Shown here piece by piece: positions 1-64,000 of a stretch of 64,000 nt of DNA (position 1 is its first letter; each line of letters begins with the position of its first letter). A program made the translations under genes and the position numbers. The stretch spans positions 129,501-193,500 of the forward strand of contig JAOTOM010005053.1 in assembly GCA_034440615.1 (NCBI GenBank), in the 5' to 3' direction. The notes beneath the pieces are model-generated. The model was not told where the DNA came from. It saw nothing but the letters and a program-made list of their open reading frames with translations, and did no database searches. The stretch is from Ashinkailepas kermadecensis (taxonomy: Eukaryota; Arthropoda; Thecostraca; Neolepadidae).

Positions 1-268
1 TACGGACGCGACAGACGTGGCGCAGACGCGACAGACACGGTGCAGACGCGACAGACACGGCGCCGACACGTCATATGCGGCGCAGATGAGAGAGACGCGA
101 CGGACTCGGCGCAGATGCGACAGACGTGTCGCGGACGCGACACGGCGTACACGCCACATATACGGCGGATACGCGGCAGACGCGTCGCACACGCTACATA
201 CGCGGCGCGGATACGACAGACGTGGCGTAGACGTGACATGATGAGCGCAGACGCGACGAACGTGGCGT
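1..268. repeat. GC-rich minisatellite, unit about 20 bp
   Basis: Imperfect tandem copies built on the core GACGCGACAGAC followed by variants of GTGGCGCA. The array starts before the window and decays towards 268. The open frames across it are products of the repeat and not genes. Confidence 0.85.
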
Positions 269-1690
269 AGATAAGACTGACTAATGGTTCGGCCGCTATG
301 CCAATTTAGTGGAATTAATTTCCCTGCTCCCGCGAATATATATATTTACAGAGTCTCTCCCGCGGAGGTGTCCCCGCCGATAAAGCGCGTGCCGCCATTG
401 TTGTCTTGACGGCTGAAGAAATTGGTGGGAAACTGTGCTCAGCGTGGTGCACGGCTTGGAGCGCAAACTGCCGGCGAAAAATGTCGCCCGGTAATGGTTG
501 CGGGCTTCGACGATTGCTACCAAACTACTTGCGATGTGGAAAATCCGAAGGAACCGTGGGCATCACAAAGCTTGGGGCTATCTGCGCATGCAACTTTCGT
601 CGCGAAATGTCATCGGACAGTGGTGTGGGGACAGTGTAGAGCGGAAGTTTTTTCACGGACCGAAACACGTGCAGCCCGTGTCACGATGACGGCGCGCGCA
701 CACACTGCAGCCCACGATAGTCTATGGGAAAATGGTAGCCGGTACATCCGCCCAGGTTGTGCAAGTAACGGCAAGTCGCCAAGTTGAGCCATTTCCGAGA
801 ACCAGACCCAAACGTGAAAAACGCTGAAAAACGTCACTTCCGATTTTCACACCCCCCTCGCGTGCGCGTGAGGGGTGATCCGTTAATGGCTGCCGTGGCG
901 ATGTTGGCAATTATCGTGGCAATACTATGGTGTTTGTTTGGTGTCGATCGGCCCGTTGATTGTCGAGATATGGCGGTGTGAATCGGGTCGATCGGGAGCG
1001 CTAAAATTGGTGAAAAAAATCCCTGTTTTACGTGCAATTCCTATGGGCGGCCGACGACCCGTCCGCTCGGGACCCCCGTGACGCTCACGCGCAGCACGTT
1101 GGCTCGATCGTGACGACATTTCATCCCTGTAATAGCCAACATTTGGGGCTTTCGCGTGATGTCGGCCATATTTCTGTGGCTCTGTTGTGCACCGTCCCAG
1201 GCGCCAATGTGTGCACGTTTCGTCCGCCGCATGCAATTTCCCAAATCACACGTTAAGGCAATGACGGGGTAGTGCCAACTTTGAGCACGTGCCACGTGCG
1301 AGGCATGCACCCGACGACAACAAAACTCGGCACAGCACGTCACACGTCGATTGTCTGTCGCGTGTGAAAATTTCAAGCACGTGCGGCCAATAGTGGAACC
1401 TACACACGGCGTCAATCGACAAAAGGACAAAAGACGACAGACAGATATCTAGACAGACAGACAAACAGACAAACAAAGTTTTTTACTCAAATAGTATAGT
1501 GCAGATAGTATAGTGTAGATTTTGTTACTCAAATAATATAGTTAGAGATAGAAGATTCATAATTAAATAGGAAAACCTAACCTAATCTAACATAATACAA
1601 TCTGCTCTTACCTAAACTAATATAAACTCATTATTAAAAACACAAGCGTATTTAAAAACACAAGCGTAATATTTATTGTGACGTCATCCA
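269..1690. other. No gene recognised
   Basis: Several short overlapping ORFs on both strands, none with a recognisable domain or splice structure. An ACAG-type microsatellite lies near 1435-1475, and CCTAA/CTAA-rich DNA follows to 1630. Confidence 0.6.
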
Positions 1691-2085
1691 TACAGCACAG
1701 CCTCGAGCCGTGATGTTGTCTGCTAGTTTTTGGTGTTCTTGTGGGATAGTAATGGTGTGTCGTCTATGTGGCAAAGAGGCAGAAATTAAGCATTTTCGAC
1801 GTGAAAAAGTGTTGAATCAACTGCGTGAAGTGTTGAATATCCGTTTAATCACGTCTGAGAAGTGCCAGGTGAGGGATGGATAAATTATGCAACAAAGAAC
1901 AGCAGTGTGGCGTATATGGCACATTATAGAAATTATCCTAAGATTAACTGAGAAGTAAGCATTTACGGAGAAAACGAATGATCGCATATTCCGAATCACA
2001 TTCATAAACATCGTATTCCGAGAAAGAAATCACAAAATTCCCAATACACCTTTTAAGAAAACAATACCCCAAAAAGTGCATGGAG
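1690..2085 (+). repeat. Dispersed repeat, copy A, with a possible Cys-x-x-Cys exon
   Basis: This block matches 7325-7655 at moderate identity; shared landmarks are GTGAGGGATGGATAAATTAT and AATCACATTCAT. In copy A a frame from ATG near 1752 reads MVCRLCGKEAEIKHF and stays open to a donor-like TGCCAG|GTGAGG near 1868. Copy B keeps a similar CxxCG...H pattern but gains stops. It may be a transposon fragment carrying a zinc-binding exon. The family is not recognised. Confidence 0.5.
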
Positions 2086-2334
2086 TTTGGTAGGTAATAT
2101 ACCTAGGGTAAAAAGTAACATTGAATGAGGAAAAAATGTAGCATTATTTGACCCAGCCTAGCCTTCCATGCAAGAAGACAAATTAATTCTGATATGAAAA
2201 GTTTCAAAGCATTTTTTTCCACAAATTTTGGTAATCTTTACCTTTTGGGAGACACAAAGAGTTGCCTATACAATGTTGCATATATTTCATGACGTCATGG
2301 CCGAAAAATTGGCTTCAGAGGATTGTTTTTCCTG

Positions 2335-2362
2335 TTAGGTTAGGTTAGGTTAGATTAGATTA
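2335..2362. repeat. Short TTAGG-type tandem run
   Basis: Three TTAGG units followed by TTAGA units. Scattered CCTAA/AACCT pentamers recur at about 1566-1600, 6490-6510, 7085-7130 and 7750-7770. TTAGG is the common arthropod telomere unit, so this is a weak taxonomic hint. An interstitial run like this is not a telomere. Confidence 0.6.
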
Positions 2363-2469
2363 GATTATATTATGCTATGATACATTTTGTATATTATGCT
2401 ACATTATATTAGTCTAGGTTAGGTGGTAATCTTTACCGACACCCGAGGAAATCAGTAGAAACTTTCAGA

Positions 2470-3946
2470 GGAAATGCCTTATTCTTGGTGACTTTAATCT
2501 AAAAGGATATGAAAATGTTGGTTTTGGCTCCCCAGCATGTAAACTGTTTAGGAAATGCCTTGAAGAGGACCTGTTCTTACACCAGTTTGTAACAGAACCA
2601 ACTAGGCAGGGCTCATTCTTGGACCTTGTCTTCTCGGATTTAGGTGATTAGTTCAAGACTTGACTGTAGGAGAAACTCTGGGAAGAAGTGACCATAACAT
2701 AGTGAGATTCAAGGCACATGTAGCAGGGACAATCAAGGATAATTTGGCAAAGGTTCCAAATTTTAACAGGGCAGACTTTGACTGCATGAGAGCAGCTTTA
2801 AGTGCCATAAAATGGGAAGAAGAATTATCCGATTTAAATGCCTGTGAAATGTGGGAAAAGTTCAAATCTTACTTGAGGGAAATTCAGATTAGACATGTCC
2901 CCCAAAAGCAAAGGCACAAAAGAAGAGTCAGAAAGCCAGCATGGCTTACACCAGATTTGACAAAAGCAATTAAGGCTAAGAAAGATGCATTTAGAGTATT
3001 TAAGGAAACTTCAAATATAGTAAATCTAAGGTTGTATCAAAAAGCTAGAGACACTGTGAAACAGAAAACCAGAGCAGCAAAGCGAGCAAAAGAATTGGAT
3101 TTGGGTAGGAACTGTAATGGGGACAGTAAAAAGTTCTTTAGTTTCTACAAGCTAAGTAAAGTTTCAAGCACAATTGGTCCACTGGAAGTAAATGGGATTA
3201 TATTGAGTGAGGATAGTGAGATGGTTGAGGAATTGAGCAAGCAGTTTAAATCAGTGTTTACATTGGAGGATGTGACAAATCTGCCAACTGTGAACCACAG
3301 CCAAGCAACAGGTGATCAGTTACATGATGTTGATTTCATTGACAGTGATGTTGTTTTGAATTATGTCATGAAAATAAAGCCAAACAAGGCAGCAGGACCT
3401 GATGGAATTATGCTAGGGTATTGCGGGAAGCTGAAAAAGAATTGGCAATTCCACTCAGTATAATATTTTGTAGATCAGTTTCACAAAATGAAATTCCAAC
3501 CAATTGGAAAAGAGCAAATGTAGTTCCTATTTTCAAGAAAGGAGAGGGAAAGTTGAAAACTATAGGCCAGTAAGCCTCACATCACTAGTCTGCAAGGTAC
3601 TTGAATCAATTATCCAGGATAAAATAGTTAGTTTTCTGGAAGGAAACAGAGTGATTCAAGATACTCAACATGGGTTTAGAAAAGGGCGATCGTGTCTCAC
3701 AAATCTCTTGAACTTTTTTTATTTTGCTACAGAACAATTTGATAAGGGAAATCAGGTTGATGTAGCATATCTTGACTTTAGCAAGACCTTTGACAAGGTA
3801 CCTCATAAACGGTTAATGATGCAGCTTCAGGCCCATGGTATTTTGGGTAACATCCTAAAATGGATAGGGTTGTGGCTTTCAGATAGACAGCAGAAAGTGA
3901 TGCTAAATGGTACAAAATCATCATGGCAAAATGTTCTTAGTGGAGT
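2470..3946 (+). pseudogene. LINE endonuclease end and reverse transcriptase, first half (broken)
   Basis: The ILGDFNL endonuclease motif is followed by the EPTRQGSFLDLVFSD stretch. The frame is lost near 2645, where one T is missing compared with the copy at 33300. The ORF 2660-3463 carries the linker and the start of RT (IKPNKAAGPDGI). A second frameshift near 3410 is followed by ENYRPVSLTSLVCKVLE, GFRKGRSCLTNLL and VAYLDFSKTFDKVPHKRL in 3504-3946. The frame ends abruptly where another LINE has inserted. It is a dead copy and encodes no working product. Confidence 0.85.
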
Positions 3947-5346
3947 CATAAAGTGTCATAAAGTCATAAAGTCATAAAGTGTTAAGGCTTAATAAGAGCC
4001 ACAGGGGCCCATCTGGGTTAAGCCTATCTAGAAAAGGTACTAGAAATGTACATATTCTCACCCCAATCAATCCCTAATCCCAAGTTCCTAGGAAGCTATA
4101 TATCCCAGCCTATCTAGCATCATCCACTTGCTATTGCATACAACCCTCAACAATTGCAAGCTCCTCCCATCATACCCATTGTGCTACCATAGCCCCTCCT
4201 TAAAGGGGTCTGTGCCGTGCACATTTAACATAAATATTATCCCCTCCAACCAAATTAGAAATCAAAAACAAGATTTTCCTGCCTAAAAAATTTGTCCACC
4301 CTACTTTTAAATACATTCAATGAGGAACTCCCCACAACATCAGCAGGCAGCCCATTCCACTGATCAACAACCCTTTGACTGAAGACCTGCTGTCGCTTAA
4401 CTGTCCTACACCTCAACTTGTCTAACCTGAGTTGGTGACCCCTGTGTGATACTTTAAACTGAAGAGCACCATTTAAATTGACCTGATCTAGTCCTTTAAC
4501 AATTTTGTACATTTCAATCATGTCCCCCTTAATCTCCTATACTTGAGTGAGTACATATCTAATGCCACAAGCCTTTCTCCATATTCTAAGGTACCTAGTC
4601 CACTGATGAGTTTAGTTGCTTTGCGTTGCACTCTTTCTAACTTGTCTATATCCTTTTCGAGGTAGGGGCTCCAAGCTTGCACAGAATATTCCAAGTGGGG
4701 TCGCACATATGCTAAGTACAGTTTTTTCATGACTTCCTTGCTCTTATACATCACACTTCTATTAATGAGTCCCAGCATTCTGAGTGCCCTGTTCCTAGCT
4801 GAGCTACAATGTTTCTCTGCTTTAAGGTCATTTGAAACCAACACACCTAAGTCCCTTTCCTCTTCAATAACATCCAGTTCCCTCCCTCCCATTGTATATC
4901 TGAAAGTCTCACCTCCAGACCCCAGATGCATAACCTTACACTTGTCATAGTTAAAAGACATCTGCCATTGATCAACCCACTTTTTTAGGTCCTCCAAGTC
5001 TAGTTGAATATTACTAGATTGATCACAACTGTTTGCCACTCCTACCAGTTTGATGTCATCAGCAAATTTGAACACTATTCCTCAGCCCTACCTCAATGTT
5101 ATTTACAAAGATGATAAAGAGAAGTGGCCCTAGAACAGAGCCCTGTGGTACTCCACTCAGAACATCCTTCCAATCAGATTTACATCCATTTAACATTACC
5201 CTTTGTTTCCTTCCCCTCAACCATGCTTCAATCCAACCTAGAACTTTTCCAACAATCCCATGTTGCTGTAGTTGATGAATTAGCCTCCTATGTGGAACTT
5301 TATCAAAAGCTTTGCTAAAGTCCAAGTAAAGTCCCAGAAGTCCCAA
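3947..5346 (-). mobile_element. Nested, 5'-truncated CR1-like LINE inserted in another LINE
   Basis: On the minus strand this reads from YLDFSKAFDKVPHRRL (about 5330) through VPQGSVLGPLLF, FADDIKLVG and YVRPHLEYSVQAWSPYL to a C-terminal domain ending near 4255. A non-coding 3' end follows, with tandem ACTTTATG units at 3947-3980. The host LINE is cut after GTGGAGTC and resumes at GAGTCCCCCAAGG, so GAGTC or similar is duplicated. The frames 5059-5376, 4518-5075 and 4255-4521 are separated by frameshifts, so the copy is inactive. It belongs to a different subfamily from its host. Confidence 0.82.
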
Positions 5347-6266
5347 GAGTCCCCCAAGGGTCAGTACTGGGACCACTATTGTTCATTATGTTTGTAAATA
5401 ACATTGAAAGTGGCCTAAGCAGTAAGGTTTTGAAATTTGCAGATGATTTGAAGGTCTTTAGGGCAATAGCAGGGCACAATGAGCAGGTCTTGCTGCAGAA
5501 AGACTAGGACGAGCTTGTGAAGTGGTCCAAAAAATGGCAAATGAAATTTAATTTTGAAAAGTGCAAAATCATGCATGTAGGTAGGCAGCATATCAAGGCT
5601 CCATACTTGATGGGTGGCCAAGTACTATCTGTGACTCAGCAGGAGAAGGACTTAGGTGTTATTTTTAACACAAAATTGGGGGCATCAGAACAGGCCAAAG
5701 AAGCCAGGAAGAAGGCACTAAAAATGCTTGGGGCAATAAATAGGAATGTATCATACAAAAGTGAGGAAGTCATCAGGAAGCTTTATTGTGCATATGTGAG
5801 GCCACATCTGGAATATTGTGTCCAAGCTTGGTCCCCTAGTTATGAAAAAGATTGTTGGCTTTTAGAGAGAGAGTACAAAAGAGGGCAACAAAAATGGTGA
5901 ACGGTATGGGCAACCTGGCATATGAGGAAAGATTGAAGAAATTGAATGTTTTCACTTAGATATAGAAGGCTGAGAGGAGATCTCATCGAGGTCTTTAAAT
6001 TTGTTCATGGTCAGGAACAGGGTTATCTCAGGGAACTGTTTGAATTTAACAGAAATTATGCAATTAGAGGTCATCAATTCAAAATTAAAGTTAATCACAG
6101 CAGGACAAGGTTAAGACAGTCCTTCTTCACCAACAGGGTAGTAGAACACTGGAACCAGCTGCCAGAAACCATTGTCAGTAGCAACACACTGAACATCTTT
6201 AAGAACAGCATAGACAATCATTATAAGAATAGGGGGCTTGTTTTTCTGTATTCCAGGGAGAGTTGA
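5347..6266 (+). pseudogene. LINE reverse transcriptase, second half (broken)
   Basis: Continuation of the interrupted LINE: VPQGSVLGPLLF-like start, a KFADDLKVF active-site box near 5440, then MKFNFEKCKIMHVGRQ, YVRPHLEYCVQAWSP and a C-terminal stretch RRLRGDLIEVFKFVHGQEQG to a stop near 6265. Frameshifts near 5505, 5870 and 5950 break it. The C-terminal thumb-like region is typical of CR1/L2 proteins. Confidence 0.82.
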
Positions 6267-6370
6267 TCAACACATTTGATGGACAACTGGTTCAGTGTAC
6301 AGAGTGCAACCAAGAAGGGCCCTTGTGGCTCATAGTTGCACTGATCTTTTATGTCTTTATGTCTTTATGA

Positions 6371-7324
6371 CTCCTGTGACATCACTTCCCTGACTCCGTG
6401 ATGTCACTGTTCCCCACAGTACACCTCTACAAATCACTAACCTTTGCAGTATGTGTCAGCGAAAGGTCAAGATTACCCAAATGTTCACCTTAAACACCTA
6501 ACCTAGCCTAACTTGTGAATTTGAAGTAAAAGCTGAAGTTGTTTTGGTTGTTTTTGGAATACCATGTTTATGAATGTGGTTTGGAAGATGCAACCACTCC
6601 TTGTTTGGTGCTCATGCTTACTTTTCAAGTTGAACAATGACATCATAGGCCAGTTATTGAGATTGTCCAACTCAACAAGCTGAGGTTTTCTGGTTCTCAT
6701 ACTGTAATGTTTCAGAATACCACATGTATGAACTTGATTCTGGCATTTCTCAGATGTGATTAAGGGGAAATTCAACACTATGCAGTTGATTAAACACCTC
6801 TTCACATCAGAAATGCTTAGTTTCTGCCTTTTTCCTCAGATATTGCCCACAGACACTGGGTACCTACACAGCAACATAACATGGCAGATGGGCATACAGC
6901 TGCCATTTTCAGCCAGAAAGTTACATTTATATACAGGGCTGAGTAATTTTAATGATACAGTAATTGAATAGGAAAGCCAAAGCTAACCTAACTACCTAAT
7001 CTAGTCAAATATAAACTAATCTAAACTAATATCTGTATTTCTGGTAGTTAATCATTGGTAATCACTGATTTAGCCAATATGAAATAGGAAAACCTAACAT
7101 AACCACCCAAACCCAACCTAGCCTAACCTAATCAAATATTATGTAACTTGAACTAATATAAAGTAATATTTTAATGGAACAAGTTAAACCCATGGTCTAG
7201 ACCATGACATCTTGGGCTTTAGGGCGCTTCAACCAGAATTGATCATTCGCGTAGACCATGACATCATCCTTACAAACTGGCACCATCTTATGGCCAAGTT
7301 ACTTGTTGATTGCATGCCAGGTAA
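6371..7324. other. No gene recognised
   Basis: AT-rich DNA with many CCTAA motifs. A short repeated phrase, TAGACCATGACATC, occurs at about 7198 and 7253. No frame with a recognisable domain. Confidence 0.55.
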
Positions 7325-7655
7325 ATAGTGTGCTTTATATGTGGTGAGGAAAAAACCATGCATTTTTTAAGTAAGGAAGAGTTGTGGAGACACTCAACTG
7401 TGTGGAGTGTTTAATTTCCCTTTAATCAGGTCTGAGAAGTGGCTGGTGAGGGATGGATAAATTATGGCACAAGGAACAGCACTGTGGCATGGATGGCACA
7501 TTTTAGAAATGATCACTATTATTTACAGAGAGGTAAGCATGGGCACTGCAAACGAGTGGTTGCATCTTCAGAATCACATTCATCATCATATATTTTTTTT
7601 ACAGAAATACAATAATTCACAAAACACCTTTTCCTGCAAAAACATTGCCTAACCT
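7325..7655 (+). repeat. Dispersed repeat, copy B
   Basis: Degenerate match to 1740-2085. It keeps a VCFICGEEKTMHF-like frame near 7330, but stop codons break it. See copy A. Confidence 0.5.
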
Positions 7656-7939
7656 AGCTTGAATTAAACTTGAAGAGGAACTTTAAATTTTTATTTTTTT
7701 GAAAAGCCTTGTAATTTTCAACAAAAACTTAACCAAGCCAAACTAAGTTAGGATTAGCTAACCTAACCTTACCCCTCTGCATGCTTCATGGGGGTTAAAT
7801 GTGTAAAACTTGTTTTGTGGCAACCTTAAACTACAATAATACCCAGTTTTCATATTGATATTTATGATATTGATATTGATATATTGATAGCTACCTACTT
7901 CACCCAAGGTGGAAATGTCTTTGTAAAAAAAACAAAGAC

Positions 7940-8435
7940 ATGCCCAGCATCTTGATTGGGGATGCCGTGTCTGAGGAAGACATTCTGTCCAGACTTGAGC
8001 TACAGCCAAATACTTATAAGGAGGCAATCACAAAAGGAAAACATCAGTCCTCTGCTGGGACAGAGGCATTAACAACAACATCAACACCAACAGAGGTGAT
8101 GCCTAAGGTAAACCATGAGACCCAGGCAAATCTGAATGCTAGAAATGATGTAGTCAACTGCCACCAAAGAATCAAGGGAGGACCAGAATGTTGTGTCAGC
8201 CACAGGAGAGGGAGTGGTTGCTGATCGGGAAGCCTGTGACAGACAGATGCATGAAACATCTAGAAACAAAAAAACAAGCAAAAAGGCAAAGGCAGCTCCC
8301 AGTAAAAATAAGAGTCCAGTTCACTCTTGTCATCCCACTGACATCAGTGATGACTCAGATTCACCTGCCTCAACTGAAAACCAATCTTCCAGGAGAATGC
8401 CTAGCCAGAGAGGTAAATCCAGGAACAAAAAATAG
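7940..8435 (+). pseudogene. Hypothetical low-complexity protein fragment, frameshifted
   Basis: An ORF from ATG at 7940 reads MPSILIGDAVSEEDILSRLE and is rich in S, T, K and E. Near 8190 the sense appears to move to the frame 8193-8435, which is Ser/Lys-rich (SKKAKAAPSKNKSP, DISDDSDSPAS). Together they resemble an ORF1-like or nuclear disordered protein. No family is recognised. It could be a remnant of a transposon ORF1, or an exon. Confidence 0.35.
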
Positions 8436-10314
8436 GAATAAGTAGCAGTCAGGACATTTGAACAGAAATTTAAGCAGTAGTTCCACTGAATTTATTTGTT
8501 AACATTAGTATAATCAACTGTTGCTACTAAATATCACTTAGCAATACAAACACAGCTGGCTACTTTTCTAACACAGGTACCCATTGTCATCAAATGTTAA
8601 TAGTTTCCCCTCCCTCCCTGGGGCAGCTCTGTATGAGTTTGTTTTATTCATGATGGTGTTAAATCTACGATACATTGAATGCCAGGAAATTGCACAATAT
8701 AAGATATGCCTCCTGTTATTTTGCACAAAATAAATACTAATTATTCATGCAAGACGAAACTAACCCTAAATCAAAACCAATGCTCCATATATAAATATAT
8801 TATCTCTTGATTCAAAATGTCTTCAAGAATGACACAGTTTTTGCACACATGTTACATATAATGCTAAGTTTAATCAGATGCATTTATCACTGACACTAAG
8901 CTATCCTGGAGTCAGGGCCAAGTAGAGCAGCTAGCCATGGTCAGAGTATTGGGTGATATGCTTTTATAACATTTCATTCAATATTGCCTGGCGCTGAGGT
9001 GGACATTGCCACATTGATGAAAGGTACTGGTAATAATTGGATTGTATTGTGATATTGGAGAGGCAGAGAAGCATGCTGTGAATGCTGTACCATCAATAGG
9101 GCAGCATAGTTTGGTGTGAACGCAGCCATACACTGTTACCCAGATGCCAACAGTGGTGTTACATCCTCACTGGTACAAGATTTTGATGCTTGCTTGACTT
9201 GGTACTTTTGGGTAATCAATGTGATATTTCACTTTATCAAGCCCCAGGCTGGTCCTGGATTCGTCTGCCATTGTGCTATTGGACCAACTTCGATACAAGT
9301 CGAGTGAATGTGTGTATGCATGTATGTGTGTTGCTGAAAAAGCACCGGTTTTAATATTTTAATCTGGACACTGGGGGCTTATGCACTTGTGCACTTTTTT
9401 AATTCAAAGCATATCAACTTGATGAATTCTGATCATATCATGTCAAGCTTGCATTAACTTGAGGCAAGGATTGTACGAGATTGGGGTAGCATGCATATAT
9501 CACAACAATCCGGCTGTACCGTATGTTATGAAGGATGATTGGCCATGAAAAACCTTGACAATGCTGCTCCCTGGTCCCTTGATCACCAGGATGATCTTAG
9601 TAATGTGAACCTTAACATGACAAACATTTAATATAAGATTAACTTAAAGCAAAGGTCATTGCAAAATCACAGTATGAACAAACATTACTACAATGGCCAT
9701 TAGTTAACACTCAAGCGATTAGTTAATGCTTATTCTTTCTGAGTACATGATCATCAGAATTGATGTTATTGGCAGATTAACACTACAGAAGCCAACTATT
9801 ATGCCAATTTACTTATAATGAATTCAATCGGGATCTATTTATTTATTTTGAACACTGAACATTGAACAACGTTTTGCAATTGCTGCTGTTAATCTGCTAT
9901 CATGTTGGCATATGAGAGGGCATGTTGCCTGGTGATATTATTGTCCTTAAATTGTAAATTGCTGCCTGGGAGAGGGAGGGGGGATCACAGACAACTGGTG
10001 TTGTTAAAAGTTTACTGCTCCAGGGATGTTTGGTAACTTCCCACACATGGTATTGGAAAGTGTTCCTTTCACTTGCAATATAATCCTTGCTCCTCTATCA
10101 TCTCATCTAGGCATACAACTATCTATATTTATTTTTCAAACTATGCTTCTTGATGGTGTGAACTTTACCTCCCTAATTTCCTTTTTCCATTTTGCTTTCT
10201 GATCATTCATGGTCCCTCTTTTGTGTGTTCCCAGTTCAATGTCCATACACAATTATTCCAAGTTTTACATTTCCAGATATAATCACCATTTCCAGTTGGC
10301 TCTTTCTCTGAGTA
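8436..10314. other. No gene recognised
   Basis: AT-rich intergenic or intronic DNA. It includes GTGTATGCATGTATGTGTG microsatellite-like sequence near 9310. No supported coding region. Confidence 0.55.
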
Positions 10315-13300
10315 ATGAGCAGGCTCAAACTTGAGGGAGCTACATTGGAATTACTAGGGAATGATTTGAATGATAAGTACCCTCCTCATGAACTTATATT
10401 GTCACAATGTACATATTTTACATTACCTCAACCACTTAACTTTAATGCTGGATTCTCAGTACTTCATATCAATGCAAGATCCCTGAAGAATAAATTTGAT
10501 GATGTTGTTAATTTTCTAGCAAGCTCTAAAGTTGATTGGTCAGTTATTTGTGTATCAGAGACATGGTTGAAGAAAGATGTAGAACAATACTTTAGTCTGA
10601 AAAATTATAATCTCTTCATCCAGTAGAAAAGAAGGTGAAGGTGGAGGTACAGCAATATATGTAAGAAATAGGTATGAGGCTAGGGAAAGAAAAGACCTGG
10701 AGAGTGATCATTTTGAGACAAGTTTCCTGGAAATCAAAATGAAGTTTGGTGTACCAGCGAAAAGATTCCTAGTGGGATAAATGTATAGACCTCCAAGTCT
10801 AAGCCACACTATATTTATGGACTATTTGGAAAAAGTACTTCACTCATTGGAAAACATCAAATGTACATGTGTCATAGCAGGGGACTTCAATTATAATCTT
10901 TTGAAATATCACTGATAAACCTACACTTAATTTTATGAATTTGTTCAATTCTTATGGATTTTTCCCAACCATCTCAACAGCAACCTGGATTTGTAATGAA
11001 TCAGCTGCCCTTTTGGATAATATATTTATAAATGATGTTAATGTCTTTAACAATTCAGGAATACTACTTCATGACTTATCAGATCATTTTCCAGTTTTTC
11101 TTAATCTGTCATTAATTGAAAGTTCAAATATAACAAGACATTCAGTGACAGTCTTTGATAAGAATAAAATCAGTGAATTAAATGATCACCTCATCAGCAA
11201 CTTAGAAGCCTTTCAATATGAAACCGATGCTAATCAAGCATGCAACAAACTTATTAAGGCATATGAAACAGGTATTACAAAATTATCTAAAACTTTTACA
11301 CCCAGTAGAAGAAAGAATACAATTAAGCCATGGGTAACCCCTGCACTTCTGTGTTCAATAAATCAAAAAAATAAACTTTATGCAAAATATATTAGGAACA
11401 TAATTTTATTGAATGAAAATAAATACAAAATGTATAGGAACATGCTTTGCAATGTGCTTAGGGATGCAAAACCATTATATTACAAGAAGGCATTCCAGGA
11501 CAGCAAAGGTGATGGCAAAAAAACATGGAAGTATTTGAATGAAATTATAAACAAGAATGAATTGAAAACAAATCCTCCAATGTGCTTTGTTGATAACTCT
11601 GGGGCTACCTGTGTAAATGAACAAATACCTGATAACTTTAATACTTTTTTTTTTCAACGATAGGAAGTGAATTGGAAAAAATATACCTGCAACACACAAT
11701 AGCCCATTATATTACCTTACACAGCCTACTCATGTCAGCATTAATAATATTCCTTCTGTTAATGAAGCTCAAATTGATGAAATTGTTAAGTCTTTGAACC
11801 CTGTGGGTGGAGGTATGGATAGAATTAGCACCAAAATTTGGATTGGAACATATAGAAGTATTTTGCAACATCTAACATATTTCTTCAATCTTTGTCTGAA
11901 CACTGCAATATTCCCTGATGCATTAAAATATGCAGTTATAATTCCTGTATATAAATCAGGGGAAAATAATAAATTTACTAATTATAGGCCAATCTCTTTG
12001 CTACCAATATTTTCGAAGGTGCTGGAAAGATTAACACACATTAGTGTATCATCATTTCTAAATGAAAATAATATCCTACACCCACTGCAATTTGGTTTCA
12101 GAAAAAACATAGCACATACATGCCAATTGCTCTGATGCATAATGAAGTAACTAAAGCCCATGTAAATAATAAACTAGTTTGTACCCTGTATTTTGATTTG
12201 AAAAAGGCCTTTGACACTGTCAGCATCAGCATTTTGTTACAAAAAATTTACTTTATTGGCATTAGGGGAAATGTATATAAACTGTTAAACTCATATCTAT
12301 CAAATAGATCTCAAAGAACTAAGATACATGACATCCTCTCTCAACCATCAAATATCACAATAGGTGTTCCTCAGGGTTCGATTCTTGGACCTCTGCTATT
12401 TCTTCAATACATTAATGATCTTTGCAATGTTTCCAATTTGGCTAGCTTTTACCTCTTTGCAGACGATACAGCCATAACTATTACAGCGAATGATCATTTT
12501 GAGTTACAAACTAAAGTAGATGAGGTAATAACCAAAATAATTGCATGGTTTCATACCAACAGATTATCTCTTAATGCTGATAAGACTGGATATCAAATTT
12601 TTTCCAGGTAACCATGTAATGACCTTCATGTAAAAATAAATAGTACTAATATTACAAGGCATAGTTGCATAAAATATTTAGGTGTATTAATCGATGAAGA
12701 CATGACATGGAAAAGCCATATTAATGCAGCTTCTTCAAAAATTAGTAGAAATATTGGTATTATAGGCAAATCTAGGTACTTTCTATCAACTTGTGAATTG
12801 CTTCTTCTGTATAATTTCCTAATACTGCCATATCTAAATTACTGTGCTGTTGTCTGGGGAAGTACTTATCACTCTATACTTGACAAGATTATTAAGCTGC
12901 AGAAGCGTGTTATTAGGATTGTTGATAAGAAACCTTACTTATACCATACAAATGAATTGTTTATCAAGCATAGAGTTCTTAAGTTTCTGGACATAGTTGA
13001 TGAACAATGCATTTACATCATGCTGGGTTTTCTAAATCACTCATTACCAGCACCTCTGTCTGATATGTTTCAACTTCATCAAGTAGGTGGCCTCAGAGTT
13101 AGACAACACTTTCAAATACCCTATTCTGATATTAATTACAGGATGTTTTCATTACCCTTTATTGCACCAAAAGCCTGGAATAAAATAATCTGCTCTCACT
13201 TCCATAGGATTGAAGATGTACCTAGGAGTAAAATCATTTTGACAAAAACACATCAGGCAATACATTACTCGAAAATATGAACTTTTTCAATGAATCTTGA

Positions 13301-13750
13301 TGATAATGTTGTGGTATGCATGGTGATCTGGTTGTCTTATTCGGGTATTTTCGTTAAGTATCATGTTTTCTTTCTTTCTTCATACTTGGTTTGTCCTTTC
13401 TCCTTTCTCCTTTCCTTTCTCCTTAGTGTAGTAATAGTTTAGGAGATGTACATGCAAGATTAGGGATTTTATAATATTTCCCCATTAACGCCTATAGCAG
13501 TTTTTTCTGGAGCCCTCAAAGACGTTACTAGCATTGCTAATTGTCTGAGAGGGCTTCAGGAACATCTTTTACTAATATCTGGTGGCGGGATCTGTCCAGC
13601 AAGAATCAGGAGTGGGGAGTGGTGTGACCTACCTTGACTTGCTTACCATGACCTACTTCTCATCCCTGGAATTTAACGTAATTAGGTCGCACGGGTATGG
13701 AAGGGCACTCCTGCCTACCTATTAATGGGTAGGGGAATAAATAAAAAACA
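10315..13750 (+). mobile_element. Decayed LINE with endonuclease and reverse transcriptase
   Basis: An ATG at 10315 leads into an APE-type endonuclease (LHINARSLKNKFDD at about 10465, CVSETW at about 10550, AGDFNYNLL at about 10880). RT follows: YRPISLLPIFSKVLERL (about 11980), FDLKKAFDTVS (about 12195), GVPQGSILGPLLF (about 12365), FADDTAI (about 12455), LNADKTGYQIF (about 12570). The C-terminal part runs to a stop at 13280. A 3' region with ATAAATAAAAAACAAAAAAT ends near 13750. Stops or frameshifts near 10626, 10780, 10915, 11663, 12133 and 12611 kill it. The protein is CR1/Jockey-like without RNase H and is distinct from the CR1-like copies at 2.4 and 33 kb. Confidence 0.85.
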
Positions 13751-14991
13751 AAAAATAATAATATCAATAACAGACCTTTTTGCAGTGGCATTTTGCTCCC
13801 AGCTCATGGTGGTTCAGTAGCAAGATGGAGTGAGGGGACCTGCCAATTATCTGCATGCATACTTTTGAAGAGATCACTATTTCTTTTTCCTGCATCAGTT
13901 TTGATAACACCAAAAAGTTATGGCATTTAAATTAAGTAAGAATATAATTATTTTATTTATAAATAGGCTTAAAACTCAACATAACCTTACCTAACCTAGC
14001 CTTACCTCCCCTTGGAGAAGAAGAAATTGAAAAACCTCAAACAATTTATGTTCTGAAATTTTCTGAACTAACAGAAACCCAACCTAATATAACATTACCT
14101 GCTTTTGAGAATAATCATGTAAGTTTATTTGACATTGATCAACATGATCAATGTCCCCTAAGGCCAAGATAACTAACTAAACAGAACAACCAGTTGCCCA
14201 AAGCAAAGTTATTTGCTATCATGCCATCAAATCTGAACACCATTAGATTAGCTTTGTCATTAGCACTGCCATGAGTGATGCCAGCATCACACAGAACTTC
14301 CAACCTGAGGACAATTTCACTATTATTTTTGTACTAACACAGTTTGTCAACAAATTGTGATGCAAATGCAAATCATAAATCGTTAAATTGCATGTCACAA
14401 TGGTTTTAGTTTCCAACCACAAATATTGTAATTTAGACACGATTCTGTGCTTGTTTTACAACAGATGTGATTTCACAATGCACCTCGGTGATAAAGCAAC
14501 ATGCATATTCAAACATAATATGATGTATTTCCAATAATGATTAAGAGATAGAATACTGTCAAATGAGTAATATAGTGAAGAATTAAAATGCATGGTATCG
14601 AACAATGTAGAATATGGATTATTTTGACATAAATATTGCCATTCATTTCTATAGACCATTGATCAGAAAATTAGCTGAGCTCAGAATGTAAACAACAAAA
14701 CTGCATTCCATCTCAGCTGCCATACCTTTCAAATATTGACAGACATTGATTGTGTGAGCACAAAGATGAATGTCAAGCACAGGCTTGAACTACTGAACTT
14801 CATTGAAACATATGAAGTACTTAAGTACCCATATCCAAATTAATTTGTGCATAATTATGTTAAAAGTATGCAGCATAAGTACAAACATACTGCATAAATA
14901 TATGGTGCACCAACACCAGCACCATGAGTAGAAAATTGATGTGGTCGGTATAGGGGACGGGGTCCTCTCATGCTGAGGGTATCCCCTAATA
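13751..14991. other. No gene recognised
   Basis: AT-rich DNA with scattered CCTAACCTAGCC motifs. The short ORFs lack recognisable domains. Confidence 0.55.
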
Positions 14992-14995
14992 TTAA

Positions 14996-15993
14996 CCCGC
15001 GCACGTCCGGGGGGGGGGCAGATATCTGCCCCCCTGCGGTTTTTCCTACTTTGCCGCCATACTAATCGGGTTAGCAAGGCCAAACCTCGCATGGCTGCTC
15101 ATTGGTCTTTTCCGCATATCCTCAGAAATGTTTGACCCTGGGTCATCTCAAGTCAGGTCACCAGGTCAGGCGAAGTGTTCTCCGAGTTCTGGGTGGCATC
15201 ACTCCCACAATATTTGGGCGATTGATTTCAAACTTATATCACGTCATGATCTTATCAGGGTCTATAATATGTATATCACGGTTTTTTCGTAGCGTTGACC
15301 TGAGGTCAGGTCGTGGCCACGGCTTACCCATTATAGGCCTATGGAAAAATATACAAATGTTTCCTGGTTACATATTTGCTCTCGGAATGACCTCCAACCA
15401 TTATGGCGTGTAGTTGGAAGCTATTCGCAATGCTATCGCTGACATTTTTGCTCAGTGGTCCCACCAAGGTCAGCTGAGGTCACCTGAAATCACTAGCACA
15501 TTTCTGCGCATTATATCGCAATGCATTGAGCTAGAAGGCTGAAATTACCGTCATTGTGCTTGTATCGCCAAGACGTGTCGATTGATATATTACATGACCT
15601 CCCTACTCTACCCCATGACCTTGACCTGAGGTCATTGTTTCGGTGACCCATCTGTTGACCTGACCATAAATTACACAGCGTATGTCGATAGCACATTTCA
15701 AGGGCTGTCGAATAGCATTTGCAGTTTGTTTCTATCTGTTACAGGTCCTGATATATGTGCCAATATCTGAGGGTCCTACCCGATATGGTCGAATTTGACA
15801 TATGATGACCCAGTGACCTAAATATTGACCTGAGCGAGAAAATGACAGAAATACTTTCGATAGAGCTTGTCACCAGCTATCCAAAGCCGTTTTCCGTTTG
15901 TCGCTACCTAGCATAGTTCTCGAGATCTTAGGGGGGGCAGACATCTGCCCCCCGGACATCCAAAGTTGGCGCGGACCGCCGGACGTGCGAGTG
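14996..15993. mobile_element. TTAA-flanked MITE (piggyBac-like), 998 bp
   Basis: TTAA occurs at 14992-14995 and again at 15994-15997. The inward ends match: CCCGCGCACGTCCGG on the left, and CACTCGCACGTCCGG on the reverse strand of the right. Just inside each end is a palindrome of a G run, CAGATATCTG (or CAGACATCTG) and a C run. The interior has no long ORF and is rich in TGACCTGAGGTCA-type palindromes. A second copy begins at 32507. TTAA duplication is typical of piggyBac, but no transposase is seen, so the superfamily is inferred. Confidence 0.82.
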
Positions 15994-15997
15994 TTAA

Positions 15998-17059
15998 AAC
16001 CATACCCTCCCCCAGCCAAGTTACATTCCCCATTGCTCAAGAATTACTGGTGCATGATGGAGGATGGATGGATGACTCAGAAGGACGGATTTGGCACCCA
16101 TTGATGGCAATGGTAGTCCCTCTGCAGTGATGGATCCAGGGGAGAGGGAAATTTCTTGACTTCGGGGGGGGGAGGGAGAAGAGGCAGTACCCTACATCCA
16201 CCCCTCACCTCCCCCATCCCTCCACTTATGGCAGATCAAGTTTGAGTTGGTAATCATCCTTCAGAGTCTGGAGACAAGTACAAATGGAAGTATTTTATGA
16301 CAAATGCAGACAAAAAATAGATATGGAAAGAACTATTCCACTTCAATTATTTTTAGAGTTGATTAGCATCATGTTTGAAGATTCATGAATATTAGAGTTT
16401 GGATATCACTATCTAACTGTGGTATGGCATGATTATCTAATATATGATGCAACATTTCACATATTTTAAAGTAATAATTGCTTCACAGCTTCATACCTAA
16501 GTAATGTGTATTAACCTACATGCTTGAAGATTCCTTTTTGTAATCATGTTGCTCTCAATACCTGCCAATTTAAAAAAAAAGATGCCTTCAGAAGTGGCTT
16601 ATTTTTAATCATTGTTTGGGCAGTGAACCAGGCTTTCCAATGTAGTGTGAACTGCCTATGCCACCTTAATTAAAAAATAATCCTTTATATTAATATATAA
16701 AGCACGCTATATTACATATAGTGTGTTAAAGGGCTGTTCCTTTTGACCAGGCTTCCACTCATTTCACTGGTCCCCACCTGGTCTTCATCATACCAGTCAT
16801 GCTCATTCCCAGTCCTTGCTCCAAAATGGTTGGCATTTGCCACCTCTAATATGCTCCTACTTGAATGTTAATTCATAAGTTGGCTCATAGGTGACAGCAC
16901 CATCGCGCCACAGACAACAGATGATTCAGTGATGATCCACAGAGTTGATGCGGGCAGGTGTGGTCGGATAGTGATGCAGATATTTTGAGATGGAGGTTGA
17001 GTGGACTCACTGTCAGGCGTGACGCCCAAGACGCGTGGAGAGAATGTAGTGGAGAGTAA
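15998..17059. other. No gene recognised
   Basis: Contains a purine-rich run near 16165-16185. No supported coding region. Confidence 0.55.
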
Positions 17060-18560
17060 TAGCTGGTGCCGTCCACCATATCTCGAACATGGCCTAACAC
17101 CCTCCTGTCACATATTTTGATGAAAATTTGTGTACAGGGTTATCTGAGCCCCTGAAATGATTTCTGAGCTTTTTAGCTCAATCGAAGCAGCGGTTCACGA
17201 GTTATTGCCTGCGGCGTTTTTCTGAGTTCGCACTGAAGGTCAAACTTCCAGAGCCAATATCTTAGTATTGTGTAGAGATAAATTATGAAAATTATATATC
17301 GTTGGAATCGCAATGAGCTCATCTTTCGATTCTTGAAGTCAGTTTTTTTATTTGTGCAAATTTTGAAAATAAGACCCTGTGACCTCGGATAACGTGACCT
17401 GTGGTGACCCCTAGTACAATGATGTTGATATAATTATTTATGTAGAATTAAAGCCTCATCATTTATCTTTCTGATGAAAAAATAAAAACCATGTATATTA
17501 ACACGCGCACTGGAGGGGGGGGGGGGCGAAATCCGCCCACCCCTCCGGGTTTTCGCAAATAACTGCAAATTTTACCGGTCGATATACGCGATTTTCGGTG
17601 TACCTGCTTAGAAATGAACGGCGCGTCGTTTAAAGCAAGAAAAATGGAAATCGGCTGAAAAATTTTCAAGTTAGGGGCCGCTAAAGTAAAAAAATGTTAT
17701 AGCGCCAGACCACAAAAATCGGCGCTGATGCGCTTCCAGTATACTGACAAAAGGGAAGTGTTCTAGGCAACACTAGAGACTTATTTGATGCATATTGATA
17801 TGCTGTATAGTTTCAAAGTCATGTTAGGTCACCAAGGTCAAGTCAGGTCAAGTTCATGACAGGTTAATGGAACCAAACTTCATCAACTGGAATGTTGCCA
17901 TAAATGCACTGCTGGTTGTCATTTGTACTGTTTGTCATTGCGTTTCCATACTTTATTCATGTACTTCACTCCCTTCTTCACGAAGCCGATTGCTCCGAGC
18001 TGCCCGACGGAGCAGTCGGGCGGGCGGCCGGTTCCGGTAACTGGAACAGGTAACTGACCTGATAAAGTGGTGCTATATAGGTGACCTAAGGTCAAATGTT
18101 GGGTCTAGCATCTGCATTGAATCATTAGTAATGTCCAAAACATCATTGATGCCCATTTTTGAGCATTTAAACACAATCACAGCGCTCCATAACGATGACA
18201 AGCCAAGCCACGCAAAACCGGAAAATTTTGCCAATCTGACCTCATTTGACCTTGAAGATATTGACCTACGGTCACGAAAATTGCACACAATAGAGTTCAC
18301 TACCGTGCCCATCCACCCTGCGAATTTCGTTCCTCCAGCTTTACTAGGAGCCGAGATCTTAGGGGGGGGCGGAATCCGCCCCCCCCCCTCCAGTGCGCGT
18401 AATTCTCAGAGGCCCTCCAGGGCGCGTGTTAAGCGCCTGATACCAGTTTCTGTAGCAAATATTGCCTGACTTATGCGAAAATCCCGATTAAATAGGCCTG
18501 GTGTTCAGTAAGCTTTTTTTCTGGTTCTTCGAAAGAGTGCAACATCGTAGTGTGCTACGG
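17060..18560. repeat. Left terminal inverted repeat, split by a MITE
   Basis: Reverse-complement match to 20850-21426 once the MITE at 17502-18428 is removed. The match resumes right after the second TTAA (GCGCCTGATACCAGTTTCTG), where the right arm reads GACGCCTAATACCAGTTTCT in reverse complement. Confidence 0.82.
17502..18428. mobile_element. Second TTAA-flanked MITE, 927 bp, inserted in the transposon's left arm
   Basis: TTAA at 17498-17501 and 18429-18432. The ends read CACGCGCACTGGAGGGG on the left and CACGCGCCCTGGAGGG on the reversed right. Inside the right end the motif GATCTTAGGGGGGGG also occurs in the 14996 MITE, so the two are related. The right arm of the host transposon preserves the unoccupied site (TTAG), which supports a clean TTAA insertion. 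Confidence 0.85.
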
Positions 18561-19089
18561 ATGTGTTTGGCAAATTTTGCTAAGCCTCTTAATCTTATTT
18601 CTAACACTAAACTCACATTTAGACCAGGCTGGGATACGATTAAATGTCAGATGTGCAACATTACCTGATGCACACCGGTAAGTACGCACGGGCTTTAGAG
18701 GACAGTGGACGTTCGGCAGTCGACATCCACACAGACCCCGGTTGGTACGAAACGGGATAGCGTTATCTGTGAACTTCGATCCCAGTTTACGCTGCCTTGT
18801 CGTCTATCCCCGCTGTCGAGGGGGAGGGGATAAACGACAAACGATCGAGAGGTCTAGTTACGCCGCGTAAACCGACCGGGCGGACTAGAGCGGAGCGATA
18901 AAATAAGGGATCCCCCATGAAACCGTGAGCGTGGAATCGGAATCGTGTGCTCAGTCGATGCCAGGCACGAGGTGAAGAGGTTTGGTTCTTAACAAAGTGA
19001 AACGGTGCTGGCTTATCCTGGTATTTCGCAAGGCCGGAGCAATGGTACGACACTGCTGTTCTGATCCGTATAAGTGCCATAAATCTCAT

Positions 19090-20172
19090 AACTAAAGGTG
19101 CGAGGCCCCCATCTGAGCAACTGGTCGAACTGGTGAATGATAGTCGAATTCAGAAGGACGTTTTCCTGTGCACGAACTGCATTGGAAGGTTGCTTAAGGA
19201 TCCTAAAGTCTACCATTGCAAGAGGTACCGCCGGTTCAGTTAAGTGACTCCAGCAGCCAAACTTCCAGCGGAATTGCGCCAAGTCCTGTGTCTGGCGAGA
19301 ACTACGCACCCTCGGATGAAACCGACCATGCAGCAAGCCATCTTGACGCCGACGTGACCTTACCGATCCTAGGCGTATCGCCGTTGAGGACAAGTGAGTT
19401 TTCCATTGGCTTCTTAGAAGAACAAGGAAAATACTTCTCAGACATGACAAAATCAACCGATCAAGGGGAAGTCGTGGTCCACGGCGACTTCTCAGAACAC
19501 TTCTCCTTCGTGGTCCAAGATGCTGCTCAAGGGTTTCACTCGGATGCTTCTCAGTGCACACTGCATCCGTTTGTTGTGTACTGGCGGGAAGAGGACAAGC
19601 CTGTCCACCAGAGCTGTTGTTTCGTTTCAGATAGTACGAAACATGATACGGCGATGGTTTACGCCTTCCAGAGGAAACTTATCCCAGAGATCCGTTCGCA
19701 TGTCCCAAGTCTCAAAAAGGTGCGCAATTTCAGCGATGGGTGCGCTGCCCAATACAAGAATAGATATAACTTCTCTAACGTGTGTTGTCATGAGGTCGAC
19801 TTTGGCATGCCATGTGAGTGGCACTTCTTTGCGACATCGCACGGAAAGGGCGCATGCGATGGGATCGGCGGGACAGCGAAAAGAGCTGCGTATCAAGAGA
19901 GCCTGCGACGGCCTGCCTCCGATCCGATCACGACTGCGGAAGCTTTGTTCCTGTACCTTGATGTGAAGTATGTCAGCTCTGTCAAGTTCGTCTTTGTCAG
20001 CTCTCCAGGAAGTGAAAGAAGCAGCGTCTTATCTCCGACAACGATTCTCGAGAGCAGTTACGGTGAAAGGGACACAGCGGTTCCACAGATCTCGCCCTCA
20101 GACCTCACGTCCATCGCGGTGCACGAACTCTCCAGTGACCCGGGACGTGTCGTGAGGGTGAGCAAGAAGTGA
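19090..20172 (+). pseudogene. Transposase-like gene, frameshifted
   Basis: The product belongs to a family I remember as common in invertebrate genomes but cannot name with certainty. Three Asp-containing motifs suggest a DDE/D-type catalytic core: VVVHGDFSEHFSFVVQD (about 19470), FSDGCAAQYKNRYNF (about 19730) and FFATSHGKGACDGIGGT (about 19830). The upstream frame (about 19100-19240) encodes a small Cys/His stretch (LCTNCIGRLL) that is out of frame with the core, so the N-terminus is broken. Near 20000 the sense moves to the next frame (KEAASYLRQRFSRAVTVKGT) and returns near 20090 (ISPSDLTSIAVHELSSD). It ends in a stop at 20172, followed by AATAAA-like signals near 20375. The flanking inverted repeats fit a transposon gene. 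Confidence 0.6.
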
Positions 20173-20849
20173 AGTGCTATGAGAGAACGCTATCCCTCTG
20201 GACCGTACACGTGCAATGGTGCATACGTATGCACTATGCAATGTATAACAAAATCGCTCATTTACTAACATATGTGTGTGCGTGTGTGAGCAGGAAAAGT
20301 ATGAGGACTACAGGCGTAATTGGGCGTCTCTGCCTGTGTTTTCTATACTAATCTATTAATTTATATTAATAAACGAAATAAACTAGTGCGTCACAATGTC
20401 ATTGTCCTATGAATTATGTAGATTTTTGGTGGTTGCATAGCATGTACAAACTGTGAAAAGTTCACATGTCTCAATATGTTTGTGAAATATAGTTCTGCTC
20501 AGTGAACTATGCAAGAAATGGGCATGTTTCTGTTTTATTTAATTACGTTGCCAATCTGATGATTTGCAAAAAATGCATCTCCTCGTTGTTTCGCCGGACT
20601 ATTAACCCAGAATACAGCGTCAAGATTCGATTTCTCTTGCGTTTATGCAGCGAATTTGCGGTCAAAGTGTTCATGCCTAGCTTTCTGAAGCGGACATAAA
20701 CTTAGGAAAATGGCAACCATTCAGCCCCTATGCGTAATATCTTTAAACGATGTTTGCTGTTGCCTATATGAGCCATGCTTAGTCAAAATATGTCTGCGCT
20801 GGATATGAGAAGCAAGTGACTTAGCAACATATGTAAAATGTATCGGTAC

Positions 20850-21426
20850 CATACTTGGTATTGTACGCTTCAGAGCCACCAGCGAGACAAAGCTTACTGA
20901 ATAGCCAGCCAATTTAGGCGTCTTTTTTCGCATAGGTCAGTCAATATTTGTTACAGAAACTGGTATTAGGCGTCTAATATACATTATTTTTATTTATTCA
21001 TCAGAACGATAAATGGCTTTCGGCTTTCGTTTTATATAAATAATTATATCAATATCGTTGTACTAGGGGTCACCACAGGTCACTTTACCCGAGGTCACGG
21101 TGTCATGTTTTCAAAATGTCCACAAAACCCAAAACTGACACCAGGAATCGAAAGACGAGCTCATTGCGATTCCAACGATATATAATGTTTTGTAATTTAT
21201 GTCTACATTACACTAAGATATCGGCTCTCGAAGTTTGACCTTCAGTGCGAACTTAGAAAACGCAGCAGGCTATAATTCGTGAACCGCTGCTCGGATTGAG
21301 CTGAACCGCTCAGCAATCGTTTCAGGGCCTCAGATAACCCTGTATACCAATTTTCATCAAAATTTGTTACATGAGGGTGTTAATTTGGAAAATTCGTGTT
21401 CGAGATATGGTGGACGGCACCAGCTA
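20850..21426. repeat. Right terminal inverted repeat
   Basis: Reverse complement of 17060-18560 without the MITE. It is the cleaner arm and serves as the empty-site reference for the MITE insertion. Confidence 0.8.
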
Positions 21427-24134
21427 ACTATCAGTATCCATGTATTTGCGGTTATTGATGTTGGGAGTGAAACAATTTAAATTCTTATCTATTATTGAAA
21501 GCCTGTTGCACTCCAACCATTAATATCTCTGTTAATCCTCTTTCACACTCGCCACGTCCACCACAACTACATCACCCCTTCGCTAAATCCTACAGCGTGG
21601 CCATTGTTGAGGGTGTGGAGGATACGTCGCCTTCATTTATTTTCCTGTTGGGATCACCGCCAAGGGTCAATGAAAACTGCCCCTCCAACTTTAGATGCCC
21701 ACTCCCCAACTTAAATTGCAGCTCCCCTCCCCTATTTATTTGTCCAAACCTACTTTACACCAGGGTTGTTGTGTTATGAAATGTGTGATGAAAACGGTCC
21801 TTCACTCCAGCCCATGGGACCCTTGTGGGCCCCATGCATTGCGGGGACTTTCTGGGTCCATCAAGGCAGTCACCTGGAGGACTCCCTCTGACCCTGTTGC
21901 AGTCGGATGCCCCTTCGCCCCCCGCCGCCCCCTGCGTTATGTCACTGGTCACCGAGACAAATGATAAAGCCCTCCGTCACGTCAATTCATGTGCACACAA
22001 TGTTTGGTGTCTAGGATGCCACTCCAAATGATGCAGTTCCAGTAGCTTCGGTATGCAGGCAAGTTCACACTTCCGATACATTCCATTTGCCAGGGTGGAC
22101 ATAATTTTTCCTTGGGTCTATTTTCGCTCAGACTACTTATGAAATGGGACGCCATGCTTCCAGCTGGTCCTGACCTTCCTCGTGCGTTTTGTGTGCCGTG
22201 CGCTTCGTAAGTGGATCTTGTTATGGCGTATCCAGTGAGCGCGTGTGTGGACGATATTTATGTACTGAGACAATTATTGACATTGCTATTCTGGCACTGC
22301 GATGAATAGAGGTATCCTACCTGTTCTGATTGAACTTATTGGGTACCATGCCACTCCCTGATTGCAAATACATCAGACATACAGATGTAACAGACATATC
22401 AACATGAAGCATCATTTGATGGCGTTATTTTCATTGTTTGGCAGCAATTAAGGAGGTAGGCTTTATTGTGTGGTGTATTAAATTCCCCGGTATTCGCATT
22501 TACCTGCGCCAATTTATTATCTCTGCAGCTTCTACCGGTGTGTTCCGTCGCTTTATGTGACGTCATAGCACCATCAGTACGGCCGGTTCACCTGCCACAA
22601 CACACGAGTGTGAGTGTTAACGTGACATTCGTTCTGGATACTTGCTTTATCGTACTTCCCTTCCCTCTGCGAAGTCGGTTCACTTGGTGGTATCTTGAAT
22701 GGATGAAAACACAGACTAGCACTCCCCTTTTCCCATTGTGCTTCTCGGTGCTCCATTACTTTTTTAGCCATCACGAAGCCTCCGACTTTCGTGCATTATA
22801 TTCATCTGGCCAGGTTTTACTGCTGACTTATTACATTATAATTAGCTGGTCACATGTTACGGCTAAATTCCTACGCTCGGAGACTTTTCGTGTTTGGCCC
22901 CCATGTAGTGATATGGTCGCACGAGATTCTGAGCATGTCTACCAGCCTGCCACCTGCCTTGCCGACCACAAGAGTTATTGAGAGTGTTCACTTCTCTCCG
23001 ATGATGTCGGTATTGGCACTCGGAAGTATCTGTGCGACACCAATTATTGTCAGAAGATGCCTCCACTCCCTCGCCTTTATTCTGCCCCATCTTCCGATGC
23101 TATTGATCTTCCCACCATTTCACGCCATTGCCTAGTATTATGCCTTGCTTCGAGCTTGTCCCATCCTATCCTATGCTTGTTGTGCGCCATACGTTGACAT
23201 GTCCTGTTGAATGCAGCTGCATCGCATTAATTCGTCTGATAACTGTCCATCGAACTATCCTGCATGACTTGCTTCCTCCAGTGTACTCCTAGGTCTGTGT
23301 GTCCCTCTGTTTGCCTATGGTCGCTATATGACCTATGCAATCGATACGCCCCTAAGCTACAATAACTAACCCTCAGTTTTGCCATGTACGTTTACTTCCA
23401 TATAATTGTGTGAATATTATGTTGCTGACCCTCCCTGACCAGACATTTCTAAGTGTTTGTATTTTGTCCCAGCTTACGTACGTCTGAACAAGTAGCATGA
23501 GTAGTTACTCTACTCTCTACTACTCAGTCACTCTACTACGTCAGCCACGAGTAGTCACTGTCCCTAAGGTCTGCGTGTACTGAATTTCGACCCTTTGTCA
23601 CTGCTTCGTCGCGCATAATTTAACCTTAGTTTGTCTTCAAAGCGTACTTCCTTCATCCAAGTCCGATGTTCGTGGATGTGCTGGAGGCCGGTGGCCCTTT
23701 TAGTCTGGACTGTTTCGCTTAAGTAATGCATATTGTCAATGAAGCGCTGTACCACGGCCACCTTAACATCCAGCACTCTGTGAATACGTCATGTCCGTAG
23801 GATTTTTTAAGCATAAGGTGGCGACATTATGTTCTGTGACAAGTTCCTATGCTAGAGAGCTCGTCTGTTCCTTCACCGTACGATACAGTTTATCACCTCC
23901 TCCATTTCTGATTTCAGTTACTACCACACTCTCCTGTGACTGTGTGACGTCATAACATTATATGGCAGCACAACACGGCATCATCATATGGCATCCGCAT
24001 CATATGTTGACCTAATGCGGTGCCGCTTTGTTCTGTAACATATTTCCGTGCTACAGAACGCGACTGCTCCTCTTCCCTCGATGCAATTCATCACCACCTT
24101 CCGTTTTGATTTCAGTTACTGCCGCGCTCTCCTG
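21427..24134. other. No supported gene; upstream region of the zinc-finger gene
   Basis: The 171-codon frame at 22466-22981 has no recognisable domain and I do not call it a gene. The segment 22545-22625 is repeated at 24140-24215 and contains a CRE-like TGACGTCA. Confidence 0.5.
22545..22625 (+). repeat. Direct repeat, distal copy, with TGACGTCA
   Basis: Matches 24140-24215; shared landmarks are GTGACGTCA, CACCATCAGTACGGCCGGTT (CACCGTCAGCGCGGCCAGTT in the other copy), CAACACACG and GTGTGAG. The proximal copy lies just upstream of the zinc-finger start codon, so the distal one may be a duplicated promoter piece. Confidence 0.7.
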
Positions 24135-24139
24135 TGGCT

Positions 24140-24215
24140 GTGTGTGACGTCACAGCACCGTCAGCGCGGCCAGTTCACCTGCGACAACACACGCCGGTGT
24201 GAGCGTTAGCGTGAC
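24140..24215 (+). promoter_or_regulatory. Candidate 5' regulatory segment with CRE-like site, duplicated upstream
   Basis: A perfect TGACGTCA (24147-24154) lies about 110 bp before the ATG at 24268, in a segment with a second copy 1.6 kb upstream. CRE palindromes are bound by CREB/ATF factors. A promoter role is inferred from position only. Confidence 0.4.
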
Positions 24216-24267
24216 GGCTGTCCTACAGCAGTACTCGGTAGCTCCTGTGACACAGCCAGCTCTCAGC

Positions 24268-25992
24268 ATGGCAAACAGGAATACATCGGAGAAGTGGCCG
24301 AATCGCTGTGATTTGTGTGGCAAAGCGTTTCGCTGGCAGAACTCGCTCATTGTTCACGCCCGAACTCACAGCGGCGAAAAGCCACACGCATGTGATGTAT
24401 GTGGCAAGGCGTTCGGCCGACGGTGGTGTCTTAATGTTCACTACAGAATCCACTCCGGCGAGAGGCCATACAAGTGTAAGGTGTGTGGTAAATCGTTCTC
24501 TCACCACGGCAATCTGACCACTCATTACAGGATTCATACCGGGGAGAAAACATACAAGTGTAAGGAGTGTGGTAAAGCATTTCTTTATCAAGGCCACCTG
24601 AAAAGTCACGCTGCAGTCCACTCTGTGGATAAACCGTTCAGTTGTGACGTTTGCGGCAAGTTGTTCAGTCAGCAAAGCAGCGTTAATGCCCACTACAGAG
24701 TCCACTCCGGCGAGAGGCCATACAAGTGTAAGGAGTGTGGTAAATCGTTCTCTCAATCGTCCAATCTGGCCACTCATTGCAGGCTTCATTCCGGCGAAAA
24801 ACCATACAAGTGTGATCGTTGTGAGAAGTCGTTCAGGGAAAAGTCCACTCTGACATCGCATTATAGACTTCATTCTGGCGAGAGGCCATACAAGTGCGAT
24901 CAGTGTGAGAAGTCGTTCACGTGTCAGTCCTCTCTGACCATGCATTATAGACTCCACTCCGGCGAGAGGCCATACAAGTGCGATCAGTGTGAGAAGTCGT
25001 TCAGGCATCAGTCCACTCTGATCATACATTATAGACTTCATTCTGGCGAGAGGTCATACAAGTGCGATCAGTGTGAGAAGTCGTTCAGGCATCAGTCCAC
25101 TTTGACCACACATTATAGACTTCATTCTGGCGACAGGCCATACAAGTGCAATCAGTGTGAGAAGTCGTTCAGGCAAAAGTCCGAGCTGACCACGCATTAT
25201 AGACTTCATTCCGGCGAGAGGCCATACAAGTGTAAGGAGTGTGGTAGCGCATTTGTTGATAAATGTGTCCTGAAGCGTCACGCTGTAATCCATTCTTGGA
25301 AGAAGCCTTTCAGCTGTAATGTTTGTGGCAAGCCGTTCGCTCGAAAGAGTGATCTTAGTGTTCACTACAAAGTCCATTCCGGAGAGAAGCCATACAAGTG
25401 TGATCAGTGTGGTAAATCGTTTGCTCACCGGGGCAACTTGAAGACTCACGCTGTAGTCCATTCTGGAGAGAAACCGTTCAGGTGTGACGTTTGTGGCAAG
25501 CCGTTCGCTCGAAAGGGTGAGCTTAGTGTTCACTACAAACTCCATTCCGGAGAGAAGCCATACAAGTGTGATCAGTGTGGTAAATCGTTTGCTCAGCGGG
25601 GCAACTTGAAGACTCACGCTGTAGTCCATTCTGGAGAGAAACCGTTCAGTTGTGACGTTTGTGGCAAGCCGTTCGCTCGAAAGGGTGATCTTAGTGTTCA
25701 CTGCAAACTCCATTCCGGAGAGAAGCCATACAAGTGTGATCAGTGTGGTAAATCGTTTGCTCACCGGGGCAACTTGAAGACTCACGCTGTAGTCCATTCT
25801 GGAGAGAAACCGTTCAGGTGTGACGTTTGTGGCAAGCTGTTCAGTCTCCAGAGCACTCTTAATACCCATTACAGTATCCACTCCGGTAAGAGACCTTACA
25901 AGTGTGGGCATTGTGGTAAGTCGTTTATTCGGAAGGTCTCCCTGGAGCGTCACGTCGTAGACCATTCTAAAAATGAAACCGTTCAGACGTGA
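24268..25992 (+). CDS. C2H2 zinc-finger protein, 20 tandem fingers, single exon
   Basis: A protein of 574 residues from ATG 24268 (MANRNTSEKWPNR), chosen because the upstream extension to 24199 starts at GTG. Twenty C2H2 fingers of the form CxxCx12HxxxH follow with standard linkers (HSGEKPY, HSGERPY), so almost the whole protein is a DNA-binding array. No KRAB, SCAN, BTB or ZAD domain is present. Fingers 7-11 are near-identical (CDQCEKSF...HYRLH). Fingers 13-18 are three copies of a two-finger, 56-residue unit, and fingers 14, 16 and 18 share the helix RGNLKTH. The family acts as nuclear, sequence-specific DNA-binding proteins, often transcription factors or transposon repressors. The specific target is unknown. 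The clean long frame suggests an active gene. Confidence 0.88.
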   Translation: MANRNTSEKWPNRCDLCGKAFRWQNSLIVHARTHSGEKPHACDVCGKAFGRRWCLNVHYRIHSGERPYKCKVCGKSFSHHGNLTTHYRIHTGEKTYKCKECGKAFLYQGHLKSHAAVHSVDKPFSCDVCGKLFSQQSSVNAHYRVHSGERPYKCKECGKSFSQSSNLATHCRLHSGEKPYKCDRCEKSFREKSTLTSHYRLHSGERPYKCDQCEKSFTCQSSLTMHYRLHSGERPYKCDQCEKSFRHQSTLIIHYRLHSGERSYKCDQCEKSFRHQSTLTTHYRLHSGDRPYKCNQCEKSFRQKSELTTHYRLHSGERPYKCKECGSAFVDKCVLKRHAVIHSWKKPFSCNVCGKPFARKSDLSVHYKVHSGEKPYKCDQCGKSFAHRGNLKTHAVVHSGEKPFRCDVCGKPFARKGELSVHYKLHSGEKPYKCDQCGKSFAQRGNLKTHAVVHSGEKPFSCDVCGKPFARKGDLSVHCKLHSGEKPYKCDQCGKSFAHRGNLKTHAVVHSGEKPFRCDVCGKLFSLQSTLNTHYSIHSGKRPYKCGHCGKSFIRKVSLERHVVDHSKNETVQT

Positions 25993-26165
25993 CGTTTGCG
26001 GCAAGCTGTCAAGTCAATGGCCATAAAGGTGTGATCACTGTGGCAAATTGTTTGTTGACCAGGGCTTCCTGAGGCGTCATGCTGTACTCCATGACGAAGA
26101 GTGGTCGAGCTAGTGCGATCAGTGTGATTGCTGATTGATTCGGGGGGGGGGGCGTTCATAGAGGT
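25993..26165 (+). pseudogene. Decayed 3' fingers of the zinc-finger gene
   Basis: After the stop, finger remnants continue in another frame: RRDVCGKL, then CDHCGKLFVDQGFLRRH and a CDQCD fragment. At about 25967 the normal linker is replaced by a sequence with a length change, which throws the frame and ends the protein. The gene once carried at least two more fingers. Confidence 0.75.
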
Positions 26166-26294
26166 GTGATCAATGTGGGAAGTTCTCAGTTTCTGATATT
26201 CAGCTGACTGCAGTACAGGCTCGATTCTTGCTGGAAACTGTGCAGTTGTGGTGTCTGTGGGGATGTTCAGTTTCCTGGGGAAAATTCATGAAGT

Positions 26295-26825
26295 CCGAGG
26301 TACATGTACCACCAAGGTTCATAAAGTCCAAAAAGCAAAATCTAGCCCAAAATGTCTTGTATAGTATGCGTTCATAATATCCAAAATACATGACGTCCAA
26401 CGATGACAACCTCCAAATCTGCGTTCAAAGGGAGCGTTCTTAACCGCGAAAGTTAATTTAAGCCCGATGATCATAGGATCAAAAACAATTTCTCCAACAG
26501 TCAGCCTGAGGACCCGGTTGCACCCCTGCCGGTGAAATCATGTACCTAGGTAAGGTTATGGTAAGTTGGTCTCCGTTATGTGGATTTAACTGCTAGGCGT
26601 TTTACAGTACATCGAACGTATCGTTGGGGACTTATTTTTGGACCTTATAATCCTTTGACGTGAATAAACCTTTAACGTTATAAACGCTCCCTTTGAAGGC
26701 AGTTTTCGAGGTTGTTATCGTTGGATGTTATGAACACGACATTTTGACATTTTATTTCTCTCGTTTTTTGGACGTTGTGATCATTCGACATTGCGACCTT
26801 TGAACGTGATGAACTTTGGTAGTCA
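26295..26825. repeat. Foldback (inverted-repeat) element downstream of the zinc-finger gene
   Basis: Left arm about 26295-26480, right arm about 26620-26825 in reverse complement. Shared landmarks are ACCAAGGTTCAT / ATGAACTTTGGT, TCCAACGATGACAACCTC and CAAAGGGAGCGTT. No ORF; a MITE-like hairpin of unknown family. Confidence 0.65.
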
Positions 26826-27849
26826 ACGCAACTTGAATGTTTTGATATGGCCCCAGTTTCCCGAGCACCTTGAGCCGTCGTGACTAATGCATTCGTGCTC
26901 TACGCTGCAGTGTCTGAAAGTTTGTTTGATGATATAATCTCTGAGTGCATAATTATCCTGCATACGTGGCGCTATGGAGAAGTTAAGTGAAAATGTAATA
27001 AATGAAGGACATAATTGTAGCGCTTTGTGATGATGACCACTGGGATCCTCTACCTAATCCACGCACATTAACCCTCACCCTTGTGCGGTATTTTGCCATC
27101 TTCGTCAGTAACCTCGAGCACTAAAACAGAAACTAGCTCATGTGTCAGTCGCGGTAGCATCTTTTCACTTTCCGTGCCCAGAACGAATGCCATCGACACT
27201 TGGAAGTGAAAAATATGGACTTTCGATACCTGTCTTAGCTGGGACCCTCAGATTTCCACCACCACCAGGCTCTGTTTCGGCACATCGAGTTGTCTGTCGC
27301 ATCTGAGGGTCTACCTGCCTCTCGCAGTCATCTCGGTCCTCGTCAACGCCCTAGTCTTCTCGCAAATCCGGTACTGCATTTCGGCGTACGGTAACGAAAC
27401 TGATGAAATATGTTTCGTCTGCAAGCAATTATCGACTACAGAACAACCATTATTCTCGACCGCAAAAATCGATTGTATCGGGTCTGCTGGAGAGGCTTGG
27501 CTGTCTGGGTGCGGGGAGATAGTATCGTACCACACGATGTGCCTGGCGCACAAGGTGAGCCTCTGGTCCATTCACCCCGCTATGGTGTCCATTCACGCCG
27601 CTGTGGTGTCCATTAAAGTCCAAATACACAACATCCATCCTGCTTTGGTTGTCTTCTTCCTTAGTAACATACTCCATGAACTCCAAAAGGCTGATATGGC
27701 ATGACCGTGGAACAAAGGTGACGCTTGATCGTCACATATGAAACTCAATCATTGGAGGCAATAACTGTCAAATGTAGTTAAAGTGCCCGCCTGCTGTGGT
27801 AACACCACAGCATCAGTGGTTCGGCAGTGGAATAGCGGTGGCCTTCCAG
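26826..27849. other. No gene recognised
   Basis: Includes a short duplication of GGTGTCCATT near 27580-27615. No supported coding region. Confidence 0.5.
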
Positions 27850-29890
27850 GCAAGTTTATATAATTCAAATTGGAATTATTGCAACAAAAGCCATTGCTAG
27901 CGACGCTCCAAGAAACTCACTTTCGAGATTCTGATTCCACTTGGAACAAAATCCCAAATTACACTTGGCGTATCGATAAGGTAAACGGCCCACATAGGAA
28001 ATGGGGCGCGGCCGTACTCATTGCAACCCCGTCGTCGAGTAACGTTAGGCGCTAGACCTACGCGGACACATCGCACACTTCGTTCTCAACTTCCTCAGAG
28101 ACAGGACACTTAAGGTACGGGGCGGCCGTGTCACATCGAACACGACAGCTCAGGAGCAGGGCCTGGCGCGGGGCGAGGGGCGTGCTCTCACCGAGTCTCC
28201 TCATCATAATGATTGACGACGTACTTGCTGTCGATACGGACACTTCACTTCATTACTCGCTTTTCCCGGACGACATCCATTTGGACAACATCACAATGCT
28301 TCCTAAAAACGGGGGAAAATCAAGCAGGTTTAACCACATAGCAAAGTGGTGCAGAACATGGGACTTCACCCTCTCCGCAGAAAAATCGGTCACTGTCACA
28401 TATAGTCGGCTCCGCCCCACACCCACAACTCTACTTAAAATCGATGGCAAAGCCATCGAACAGGCGAAAAGTGTCAAGTTTTTAGAATTACAATTAGACG
28501 AACAACTTAGTTTTAACACAAAGACCACCTCTATCTCGAAGCAATGCGCAAAGCGTGTCAACATACTTCGCGCACTTGCAGGCACAGCCTGGGGCGTAGA
28601 CAGGAAAGCACTACTACGACTCTACATATCAATCATGCGGGCCATTCGAAAATACAACAGCATCATCTTTGCCACCATTTCAGAAAGCCAGAGTAAAAAG
28701 CTCCGCACCCCACCGACAGCTATTCTTCTAGTGGACTCAAACACGCCACCACTCCACCTCAGGAGGTCACAACAGCTGTGCCGTTACCACATCAAAACCA
28801 AATCCGTTAAAAATCATCCGGCACAACGCTACCTTGCGCCTGACAACAGCCGATTTGGGTGCAAACTTCCACCATTTAGCATTCAAATGACCACGGCCTC
28901 TCAGATCTTAACCTCACAATGCCAGCCACTGCAGCTCGACCGCCCACGAGGCCATTCTGGACTTTCAGTCAACCAAAGGTCGAGTACTTGCTCTCGGAAA
29001 AGAAATCAACTATCGCACCGGCATATATTCTTGGCATCTAACACATGTTCGCCGATGACAACAATCACAAAACACTCATATTCACGGATGGGTCGAAACA
29101 CGAGCCTAAGGTAGGCATCGGCATCACTGGACCAAGTCTTAGACTTTCCAAGCGTCTACCGGATATCTTCTGCATCTATTCCGCTGAAGCAATGGCCATT
29201 CTGGCCGCTATCTCCAGTCTCATGAGGCGTAAAGCTAGAGACGTGGTAATTTGCGGGGACTCCAAATCCGTCCTTCAGCCAATTAGCGGCACCCACGACT
29301 GTCCACATCACGTCATTGATATAATCCAACAAATCGTTGTCCATAACGTAAGCATGAATTTGTCCTTCCTCTGGATTCCGGGCCACGCCAACATCCCAGG
29401 TAATGAAGAAGCAGACAGTCTCGCAAAGCAAGCCTTAGCATTGAACACTTACCCAGCATGGAATATTCGGTAGACGAGTGCAAAGCACTCCTAAAACGTC
29501 ACATTCGCCAGCATCACCAGAACACATGAACACAACATAAATTCAACCACACCCACGCAATCAAACAAACGGAAAGCACATGAAACGCATGCAATCAATC
29601 TCACCGACAAAAAGTGGTCATCCTCACTAGACTTAGAAGTGGTTGCACAAAACTAACAGCCTCAACGAGAGGGTGACCTAATATACAACACTTCACTGCG
29701 ACACCTGCAACACCACATTAAGCATAGGCCACATTCGGCTAGACTGCAGTAGCTTTAGCTCTCAAAGACAACTTAAGGCATTCTGCAAAAGAGATGGCAT
29801 CACCCTGTCGCCTCCATCGCTTCTCGGTGACAAGCACCCAGCACTCCTTCAATTGCTATTTGAATATATGTATGCCACAATACTAGCAGG
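27850..29890 (+). mobile_element. Relic RNase H-containing LINE with an internal deletion
   Basis: Endonuclease start: LLATLQETHFR (about 27890). After about 28030 the sequence jumps to the RT palm, losing the rest of EN and the front of RT. The palm shows IIMIDDVL and SLFPDDIHLDN, with the active-site box decayed to PDD (about 28265), then SVKFLELQLDEQLSF and an RNase H domain in 29045-29473: IFTDGSKHE, AEAMAILAAI, CGDSKSVLQ and FLWIPGHANIPGNEEADSLA. A C-terminal H/C region follows to about 29890. Multiple frameshifts make it inactive. RNase H places it with I/R1/LOA-type LINEs, unlike the CR1-like copies. Confidence 0.82.
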
Positions 29891-30689
29891 AGCACTCACA
29901 TCAACACGTAATGCATGCTCGCGAAACACTCGTCGGAAACATGTAAATAGCTATTCCAGAATAGCGTCGGACGTACATGAGCCGATTTCTTTCCCAATTA
30001 GAAATAAATGGCTACCAAGCTGTGCCGTCGGACGAAGATGAGCCAACTTGCTTTAGGGAAACATAGCAAAAGTCAGCATAGCGTGAAACGACTATCCGGA
30101 GGAGCCATCAGACGTAGTTGAGCCGATGTACCTTGCAACCCATTACGTAAAACGGCTACCCAGAGGTACAGCGGACATAGATGGGCCGAATTTCAAAACG
30201 CCTTGTTAACCCAACTGACAACCCTGCATGACATGATTTAGATTTAGATTAACCCGCTACTAACAACTAACACGCGGTGGCTGGCGTGGACAACTTCCTC
30301 CTTGTTCCATGGGAATATGGGACCTCCAATGACAACAGTGGGCCTCCTGTTGCGGTCTAAGGTTTGCGGTCAGATCACTTCAGGCGGTCTTCTGTCGTTA
30401 CCTTTCAGAAACTCTGCTGCCACTGAGGGGAAGGAGCTATGGCGCCCTTAGCCCCCTGACTGTCCTTTCTTCCACTCTTGAACGAGGGTGGCAACATGAC
30501 CAGGCAAAATGAACGGAAGAGGGAGCCTGCCAATACCGGATGCCCATGATGTTAGCAACGCATTCGCATTCACATTCAGCATCATATTCGCATACTCTCC
30601 GAATTCGTTCATTTTTTTTCAGGGTATCATCTTCGTCGCTTGCAAAAGTAAGGCAAACAACGATTCTTCAGTAGGACGAGCGGTTCGAT
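29891..30689. other. No gene recognised
   Basis: Contains degenerate repeats of a phrase around GAGCCGAT/GGGCCGA (about 29980-30200). No supported frame. Confidence 0.5.
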
Positions 30690-32080
30690 CTCCAGAGGTC
30701 CAGAGAGGTCACTCGGGTCAAAAACGGTGTACCGTATAAAGTTCGAAGTATTTCACTTAGCCGAATGATTCCAACGCCTAGATGTCCGCTGTCCATCAAA
30801 GATGCAGCACTTCGAATTACGTGAACTTCAATGTCACAGTTTGACCTCAGTTCACCGAAGTTGGTTTTACTCATGCACTATATCTATTTACGGGGTACCG
30901 AATAAAATCATGGTGACACGTTGGATATACCTGATTTTCGCAGGTCATAGTCTACATAGCACGTACATAGAGCACATCAATCAAAATGACCCATTATGCC
31001 CACTGATTCATTACCGCTCGCCAAAAATGACCAAAAAATGCAACTATGCCAAATTCTTGTGTACCCGATAATTTCCGCAAAATTTCACTTGACACGACGA
31101 AAAAAACACCCAGACATTGGTTATGGCCCATGTGTTCAGCACATTGAAGCATCTGGCCTACAATCTCATAGTTTGACCTATATTCGCAAAATACTGTTTT
31201 CACCACGCATTATTGCCATCTACGGGGTACCTGATAATACCCTCCAAAATACATACATCGGATGGACATTAGCGCCAAAAAATCTCCCATCGGACAAGAA
31301 AGCAGCACATCCAAGCATGTCACCTTCAAGCTCATCATTTGACCTCAGGTCATCTTAGCCTTTAACATTACACCCTATGGGAATATCACGGTGTACCGAA
31401 TACAATTTTCCTGAATACATTTATCGGATGGATATTAGCGTCTAATAATCGCCCACCGAGCAAGGACGCAGCACATCCGAGCATGTGCCCGTCTGCGCAA
31501 GCGTTTGACCTCAGGTCAGGTTTTATGAAATTCAGAAAAAGACAGTATTCCACTTGGGTACCGTATGTGGACCAAACCAAGCTTTGAATGTAGACTATCT
31601 CAACACTGATGCATGCACTAGCAACACAAGAAGCAGCACACTGCGTGACCTGACCTCTATCGATGACGCATTTCATCAGGTAGAGCTAGCGTCCCATTCA
31701 ACAACGCATTCAGAAACGAATTCACCAATGTTCTCCGATTCGTCTGAACATTTGACACAACCTTCGCATACTTACCCATACATGCATCCCGAAACCATTA
31801 TCTGCTACGACGAACCATTTCGCCTTCAGAGGCGAAAAGGTGAGCCGGGTCAAATCTGGGGTACCACATAACTTGCCGGATAATTCACTTATTGGAATCA
31901 TTCAAACGCTTGTGCCACCGATGTCATCGTGGCATGCAGCACACCAAGTCAACTGGTCACTCGAGGTCACCATTTGACCTCAGGTCAACGAAGACTTTAA
32001 CATTACACCCTATGGAAATATCACGGTGTACCGAATACAATTTTCCTGAATACATTTATCGGATGGATATTACCGCATGG
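30690..32080. repeat. Degenerate satellite-like region, unit roughly 230-350 bp
   Basis: Recurring order of landmarks: a GTTTGACCTCAGGTCA-like palindrome, a CATTAT/ACATTACACCCTATGG phrase, then ACGGTGTACCGAATA. It recurs around 30840-30905, 31170-31220, 31330-31410, 31505-31560 and 31975-32040. Short ORFs across it are repeat products. Confidence 0.6.
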
Positions 32081-32402
32081 ATATATTGGTGAATTCCTTT
32101 CTGAATGCGTTGTTGAATGGGACGCTAGTGCTACCTGATGAAATGCGTCATCGATAGAGGTCAGATCACGCAGTGTGCTGCTTCTTGTGTTGCTAGTGCA
32201 TGCATCAGTGTTGAGATAGCCTACATTCAAAGCTTCGTTTGTCCCACATACGGTACCCAAGTAGACTACTTTCTTTTTCTGAATTTCGTTATACCAGACC
32301 TGAGGTCAAACGCTGACGCTGACGGTCACATGCTCGGATGTGCTGCGTCCTTGCTCGGTGGGCGATTCTTGGACGCTAATATCCATCCGATAAATGTATT
32401 TA
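31390..32402. repeat. Large inverted repeat with arms of about 330 bp
   Basis: 31390-31730 pairs with 32078-32402 in reverse complement. Examples are CGATGACGCATTTCATCAGG with CCTGATGAAATGCGTCATCG, and the shared ATGCATGCACTAGCAACACA stretch. The spacer also contains a direct copy of the left edge (ACGGTGTACCGAATACAATT at about 32025). It could form a long hairpin. Confidence 0.72.
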
Positions 32403-32506
32403 GCCCTTCTTGCACAATCGAGTTCTCCTGACTAGGATTTCGACGTTATTCCATTCGAGGCTATTCGTCGTTCAACCTGCCGCTAGATGGCAGTCCAAAT
32501 ACTTAA

Positions 32507-33186
32507 CCCTCGCACGTCCGGGGGGGGGCAGATATCTGCCCCCCCCCCCTGCGGTTTTTCCTACTTTGCCGCCATACTAATCGGGTTAGCAAGGCCAAAC
32601 CTCGCATGGCTGCTCATTGGTCTTTTCCGCATATCCTCAGAAATGTTCGACCCCAGGTCATCTCAAGTCAGGTCACCAGTTCAGGCGAAGTGACCCAACA
32701 TCCTCGGAGTTCTAGGTGTCATCACTCCCACAATAATTGGGCGATTGATTTCAAACTTATATCACGTCATGATCTTATCCGTGGACTATAATATGTATAT
32801 ACGGTTTTTATGGGGGTTGGTAGGCCTATGGTAAAATATACAAATGTTTCCTGGTTGCATATTTGTATCGGAATAACCTCTAACGATTATGGCGTGTAGT
32901 TGGAAGTTATTCTCAATGTTACCGCTGATATTTTTGTGGGTGACCTCCCAAGGTAGCTGAGGTCACCTGAAATCACTAGCACATTTCTCCCCATTATATC
33001 CCCCCCATTAAAATAAAAAAAAAAAAAAAAAAAAATATTTTTTTTTTTTTAAAAAAAAAAGTTTATTAAAAAAAAAAAAAAAACCTAGTCTTCCCATGAC
33101 CTTGACCTGAGGTCATAGTTTCGGTGACACATCTGTTGATCTGACCTTAAATTACAAGCGTATATCGATAGCACATTTCAAGGGCC
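32507..33186. mobile_element. TTAA MITE, truncated copy of the 14996 family
   Basis: TTAA at 32503-32506, then CCCTCGCACGTCCGG, a G run, CAGATATCTG and a C run, as in the 14996 element, with high identity through about 33000. The right end is missing where the LINE at 33187 begins. Confidence 0.8.
33001..33085. repeat. Poly-A/poly-T block inside the MITE
   Basis: Long A and T homopolymers replace about 100 bp of ordinary sequence found in the sister MITE at about 15510-15610. It may be real microsatellite growth or a low-quality assembly patch. Confidence 0.7.
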
Positions 33187-35615
33187 CCATCATGTAAACT
33201 GTTTAGGAAATGCCTTGAAGAGGACTTGTTCTTACACCAGTTTGTAATGGAACCAACCAGGCAGGGCTCATTCTTGGACCTTGTCGTCTCAGATTTAAGT
33301 GATTTAGTTCAAGACTTGACTGTAGGAGAAACTCTGGGAAGAGTGACCATAACATAGTGCGTTTTAAGGTACAAATAGCAGGGACAATCAAGGATAATTT
33401 GGCAAAGATTCCAAATTTTAACAGGGCAGACTTTGACTGCATGAGAGAGGCTTTAAGTGCCATAAAATGGGAAGAAGAATTTTTGCATTTAAATGCCTGT
33501 GAAATGTGGGAAAAATTCAAATCTTACTTGAGGGAAATTCAGATTAGACATGTCCCCCAAAAGCAAAGACGCAAAAGAAGGGTAGGAAAGCCAGCATGGC
33601 TTACACCCGATTTGATGAGATCAATTAAGGCTAAGAAAGATGCATTTAGAGTATTTAAGGAAGCTTCAAATGTCGTAAATCTAAGGTCATATAAAAAAGC
33701 TAGAGATGCTGTGAAGCAGAAAACCAGAGCAGCAAGGCGAGCAAAAGAATTGGATTTGGCTAGGAACTGTAATGGGGACAGTAAAAAGTTCTTTAGTTTT
33801 TACAAGCTAAGTAAAGTTTCAAGCACAATTGGTCCACTGGAAGTAAATTGGACTATATTGAGTGAGGATGGTGAGATGGTTGAGGAGCTGAGCAAGCAGT
33901 TTAAATCAGTGTTTACAGTGGAGGATGTGACAAATCTGCCAACCGTGAACCACAGTTCAGTGACAGGTGATCAGATACACGATATTGATTTCATTGATAG
34001 TGATGTTGTTTTCAATTATATCAGAAAAATACAGCCAAACAAGGCAGCAGGACCTGATGGAATTTATGCTAGGGTATTGCGGGAAGCTGAAAAGGAACTG
34101 GCAATTCCACTCAGTATACTATTTTGTAGATCAGTTTCACAAAATGAAATTCCAACACATTGGAAAAGGGCAAATGTAGTTCCTATTTTCAAGAAAGGAG
34201 AAAGAGGGAAAGTTGAAAATTATAGGCCAGTAAGCCTCACATCCCTAGTCTGCAAGGTACTCGAATCAATTATCAATGATATAATAGTTAGTTTTCTGGA
34301 AGGAAACAGATTGATTCAAGATACTCAACATGGGTTTAGAAAAGGGAGATCGTGTCTCACAAATCTCTTGGACTTTTTTAATTTTGCCACAGAACAATTT
34401 GATCATGGAAATCAGGTTGATGTAGCATATCTTGACTTTAGTAAGGCCTTTGACAAGGTACCCCATAAACGGTTAATGATGCAGCTTCAGGTCCATGGCA
34501 TTGCAGGTAGCATCCTAAAATGGATAGAGTTGTGGCTTTCAGATAGACAGCAGAGAGTAATGCTAAATGGTACAAAGTCATCATGGCAAAATGTTCCTAG
34601 TGGAGTCCCTCAGGGGTCGGTACTGAGGCCACTATTGTTCATTATATTTGCGAATAGCATTGAATGTGGCCTAAGCAGTAAGGTTTTGAAATTTGCGGAT
34701 GATTTGAAGATCTTTTGGGCAATAACAGGGCACAATGAGCAGGTTTTGCTGCAGAACGACTTAGACGAGCTTGTGAAGTGGTCCGAAAAAATGGCAAATG
34801 AAGTTTAATTTTGATAAGTGCAAAGTCATGCATGTAGGTAGGCAGCATATGAAGGCGCCATACTTGATGGGTGGCCAAGTGCTATCTGTGACTCAGCAGG
34901 ATAAGGACTGAGGTGTTATTTTGAACACAAAATTGGGGCATCAGAACAGACCAAAGAAGCCAGGAAAAAGGCACTAAAAATGCTTGGGGCAATACAGAGG
35001 AATGTGTCATACAAAAGTGAGGTGGTCATCAGGAAGCTTTACTGTGCATATGTCAGGCCACATTTGGAATACTGTGTCCAAGCTTGGTCCCCTAGTTATG
35101 AGAAAGATTGTTGCCTTTTAGAAAGAGTACAAAAGAGGGCAACAAAAATGGTTAATGGTATAGGCAACCGGTCGTATGAGGAAAGATTGAAGAAATTGAA
35201 TATGTTTTCACTTAGATATAGAAGGCTGAGAGATCTCATCGAGGTTTTTAAATTTGTTCATGGTCAGGAACAGGGATATCTCAGGGAAATGTTTGAATTT
35301 AACAGAAATGATGCAATTAGAGGTCATCAATTCAAAATTAAAGTGAATCACAGCAGGACAAGGTTAAGACAGTATTTCTTCGCCAACAGGGTAGTAGAAC
35401 ACTGGAACCGGCTGCCAAGAACCATTGTCAGTAGCAACACACTGAACATCTTTAAAAAATGGCATAGACAATCATTATAAGAATTGGGGGCTTGTTTTTC
35501 TGTATTCCAGGGAGGGCTGATATACATATTTGGTGGGCAACTGGTTCAATGTCCAAAAGTGCAACCAAGAAGTGCCCTTGTGGCTCATAGTTGCACTGGT
35601 CTTTTATGTCTTTAT
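33187..35615 (+). mobile_element. CR1-like LINE, best-preserved copy, 5'-truncated
   Basis: Same family as 2440-6370. It begins within the endonuclease end (CKLFRKCLEEDLF) and ends with TTTATGTC repeats near 35600. It interrupts or abuts a truncated MITE on its left. It serves as the uninterrupted reference that reveals the nested insertion in the 2.4-kb copy. Confidence 0.87.
33357..35480 (+). pseudogene. LINE reverse transcriptase, long frame then frameshifts
   Basis: A 483-codon frame (33357-34808) holds most of the RT: KIQPNKAAGPDGIYARVLRE, ENYRPVSLTSLVCKVLE, HGFRKGRSCLTNLLDFF, DVAYLDFSKAFDKVPHKRLM, VPQGSVLRPLLFIIF and KFADDLKIF with the catalytic Asp pair. The frame is lost near 34798. 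The C-terminal part continues in 34980-35480 (YVRPHLEYCVQAWSP, RRLRDLIEVFKF). The upstream EN is missing, so the copy cannot move on its own. Confidence 0.85.
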
Positions 35616-36278
35616 GTCTTTTTGCATCATCATGCAGATGTGGAATCCTTGCGGAATTATTGATCTTGCGCACATCCGATTCAACTACATTGCTTTCATG
35701 GATTTGTTTACTCCGAATGCTAAGTCATTCAATTGTTGGTGTTAAATTGATGGCACCAAATATACAGGAGCCTGTCATTTCAAATCAACCAATTCAATGG
35801 AACAGTCCAGATGTTCTCTGAAATATGTTGTCAATGAAGTTTAGTTTGGATACGAGATAAATCCGTCCCATGTTTTTCCACCATAAAGCAAATGAGATTA
35901 AGCTAAGTTTGGTTACTCATACTTTAATTTTCACATTTTTAGACATGTTTGTGAATTGCTTGAGCATAATTGATTTCAATTTGTATCCCAAAAGTTAGGC
36001 TAATATACAAGTAACTGGAATATTTGGTCACGTTTGTCTCTTCCCTCACAAGGAGTTTGATAGTGCGTACAAATTCTGATGGTGAATACCAGCATTGTGC
36101 GACCATTAGGAGGTTAATCAGAATATTGCTGTTGCATGGCATTTATTCTTTTGGTTGGTGGTGTGCTAGCAATACCAAAAGTACATTAGCCTCCGGCCCC
36201 ATAATCATGGGTTAGGTTATCGATGTACTTTTTCAGGTTCATCACAGATGTTCTGCAGAGCAGCTCCAGAATTGGGCT
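35616..36278. other. No gene recognised
   Basis: AT-rich flank between the LINE and the LTR element. No supported frame. Confidence 0.5.
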
Positions 36279-36282
36279 GGCT

Positions 36283-36568
36283 TGTGGAGTGAGTAGAACG
36301 CACACTCCACACTGTCTCCATGGCATGTTGCCAGAAACTTGTGCGTGTCGAAGAGAGCTTGTATTTGCAGAGAAGATCCAAGTGAGAGATTCCAAGTGAG
36401 AGAGAGAGAACAGTTTGCATGACACGTTATACACTAACAGACGACGTGTCCGAGTGCGGTTCGACAGCAGCAGCCCGTACGCACTCGCAATGATCTCAGC
36501 GAGGTCACGGGCGATACTGGCAAGCGGCCAGTTGTCTCTGCGCAGGCGCATAGCTTCGGCCCGCTACA
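36283..36568 (-). repeat. 3' LTR (286 bp)
   Basis: Intact LTR with TG...CA ends, nearly identical to the split copy at 38486-38764 plus 41421-41453. Confidence 0.85.
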
Positions 36569-36584
36569 GGTACCCCCCGCCCAG
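36569..36584 (-). promoter_or_regulatory. Candidate polypurine tract
   Basis: On the minus strand CTGGGCGGGGGGTACC abuts the 3' LTR. The position and G run fit a PPT, though the tract is not purely purine. Confidence 0.5.
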
Positions 36585-36739
36585 ACACGGCGCCGGCAAA
36601 GGTGACGTGGCGAACGACATGCCGCGCAGGGGTGATCACTGCACGGCCGGAGCGAGTGCGAAGGGCGGGCCGCAGCGCTGGCCCGACGGTGATGACGGCG
36701 GTGGCGGCGTTGGTGCGGGCGGCGGAGCGAAGTAGGCTG

Positions 36740-37900
36740 GTTTGACGAGATGTCAGCCAGTGAGTTGGCTGAGGTTGCCGTCAGCTAGTGGGTCGGCTGA
36801 GGTTGCTGAGGCAGCCAGTGGGTCGGCTGAGGTTGCTGAGGCAGCCAGTGGGTCGGCTGAGGTCGCTGAGGTTGATGTAACGTCAGCCAGGACGTTAGAC
36901 GATGAGACGTCAGCCAGTGGGTCGGCTGAAGTTGCAGTCAGCCAGTGGGTCGGCTGAGGGTGCTGAGGCAGCCAGTGGGTCGGCTGAGGTTGCTGAGGAA
37001 GCCAGTGGGTCGGCTGAGGTTGCTGAGGAAGCCAGTGGGTCGGCAGATGAGACGTCAGCCAGTGGGTCGGCTGAAGTTGCAGTCAGCCCGTGGGTCGGCT
37101 GAGGTTGCTGAGGCAGCCAGTGGGTCGGCTGAGGTTGCAGTCAGCCAGTGGGTCGGCTGAAGTTGCAGTCAGCCAGTGGGTCGGCTGAAGTTGCTGTGAC
37201 GTCAGTGGGTCGGCAGATGCAGCGAAGTCAGCCAGTGCGTCGGCTAAGGTCGCTGAGGTTGATGTAACGTCAGCCAGGACGTTAGACGTCAGCCAGTGGG
37301 TCGGCTGAAGTTGCAGTCAGCCAGTGGGTCGGCTGAGGTTGCTGAGGAAGCCAGTGGGTCGGCTGAGGTCGCTGAGGTTGATGTAACGTCAGCCAGGACG
37401 CTAGACGATGAGACGTCAGCCAGTGGGTCGGCTGAAGTTGCAGTCAGCCAGTGGGTCGGCTGAGGTTGCTGTGACGTCAGCCAGTGAGTCGGCTGTGACG
37501 TCGCGAAGTCGCCGTTGGTGAGCCGGCAGATGCCGTGACGTCAGCCAGGACGTCGGACGGTGAGCCGGTAGGTGCTGTGACGTCAGCCAGTGAGTCGGCT
37601 GTGACGTCAGCTGGTGTACCGGCTGATACCGTGACGTCAGCCTGTGGGTCGGCTGTGACGTCAGACGGTGAGCCGGCAGATGCCGTGACGTCAGCTAGGA
37701 CGTCAGACGGCGTGCTGGCGGATGATGCGGCGTCGACTTCGGTGAGCAGGCGGATGTGACGTCAGCCAGTGAGTCGGCTGACCAGCGACGTCAACCAGTG
37801 AGTCGGCTAACGCCGCGAAGTCGACGTTGGTGAGCCGGCAGATGCCGTGACGTCAGCCAGGACGTCAGACGGCGTGCTGGCGGATGATGCGGCGTCAGCA
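36740..37900. repeat. Internal minisatellite of the LTR element (GTCAGCCAGTGGGTCGGCTG family)
   Basis: Variable-length units of about 24-33 bp combining CAGCCAGTGGGTCGGCTGA with GGTTGCTGAGG. Towards 37900 they become GTGACGTCAGCCAGGACGTC units. There are many TGACGTCA sites. ORFs here are repeat products. Confidence 0.85.
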
Positions 37901-38102
37901 GCGAGTCGGCTGACACCGCATGGTGGCGAAGGCCGGCTGGGCGTGCGCAGATGCGGCGACGCAGCGGCGAGACGAACGTCGGTGGTCCCTCGGTGTCCGG
38001 GCGGCGCCATTAGGCCTCCGGCGAGAGGGAGAAAGGCAGAAAGAGGGACAGGACCGGTGGGGGCGTGCGGAAAGCGGAGAGAGTTGAGCGTTGGCTCCCC
38101 AC

Positions 38103-38470
38103 ATCACGTCGGGACGGCTTGAATCACGTCAGGACGGCTTGAATCGCGTCGGGACGGCTTGAATCACGTCGGGACGGCTTGAATCGCGTCGGGACGGCTT
38201 GAATCGCGTCGGGACGGCTTGAATCGCGTCGGGACGGCTTGAATCGCGTCGGGACGGCTTGAATCACGTCGGGACGGCTTGAATCGCGTCGGGACGGCTT
38301 GAATCGCGTCGGGACGGCTTGAATCGCGTCGGGACGGCTTCAGATCACGTCGGGACGGCTTGAATCACGTCGGGATGGCTTGAATCGCGTCGGGACGGCT
38401 TGAGATCACGTCGGGATGGCTTCAGATCACGTCGGGACGGCTTGAATCACGTCGGGACGGCTTGGATCAC
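38103..38470. repeat. 20-bp minisatellite derived from the PBS flank
   Basis: About 18 units of CGTCGGGACGGCTTGAATCG or its variant with CACG. On the minus strand each unit contains CCCGACGTGATTC, a near copy of the PBS core CCCCGACGTGATCC at 38464-38483. The array starts at the PBS. Confidence 0.88.
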
Positions 38471-38483
38471 GTCGGGGTCACCA
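38464..38483 (-). promoter_or_regulatory. Primer-binding site of the LTR element
   Basis: On the minus strand TGGTGACCCCGACGTGATCC begins 2 bp after the 5' LTR ends in CCACA. Location, leading TGG (complement of a tRNA CCA end) and length fit a tRNA PBS. The priming tRNA was not identified. Confidence 0.78.
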
Positions 38484-38485
38484 AT

Positions 38486-38764
38486 TGTGGAGTGAGTAGA
38501 ACGCACAGTAGAAGTAGAACGCGTGAGTAGAACGCACTGTCTCCATGGCATGTTGCCAGAAACTTGTGCGTGTCGAAGAGAGCTTGTATTTGCAGAGAAG
38601 ATCCAAGTGAGAGATTCCAAGTGAGAGAGAGAGAACAGTTTGCATGACACGTTATACACTAACAGACGACGTGTCCGAGTCCGGTTCGGCAGCAGCGGCC
38701 CGTACGCACGCGCAATGATCTCAGCGAGGTCACGGGCGATACTGGCAAGCGGCCAGTTGTCTCT
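38486..38764 (-). repeat. 5' LTR, first part (split by a LINE)
   Basis: Matches 36283-36568 apart from an insertion of a GAACGC-type motif near 38510-38530. It stops at CTCT, where the LINE begins. The remainder is at 41421-41453. Confidence 0.85.
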
Positions 38765-38765
38765 T

Positions 38766-40901
38766 TATATTCTTCAAACACAAAAACTAATCTCTCCTAT
38801 ACAATCAGGCTTTCTTCCTAATCGCTCATGTATAGACAACCTCACCTATCTCACCACACACATCCAGGAAGCGGCGGCCAGGAAATGCTCCACCGTCGCC
38901 GTCTTCCTGGATCTCAAACAAGCATATGACACTATCAGCATCACAGCACTCCTAGAACACTTACACAACATAGACATACAGGGCAGACTTATACACAACC
39001 TTCATTTCTATCTACCAAACCGCTCTTTCCAAGTAAAAATAGGACAACACACTTCAGACACTAAATTCCCCACAACCGGCCTAATGCAAGGTTCGGTTCT
39101 TAGTCCCCTTCTCTTTATTTTAGGTCTAAATTCAGTCATCACCGACAACCTTCCGGCCAAAATTGCAATCTACGCAGACGACATCGTAATCTGGACTTCA
39201 CAAAAATTACCAAACCACGCACTAGCAATACTACAGAACACACTAACAGAACTACACAACAAACTCGCCCTACTAAATCTACACATCGCACCACACAAAT
39301 CTAAATGTATGTTTTTCGGTTACCACAAACACACAGATGAACAACCACTAAAAATAGACCAGACACCCATACCATTTGTCACCAGTGCAAAGTTCCTCGG
39401 CATCACATTTGATCGACTACTCACCTTTCGGTTACACATCTTAGACATTCACAAACGCGCATCAAAAAGAATCAACCTACTACGAGCACTTTCTGGCACA
39501 CACTGGGGATCCGATAGAAACACACTTCTCACCCTCTACAAATCACTCATTCGGCCAATTTTGGAATACGGATCCCCACTCTTCGAAAACGCTGCTAAAA
39601 CAAACCTCAAACGTCTAGATAGCCTCCAACGCCAATGCATAACTATAGCCACAGGAGCATATATCACCTCACCATACCTTGCACTACATATATACTACCA
39701 CATACCAGAACTACAGCACAGACGCACACAAGCACTATTAAGATACCACTACAAAACGCAACTCATACCACAACACCCATGTACACAGGCCCTAAAACTT
39801 CGCACCACACGTGTCCATCAACTCATGACAACATCACGACTCAAAACCACAATAGGCTGCCGCATCCACCAACAGACAAACAGACTACACATTACCCTAC
39901 CCACAGCCAAACCATTACCAACACCCACAGCATGGTGGAAACACGAAACACTCGCAACACACTTCCTCATAGACCATCCAAAACACACATACACCGACGC
40001 AGAAATACACCAACTCTTCTTCCAATTCACAGCACAACATGCAAATTACAACATCATATACACTGACGGCTCGAAATCACATACACAGCAGACGGGCACA
40101 GCGGCGGTGCTGTACCACAATGCAGCACCGCCGCGGGTTATCCTTCGTGCCCGTCTGCACGACACAGCATCAACCTACACAGCAGAATTATACGCAATCT
40201 TTTCGGCTTACTCTACCATTTATAACACCAAAATTGAACACAACATCATAGCTACTGACGCCAAATCAGCATTACAAGGCATCACACCATACACCAAACA
40301 CAAACACCCACTCATCCCGAAAATACTCAACATACACCGAAACCTCACCGCACGACAAAGACCACTTCTTCTATGGATACCAAGTCACACAAACATACAC
40401 GGCAACGAACACGCAGACACGGAAGCGAACATAGCCACAACACTACCACAAATCACACCATGCCCACTCTCACAATCTGACTACTATCCCACAATATAAC
40501 AGGCACTTAACAAACACATACAACAAACATGGGACACAGCACTAACGCAACTTCATGAAATACACCCCATATACAAACCTTGGCACACCATCAACCAACA
40601 CACCAGACTCAAGGAACGCACTCTGACACGATTACGCCTCGGACACACAGCACTTACACACTCCTACCTCTTACTACAACGCCCACGACCACAATGCACA
40701 ACATGTCAACGAACACTCACTATCAAACACATACTCATCTATTGCACCAAATACAACACCGACAGGCAACACATCACAGATTACTGCAACACACACAACA
40801 TTCCACTAAACATCACTACACTTCTCAACGACGACTATCCAGCATTACACGAACTTCTCTTCCACTTTCTTTCTACGACACGCCTAATCGATCAACTGTG
40901 A
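38766..40901 (+). pseudogene. RT-RNase H polyprotein, one in-frame stop
   Basis: From the LINE start the frame reads ISPIQSGFLPNRSCIDNL, VAVFLDLKQAYDTIS, GSVLSPLLFILGLNSV, then IYADDIVIW (YADD active site, about 39170) and KFLGITFDRLLTF. RNase H follows with IIYTDGSKSH (about 40060), YTAELYAIFSAY, ATDAKSALQGI and LLLWIPSHTNIHGNEHADTE. TAA at 40497-40499 interrupts it. The same frame continues with a zinc-knuckle-like CTTCQRTLTIKHILIYC (about 40700) to a TGA near 40901. The open frame before 38765 belongs to the LTR. EN and the front of RT are missing. It is a recent but dead I/R1-type copy. Confidence 0.85.
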
Positions 40902-40914
40902 AAAAAGGAAAGAA

Positions 40915-40923
40915 AAAAGAAAA

Positions 40924-40981
<58 letters not shown>

Positions 40982-40988
40982 TATATAG
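40915..40988. repeat. Poly-A plus (TA)n microsatellite
   Basis: An A-rich run of about 20 followed by about 20 AT units. Probably the LINE tail region or internal slippage. Confidence 0.85.
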
Positions 40989-41457
40989 CCCGGGCAAAAG
41001 ACTGAAAATCGGGCAATCGAAAAATCGAGCAAAAAAGAAAAAAAGAAACAAACAAAACAAACATAACTACAAAACAAAAAACAAAACAAAACAACGTGTT
41101 CTTGCAATGTTCATCTATGGCGAGGACCCAACCCCAACCCACCCACTACACCCCATACCCCAATCTAGCACCGTCCGGACTGACAGCTTCTCTCGACTAC
41201 TTCATCTCCGGCTCTCAAACGACTCTTCTCTGCCATCTCTACCTCTTCAAACTCCAAGATCAACTCAACTCAACTCTTCAAGACGACTCCGACTCTACTC
41301 GAAAATATATCCACCACCCGGTAACTAATCCTCCTATCATTCTCCCACTCAACCACAGGAAACAGCCGACATCACCCACAGGTGGCAGGCTGGACAAACA
41401 CAACGTCACTCACACACCACCTCTGCGCAGGCGCATAGCTTCGGCCCGCTACAGGCT

Positions 41458-42240
41458 AATCGAAACCTACCTTCCAACCCGACTGCAAATCATGGAAGAC
41501 AGTTTCTGAAAATATGCCAGATTGGGTTGGGTGCCCCACGCAGATATATTTATTTTTTCCATAATAAATGAGAAATCTTAATGATTTTGCTCTCTCTTGT
41601 TCTTGTGCTGCACATTCTGTGTGGCTAGTTCCTAATCACAACAATGTTGTCGTTAAAAAAGCATGCAGCCATGTTGCATGGGTATTCACTGGTGGTGTAT
41701 TGTGAAAATTATATCGATATTTAACCTGCGTTTTGAACTGAATTTCACCGTTATGTGGATTTAGACTGCTAGTTTTCCATTGGGAATTTAGGCAGAAAAG
41801 CATGGAAATCTGGATGAGATATCAGTGATTCAGAGTGGCCAGGTACTTGTGCAAATTGGAGTATAATGAAGCTTCAGTCAGCAGAATGCAAGTGTATTGC
41901 ATAGATGTCACTCCCGCTTGTTTGCATTTTGTTTCCAAATTGTTTTTGGTAGCGCGCCAGATTTGTCATACTGTTATCTCCCTCCCAGTAGTTCAACGTG
42001 TCTGCCGATAGGTGGCAACGCTTTCGCCTTGAACGGTCATTTCCATTTTCGGCGTGGATATGTTCAATTATATTCCACTTTCGACCTTGTTCCATTGGAA
42101 CCAATTTCATTTTCGACATTGTTCCATTCGGCATTAGTCCAGCGCCTCCAATCCCCAGCTACTTTTCGACATTGTTCCATTCGATGCCATTCCAATCCCT
42201 CAAATATTCGAATAGATGATTTCACTTTCGATCTTGGTCC
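41458..42240. other. No gene recognised
   Basis: Flank of the LTR element, then TTCGACATTGTTCCATTCG-type repeats from about 42070. No domain seen. Confidence 0.5.
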
Positions 42241-43150
42241 AGTCGTCCCGGTTCCGGTTTCGACCTTATTCGATTCGACTCTATTCACTTTCGAACTCCT
42301 TTCATTCGACACCAGGCACTGTCGCCTTGTTCTCTGATTCTAAAGACATATGTGTGACATTCTAGAGACTGTCACACGTATCACACCGAACAACCGCCAG
42401 CGCTTCCAAATCCTATGGACGCTTAGAACGGCGCTGTGGCAGAGTTGGCGCTCTTTTGCTGCGAGGCGCACTGGTGCAAATCTAACGACAATCGTCTGTC
42501 GTCTTTGGTGAGCAGCCGGCAACGAATGGCCTTCGAAAATCCTGGCTTTGCCGATGTGCGACCTTTAATTTTAAGAAATGATGCAATAATGCGGATAAGC
42601 GAAATATGCCAAGAAGGAATAATTTCGGTAGAGGTGAGTCTTTCTTAGAGTGGTCGGTCCTTGGAAGCCAGACCGTTATAATTCTGGAGTTTTCGTAGCG
42701 GTACACAGGGACAATACCTTCGTCTGGACGAGCTCCCTCACCGGCTGGCATCCAGATCCATGATCCCCACGTCCCGTCACGCTCCGCCCACCGACGGTGC
42801 AGCCAATCAGCTGTACGGTCTGTCCTCCTGGCCACGTGAGCACTACTCTGTGCCCTTCCTGCACAATTGTGATCCCCGGGCTGGGTTTTCGACGTTATAC
42901 CATTCGACGTCATTCCGGTCCCTCAAATGTTCAATCTTATTCAATTCCACATTCGACCTTGGTCCAGTCAACCCTATTCCAATTTAGACCTTATTCAATT
43001 AGACTCTATTCACTTTCGGCCTTCTTCCATTCGACACTAGGCATGGCCGCCATTTTATCTGGTTATAAAGATATTTGTGTGGATATTCTAGAGACTGTGA
43101 CACGTTATCACACCCACCAATCGCCAGCTCTTCCAACTCCCATGGACGGT
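42240..43150. repeat. Direct repeat of about 180 bp (42250-42425 and 42965-43145)
   Basis: Shared phrases are ATTCGACTCTATTCACTTTC (with a TTAGACTC variant), CATTCGACACTAGGCA, ATTCTAGAGACTGT and CGCCAGC..TTCCAA. The 540 bp between holds a frame with MAFENPGFADVRPLILRNDA (about 42523). It is of interest but I cannot assign it. Confidence 0.6.
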
Positions 43151-43154
43151 TCAA

Positions 43155-44228
43155 TTGTAAGGTATGGTTGATGAAAATAGTTCCAGAAGACCATATACAA
43201 AGTAACAATATGCGCAATATGTCACTGTAAGTGGCAATAAAATTGACGTCTTAAGGCCAAGAAGCTTTAATAAATGCACTTCGCATCATATTTTAAGGAG
43301 ACAAAGCCTCATAACTTGTATTTCTTGGAGCATATTGTATTTCTTGACGTAAATTACCAATGAGCATCTGGAAGCATTCATCGCTGGCGCATACTTCAGA
43401 GTTCTTGAATGGCATCAGGAACCTACCTGTTTTTTTTTCTTTACTGGAGGTCCCCGCGATGTCCTCATTAACATTGCGTCTGACGCATAACGTGAGGCTT
43501 TGTGGGGATTGTGAGTTGTGTAGGCCTTGCATGCCTGGTACTATGAGTGAGTTGTGATGAGTTGGATTGCTTTGTGGGTGCACCGGCGCTGGCTATCCTT
43601 AATTGGACAAGAATCATTGACATATTGATAGCCAAACAGTGTTTAAGTGGAATCGAAGGAGGATGACGAAGATGCTTGCGCAGGCACAGACGATGAACAC
43701 AGCGACGTGAGAAACGGGAGAACAGTGCAATGGTGTGGAGATCAATTTACATTCGGTGGCATGCTACTTGTGTGCAGATGCACCTCCTCCCACCTCCACA
43801 CGATGGCTCGGGCTAAGGCACCGCCGGAGATTTCATCAGCACCCACTCAACATTTACGCCGGAGGTGCACCTTCGACCCCAACCTAAAAGCTGCGTGGCT
43901 GGAACGTCAGGCGTTATACGCAATGTTGATGCGGACATCGTGGAAATCTTCAGTAAAGAAAGCTGGCAGGTTCCTGATGCCATTCAATAACTCTGAAATA
44001 TGCGCCCGCGACAAGCGCGCCCGGATGCTCACTATAGTGTGTGCGCGAAGAATATAGCTACAATTTATGAGACTATGTCTCCATAAAATATGATGCGAAG
44101 TGCATACCTTAAAGTTAGTTTGTCTTCAGACGTCAATTTCATTGCCATTTACAGTGATATATTACACATATTGTTACTTCGCGTATTGTCTTCTGGAACT
44201 ATTTTCTTGATCTTCAACCACCATAGAT
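43155..44228. repeat. Foldback element with arms of about 300 bp
   Basis: 43155-43460 is the reverse complement of 43930-44228. Landmarks are AAAATAGTTCCAGAAGAC, AAAATTGACGTCT, ATGCACTTCGCATCATATTT, GGCATCAGGAACCTACC and TTTACTGA. The middle (about 470 bp) has no recognised gene. It looks like a MITE or a transposon remnant. Confidence 0.72.
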
Positions 44229-44619
44229 GGTGGGTCGCCGGCGGCGCCGCCCGCCCAGTTTGATTATTGCTACACTCCAACATGTAAGGAGGTGCCCCAG
44301 CAGTGAAGTGGTTTCGCTGCCCGCGGACCTAGTTAAGCAATGCAGTGATCATGTGTTGTACTATATCATGGAGCGGGAAGTGTGCAGAGGGCCACTGCCC
44401 CCCCCCCGCCCCGCCCGCGTGCCACGGTCAGTGCACACACTCTCAGAGTCCAGTAGATACTGGTCAATAATGAACATCGCCGGCATTTGCTCACCCATCC
44501 CCTCCCCACTTCCCAAAGTACAAACATGGACACGTCGGACCCACCACAAACCGAAACGCATGTTTGACGGCGACAAACGGTCCAAAAGAAAAGAAGAAAA
44601 CGGCTCGCTCGCTTGAGTA
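44229..44619. other. No gene recognised
   Basis: A 129-codon frame (44227-44616) is basic and proline-rich with no recognised domain. Confidence 0.45.
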
Positions 44620-44955
44620 TCGTGTTCGTAGTGTCATTACATCCGTAGTGTCATTACATCAGTAGTGTTATTACATCCGTAGTGTCATTACATCCGTAGT
44701 GTCATTACATCAGTAGTATTATTACATCCGTAGTGTCCTTACATCCGTAGTGTTATTACATCCGTAGTGTCATTACATCAGTAGTGTTATTACATCCGTA
44801 GTGTCATTACATCCGTAGTGTCATTACATCCGTAGTGTTATTACATCAGTAGTGTTATTACATCCGTAGTGTCATTACATCCGTAGTGTCATTACATCAG
44901 TAGTATTATTACATCCGTAGTGTTATTACATCCGTAGTGTTATTACATCCGCACG
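44620..44955. repeat. 17-bp minisatellite, about 20 copies
   Basis: Unit GTAGTGTCATTACATCC, with C/T and CC/CA variants. The unit is very regular. Confidence 0.92.
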
Positions 44956-45184
44956 TGTATTATGCTCTGCAGCCGCGACGGCACCATCGCCGCACTTCGT
45001 CACCTCCAGGACTAGATATAATTGCGCACAATCACATCCGAACGCGCCAGAGAACGCACTTGTTAGGAAAAGCACGCGGCTATCTACGGCTGGTCGCGCA
45101 GCACGCGCGCTGCGCAGACGGCAGTGTCGGCCGTCTGCTGCGCGACTGCTGCGCGTGTTCTGCACGCTTGCTGCGCACGCCGGA

Positions 45185-45317
45185 CGGTAGCAGCTGGCGC
45201 ACGGTATGGACGGTAGCAGCTGGCGCACGGTATGGACGGTAGCAGCTGGCGCACGGTATGGACGGTAGCAGCTGGCGCACGGTATGGACGGTAGCAGCTG
45301 GCGCACGGTATGGACGC
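45185..45317. repeat. 26-bp minisatellite, 5 copies
   Basis: Perfect or near-perfect copies of GGTAGCAGCTGGCGCACGGT followed by ATGGAC. Confidence 0.92.
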
Positions 45318-45494
45318 ACAGTTGGCGGGAGGGCTGGTCGGCGCGGCTCGGTGGTGTTCAGACCGACACTCGCTGCACGGTACACCACGAGCACACCTGA
45401 CTCGTGGCTGCACACAACTCAGCTGAGTGCCGAGGGCCAGCTGACGGCCGCCGGCATGGTGAGGTTGGAGCTGCTACTCTGCCTGTGGCCGGGG

Positions 45495-45690
45495 CGAGGT
45501 ACATCGCCGGTACACCACTGTTACACCATCAGTACACCACACGTACACCACCCGTACACAACCGTACACCACCGGTGCACCGTCGGCACACCACCGTACA
45601 CCACCGGTACACAGCCGTACACCGCGGCACGCCACCACCAAGCCGAGGTACACCACGCACGGGTACACCACCTGACCGAGGTCGCAGAGG
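45495..45690. repeat. 10-bp-type minisatellite (GTACACCACC)
   Basis: Degenerate tandem units of about 10 bp. Frames across it are repeat products. Confidence 0.85.
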
Positions 45691-45731
45691 AGCAAAAGCC
45701 CGCCGATTTGCCCACGGCTGGAGACCCCGGG

Positions 45732-45914
45732 TGTTTGTTTGTTTTTGGGTGCTTCACGACGCACTAGATGCACGATCACGGTTAATGGCGCCGTCCACGC
45801 TGTTTCGCCGGTGGGCCGGGGGAGTGGGAAATGTCCTGAATGGTGCGAGTGTTGAACCCGGGACCTTTGGTACCCAGAGCTCAACTCCTTGACCTCTCGG
45901 CCATCCCCGCCTCA
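45732..45914 (-). mobile_element. tRNA-derived SINE, copy 1
   Basis: On the minus strand it starts with a tRNA-like head: box A-like TGGCCGAGAGGTCAAGG and box B-like GGGTTCAACAC about 45 bp later. A body of about 100 bp follows (GGCGCCATTA core), then a (CAAA)n tail. It is highly similar to 62690-62882. The head resembles a Leu/Ser-type tRNA. Confidence 0.8.
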
Positions 45915-46444
45915 ACATCCCGAGCAGGTTGGGGTCCGGACCCCTCCCCCTGGGTCGGTACCCTGCTAATGTTAATTCGTAATTTCCCCCATCCAATCTG
46001 AAGAGAGAAAAAAGGACCCGAGCCCCCATGATTGGCGAGATCTTCATCCTCCGCTTATCACCCAAGGGCATGTGACAGAGTTACGACCGTAGAATATGTT
46101 AGATGGTAGCACTGACACTTCTACAAGGCTGCCAGATCGATCGTTGCTCGGCTGGCACCCGAACACGAAGTTCGCCACCCCTGCCGCGGCGTCGCTCTGC
46201 CCGGTAGCTGGAGAACTGGCCGGTGGCTGGCGTGACAGGACGCTGTCTGCACGTCAAGTCCGGAAAATACGGTCCGAAAACTATGGTGGGTGGATGAGGT
46301 GTGGTAGTTCCCATGGCTTGTGACAGCGCGGCCGCTGTGTGCTCCTCTGCGAGACCCTGTCCGCCGGCTCAGGTGGCTTCAGAGTCGCGACATAGAGCGG
46401 CGAACGAGCAGACACAGGCGAGCGTCGCCTCTGTCTCATCACCA

Positions 46445-46758
46445 CCTGACACGTCATCAGACAGCCGGCGATGACGTCATCAGACAGCTGGCCATGACGT
46501 CATCAGACAGCCGGTTATTACGTCATCAGAGAGCCGGTCATGACGTCATCAGACAGTACGTCATGACGTTATCAGATAGCCGGTCACGACGTCACCAGAC
46601 AACCAATCATGACGTCATCAGATTGCACAATCATGACGTCACCAGACAGTATGTCATGACGTCATCAGACAGCCAGTGATGACGCCATCAGACAGTCGAT
46701 AACGACGTCACCAGACAGTCGGCTATGACGTCATCAGACAGCCGGTGATGACTTCATC
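46445..46758. repeat. Minisatellite carrying a CRE-like TGACGTCA in most units
   Basis: About 14 units of 20-22 bp with the core TGACGTCATCAGACAGCCGG. It lies about 170 bp past the stop codon of the SH2D4-like gene, possibly in its 3' UTR or just beyond. Confidence 0.9.
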
Positions 46759-46927
46759 AGACTGGCAATTAGCATGTAGTCAATCAATGTGTTATGGCGC
46801 CTCGACACTCAGGTAGCTAGTTATGAAAAATCGGACAAAGCCAGGCTGTGCATTCATCAGTTATGCCGCTGCGACGCATTCAGGCACATAGTCGTGACGT
46901 CATGAACACGTCACTTGTGTGACGTTG

Positions 46928-47040
46928 TCAAACCACCAGCTGGGACGCCGTCGTGTTTGTGTGATTGGTGCACGGAAACCGCAGAAGCTCCGCCCCCAGC
47001 AGAGTGATTGGCCGAATCGAATGGTGTCGAAGCAGTTCAT
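46928..47040 (-). CDS. SH2D4: SH2D4-like exon E: end of SH2 domain and stop
   Basis: Acceptor ATGTTGCAG|AT. With the final G of exon D the first codon is GAT. It reads ELLRHHSIRPITLLGAELL then RFPC, close to the SH2D4 C-terminal pattern (LV..H...PIT.LG.ELL..PC), and ends in TGA (46928-46930) after about 13 further residues. Phase 1 fits exon D. The repeat array 47041-47515 touches its acceptor. Confidence 0.83.
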
Positions 47041-50000
47041 CTGCAACATGAGGTCAGAGACAGGAGTAACATCAGGTCAGAGACAGGAGTAACATCAGGT
47101 CAAAGACAGGAGTAACATCAGGTCAGAGACAGGAGAAACATCAGGTCAGAGACAGGAGCAACATCAGGTCATATACGGGAGCAACATCAGGTCAGATATA
47201 GGGTTCAGGTCAGAGCAACATCAGGTCAGAGACAGGAGTATATCAGGTCAGAGACAGGAGAAATCGGTCAGAGAGGAGCAACATCAGGTCAGAGACAGGA
47301 GCAACATCAGATCACAGATAGGAGAAGCAACGGATCAGAGATACGAGGAACACCAATTCAAATATAGGTGCAACATCAGATCAGAGGCAAGAGCAACACC
47401 ATGTCGGACAGAATCAACGTCAGGTCCAAGACAGGAGAAATATAAGGTCAGAGCCGAGGGGAACAACAAGTCAGAGACAGGAGAAGCATCAGGTCAGGGA
47501 CAGAAGCAGCCATGCTTGTAATCTATGTCCCTTGCTTATGTCCCTTACTTTTATTCCTTACTTATATCCCTTACTTACATCCCTTACATATATCCATTGC
47601 ATATATCCCTTACATATATCTAGTGCATATATCACCTACATATATCCCTTATTTATATCCGTTATTTATGTCACTGTAAGAGCGCGCAAGCACACACTCT
47701 ACTTTGTGCATCAATAATGTTAACTACCTGATAAATTTGGTTACTTTGTTACTTTTTTATTTCTGCGTTAGAATGGGAACAAGAAAAAACAAACTTGTGC
47801 CTGACCATAACACGAGGTCTTGGTTCATATCTCACACATTCTGGTCTGCTGGCACGGACAGCTGTGTCACCAGCTGACCATAACCCGACGTCTTCAGTCG
47901 CTGGCCATATTTCACACATTCTGGTCTGCTGGTACGGTTTTGCGAGGAATACATGGCTCTTTCCTAGCCTCAAGAAAATGCTAGCTGCTCCTCCGAGTAC
48001 ACGAAGCTGAAGTGTCCCAGATTGGGCCACAAATTATGAATGTGCATACGCGTGGCTTTGCGGAGTTGATGCGACAATGAAGCATTGTGCAATGCACGCC
48101 CAAGTTTGTGTTCTCCCTACACCACGTCCACCGCAGTGGTGTCAGCGACCCCAGAGCACCGTGAACAACATAAAATCAGAGACCGATCGCGCGGGTGGAC
48201 AGCACGACCTGTCGAATGTGCTGTGACGTCAGCACTGGCGAGGAGTGACGTCATCACGGAGTGGGCAGCCAACAGGCGCCGAGTTTGCCACATGGTTACC
48301 GGAGAACTGGCCCATGAGTGAAGCATGGGTTCGTGGTCGCATCAGCTATACACGGCAGTGTTGTTTGGATATTTTGACTTGATGGCGTAGTCGTCACAGT
48401 GGCGTGGTCGTCACATGTTAAAACCAGGCAACGTCGTGTTCGGAAGTGAAGGAAGGAAGGCAGGCACGCACGCCAGTCTCTCAACACAACTTAACTAAAC
48501 ACTCAGTCGCTGCAAACACTTACAATCCAACTCGTAAGTCGATTGCAAGTATTTAACGTTGGCGAAAACTGCTTATTGAGTGTTCGACTAAGGCAGTTTT
48601 TCACCGGTGTTGAACGCTTACAATCGGACTCACCAGTTCGATTTTCACTTATCACCCACGGCGTATGAGAATCTTCGAGACAACAATGATCTATTGTCGA
48701 CACGACATAACACCGATTCGACGGACCATGCCCACATTACGATGCTACTCACTTCCAACAACACATCAGATTCCCATGCCGATGTCCGGTGTCCCAGCAG
48801 CACGCACGGCACCTATCTCCCAGCCCACAGTCACCTATCTCCCAGCCCGCAGTCACCTATCGTCCAGCCCGCAGTCACCTATCTCCCAGCTCACAGTCAC
48901 CTATCTCCCAGCCCGCAGTCACCTATCTCCCAGCCCGCAGTCACCTATCGTCCAGCCCACAGTCACCTATCTCCCAGCCCGCAGTCACCTATCGTGCGGA
49001 AGTGGCGCTCGGCGTTTCCGTAGAACTGGTAGCCGGCGCCGGTGGCCTTCACCAGGAAGTGTTTGCACCGCCTCTGACAGCGGTAGGACAGCGTGTAGCC
49101 CCACAGCCGGAGGGAGCAGCGCACCAGGTAGGCGCCCGGCGGGCACGGCAGCAGTCGCTGCTCCGCCTCCGCTCTGCCCACCATACCTGGTGTCACGGGC
49201 AGGCGTCAATGGCGACCTCTGGTCACGGTCATTCCTGATAGGCAGGCGTCAATGGCGACCTCTGGTCACGGTCATTCCTGATAGTCGAGGAAGAACGTTT
49301 GGTTGTTTTGCGACGCTTTCGGCTGCCAGGCCACGATGCGTCGACAATCACTGAGGTCAATCGGTCGCGGGGTCATCGCTGTGACGGGTCATGTCATCGC
49401 CGCGGCAGGTCAGGTCATCGTCGTGGCAGGTCAGGTCATCGCCGTGGCAGGTCAGGTATCGTCGTGGCAGGTCAGGTCATCGTCGTGGCAGGTCAGGTCA
49501 TCGCCGTGGCAGGTCAGTTCATCGCTGTGACGGGTCATGTCATCGCCGCGGCAGGTCAGGTCATCGTCGTGGCAGGTCAGGTCATCGCTGTGACGGGTCA
49601 TGTCATCGCCGCGGCAGGTCAGGTCATCGCTGTGACGGGTCATGTCATCGCCGTGGCAGGTCAGGTCATCGCCGTGGCAGGTCAGGTATCGTCGTGACAG
49701 GTCAGGTCATCGTCGTGACAGGTCAGGTCATCGCCGTGGCAGGTCAGGTCATCGCCGTGGCAGGTCAGGTCATCGCCGTGGCAGGTCAGGTCATCGTCGT
49801 GGCAGGTCAGGTCATCGCCGTGGCAGGTCAGGTCATCGCCGTGGCAGGTCAGGTCATCGCCGCGGCAGGTCAGGTCATCGTCGTGACAGGTCAGGTCATC
49901 GCCGTGGCAGGTCAGGTCATCGCCGTGGCAGGTCAGGTCATCGCCGTGGCAGGTCAGGTCATCGTCGTGATAGGTCAGGTCATCACTGTGGCAGGTAGAG

Positions 50001-53000
50001 CGCAGCTCGTTTGGACCATGGCTGAGGAGACGGGCCCTGCATTTGAGATATGTCGGCAGAGAAGAAAGAGATAATGGTGTTCGAGGCGCACGCTCGTCGT
50101 GCGGGGAATGCGTGGCACAGAATCGGCACATCAACACTGGGACAATGTCCAAGTTGGAAAACCACACATTGCCTGACGAATACCTCAAGCGATCTCGCCA
50201 TCAATTATGTTGCGGCACATCTCGTCACGTTATAAATGTGACGTCACGCTATAAATGTGACGTCACGGTATATAGATCATACGGCATACATGTCAGCAAG
50301 CGAATAAATTATCAGGGATACAGTCTCGTCTGTTCAGTAACGTCTGGAACACACGCCTCTGGGCTTAGTCTGAATGGTGTCAGCGGGCACTATTCAATGC
50401 ATCTTCAGCTGGACAGCTACTCGACGACGCAACCGGGCCACCTCCAGGTGGCGAGGAGGGGGGGGGGGGTGTCATCGTTGGAAGTGCGAGGGTACATTAA
50501 CGACATGTTGCGACCATTTTTATACTCAACTTTCGCGAGCTTTTCTGTTCAGAGAGCTTGAATATCGAATATGGAAAGGCTTGTTGGCTCATCTTACGAT
50601 AACTTTAATCACAAACATGGCCAGGCGAGGTTTCGAAGTGTCATTGCGTGGGTGAGTCAGTGTGAGCATATCAGTGTATCAGTGTGTCAGTGCATCAATA
50701 TGTCAGTCTGGCAGTCCATCAATGTGTCACTGTGTACGTAGGTCAGTGTGTCAGTATAGCAGCGTATTAGCATGTCAGTATGTCAGTGTATCAGTGTGTC
50801 AGCATGTCAGCATATCAGTGTATCAGCATGTCAGTGTATTAGTGTGTCAGTGTATCAGCAGGTCAGTGTTTCAATATATCAGCGCATAAGTATGTCAGTA
50901 TATCAGTGTGTCAGTATACCCGTGTGTCAGTATACCCGTGTGCCAGTATATCTGAATAGCAGCGTGTCAGTATCTCAATGTGTCAGTGTATCAGTGTGTC
51001 AGTCGGCTGTACCTACCGTGGAACCAGGGCGCCGCCCGACCTGTCAGTCGGCTGTACCTACCGTGGAACCAGGGCGCCGCCCGACCTGTCAGTCGGCTGT
51101 ACCTACCGTGGAACCAGGGCGCCGCCCGACCTGTCAGTCGGCTGTACCTACCGTGGAACCAGGGCGCCGCCCGACCTGTCAGTCGGCTGTACCTACCGTG
51201 GAACCAGGGCGCCGCCCGACCTGTCAGTCGGCTGTACCTACCGTGGAACCAGGGCGCCACCCGACCTGTCAGTTGGCTGTACTTACCGTGGAACCAGGGC
51301 GCCGCCCGACCTGTCAGTCGGCTGTACCTACCGTGGAACCAGGGCGCCACCCGACCTGTCAGTTGGCTGTACCTACCGTGGAACCAGGGCGCCGCCCGAC
51401 CTGTCAGTTGGCTGTACCCACCGTGGAACCAGGGCGCCACCCGACCTGTCAGTTGGCTGTACCTACCGTGGAACCAGGGCGCCGCCCGACCTGTCAGTCG
51501 GCTGTACCTACCGTGGAACCAGGGCGCCGCCCGACCTGTCAGTCGGCTGTACCTACCGTGGAACCAGGGCGCCGCCCGACCTGTCAGCGCGTCCACCCCC
51601 GCCCCCTTGGGCAGCTGGGTCAGCTGGTACCAGCGCACCACGTCGGCGCGAGCCAGTGGCGAGACGTCGCTGGTGCAGCTCATCTCGTCATCCAGCACAC
51701 TGCCGACACACGTCAGCATACGCCAGCATACGTCAGCACACATCAGCACGCGTCAGCACATTTCAGTAAATATCACTGCATCCAGGATCTCATTGTCATC
51801 GTAGTTATTCTTGCATACATTACATTATGCATGGCACATGAGTGCATCCCTCATTATCGGCCATTTCAGTAAATATCACTACATCCAGGATCTCATTGTC
51901 ATCGTAGTTATTCTTGCATACATTACATTATGCATGGCACATGAGTGCATCCCTCATTATCGGCCATTCGTGTGAGCACACCTGCGTACACCAGAGGCAC
52001 CTTGTGTTTTGCTGAAAGCGAGGGACTGCCAGCGAGGCCATACTCCCCAGGAGCCATGCATGGGCCATGCGGGTGCTTACAGCAGATGCTCATCTGAACA
52101 CTGAACCCGAATCAAATGCTAGAATTACCAGCATGTCAGCTGGTAAAAACAGAGAAGATATAGCAAGCAATATTTCTGTGTAAGAACAAATCTACAAAAT
52201 AGGGTGTGTTTACCCGTCCGCCGATCACCGGCGTACAGTGGCGCATCAAGAGGATAGTTTTTTGTTAACAATACCAAGAATACTATTTTACTTCTTCTAC
52301 TACCCACTGAATGACCACATCTCTATTGAGTATGTTCCCTGACGGTAATCGAGCTCCTCTGCCCAAGCTGACGCACGCATCCCTGATTCGGGTGCGGATG
52401 CGAAATTGCAGAACTAGATTTTCCTTATTCCTGCAATTTCTGCACTTCCAATAAAACATGGTACAATGAGGTGAGCTTCTTCATAGGCGTCGAAACAGCA
52501 CCGTTGCAATTTTTCAGCCCACGAGTTCCCTCCTCGGTATGGTGCCCGATCCTGCTCCTGCTTCACGGAATCCACACTAGTCCGCCCTGTGTCCGAGCTT
52601 CTCGCCAGTATTTGAGCTCCCCTAGATGTCTCGTCTGTACCTGAGGTCCTCATCTATCCCTGAGTTCATCTGGGTATATCATCTGCACCTGAGGTCCTCA
52701 TCTGTCCCTGAGATCATCTGAGCTCCTCGTCTGTACCTGAGTTCCTCATCTGTCCCCGAGTTCCTCGTCTGTACATGAATTCCTCATATCTACCTGAATT
52801 CCTCATATGCCCCTGAGTTCCTCACCTGGAGCGCTCACTGCTCGTCTCAAACAGCTGATTCCAATCCACGCTGGCCACAGAGCCGCACGGCGACAGTGGC
52901 GCCGTCCAGTGGCCGGCCGGTGCTGCCATCTGCGCAGCGCCAGCCGAAACTTGCGGGAGGTTGAGCGGCGCCGGCGAGAAGCTGTTGGCCGCTCGGCCGT

Positions 53001-56000
53001 CCCAGCTGGCCGGCGGCAGCGTGGCGCTCTGTCTTTGGTGCTGGCCGGGCGCCGGCCGGCGACCAAAGCCACGGCCGCCGCGGCTGTCGGCGAGCGTGTT
53101 AGCCCTGCCGGCGTACACAGCGTCAGCCGACCAGACGGACGGAGGCGATGGAGACGCGGTCGACCAGACGGACGGAGGCGATGGAGACGCGGTCGGCGGA
53201 GGCGCGGGCGAGCCCCACGAACGCTGCGGCTGCTGCCGCTCCGGGTCGTGGTCAGGTGGGCGGTAGGCTGGATACTGGCGGCGCTGGCGTTCCTGCTGAA
53301 GCTGCTGCTGGTGCTGCTGCTGCTGCAGCTGCGGCTGCGGGTGCGGCTGGTGCTGCTGGCGGTGTTCGGGCGCGCGCCACGGCTCGGCCGGACCGGCCGA
53401 CGTCCTGGCGTCCTGCCAGCGCTCCTGGCTCCGCCTGCCGGCCGGGCTCGACTGGCGCGACGACCGCGACTCCGGTTGCCACGGCGACGGCGCGGTTGCC
53501 ATGGTGACCGCCCGGTGCGCGCTGCCGCCGTCCCAGGCGTTCTGCGGCTGCTGGTCGGCGTCAGCGGCCGGCGACAGCGGAGACATCTGGCGCTGAGCCG
53601 AAGAAGCTCGTGAGCCGGTCAGCACGGGTCCCGCCTGTGGGGAAATACCACAGCTATGTGGGGAAATAGCATAGCTCTGTGCGGAAATACCACAGCTCTG
53701 TGGGGCAATACCACAGCTCCGTGGGGCAATACCATAGCTCTGTGGGGAAATAGTACAGCTCTGTGGGACAATATCATAGCTCTGTGGGGAATAGCATAGC
53801 TCTGTAGAGAAATACCACAGCTCTGTGGGGAAATACCCCAGCTCTGTGGGGAAATACCTCAGCTCTGTGGGGAAATAGCACAGCTCTGTGGGGAAATAGC
53901 ACAGCTCTGTGGGGCAACATCATACCCAGCTCTGTTGGGCAATATCACAGCCCAGTGGTGAAATACCACAGCTATGTAGGGAAATACCACAGCTATGTAG
54001 GGAAATACCACAGCTCTGTCGGCCATTGCCACAACTCTGTGGCGAAATCACAGCCAGCTCTGTGGGACAATACCACAGTTCCGTGGGAAGTACCACATGA
54101 CCCCACAAACCCCACAAAGCTGCAGCTTTGTGGGGAAATGTTACAGTTACGTAGGGAGATAGCACAGCTCTGTGTGAAAATATCACAAGTATGTGTGGAA
54201 ATACCACAGCCCAGCAAAAAGCACTCGCGTTCTCGAATCTCACCCGAATTGAACCGCCTGCTTCAGGATGAGAATAATCGAATGGGGTTATCATTAAAGC
54301 AGCTCAGGATTGTCAGGATGACGGATTGTGCAGGACGACGGATTATCATGATGACGGATTGTCAGGATGTCGGATTGTCAGGATGACGGATTGTGGAACG
54401 TTCTACGGGCTCTGATTCCTGATATTGGTCCATTCAATGGGAGCTGTAGTGAGAGGTGTAGTGAGAGCTGTAGTGGAAGCTGTAGTGGGAGGTGTAGTGG
54501 GAGGTGAAGTGAGAGCTGTAGTGGGAGCTGTAGTTGATGTTGTAGTTTGAGTTGTAGTGGGAGGTGTAGTGGGAGCTGTAGTGGGAGGTGTAGTGAGAGC
54601 TGTAGTGGAAGCTGTAGTGGGAAGTGTAGTGGGAGGTGTAGTGGGAGGTGAAGTGAGAGCTGTAGTGGGAGCTGTAGTTGATGTTGTAGTTGGAGTTGCA
54701 GTGGGAGGTGTAGTGGGAGGTGTAGTGGGAGGTGTAGTGGGAGGTGTAGTGGGAGGTGTAGTGGGAGGTGTAGTGGGAGCTGTGGTTGGAGTTGTAATGA
54801 GAGGCGTAGTGGGAGATGTAGTGAGAGCTGTAGTGGAAGCTGTAGTGGGAGGTGTAGTGGGAGGTGTAGTGGGAGGTGTAGTGGGAGATGAAGTGAGAGC
54901 TGTAGTGGGAGCTGTAGTTGAAGTTGTAGTTGGAGTTGTAGTGGGAGGTGTAGTGGGAGCTGTAGTGGGAGGTGTAGTGGGAGGTGTAGTGGGAACTGTA
55001 GTGGGAGCTGTAGTGGGAGCTGTAGTGAGAGGTGTAGTGGGAGCTGTGGTTGGAGTTGTAATGAGAGGCGTAGTGGGAGCTGTAGTGAGAGCTGTAGTGG
55101 GAGCTGTAGCGGCAGGCGTAGTGGTAGCTGCAGTGGGAGCTGTAGCAGGAGCTGTAGCGGCAGGCGTAGTGGTAGCTGTAGTGGGAGCTGTAGCAGGAGC
55201 TGTAGTGAGGGCTGCTGTAGTGGGAGGCGTAGGTGGAGCTGTAGTGGGAGCTGTAACGCACCAGTGCGTGCTGCGCAGACATCAGTTGATGCTGCCACTA
55301 CGTACCCGCTCTGTGATGTGTCGGTGTTTCTCGCGGCTTTCCGTGCCGATCCTGCTGATCTGGCTGTCCACTTCGTCAGGATTGTCCTCGGATTCTGACG
55401 GCAGTCGGACCCGTCACTCACGGCCCGGCACTGTGTGCATCGTTGTCAACTCCACTCAGTACAATCATAGCATTGCCTGTGGTGTACGCAGGCCAAAGTC
55501 CCATACGAATTGCCGCGTTGCGGAGCCATGCGTGGCTGATCACAGTGCGACACGTTGCCGCTATATAAAAACAACTTTATAAAAACAGCAACAAACAACT
55601 CATCACAACAACACAAATGTGTCCGACAACAGGGACCCACCAGCACTACAGAAAGCCAAGCTGGCTGCATTACGAGAGCCATGTTATGGCTCATTATGAG
55701 AGCCATGTTGGTTTGTTCAGCCTCTGGGTGGGGAGGGGTTTGAGGAGCCTAAAAAAGTGTGACGAGTCGAAAGAGAGAGAGATCAGTTCCAGCATCCAAA
55801 TTAATCCCAGAATGAGAGCGGACAAAAAGTTTCACTATGCAAAATATCCCAGAGCTGTAAATGCTTATCTGTTGCCAAGCAGGGTCATTAAGCTCAAATG
55901 AACTCGGAAAGGTGTTGAATTAGAATACAATGAGTCTGCAATACAACACTATAAATAAAAGCCATGAAGATTGCAGTTGGTGTCATATTTCGAGCACAGC

Positions 56001-59000
56001 AGACGTCAAAACCAATATTTACCCGTAATCCCCAGCTGATGCTGATTAACCCGGGCACCATTCGCGCCAGAACTGTAGCCTCTGCCGGGGCTGCAGCTTC
56101 TGCCGGGACTGTAGCCTCTGCCGGGGCTGTAGTCGCTGCCGGGACTGTAGCTTCTCTCGGTTCCTCCACAGATGCTGCGCTGGCCGTGCGCCTGCAGTAG
56201 ACCCTGCTCCAGCGGCTGCCCCTCCCATAGTGCGATCTGGCGTGACACCACCTCCTGAACACGTGCAGGGCGCAGACGGGTCAGGGCGCCTCAGGCTCAG
56301 ATACGTGACACGGGCAGGGCGCAGACGGGTCAGGGCGCCTCAGGCTCAGGTGACCTCAGACAGTGGCCCCAGGCTCAGGTGACCTCTGACATTGGCCACA
56401 GGCTCAGGTGGCCTCGGACAGTGGCCCCAGGCTCAGGTGACCTCCGACATTGGCCACATGCTCAGATGGCCTCGGACAGTGGCCCCAGGCTCAGGTGACC
56501 TCTGACATTGACCTCAGGCTCAGATGGCCTCGGACAGTGGCCCCAGGCTCAGGTGACCTCCGACATTGACCTCAGGCTCAGATGGCCTCGGACAGTGGCC
56601 CCAGGCTCAGGTGACCTCCGACAGTGGCATCAGGCCCAGATGGCCTTCGGCAGTGGTGCTCTCAAATCCTCGCATGTCTACAGGTGACACAAATTCACAC
56701 AAATGTTTACTCCAAGATGCAGCCAATTCACCAACAGCCATGCAGGCTTCGTACGAATCACTAGCTCTGATTTGAAACGCCGGACACATTTCCGTCAACG
56801 GGCCACACAAGAAAAGCCTTGGGCTCTTCTACGACGCAAGGTCAATTCAACTGCAAGGTCAAATAGCGTCGCTATTTGAGGTCAAATAGCCACATCGATT
56901 GGTCGCGGGTGGACTCGGTAGTGCCGCCGGTTGTGAGATTCGAACCCACAATCTTGCGATCAAGAGTTGGACACCCTACCGACTGAGCTACCGCGGCCCC
57001 AACGGGCCACAAACCGCTGACTCATGCGTGGCCGTAGAGGCGACTTTGTGATCAGCGCCCTCTTGTTGTGACCGCGGGAACGATGTTCAGTGCGTTTCCC
57101 GTGCTTTCGTTAGTGAACAACCTATTGTATGCCATGATGCTCTTCAACATGTCTTGTTGTGGAAACCTCGAGCGTGCTGTTAACAAAATAACTTCGGGCT
57201 TAAAAAACGTCCCCCTGGTAGAGTGCAGGTCGGAACAGTCACCTTGGTTTCCATGACGACGATAGCACGCCGGAAGATGACGGCACTCCTTCACCACATC
57301 AAGACACCCAGATAACAGTCCGTGCCAAAGACAAACCAGGCCTCCCCTGCACACCAGGGCAGGCAGCAGGGGCGGATACAGAGCGGGGAACTCGGGGCAT
57401 GCGCCCACTCCCATGAAAGGTGGCGCCCCTCCGGCCTTGAAAGTGCCACTTCAGGAAGGCTCGAGCGCACCCCACCCCCACGTTCAATGATTTGGGTTTT
57501 TTTCCAGACAAAGTCTTTTAGGTTCTATCGCCTAAGGTGCCTCTTTGCCCCATTTAGAGGAAAAGGCGACCCTGTGAGACGAAAAGGTTCCCCTGCGGTA
57601 CTCTCGAATGTATCCCCGCTGAATGTATTTTGATTGTTCTTCTGCCGAAGGCGCCACCCAAGCAAATGTGCCCCTCCCCATGACAATTCCTGGATCCGCC
57701 CCTGTAGGACAGGCAGCAGGAGCGCAAGAGCCACCAGCAGTCTACCACACCTTCGCACAACACACGAACAGGACCGGTGAAGACATTAGCAGGTCACCCA
57801 GTACTCCATCAACCTCGCCATGGTTCAGAGCGAAAGTCACCCATCCGACAGAGTGTGTTAGCGAAGACTCGCTCACGGTTAAAGAAGGTCGGCTTACTGT
57901 TAATGAAGTCCGGCTTACATTTGTGTTATCGCCCGCGGCAAGCAGCCAGTCTCCGACCACCAAGCGAGTCCAGTTAGCACTACCGTTTTGCCCAGCTGTC
58001 CATAGATGGCTCGCATTGTGCTGCAGCGGATTGAGCCCGGCGAAGGGCGATGCAGTAGCTACCTGGCCCTAGAAGACGACGAGTCGGTCAGGTGCGGTAC
58101 AGATGGCGGGGTGGACAAATGGCAGAGAGGTGGAAAAAGTGCCAAATGTGGGACTTCTTTTGCATCAATTGTGATACTACGTGCCTCTTTCAACCATGTC
58201 GACGCATCCACCTCCGCCACTCTGTCTGAATTTTCAGCTTTTACCCTTCGCTTCATGGTTTCGCAACAACCCGAGCCGGCCACCTGCTGAGTGGCTGTCC
58301 AGTCACTGGAGTGGAGGGGGTTGGGCGGGAAACTGTGGATCACATGTTCGTGACGTGTATATCAGTGGAAACGATCAATGCAATTTTGTGAAAAGGACTG
58401 TGGGACGGTGAAAGGTTTCAATTTGCTATTCAGTGGTATTCGATTACAACTTGGTGTAAGCACTCCCATGGGCATAAAAGTTCAGGATTCCATACCCCTC
58501 CTCATCAGATGTAGTAATTAATGTACTCAAACATAATAGGCAAATTGATACACGATAATTATGCAACAGGATGGTTTATGGCTACGAAATTGTTCATAAA
58601 ACTCCAGCATTTGGCGATTAGGTCATTGCATGATATTATCATAGTATATTTAACCATTATTTAGGTGCTATGTACATCATATGTCAATAATTAGATTCTT
58701 CTTAACGAGCTAAGTGGTGATTGAACGTTAGCAAGTCATCCAACATCGGGCCAACATTGGGACAACATTGGGCCAAAATTGGACCAACATTGGACCAACA
58801 TTGGACCAACATTGGGCCAACATTGGGCCAACATTGGGCCTACACTGGGTAGACATTGGGCCGACATTGAGTCGATATTGGACTGATATTGCGTCGACAT
58901 CGGGTCAACATCGAGCTGACATTGGGCCGACATCGAGCCGACACCCGGCCGAAATTTGGGTCGACATCTGACCGCCATCTGGTCGATATCAGGTTGACAT

Positions 59001-61374
59001 CGAGCCGATATCGAGGTCATCTGTGTGGCTCGGTCACGACTTTACAGCCTGGCAGGGCCAGCGGGAAGTAGGCAGTTGTGATTGCGATCCAACGATTGCG
59101 AATAATGCGGAAGTGGGCAGAACCAACAAGACTTAAAGCAAAAGTGCCGCTAAAAATGTTTTATTTTTACCTGTTGTGCCTGAAGTGACCGCGAGCGTTC
59201 GCCTTCCTCATCCTCTCGTCTTTTCCGCCACATGCTTGTCCTGTTCAAGCTCTCCAGTTCTCCACCATCATAACTCCGCCTCCTCCAGTCGCCGGCGATG
59301 GTGCCACCTCTCGGCACGACGTCGAAGCTGCGGTTCAACTCGCGCCGCTCGGCGGCAGAACCGGCCGGCCGCCGGGCCTGGCTCTTGTCGACCGAGTTCT
59401 GCAGCGACGCCATGGCCTCCTCGACCGACCTGAGGCAGATCTCGAGCTCGTCGTCCAGCGGGCTGGGCGAGCTGGTGCCCGAGTCAGCCTGCCGCTCGGA
59501 GCCGGCGCAGGACGAGTCGCAGAGCGACGGCGACGGCAGGCCCGAGTCGGACGCCGACGCCGACCAGGTCGAGCTGTCCGGCCGCGCCGGCGGCGAGTGG
59601 AAACTCTGCTGGAACGAGTGGCGTACCCGACCGTCGGCGGACGACGCCGTGACAGCTGCGGCTGTGGCGGCTGCGGCCGCAGCAGCAGCAGCAGCAGCAG
59701 CAGCAGCTGTGGCGGTGGCTGACCCCTTGTCGGTGGCGGCCAGGGACAGGAGGTAGGTCCTGGGCGGCAGCTCCGGCTTTCGGCCGACATTCGCCGTCTG
59801 CGGGACACACCTCTGACGAGCTGCGCCGCTGGTGACGTCATCACCGGAGGCGGGTCGCGAGTGGGCGGGGTCCGGCAGCTGACGGTCGCGCGCGACGGCT
59901 GGCTGCCAGGCCGGGCTAGGCTGCCGCCGGTCAGCAGAGCCGGCGCTGGCAGGGGCGGGCGCGCTCTCCGGCTGAGCGTCCGGCTGCCACTCCGGAGCCC
60001 CGCTCACGGACGGTGACGTCACCGGCGGCAGACCGCCGATTGGCCGTCGGCGCAGCGTGTCCCTGTATCTGCCCTGCAAGCTCAGCGCGGTCGCGCCCTC
60101 TTCCGCTTTCGCTTCCGAAGCCGTGCAGAACAGCCTGCTCCACGTCGACTTGGGCGCCAGCTGACGGCTACCGACGTCCTCGTGCGATGTCGGAGTCCCG
60201 GTGACGTCATCGGGCGACGTCAGAGCCGGCTGACGCCGCGCCGGGCGTGGCGTCAGGTGCCAGAAGTCCTCCTCGCTGGGGTGGGTCGAGTCGTTCTCGG
60301 CGACCTTGACCAGCGCAGGCGGCGGCTCGTCGCCGACGGCGGCCAACGAGAACACGGTGGTGGTGCCATCTGTCGGTAGCCGGCGCAGGCTTAAGTTGGG
60401 TGACTGCGCGCCAGGGGACGGCCCGAACGGCTTCAGGGCGACGGACGGAGCGGCCCGTTGCGGCCACACCTGGCCGGCCTGGGGCGGGACCGGTGCTCCG
60501 CCGTCGCCGCTGGTCGCCGCTGCCGGCCGCCAATCGACGGAGCCCAGCTGCGGGGAGGGTGTGAGGGCGGGCGACTCGTGCCATGGCCGAAGGTCGGCAG
60601 AGCCCAGCTGGGGGGAGGATGTGACGGCTGACTCGTGTCGCGGCCGCCGATCGCCAGAGCCCAGCTGGGGGGAGGGTGTGACGGCTGACTCGTACAGCGG
60701 CCGCCGATCGACGGAGCCCAGCTGCGGGGAGGGTGTGACGGCTGATTCGTACAGCGGCCGCCGATCGACGCAGTCCAGCTGTGGGGAGGGTGTGACGGCG
60801 GGCGACTCGTGTCGCGGCCACCGATCGACGGAGCCCAACTGCGGGGAGGGTGTGACGGCGGGCGACTCGTGTCGCGGCCGCCAGTCGGTGGCCGTGTTGT
60901 CGTAGTACTCGGGCTCCGCGCGGCTCGGTCGACCGCCGGCCGCCGGTTCGCCCCTGGGCCACCACGACGGCACGGACGCCGGCCCGACGCCCATTGGCCG
61001 GTCGGCCGCGCGCCGGCCTCCGATTGGCGGAGAGGCCGCGGCTCCGCCCACGCGCTGGCCGCCGATTGGCGCCGCTGCGCTGACGCCGCCCTGATGTGGT
61101 GACGCGGCCGCCGCGCTCGAGCTTCCGTTGGCGTCCGGGTAGTGCACCACTCCCGCGATGTGACCTTGATCTTGACCCAGGAGAGCCTGAGGCGAGAGAC
61201 TCTGATCGGCTGGGAGTGCCGGAGCTGCTGATTGGACCAGCCCTCCGGTCGACCTCGAGTCGCCGGCGCGCGGCCACCAGGAGGGCATGCCATCGGCGGC
61301 CTGGGTCACTGCGCTGCGGGAGTCATCTGGTGGCGGCGAGTCGGACTCCAGTTTGAAGGTTACCCGCTTGGGAC
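46928..61374 (-). CDS. SH2D4: SH2 domain-containing protein 4 (SH2D4A/B-like), 3' five exons
   Basis: Assembled exons A-E (described separately) encode about 1155 residues, with the N-terminal exon(s) beyond the window edge. Order: RVTF motif at about residues 4-7, a long disordered Pro/Ser/Ala-rich region with coding repeats, a Q-rich segment, then the conserved pre-SH2 helix (ADVVRWYQLTQLP) and a C-terminal SH2 domain at about 1050-1145. The phosphotyrosine-binding Arg is in AYLVRCS, residue about 1075. Vertebrate SH2D4 proteins have the same C-terminal layout but only about 430-450 residues. This one is much longer because of exons A and B. The family is a cytoplasmic SH2 adaptor, and SH2D4A is also listed as PP1 regulatory subunit 38. 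Intron phases 1, 0, 2, 1, 1 all agree. Minisatellites sit at most junctions. Confidence 0.85.
47041..47515. repeat. Minisatellite of about 23 bp touching the exon E acceptor
   Basis: Plus-strand unit AGGTCAGAGACAGGAGTAAC plus ATC, about 20 degenerate copies. On the minus strand each unit gives a pyrimidine-rich CTCCTGTCTCTGACC followed by TGATGTTGC. The real acceptor is CATGTTGCAG, so the array provides the pyrimidine tract and near-copies of the junction. Confidence 0.88.
47530..47680. repeat. Degenerate ATATCCCTTAC-type tandem repeat
   Basis: Units of about 10-11 bp built on TATATCCCTTACA, within intron 4. Confidence 0.75.
47681..48817. other. Intron 4 of the SH2D4-like gene, no exon recognised
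   Basis: Includes a duplication of about 75 bp around CACACATTCTGGTCTGCTGG (about 47833 and 47914) and a short direct repeat of GAACACT/ATCGACTT-type sequence near 48500-48640. No further coding exon is needed between D and E because their phases and SH2 sequence join directly. Confidence 0.6.
48818..48988. repeat. 22-bp minisatellite starting at the exon D splice donor
   Basis: About 8 units. On the minus strand each is ACGATAG|GTGACTGCGGGCTGG, or has GAGATAG in place of ACGATAG. Seven bases come from the exon end and 15 from the intron start, so every unit repeats the donor. 22 is not a multiple of 3. Confidence 0.92.
48989..49186 (-). CDS. SH2D4: SH2D4-like exon D: core of the SH2 domain
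   Basis: Acceptor GACACCAG|GT, donor CGATAG|GTGACT, phases 1 and 1, 198 nt. Together with exon C the junction codon is G|GT (Gly), giving PWFHG-MVGRAEAEQRLL. It then reads PPGAYLVRCS, GYTLSY, CKHFLVKATGAGYQFYG and HFRTI. These are the SH2 strands including the FLVR-type Arg, the GY-LSY strand and the KHF/YxF region characteristic of the SH2D4 group. No residue expected to be essential is missing. Confidence 0.9.
49190..49282. repeat. 43-bp tandem duplication beside the exon D acceptor
   Basis: Two near-identical copies of a unit starting GGCAGGCGTCAATGGCGACC. On the minus strand each holds CCGTGACCAG, similar to the true acceptor CCGTGACACCAG, so it may be another boundary duplication. Confidence 0.8.
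49377..49998. repeat. 21-bp minisatellite, about 29 copies, AGGTCA-rich
   Basis: Unit GTCATCGCCGTGGCAGGTCAG with CGTCGTGACAGG variants, in intron 3. ORFs over it are repeat products. Confidence 0.93.
49999..50654. other. Intron 3 interior, no exon recognised
   Basis: Contains a duplicated TATAAATGTGACGTCACG phrase (about 50231-50270) and a G run near 50460. No supported frame. Confidence 0.55.
50655..50999. repeat. Degenerate 10-bp-type repeat (TCAGTGTATCAGTGTG)
   Basis: Imperfect decamer units that run directly into the 45-bp array, in intron 3. Confidence 0.82.
51000..51584. repeat. 45-bp minisatellite, 13 copies, each with a copy of the exon C splice donor
   Basis: On the minus strand each unit contains GCGCCCTGGTTCCACG|GTAGGT, i.e. 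exon C's last codons (APWFHG) plus the donor, then about 16 intronic bases. The unit is exactly 15 codons and has no stop in the exon C frame. The unit nearest the exon body is the exon's own end. Unit 7 from the exon has GTAAGT (51281-51286), the best consensus donor. Unit 4 has a G at donor position 3 (GTGGGT). The other 11 have GTAGGT. Confidence 0.95.
51557..51699 (-). CDS. SH2D4: SH2D4-like exon C: pre-SH2 helix and SH2 start
   Basis: Acceptor GTCGGCAG|T, phase 2, matches exon B. It reads SVLDDEMSCTSDVSPLARAD, then VVRWYQLTQLPKGAG, and ends APWFHG at the first copy of the 45-bp repeat. 143 nt with donor CCACG|GTAGGT. The pre-SH2 VxRWxxxxQLP...PWFHG pattern is characteristic of SH2D4 proteins. 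Up to 12 more donors downstream could extend the exon by multiples of 45 nt. Exon D joins in frame in every case. Confidence 0.85.
51700..51760. repeat. 10-bp repeat at the exon C acceptor
   Basis: On the minus strand, units of TGTGCTGACG/TATGCTGACG run up to CGGCAG|TGTGCTGG. The first exon bases themselves continue the repeat pattern. Confidence 0.8.
51761..51966. repeat. 103-bp direct tandem duplication
   Basis: 51761-51863 and 51864-51966 are near-identical, starting TTTCAGTAAATATCACT. In intron 2. Confidence 0.93.
51967..52619. other. Intron 2 interior, no exon recognised
   Basis: No supported frame. Confidence 0.5.
52620..52825. repeat. Minisatellite of about 21 bp starting at the exon B splice donor
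   Basis: On the minus strand the donor CTCCAG|GTGAGGAACTCAGG is followed by degenerate units such as TTCAGGTAGATATGAGGAAT and CTCAGGTACAGACGAGGA. Several keep CAG|GT(A/G)-type donor look-alikes. Confidence 0.82.
52826..53634 (-). CDS. SH2D4: SH2D4-like exon B: disordered Q/P/R-rich segment
   Basis: Acceptor TATTTCCCCACAG|GCG, donor TCCAG|GTGAGG, 809 nt, phases 0 and 2. It reads AGPVLTGSRASSAQRQ, then Ser/Pro-rich sequence, a Gln-rich block (HQQQLQQERQRR), PPDHDPERQQPQRSWG, two copies of SPSPPSVWS, and ends DWNQLFETSSERS. No folded domain is seen. It is included because its splice phases match A and C exactly and it is long and open. The overlapping plus-strand frame 52807-53613 is a shadow. 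Confidence 0.8.
53636..54195. repeat. 21-bp minisatellite, about 26 copies, each with a splice-acceptor copy
   Basis: On the minus strand the unit is GAGCTGTGGTATTTCCCCACA plus the start of the next, so each copy carries a pyrimidine tract and AG (TTTCCCCACAG). The last copy is the real exon B acceptor. Confidence 0.92.
54433..55255. repeat. 12-bp minisatellite, about 68 copies
   Basis: Unit GTAGTGGGAGGT or GTAGTGGGAGCT with variants, in intron 1. Long frames in all phases (HYTSHYTS, LPLHLPLQ and VVGGVVGA types) are products of the 12-bp period and not proteins. Confidence 0.95.
55256..56065. other. Intron 1 interior, no exon recognised
   Basis: No supported frame. A short repeat of GAGAGCCATGTT occurs at about 55674 and 55698. 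Confidence 0.5.
56072..56165. repeat. 18-bp minisatellite, about 5 copies
   Basis: Unit close to CTGTAGCCTCTGCCGGGG. Confidence 0.88.
56235..56640. repeat. Minisatellite of about 29/58 bp
   Basis: Alternating units of CAGGCTCAGGTGACCTCCGA plus CATTGG.. and GCCTCGGACAGTGGCCC.., about 7 double units, decaying on the left side. Confidence 0.88.
56826..57000 (-). mobile_element. tRNA-like SINE or tRNA pseudogene
   Basis: On the minus strand from about 57000: box A-like TAGCTCAGTCGGTAGGGTG, box B GGGTTCGAATCTC, and a good T arm (GTGGG/CTCAC). The anticodon arm is not foldable as a 5-bp stem with a 7-base loop, and the acceptor stem pairs only in part. A non-tRNA body follows, containing the perfect palindrome at 56860-56878 (CAAATAGCG, T, CGCTATTTG). 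Confidence 0.68.
57001..57366. other. Intron 1 interior, no exon recognised
   Basis: A short frame, MTAGTMFSAFPVLSLVNNLL (57068), has no recognised domain. Confidence 0.45.
57367..57704. mobile_element. hAT-like MITE, 338 bp
   Basis: The left end CAGGGGCGGATACAG matches the reverse complement of the right end, CAGGGGCGGATCCAGGAATT. This is the well-known hAT-type terminus. No transposase. An exact 8-bp TSD was not found. Confidence 0.72.
57705..58739. other. Intron 1 interior, no exon recognised
   Basis: A short repeat of GTTAATGAAGTCCGGCTTAC-like sequence occurs near 57880-57920. No supported frame. Confidence 0.5.
58740..59005. repeat. Minisatellite of about 10-11 bp (CCAACATTGGG / CGACATTGGGC)
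   Basis: Degenerate units that drift from CCAACATTGGG to CGACATCGAGC types, near the 5' end of intron 1 about 165 bp from the exon A donor. Confidence 0.85.
59171..61374 (-). CDS. SH2D4: SH2D4-like exon A: long disordered exon with RVTF motif and coding repeats
   Basis: Acceptor CTGCTTCAG|GT, donor CAACAG|GTAAAA, 2204 nt, phases 1 and 0. It begins PKRVTFKLESDS, aligning with the conserved VHWKL-type segment of SH2D4 proteins; RVTF fits the PP1 RVxF rule. Then come WWPR motifs (MPSWWPRAG, VPSWWPRGE), six copies of a 19-20-residue unit (RPRHESPAVTPSPQLGSVD type), Pro/Ser-rich sequence, a poly-Ala tract encoded by (GCT)n, a predicted helix (DDELEICLRSVEEAMASLQ) and a charged end (MWRKRREDEEGERSRSLQ). 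Length and GC-rich codon use suggest an expanded linker. Confidence 0.8.
59684..59716. repeat. Coding (CAG)n/(GCT)n trinucleotide run
   Basis: About nine perfect GCA/CAG triplets on the plus strand encode poly-Ala on the minus strand of exon A. Confidence 0.88.
60533..60895. repeat. Coding minisatellite in exon A, unit about 57-63 bp, 6 copies
   Basis: In-frame units around GGAGCCCAGCTG and GAGGGTGTGACGGC encode PRHESPAVTPSPQLGSVD-type repeats. Unit lengths are multiples of three. Confidence 0.9.
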
Positions 61375-61399
61375 CTGAAGCAGTGCAGCCAGTTTCAGT

Positions 61400-61625
61400 T
61401 GACTCAGTTCGCTTTAACAGCTAACACCTGTCAACTCAGCCAGAGTTGACGGCTGGCCCCGACAGTTTACAGTTAGCCCACAGTTAACAGATGATTCCGA
61501 CAGTTGACAGTTTACACATACAGTTAGCAGATGACCTCGGCAGTTGACAGTTAACACCGACAGCTAATTGCTGATGGTTGGCAGCTTGCAATTGATAGTT
61601 GACACCGACATTTGACAGCTTCCCA
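61400..61625. repeat. Minisatellite upstream of the exon A acceptor
   Basis: Degenerate units such as CAGTTGACAGTTAACACCGA and CAGTTAGCAGATGA. The array ends about 25 bp from the exon A acceptor. Unlike the others its unit holds no obvious acceptor copy. Confidence 0.85.
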
Positions 61626-62678
61626 AGTACCTCATGCTTCTCAGCTTGTCCCGAGCATGGTGTGAGTTAACCCAGCATATGGAGGTATTCGACCATGAGG
61701 TGAAAAGAGCAGACGTCAGAATGAATGACGTCGTTAGAATGACGTCAGACTTGCGTACTCGTCAGATCAAACTCTGGGATATATTTTCTGAATCGCAGGA
61801 CCTCTACCACGAGTCACAGCTATGGCAAATGTGTAGAAAGTAGACGAAGAAAAGGAATGGTACACAGAATGGTACACGACCATCCACCACCGGTACAAGC
61901 ATCGTGAGCGCACATGTCGCGCACCTGTCATTGGATCCACTTCTCGCGCGGCCGTCTGTTACAGTACTGCTGTACCGATGGTTCAACATGCCCCACATCC
62001 AACAGGTTAGACATTTAACATGTCTGCACAATCCCTGCTGATTTCCGCATAAAATTGGCACTGGTGGTTTTGCCGGAGATATAACGCTATTTTACATAAG
62101 CACGTACAAAGCACATCAAGTCTACTTTTAGAGGACGAAAGCATTATATTTGGATCTGAAATATAACTATATACCTGGAAGAAAAAACGCAGTGTTTCTT
62201 CGTAGCTCACCGGCCAACGCTACGGCCACACCAAAAAGTATGTGAGGTCGTGATGTTTCACCAAATGACGTGTAGCTTCAAATGACGTCACATGTGGTCA
62301 CAAACATAGGACGCGACTCAACTAACCACACCTTCCCTGTAATTGGAGCAAACAGCTGATGAGCGATTAAGAGTAACACATCGTAGGTTTTTCTTCATGT
62401 CATTAAGTCTTTCGGTTCTTTTTGCGTGCGTCGTTTGATCTTTGTTTAACTATCGTAGGTATTTTCATCTATGCTTTTCATATCCTCGCAAGTTCATTTC
62501 CTCCCAACGCACAGTGTGACAACTCAAGGAAAAACTGGCCAAAAATGTATTTATCGACTATTTTTGACGCGATATTTGTGGCGCCATTGCATCAGCAGAT
62601 GCCTAAAGCACACCAGGTAGCACTGTTTCTATGACAATTTGCACACGATTTGACATAGTATCAAATCCACGAACATGG
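61626..62678. other. Probable intron, no exon recognised
   Basis: I searched the minus strand for the N-terminal SH2D4 segment (LxELxxEQxxILFxKMREEQ type) and did not find it, so it is probably beyond 64000. Confidence 0.5.
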
Positions 62679-62689
62679 ACAACATGACG

Positions 62690-62882
62690 TGTTTGTTTGT
62701 TTGTTTGTTTATTGCGTGGTTCACGACGCACTTTATGCACATTTCACGGCTAATGGCGCCGCCCACACTGTTTCGCCGGTGGGCCGCGGGATTGGGAAAT
62801 GTCACGAGCGGTGCGAGTGCTCGAACCCGGGACCTTTGGTACCCAGAGCTCAGCACCTTAACAACTTGGCTATCTCCGCTCC
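62690..62882 (-). mobile_element. tRNA-derived SINE, copy 2, with target-site duplication
   Basis: On the minus strand: GGAGCGGAGATAGCCAAGTT head, box A-like TAGCCAAGTTGTTAAGGTG, box B GGGTTCGAGCA, the same body as copy 1 and a (CAAA)n tail. Flanked by ACAACATGACG (62679-62689) and ACAACATTACG (62883-62893), a 10/11 match expected of L1-type priming. Confidence 0.85.
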
Positions 62883-63284
62883 ACAACATTACGGGTGGAA
62901 AAAAACGACTCAAAGGTGTACAAATATTGTCGAATATTGACGATATTGACAAATATTGACGACTGATGAAGGTAAGGCACATTCTAAAAGCCTAGGCAAA
63001 TGCGATATGGAGCGACAGCTGATAATATTTATATTACGTTAAGCAATTCAAAAGGCATATAATGGTTCACAATATGCTATCGTTGATCAAACAATAAGTC
63101 ATTCCAATAGTCGTTCAACTTTGTAGCACCTCCGAGCTCTAATAAGGCTTTTTTATGCACAGCAGCGCACAACCAGAGGAAAATACCAATGACATCAGCG
63201 ATCCTTTGACTATACGTAACGCAAGTTTCAGCTGCACCTAGTTGCCCCAACACCGACAGTGATCAATTGTATCCCGGCAGGTCG

Positions 63285-63350
63285 CGGCGCGGTGCGGTGC
63301 CCGGCACGGGGAAGCCCGTGCCGGACGCCGCGACGCGCCTGCTGACGGGG
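63285..63350. other. GC-rich hairpin
   Basis: GTCCGGCACGGGCTTCCCCGTG-type inverted sequence: CCCGGCACGGG pairs with CCCGTGCCGG around a short GAAG loop. Function unknown. Confidence 0.5.
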
Positions 63351-63519
63351 TGTCTTCACCGGGTAGCCTGATCCAGCGGTCGCCATGCAAAAAAAACTCC
63401 CCTAGCTGAAGGGGCGACTGAGAAGAGATAGGTCACGTACTGAGCGTTTTCCGTGGCAGGGGAGCTGTCTTTGCCTGTAATGGTCTGGTCGGTGTGGTTG
63501 GATTTTGCGTATAGTAAAC

Positions 63520-63738
63520 ATGGAGGTGCGCATCAGCAGGGAAGAATTAGTGGGCTTGTTAACCGGTGCAAAAGCGTTTCGACGCGGCAACTATTATGAG
63601 CATGTGTTTAATTATAGTTTACAGTTGGTTAAGGAGACAATCTCTCAGAGCTATCTCCAGAGTGAGCCGTCGGTTGTGGACATTAAAAATGGGACCGACT
63701 TGATTGCCAAAAACTTAAAAAGAAAGTGGATTAAGTGA
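63520..63738 (+). CDS. Hypothetical small protein, 72 residues
   Basis: ATG in a good context (AAACATGG) starts MEVRISREELVGLLTGAKAF, then RRGNYYEHVFNYSLQLVKET, ending in a basic LKRKWIK before TGA. The composition is protein-like (mixed hydrophobic and charged, helical pattern). I do not recognise the family. It lies on the opposite strand to the SH2D4-like gene and could be a small gene, an exon, or part of a mobile element reaching past the window. Confidence 0.35.
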   Translation: MEVRISREELVGLLTGAKAFRRGNYYEHVFNYSLQLVKETISQSYLQSEPSVVDIKNGTDLIAKNLKRKWIK

Positions 63739-64000
63739 AAGCGAATCCAGGACAAATTCAGAAGTCCGTGTGCGACTTATCTTTCGATCTTTCGGGAGAC
63801 GAGGTGTTCTCTCTCCGTGTTCCTGAAGCGTGGTGACCACGTCGTGAGCGATGATGAGGCCAAAACCCGCCTTGATGACGAGGCCGTGGAGGGAGTGAGA
63901 GGGCGACCAGTGAGAATCTACGATCAGCTCGGCGTCCGTTCTCAGCATCAGGCAACCTCAAGAGTTGCTCAAAAGCGCAATTCTCTGCAGCTCGTGGAGG
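63739..64000. other. Window end, open frames on both strands
   Basis: A minus-strand frame (63715-63948; ELIVDSHWSPSHSLHGLVIK) looks protein-like but is unassigned. The neighbouring frame is also open. Without the next kilobases it cannot be resolved. Confidence 0.3.

Follow-up and report, generated by a model that had tools for sequence, protein, structure and literature searches.

Boundary-spanning minisatellites ("mirages") at splice junctions of a barnacle genome

Minisatellites whose repeat unit joins exon and intron sequence across the boundary, the structure defined in amphioxus as a "mirage", are present in the genome of the barnacle Ashinkailepas kermadecensis, where we found them at two donors of an SH2D4-like gene and at 11 of 174 splice sites surveyed in CCT, myosin and kinesin genes. 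The excess of such spanning arrays at junctions is at most weak. Probably, tandem duplication acts throughout this genome nearly blind to gene structure, with selection retaining only the copy on the exon side.

The SH2D4-like gene lies on the minus strand of the window (the whole stretch of 64,000 nucleotides that was analysed) and comprises coding exons A–E (Table 1). Reading phases agree at the B/C, C/D and D/E joins, and the A/B join has an open frame only. Exon D by itself gives a partial Pfam SH2 match (35.6 bits), while splicing exons C, D and E yields a complete one (profile positions 1–77 of 77, 55 bits), and the C-terminus of the predicted protein is an SH2 domain related to SH2D4/HSH2D. 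Matches include SH2D4B proteins from Pollicipes and from Myotis, as well as PDB 2cs0 (hematopoietic SH2 domain containing); the best of the four matched proteins is Pollicipes pollicipes "SH2 domain-containing protein 4B-like", with 76% identity over 117 aa. The Pollicipes model covers the C/D junction, and its match begins at the first codon past the B/C join. The model diverges after exon D, so the D/E join is supported by the domain and the reading phase.

Table 1. Coding exons and tandem arrays of the SH2D4-like gene, in window coordinates (↓, splice point).
Feature	Position	Strand	Description
Exon A	59171..61420	−	Coding; frame open from 61420 (the ORF limit); donor CAACAG↓GTAAAA
Exon B	52826..53634	−	Coding; phase matches that of exon C
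Exon C	51557..51699	−	Last residues PWFHG, the predicted SH2 domain start
Exon D	48989..49186	−	Predicted SH2 domain core (Pfam PF00017)
Exon E	46928..47040	−	Stop codon included; predicted SH2 C-terminal part DELLRHHSIRPIT
57-bp (19-codon) tandem array	60524..60882	−	~6 copies, within exon A coding sequence
21-bp array, exon B acceptor	53635..54097	−	~22 copies, ends exactly at acceptor
19-bp / 48-bp array, exon B donor	52634..52828	−	Begins at donor TCCAG↓GTGAGGAACTCAGG; AG↓GT copies loose
10-bp array, exon C acceptor	51707..51760	−	5.4 copies, 7 bp off acceptor
45-bp array, exon C donor	50997..51587	−	13 copies, 97% matches
43-bp perfect pair, exon D acceptor	49198..49284	−	11 bp away; acceptor not clearly in unit
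22-bp array, exon D donor	48798..48993	−	8.9 copies, spans donor; units hold GATAG↓GTGACT
23-bp array, exon E acceptor	47043..47508	−	21 copies, abuts acceptor

Seven of the eight coding splice sites lie no more than 11 bp from a tandem array (TRF score at least 50), at distances of 0 bp (B acceptor, B donor, C donor and D donor), 2 bp (E acceptor), 7 bp (C acceptor) and 11 bp (D acceptor). The original observation that arrays lie at nearly all junctions of the gene thus largely stands, the exception being the exon A donor, which is 162 bp from the nearest array; at the stricter score of at least 80, six of the eight sites are near arrays. As had also been noted, the units (21, 19, 10, 45, 43 (×2), 22 and 23 bp) differ in sequence, although the B donor unit measures 19 bp rather than the approximately 21 bp first reported. 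A strict test for junction copies (a 16-mer across the junction with at most two mismatches, within 120 bp) identified only the C and D donors, two of the eight junctions, and at both of these the array genuinely straddles the boundary. The C donor unit combines ~31 bp of the end of exon C (GRAAPWFHG codons) with the donor, and the whole array is open in frame. Similarity across the junction is weak at the B donor (shuffle P 0.009) and the C acceptor (P 0.007) and not significant at the D acceptor (P 0.075). At the B acceptor the junction coincides with a unit boundary, and CACAG ends three of the five displayed units, without exon bases; this array is in frame with exon B and open up to 53919 (the exon-proximal 285 bp). 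The final unit of the E acceptor array is in register to the AG, which is absent from the four other displayed units. The claim that the units carry the splice site itself therefore holds strictly at the C and D donors and loosely at the B acceptor, B donor and C acceptor, and is not clearly borne out at the D and E acceptors. The different units, at donors and acceptors alike, agree with the proposal of independent tandem duplication at several exon–intron boundaries.

Nearness by itself is weak evidence, because arrays (score at least 50) occupy 40%–70% of each intron of this gene; under random rotation, P was 0.07 for seven of eight sites near arrays and 0.29 for six of eight at a score of at least 80. 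Compared with the unselected rate of 23/174 sites within 30 bp of an array, seven of eight gives P=5e-6, but the gene was chosen for that feature. Arrays (score at least 80) average 22% of the 264 kb around the window, with 15%–35% in the 10-kb bins holding the gene and up to 64% in the bins beyond it.

The window holds further repeated and element-like sequence. A 26-bp array at 45182-45316 has 5.2 copies at 100% identity and is probably young. On the plus strand, a 614-aa open frame at 24148-25989 is built of tandem 84-bp units, which we take to encode C2H2 zinc fingers, and open frames at 2648-3974, 10905-13277, 33303-35477 and 38625-40898 (+), several of them interrupted, presumably resemble LINE-type reverse transcriptases. 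The same sequence appears twice at 36377-36732 and 38602-41500 (the TCCAAGTGAGAGAT pair and ..SRAILASGQLSL..); the second copy is broken by a reverse-transcriptase-like element, and its continuation, RRRIASARYR, resumes near 41.4 kb, which suggests an insertion with an empty copy alongside.

In the same genome (908 Mb), we listed exon matches for the CCT, myosin head and kinesin families, picked adjacent exons by profile continuity, blind to repeats, and located splice sites from GT-AG dinucleotides, reading phase and the continuity of the profile. The exon matches used were 42/52 for CCT, 44/78 for myosin and 40/125 for kinesin; those left out were non-contiguous, on second contigs or not taken up (including 20 kinesin regions). 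The survey comprised 32, 26 and 29 introns, respectively (87 introns, 174 splice sites), with protein profiles continuing across the surveyed junctions; the splice calls are imperfect, with a negative summed score in 4/87 introns and a small profile shift needed in 17/87. Arrays spanning the junction with 5–50 exon bases were found at 11 sites (6.3%; five CCT, two myosin and four kinesin), comprising six donors and five acceptors, and an array lay within 30 bp at 7, 6 and 10 sites of the three families (TRF score at least 40). Scripted TRF counts give 10/174 rather than the 11/174 of the listings, one CCT array being missing from the scripts. Examples include the C3687 donor, where a 68-bp unit repeats CGACCTCTACATCTCCGAG↓GTGGGTCAC six times, the C4646 acceptor (40-bp unit, seven copies), and one kinesin exon (C3588:68798-69575, L112) whose two ends each carry a boundary-spanning array, with units of 74 bp and 57 bp. 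AG or GT splice signals are present in the copies, with the exceptions of the C4679 acceptor (0/2) and the displayed outer units at the SH2D4-like exon E acceptor. At one further acceptor (C4125:219645, minus strand, L135), near-exact junction copies lie at −73 and −140, and TRF reports no array near the site.

Enrichment of arrays within 0–30 bp of splice sites, the test originally proposed, was not found at the 174 sites, where coverage in that range is lower than deeper in the intron. Arrays cover 8.8% of sequence at 1–20 bp from the splice site, 13% at 21–40 bp and ~17% beyond 60 bp, and since coverage drops toward splice sites, arrays do not cluster near them; coverage is 17% of intron DNA 60–200 bp from splice sites versus 3.5% in exons 11–30 bp inside the junction. 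For spanning arrays, the fair control is an interior point 3–55 bp inside an array edge. Against this control, TRF counts gave 10/174 junctions versus 2.4%–2.7% of interior points (P 0.010–0.022) and, for overlaps of 5–30 bp, 6/174 versus 1.0%–1.25% (P 0.009–0.023), a marginal 2.1- to 3.4-fold excess. The excess over random points of the 264-kb contig was 1.9-fold for overlaps of 3–50 bp (P=0.04) and 1.7-fold for 5–30 bp (P=0.14). In a TRF-free k-mer test, a copy of the junction 16-mer was found at 12/174 sites (6.9%) versus 4.9% of interior edges (1.4-fold, P=0.15), whereas the interior rate for any 16-mer copy was 11.8%; with three mismatches allowed, junction copies occurred at 15/174 sites versus 14.2% for any interior copy. 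An earlier, smaller control with merged arrays (6/116 versus 2.0%, P=0.03) is superseded by these larger ones. Across all tests, the frequency of junction-spanning arrays was 1.4- to 3.4-fold that of the controls, with P from 0.15 to 0.009 depending on the definition. Donor-word repeats are numerous genome-wide, with 1194 matches to CAGGTGAGTN{6,36}CAGGTGAGT versus 467 to the reversed pattern (2.6-fold), an excess without clear meaning, since many matches share one array and the count is not normalised to single words, which real donors make commoner; in the 264-kb contig such words are too scarce to supply a denominator for donor-word pairs.

These measurements bear on the idea that splice junctions are hot spots, at which the AG↓GT sequence, R-loops or pausing, or reseeding from the anchored exon copy would favour duplication or persistence. 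The TRF excess over interior points, the donor-word pairs and the different arrays at the same junction described below (in kinesin relatives and, as judged from a peptide, at the exon C acceptor of SH2D4) would all be expected of hot spots. However, the excess shrinks in the k-mer edge test and in the contig-wide control, coverage by arrays falls toward the junction, and the pattern count carries the contribution of real donors and of multiple matches per array; we therefore regard hot spots as rather unlikely.

Homologous junctions were compared in relatives. Two kinesin loci, C3728 and C4571, both carry arrays at the same donor, with a 63-bp unit including 48 exon bases in the former and, in the latter, a 41-bp unit of which 20 bases are exonic and the intron half is unrelated. 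Because their identity is 89% over 135 bp, they are more likely paralogues than alleles, a reading that carries a caveat from the high coding diversity reported, in the portion of the paper available to us, for the barnacle Balanus improvisus (PMC8270832). At the SH2D4 exon C acceptor, a peptide from an ENA contig (P0004) continues across the acceptor; a 35-bp tandem repeat fits its first 31 residues, with one incompatible position of 58 for this period against at least 18 for other periods (those with at least 60 compared positions), and none of 5000 shuffles fitting as well. Judging from the peptide, its source would thus have a 35-bp repeat in place of the 10-bp unit found here. The remaining comparisons did not show different arrays in both members: a kinesin exon in C3402 (127485-128013, L130) carries a 61-bp array at its acceptor, 51 exon bases included, and copies at its donor, both absent from C3549, and the C4204 donor array is absent from its apparent relative C3389. 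The C3402 acceptor is not among the 174 sites. Different arrays in both members were therefore found at two of five homologous junctions (one of them peptide-inferred), a higher proportion than ~6% would give, although the pairs were picked after one member had been found to carry an array. Where both members carry arrays, these apparently arose independently.

Paralogue-like pairs differ in their junction arrays, and the probable alleles C4646 and C3901 share a common 40-bp array with the same copy number, 98.5% identity and differences in single units, an agreement that argues against misassembly. In the CCT gene of these two contigs, the distance between matched exons across one intron is 2.9 kb in one contig and 6.1 kb in its counterpart. 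That exon boundaries were wrongly assigned, or that the arrays are assembly artefacts, might be supposed from exon ends that were predicted from sequence, with some junctions placed by splice-site scores. Yet joining the SH2 exons yields a full domain, the Pollicipes match supports the B/C and C/D joins, the probable alleles are concordant, and profile continuity bounds the CCT, myosin and kinesin exon ends, leaving this account extremely improbable.

Junction arrays could instead be kept since the extra splice-site copies are useful, serving as back-up sites or creating in-frame isoforms (candidates being the 45-bp array at the C donor and the 21-bp one at the B acceptor). The open frame through the whole C donor array and the exon-proximal part of the B acceptor array would suit such a role, as would the retention of GT or AG in 45 of 50 junction copies at 12 strict sites, in a search allowing at most four mismatches and so biased to intact copies. 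Unit length is a multiple of three in 6/11 spanning arrays (P=0.12, the unselected set) and in 8/18 when the window's seven are added (P=0.22), so unit lengths have no significant tie to codon multiples. Some arrays are, moreover, missing in relatives, and both C4679 acceptor copies have lost the AG, and we consider retention for usefulness very improbable.

We infer, instead, near-blind tandem duplication as the more probable origin of these arrays. A mirage would then be a minisatellite founded by a tandem duplication that by chance took in, or lay next to, an exon–intron boundary, in a genome that presumably makes ~10–75 bp tandem duplications throughout its non-coding DNA, some of which it amplifies. 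Duplications within coding sequence would mostly be purged, incompletely so given the 57-bp coding array of exon A. A duplication spanning a junction would be tolerated, because the exon-adjacent copy still supplies the correct exon end and splice site and the extra copies are intronic; the intron would lengthen and gain decoy sites, with the exon-proximal site presumably chosen by exon definition. Selection would hold the exon-edge copy only, anchoring the array, and outer copies would drift, so that units would differ between junctions and homologous junctions could gain arrays independently. The abundance of arrays away from splice sites and a frequency of near-exact junction copies about equal to that at interior edges favour near-blind duplication, while the marginal TRF excess, the arrays beside seven of eight sites in the window gene and the two of five homologous junctions count against it. 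It is nonetheless the simplest account of different units, of donors and acceptors alike, of presence in one relative and of a frequency near that of interior edges. The account is compatible with a junction effect; the recurrences at homologous junctions suggest one and do not prove it. Tentatively, minisatellites in this lineage may even arise at junctions again and again, with the constrained copy at the exon edge serving as a permanent seed; arrays of different sequence would then appear, disappear and reappear at the same junction in paralogues and species, and so drive intron length. We find this possible, if doubtful.

If ~6% of junctions hold extra, often intact copies, this genome is a natural test case for the way in which the spliceosome chooses among near-identical sites, and for intron growth. 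The work brings the mirage phenomenon to an arthropod in which it can be counted. Our search of open-licence papers found no report of mirages outside amphioxus in the text available. Among barnacle genome papers, the words "tandem" and "satellite" are absent from the accessible parts of PMC8270832 and PMC8917513; in those of the others, "tandem" refers to gene duplicates (PMC11331182) or occurs once each in an unrelated "tandem repeats" (PMC8416341, PMC9582164). The portions available of PMC12783039, PMC6905558 and PMC4039745 describe intronic minisatellites and no junction copies.

Ordinary intronic minisatellites, such as those of abalone TSSK1-like intron 3 and Caenorhabditis elegans CeRep25B, are comparable, as far as the accessible text describes them, in unit size and in copy-number growth within introns (PMC6905558, PMC4039745), but in the barnacle 11/174 sites have an array that takes in coding bases along with the functional splice site. 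Tandem duplication with splice signals is likewise involved where introns are gained from duplicated AGGT-containing exon segments, as in potato RdRp (PMC4974935, consulted in part), whereas the barnacle arrays lengthen pre-existing introns and no new intron was shown. The closest system is that of the amphioxus mirages (Adh3, TnC, the globins BflGb6 and BflGb9, and PGBD5), which, in the sections available, are tandem units across exon–intron boundaries, from 10–72 bp (Adh3) to ~157 bp, with variable copy number and splice signals in many units (PMC3087553, PMC3902484), and are said to leave regular splicing undisturbed (PMC3087553). The predicted likeness to these mirages is upheld, as the structure matches (PMC3087553), with boundary-spanning units at donors and acceptors and splice signals within the units; the accompanying suggestion that the barnacle pattern is broader in affecting both donors and acceptors is not, since the legend to figure 6 of PMC3087553 already gives duplication at 5' and 3' boundaries. 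Relative to amphioxus, as described in those sections, the differences here are a measured frequency, different arrays at homologous junctions, and a single barnacle gene with arrays beside seven of its eight coding splice sites.
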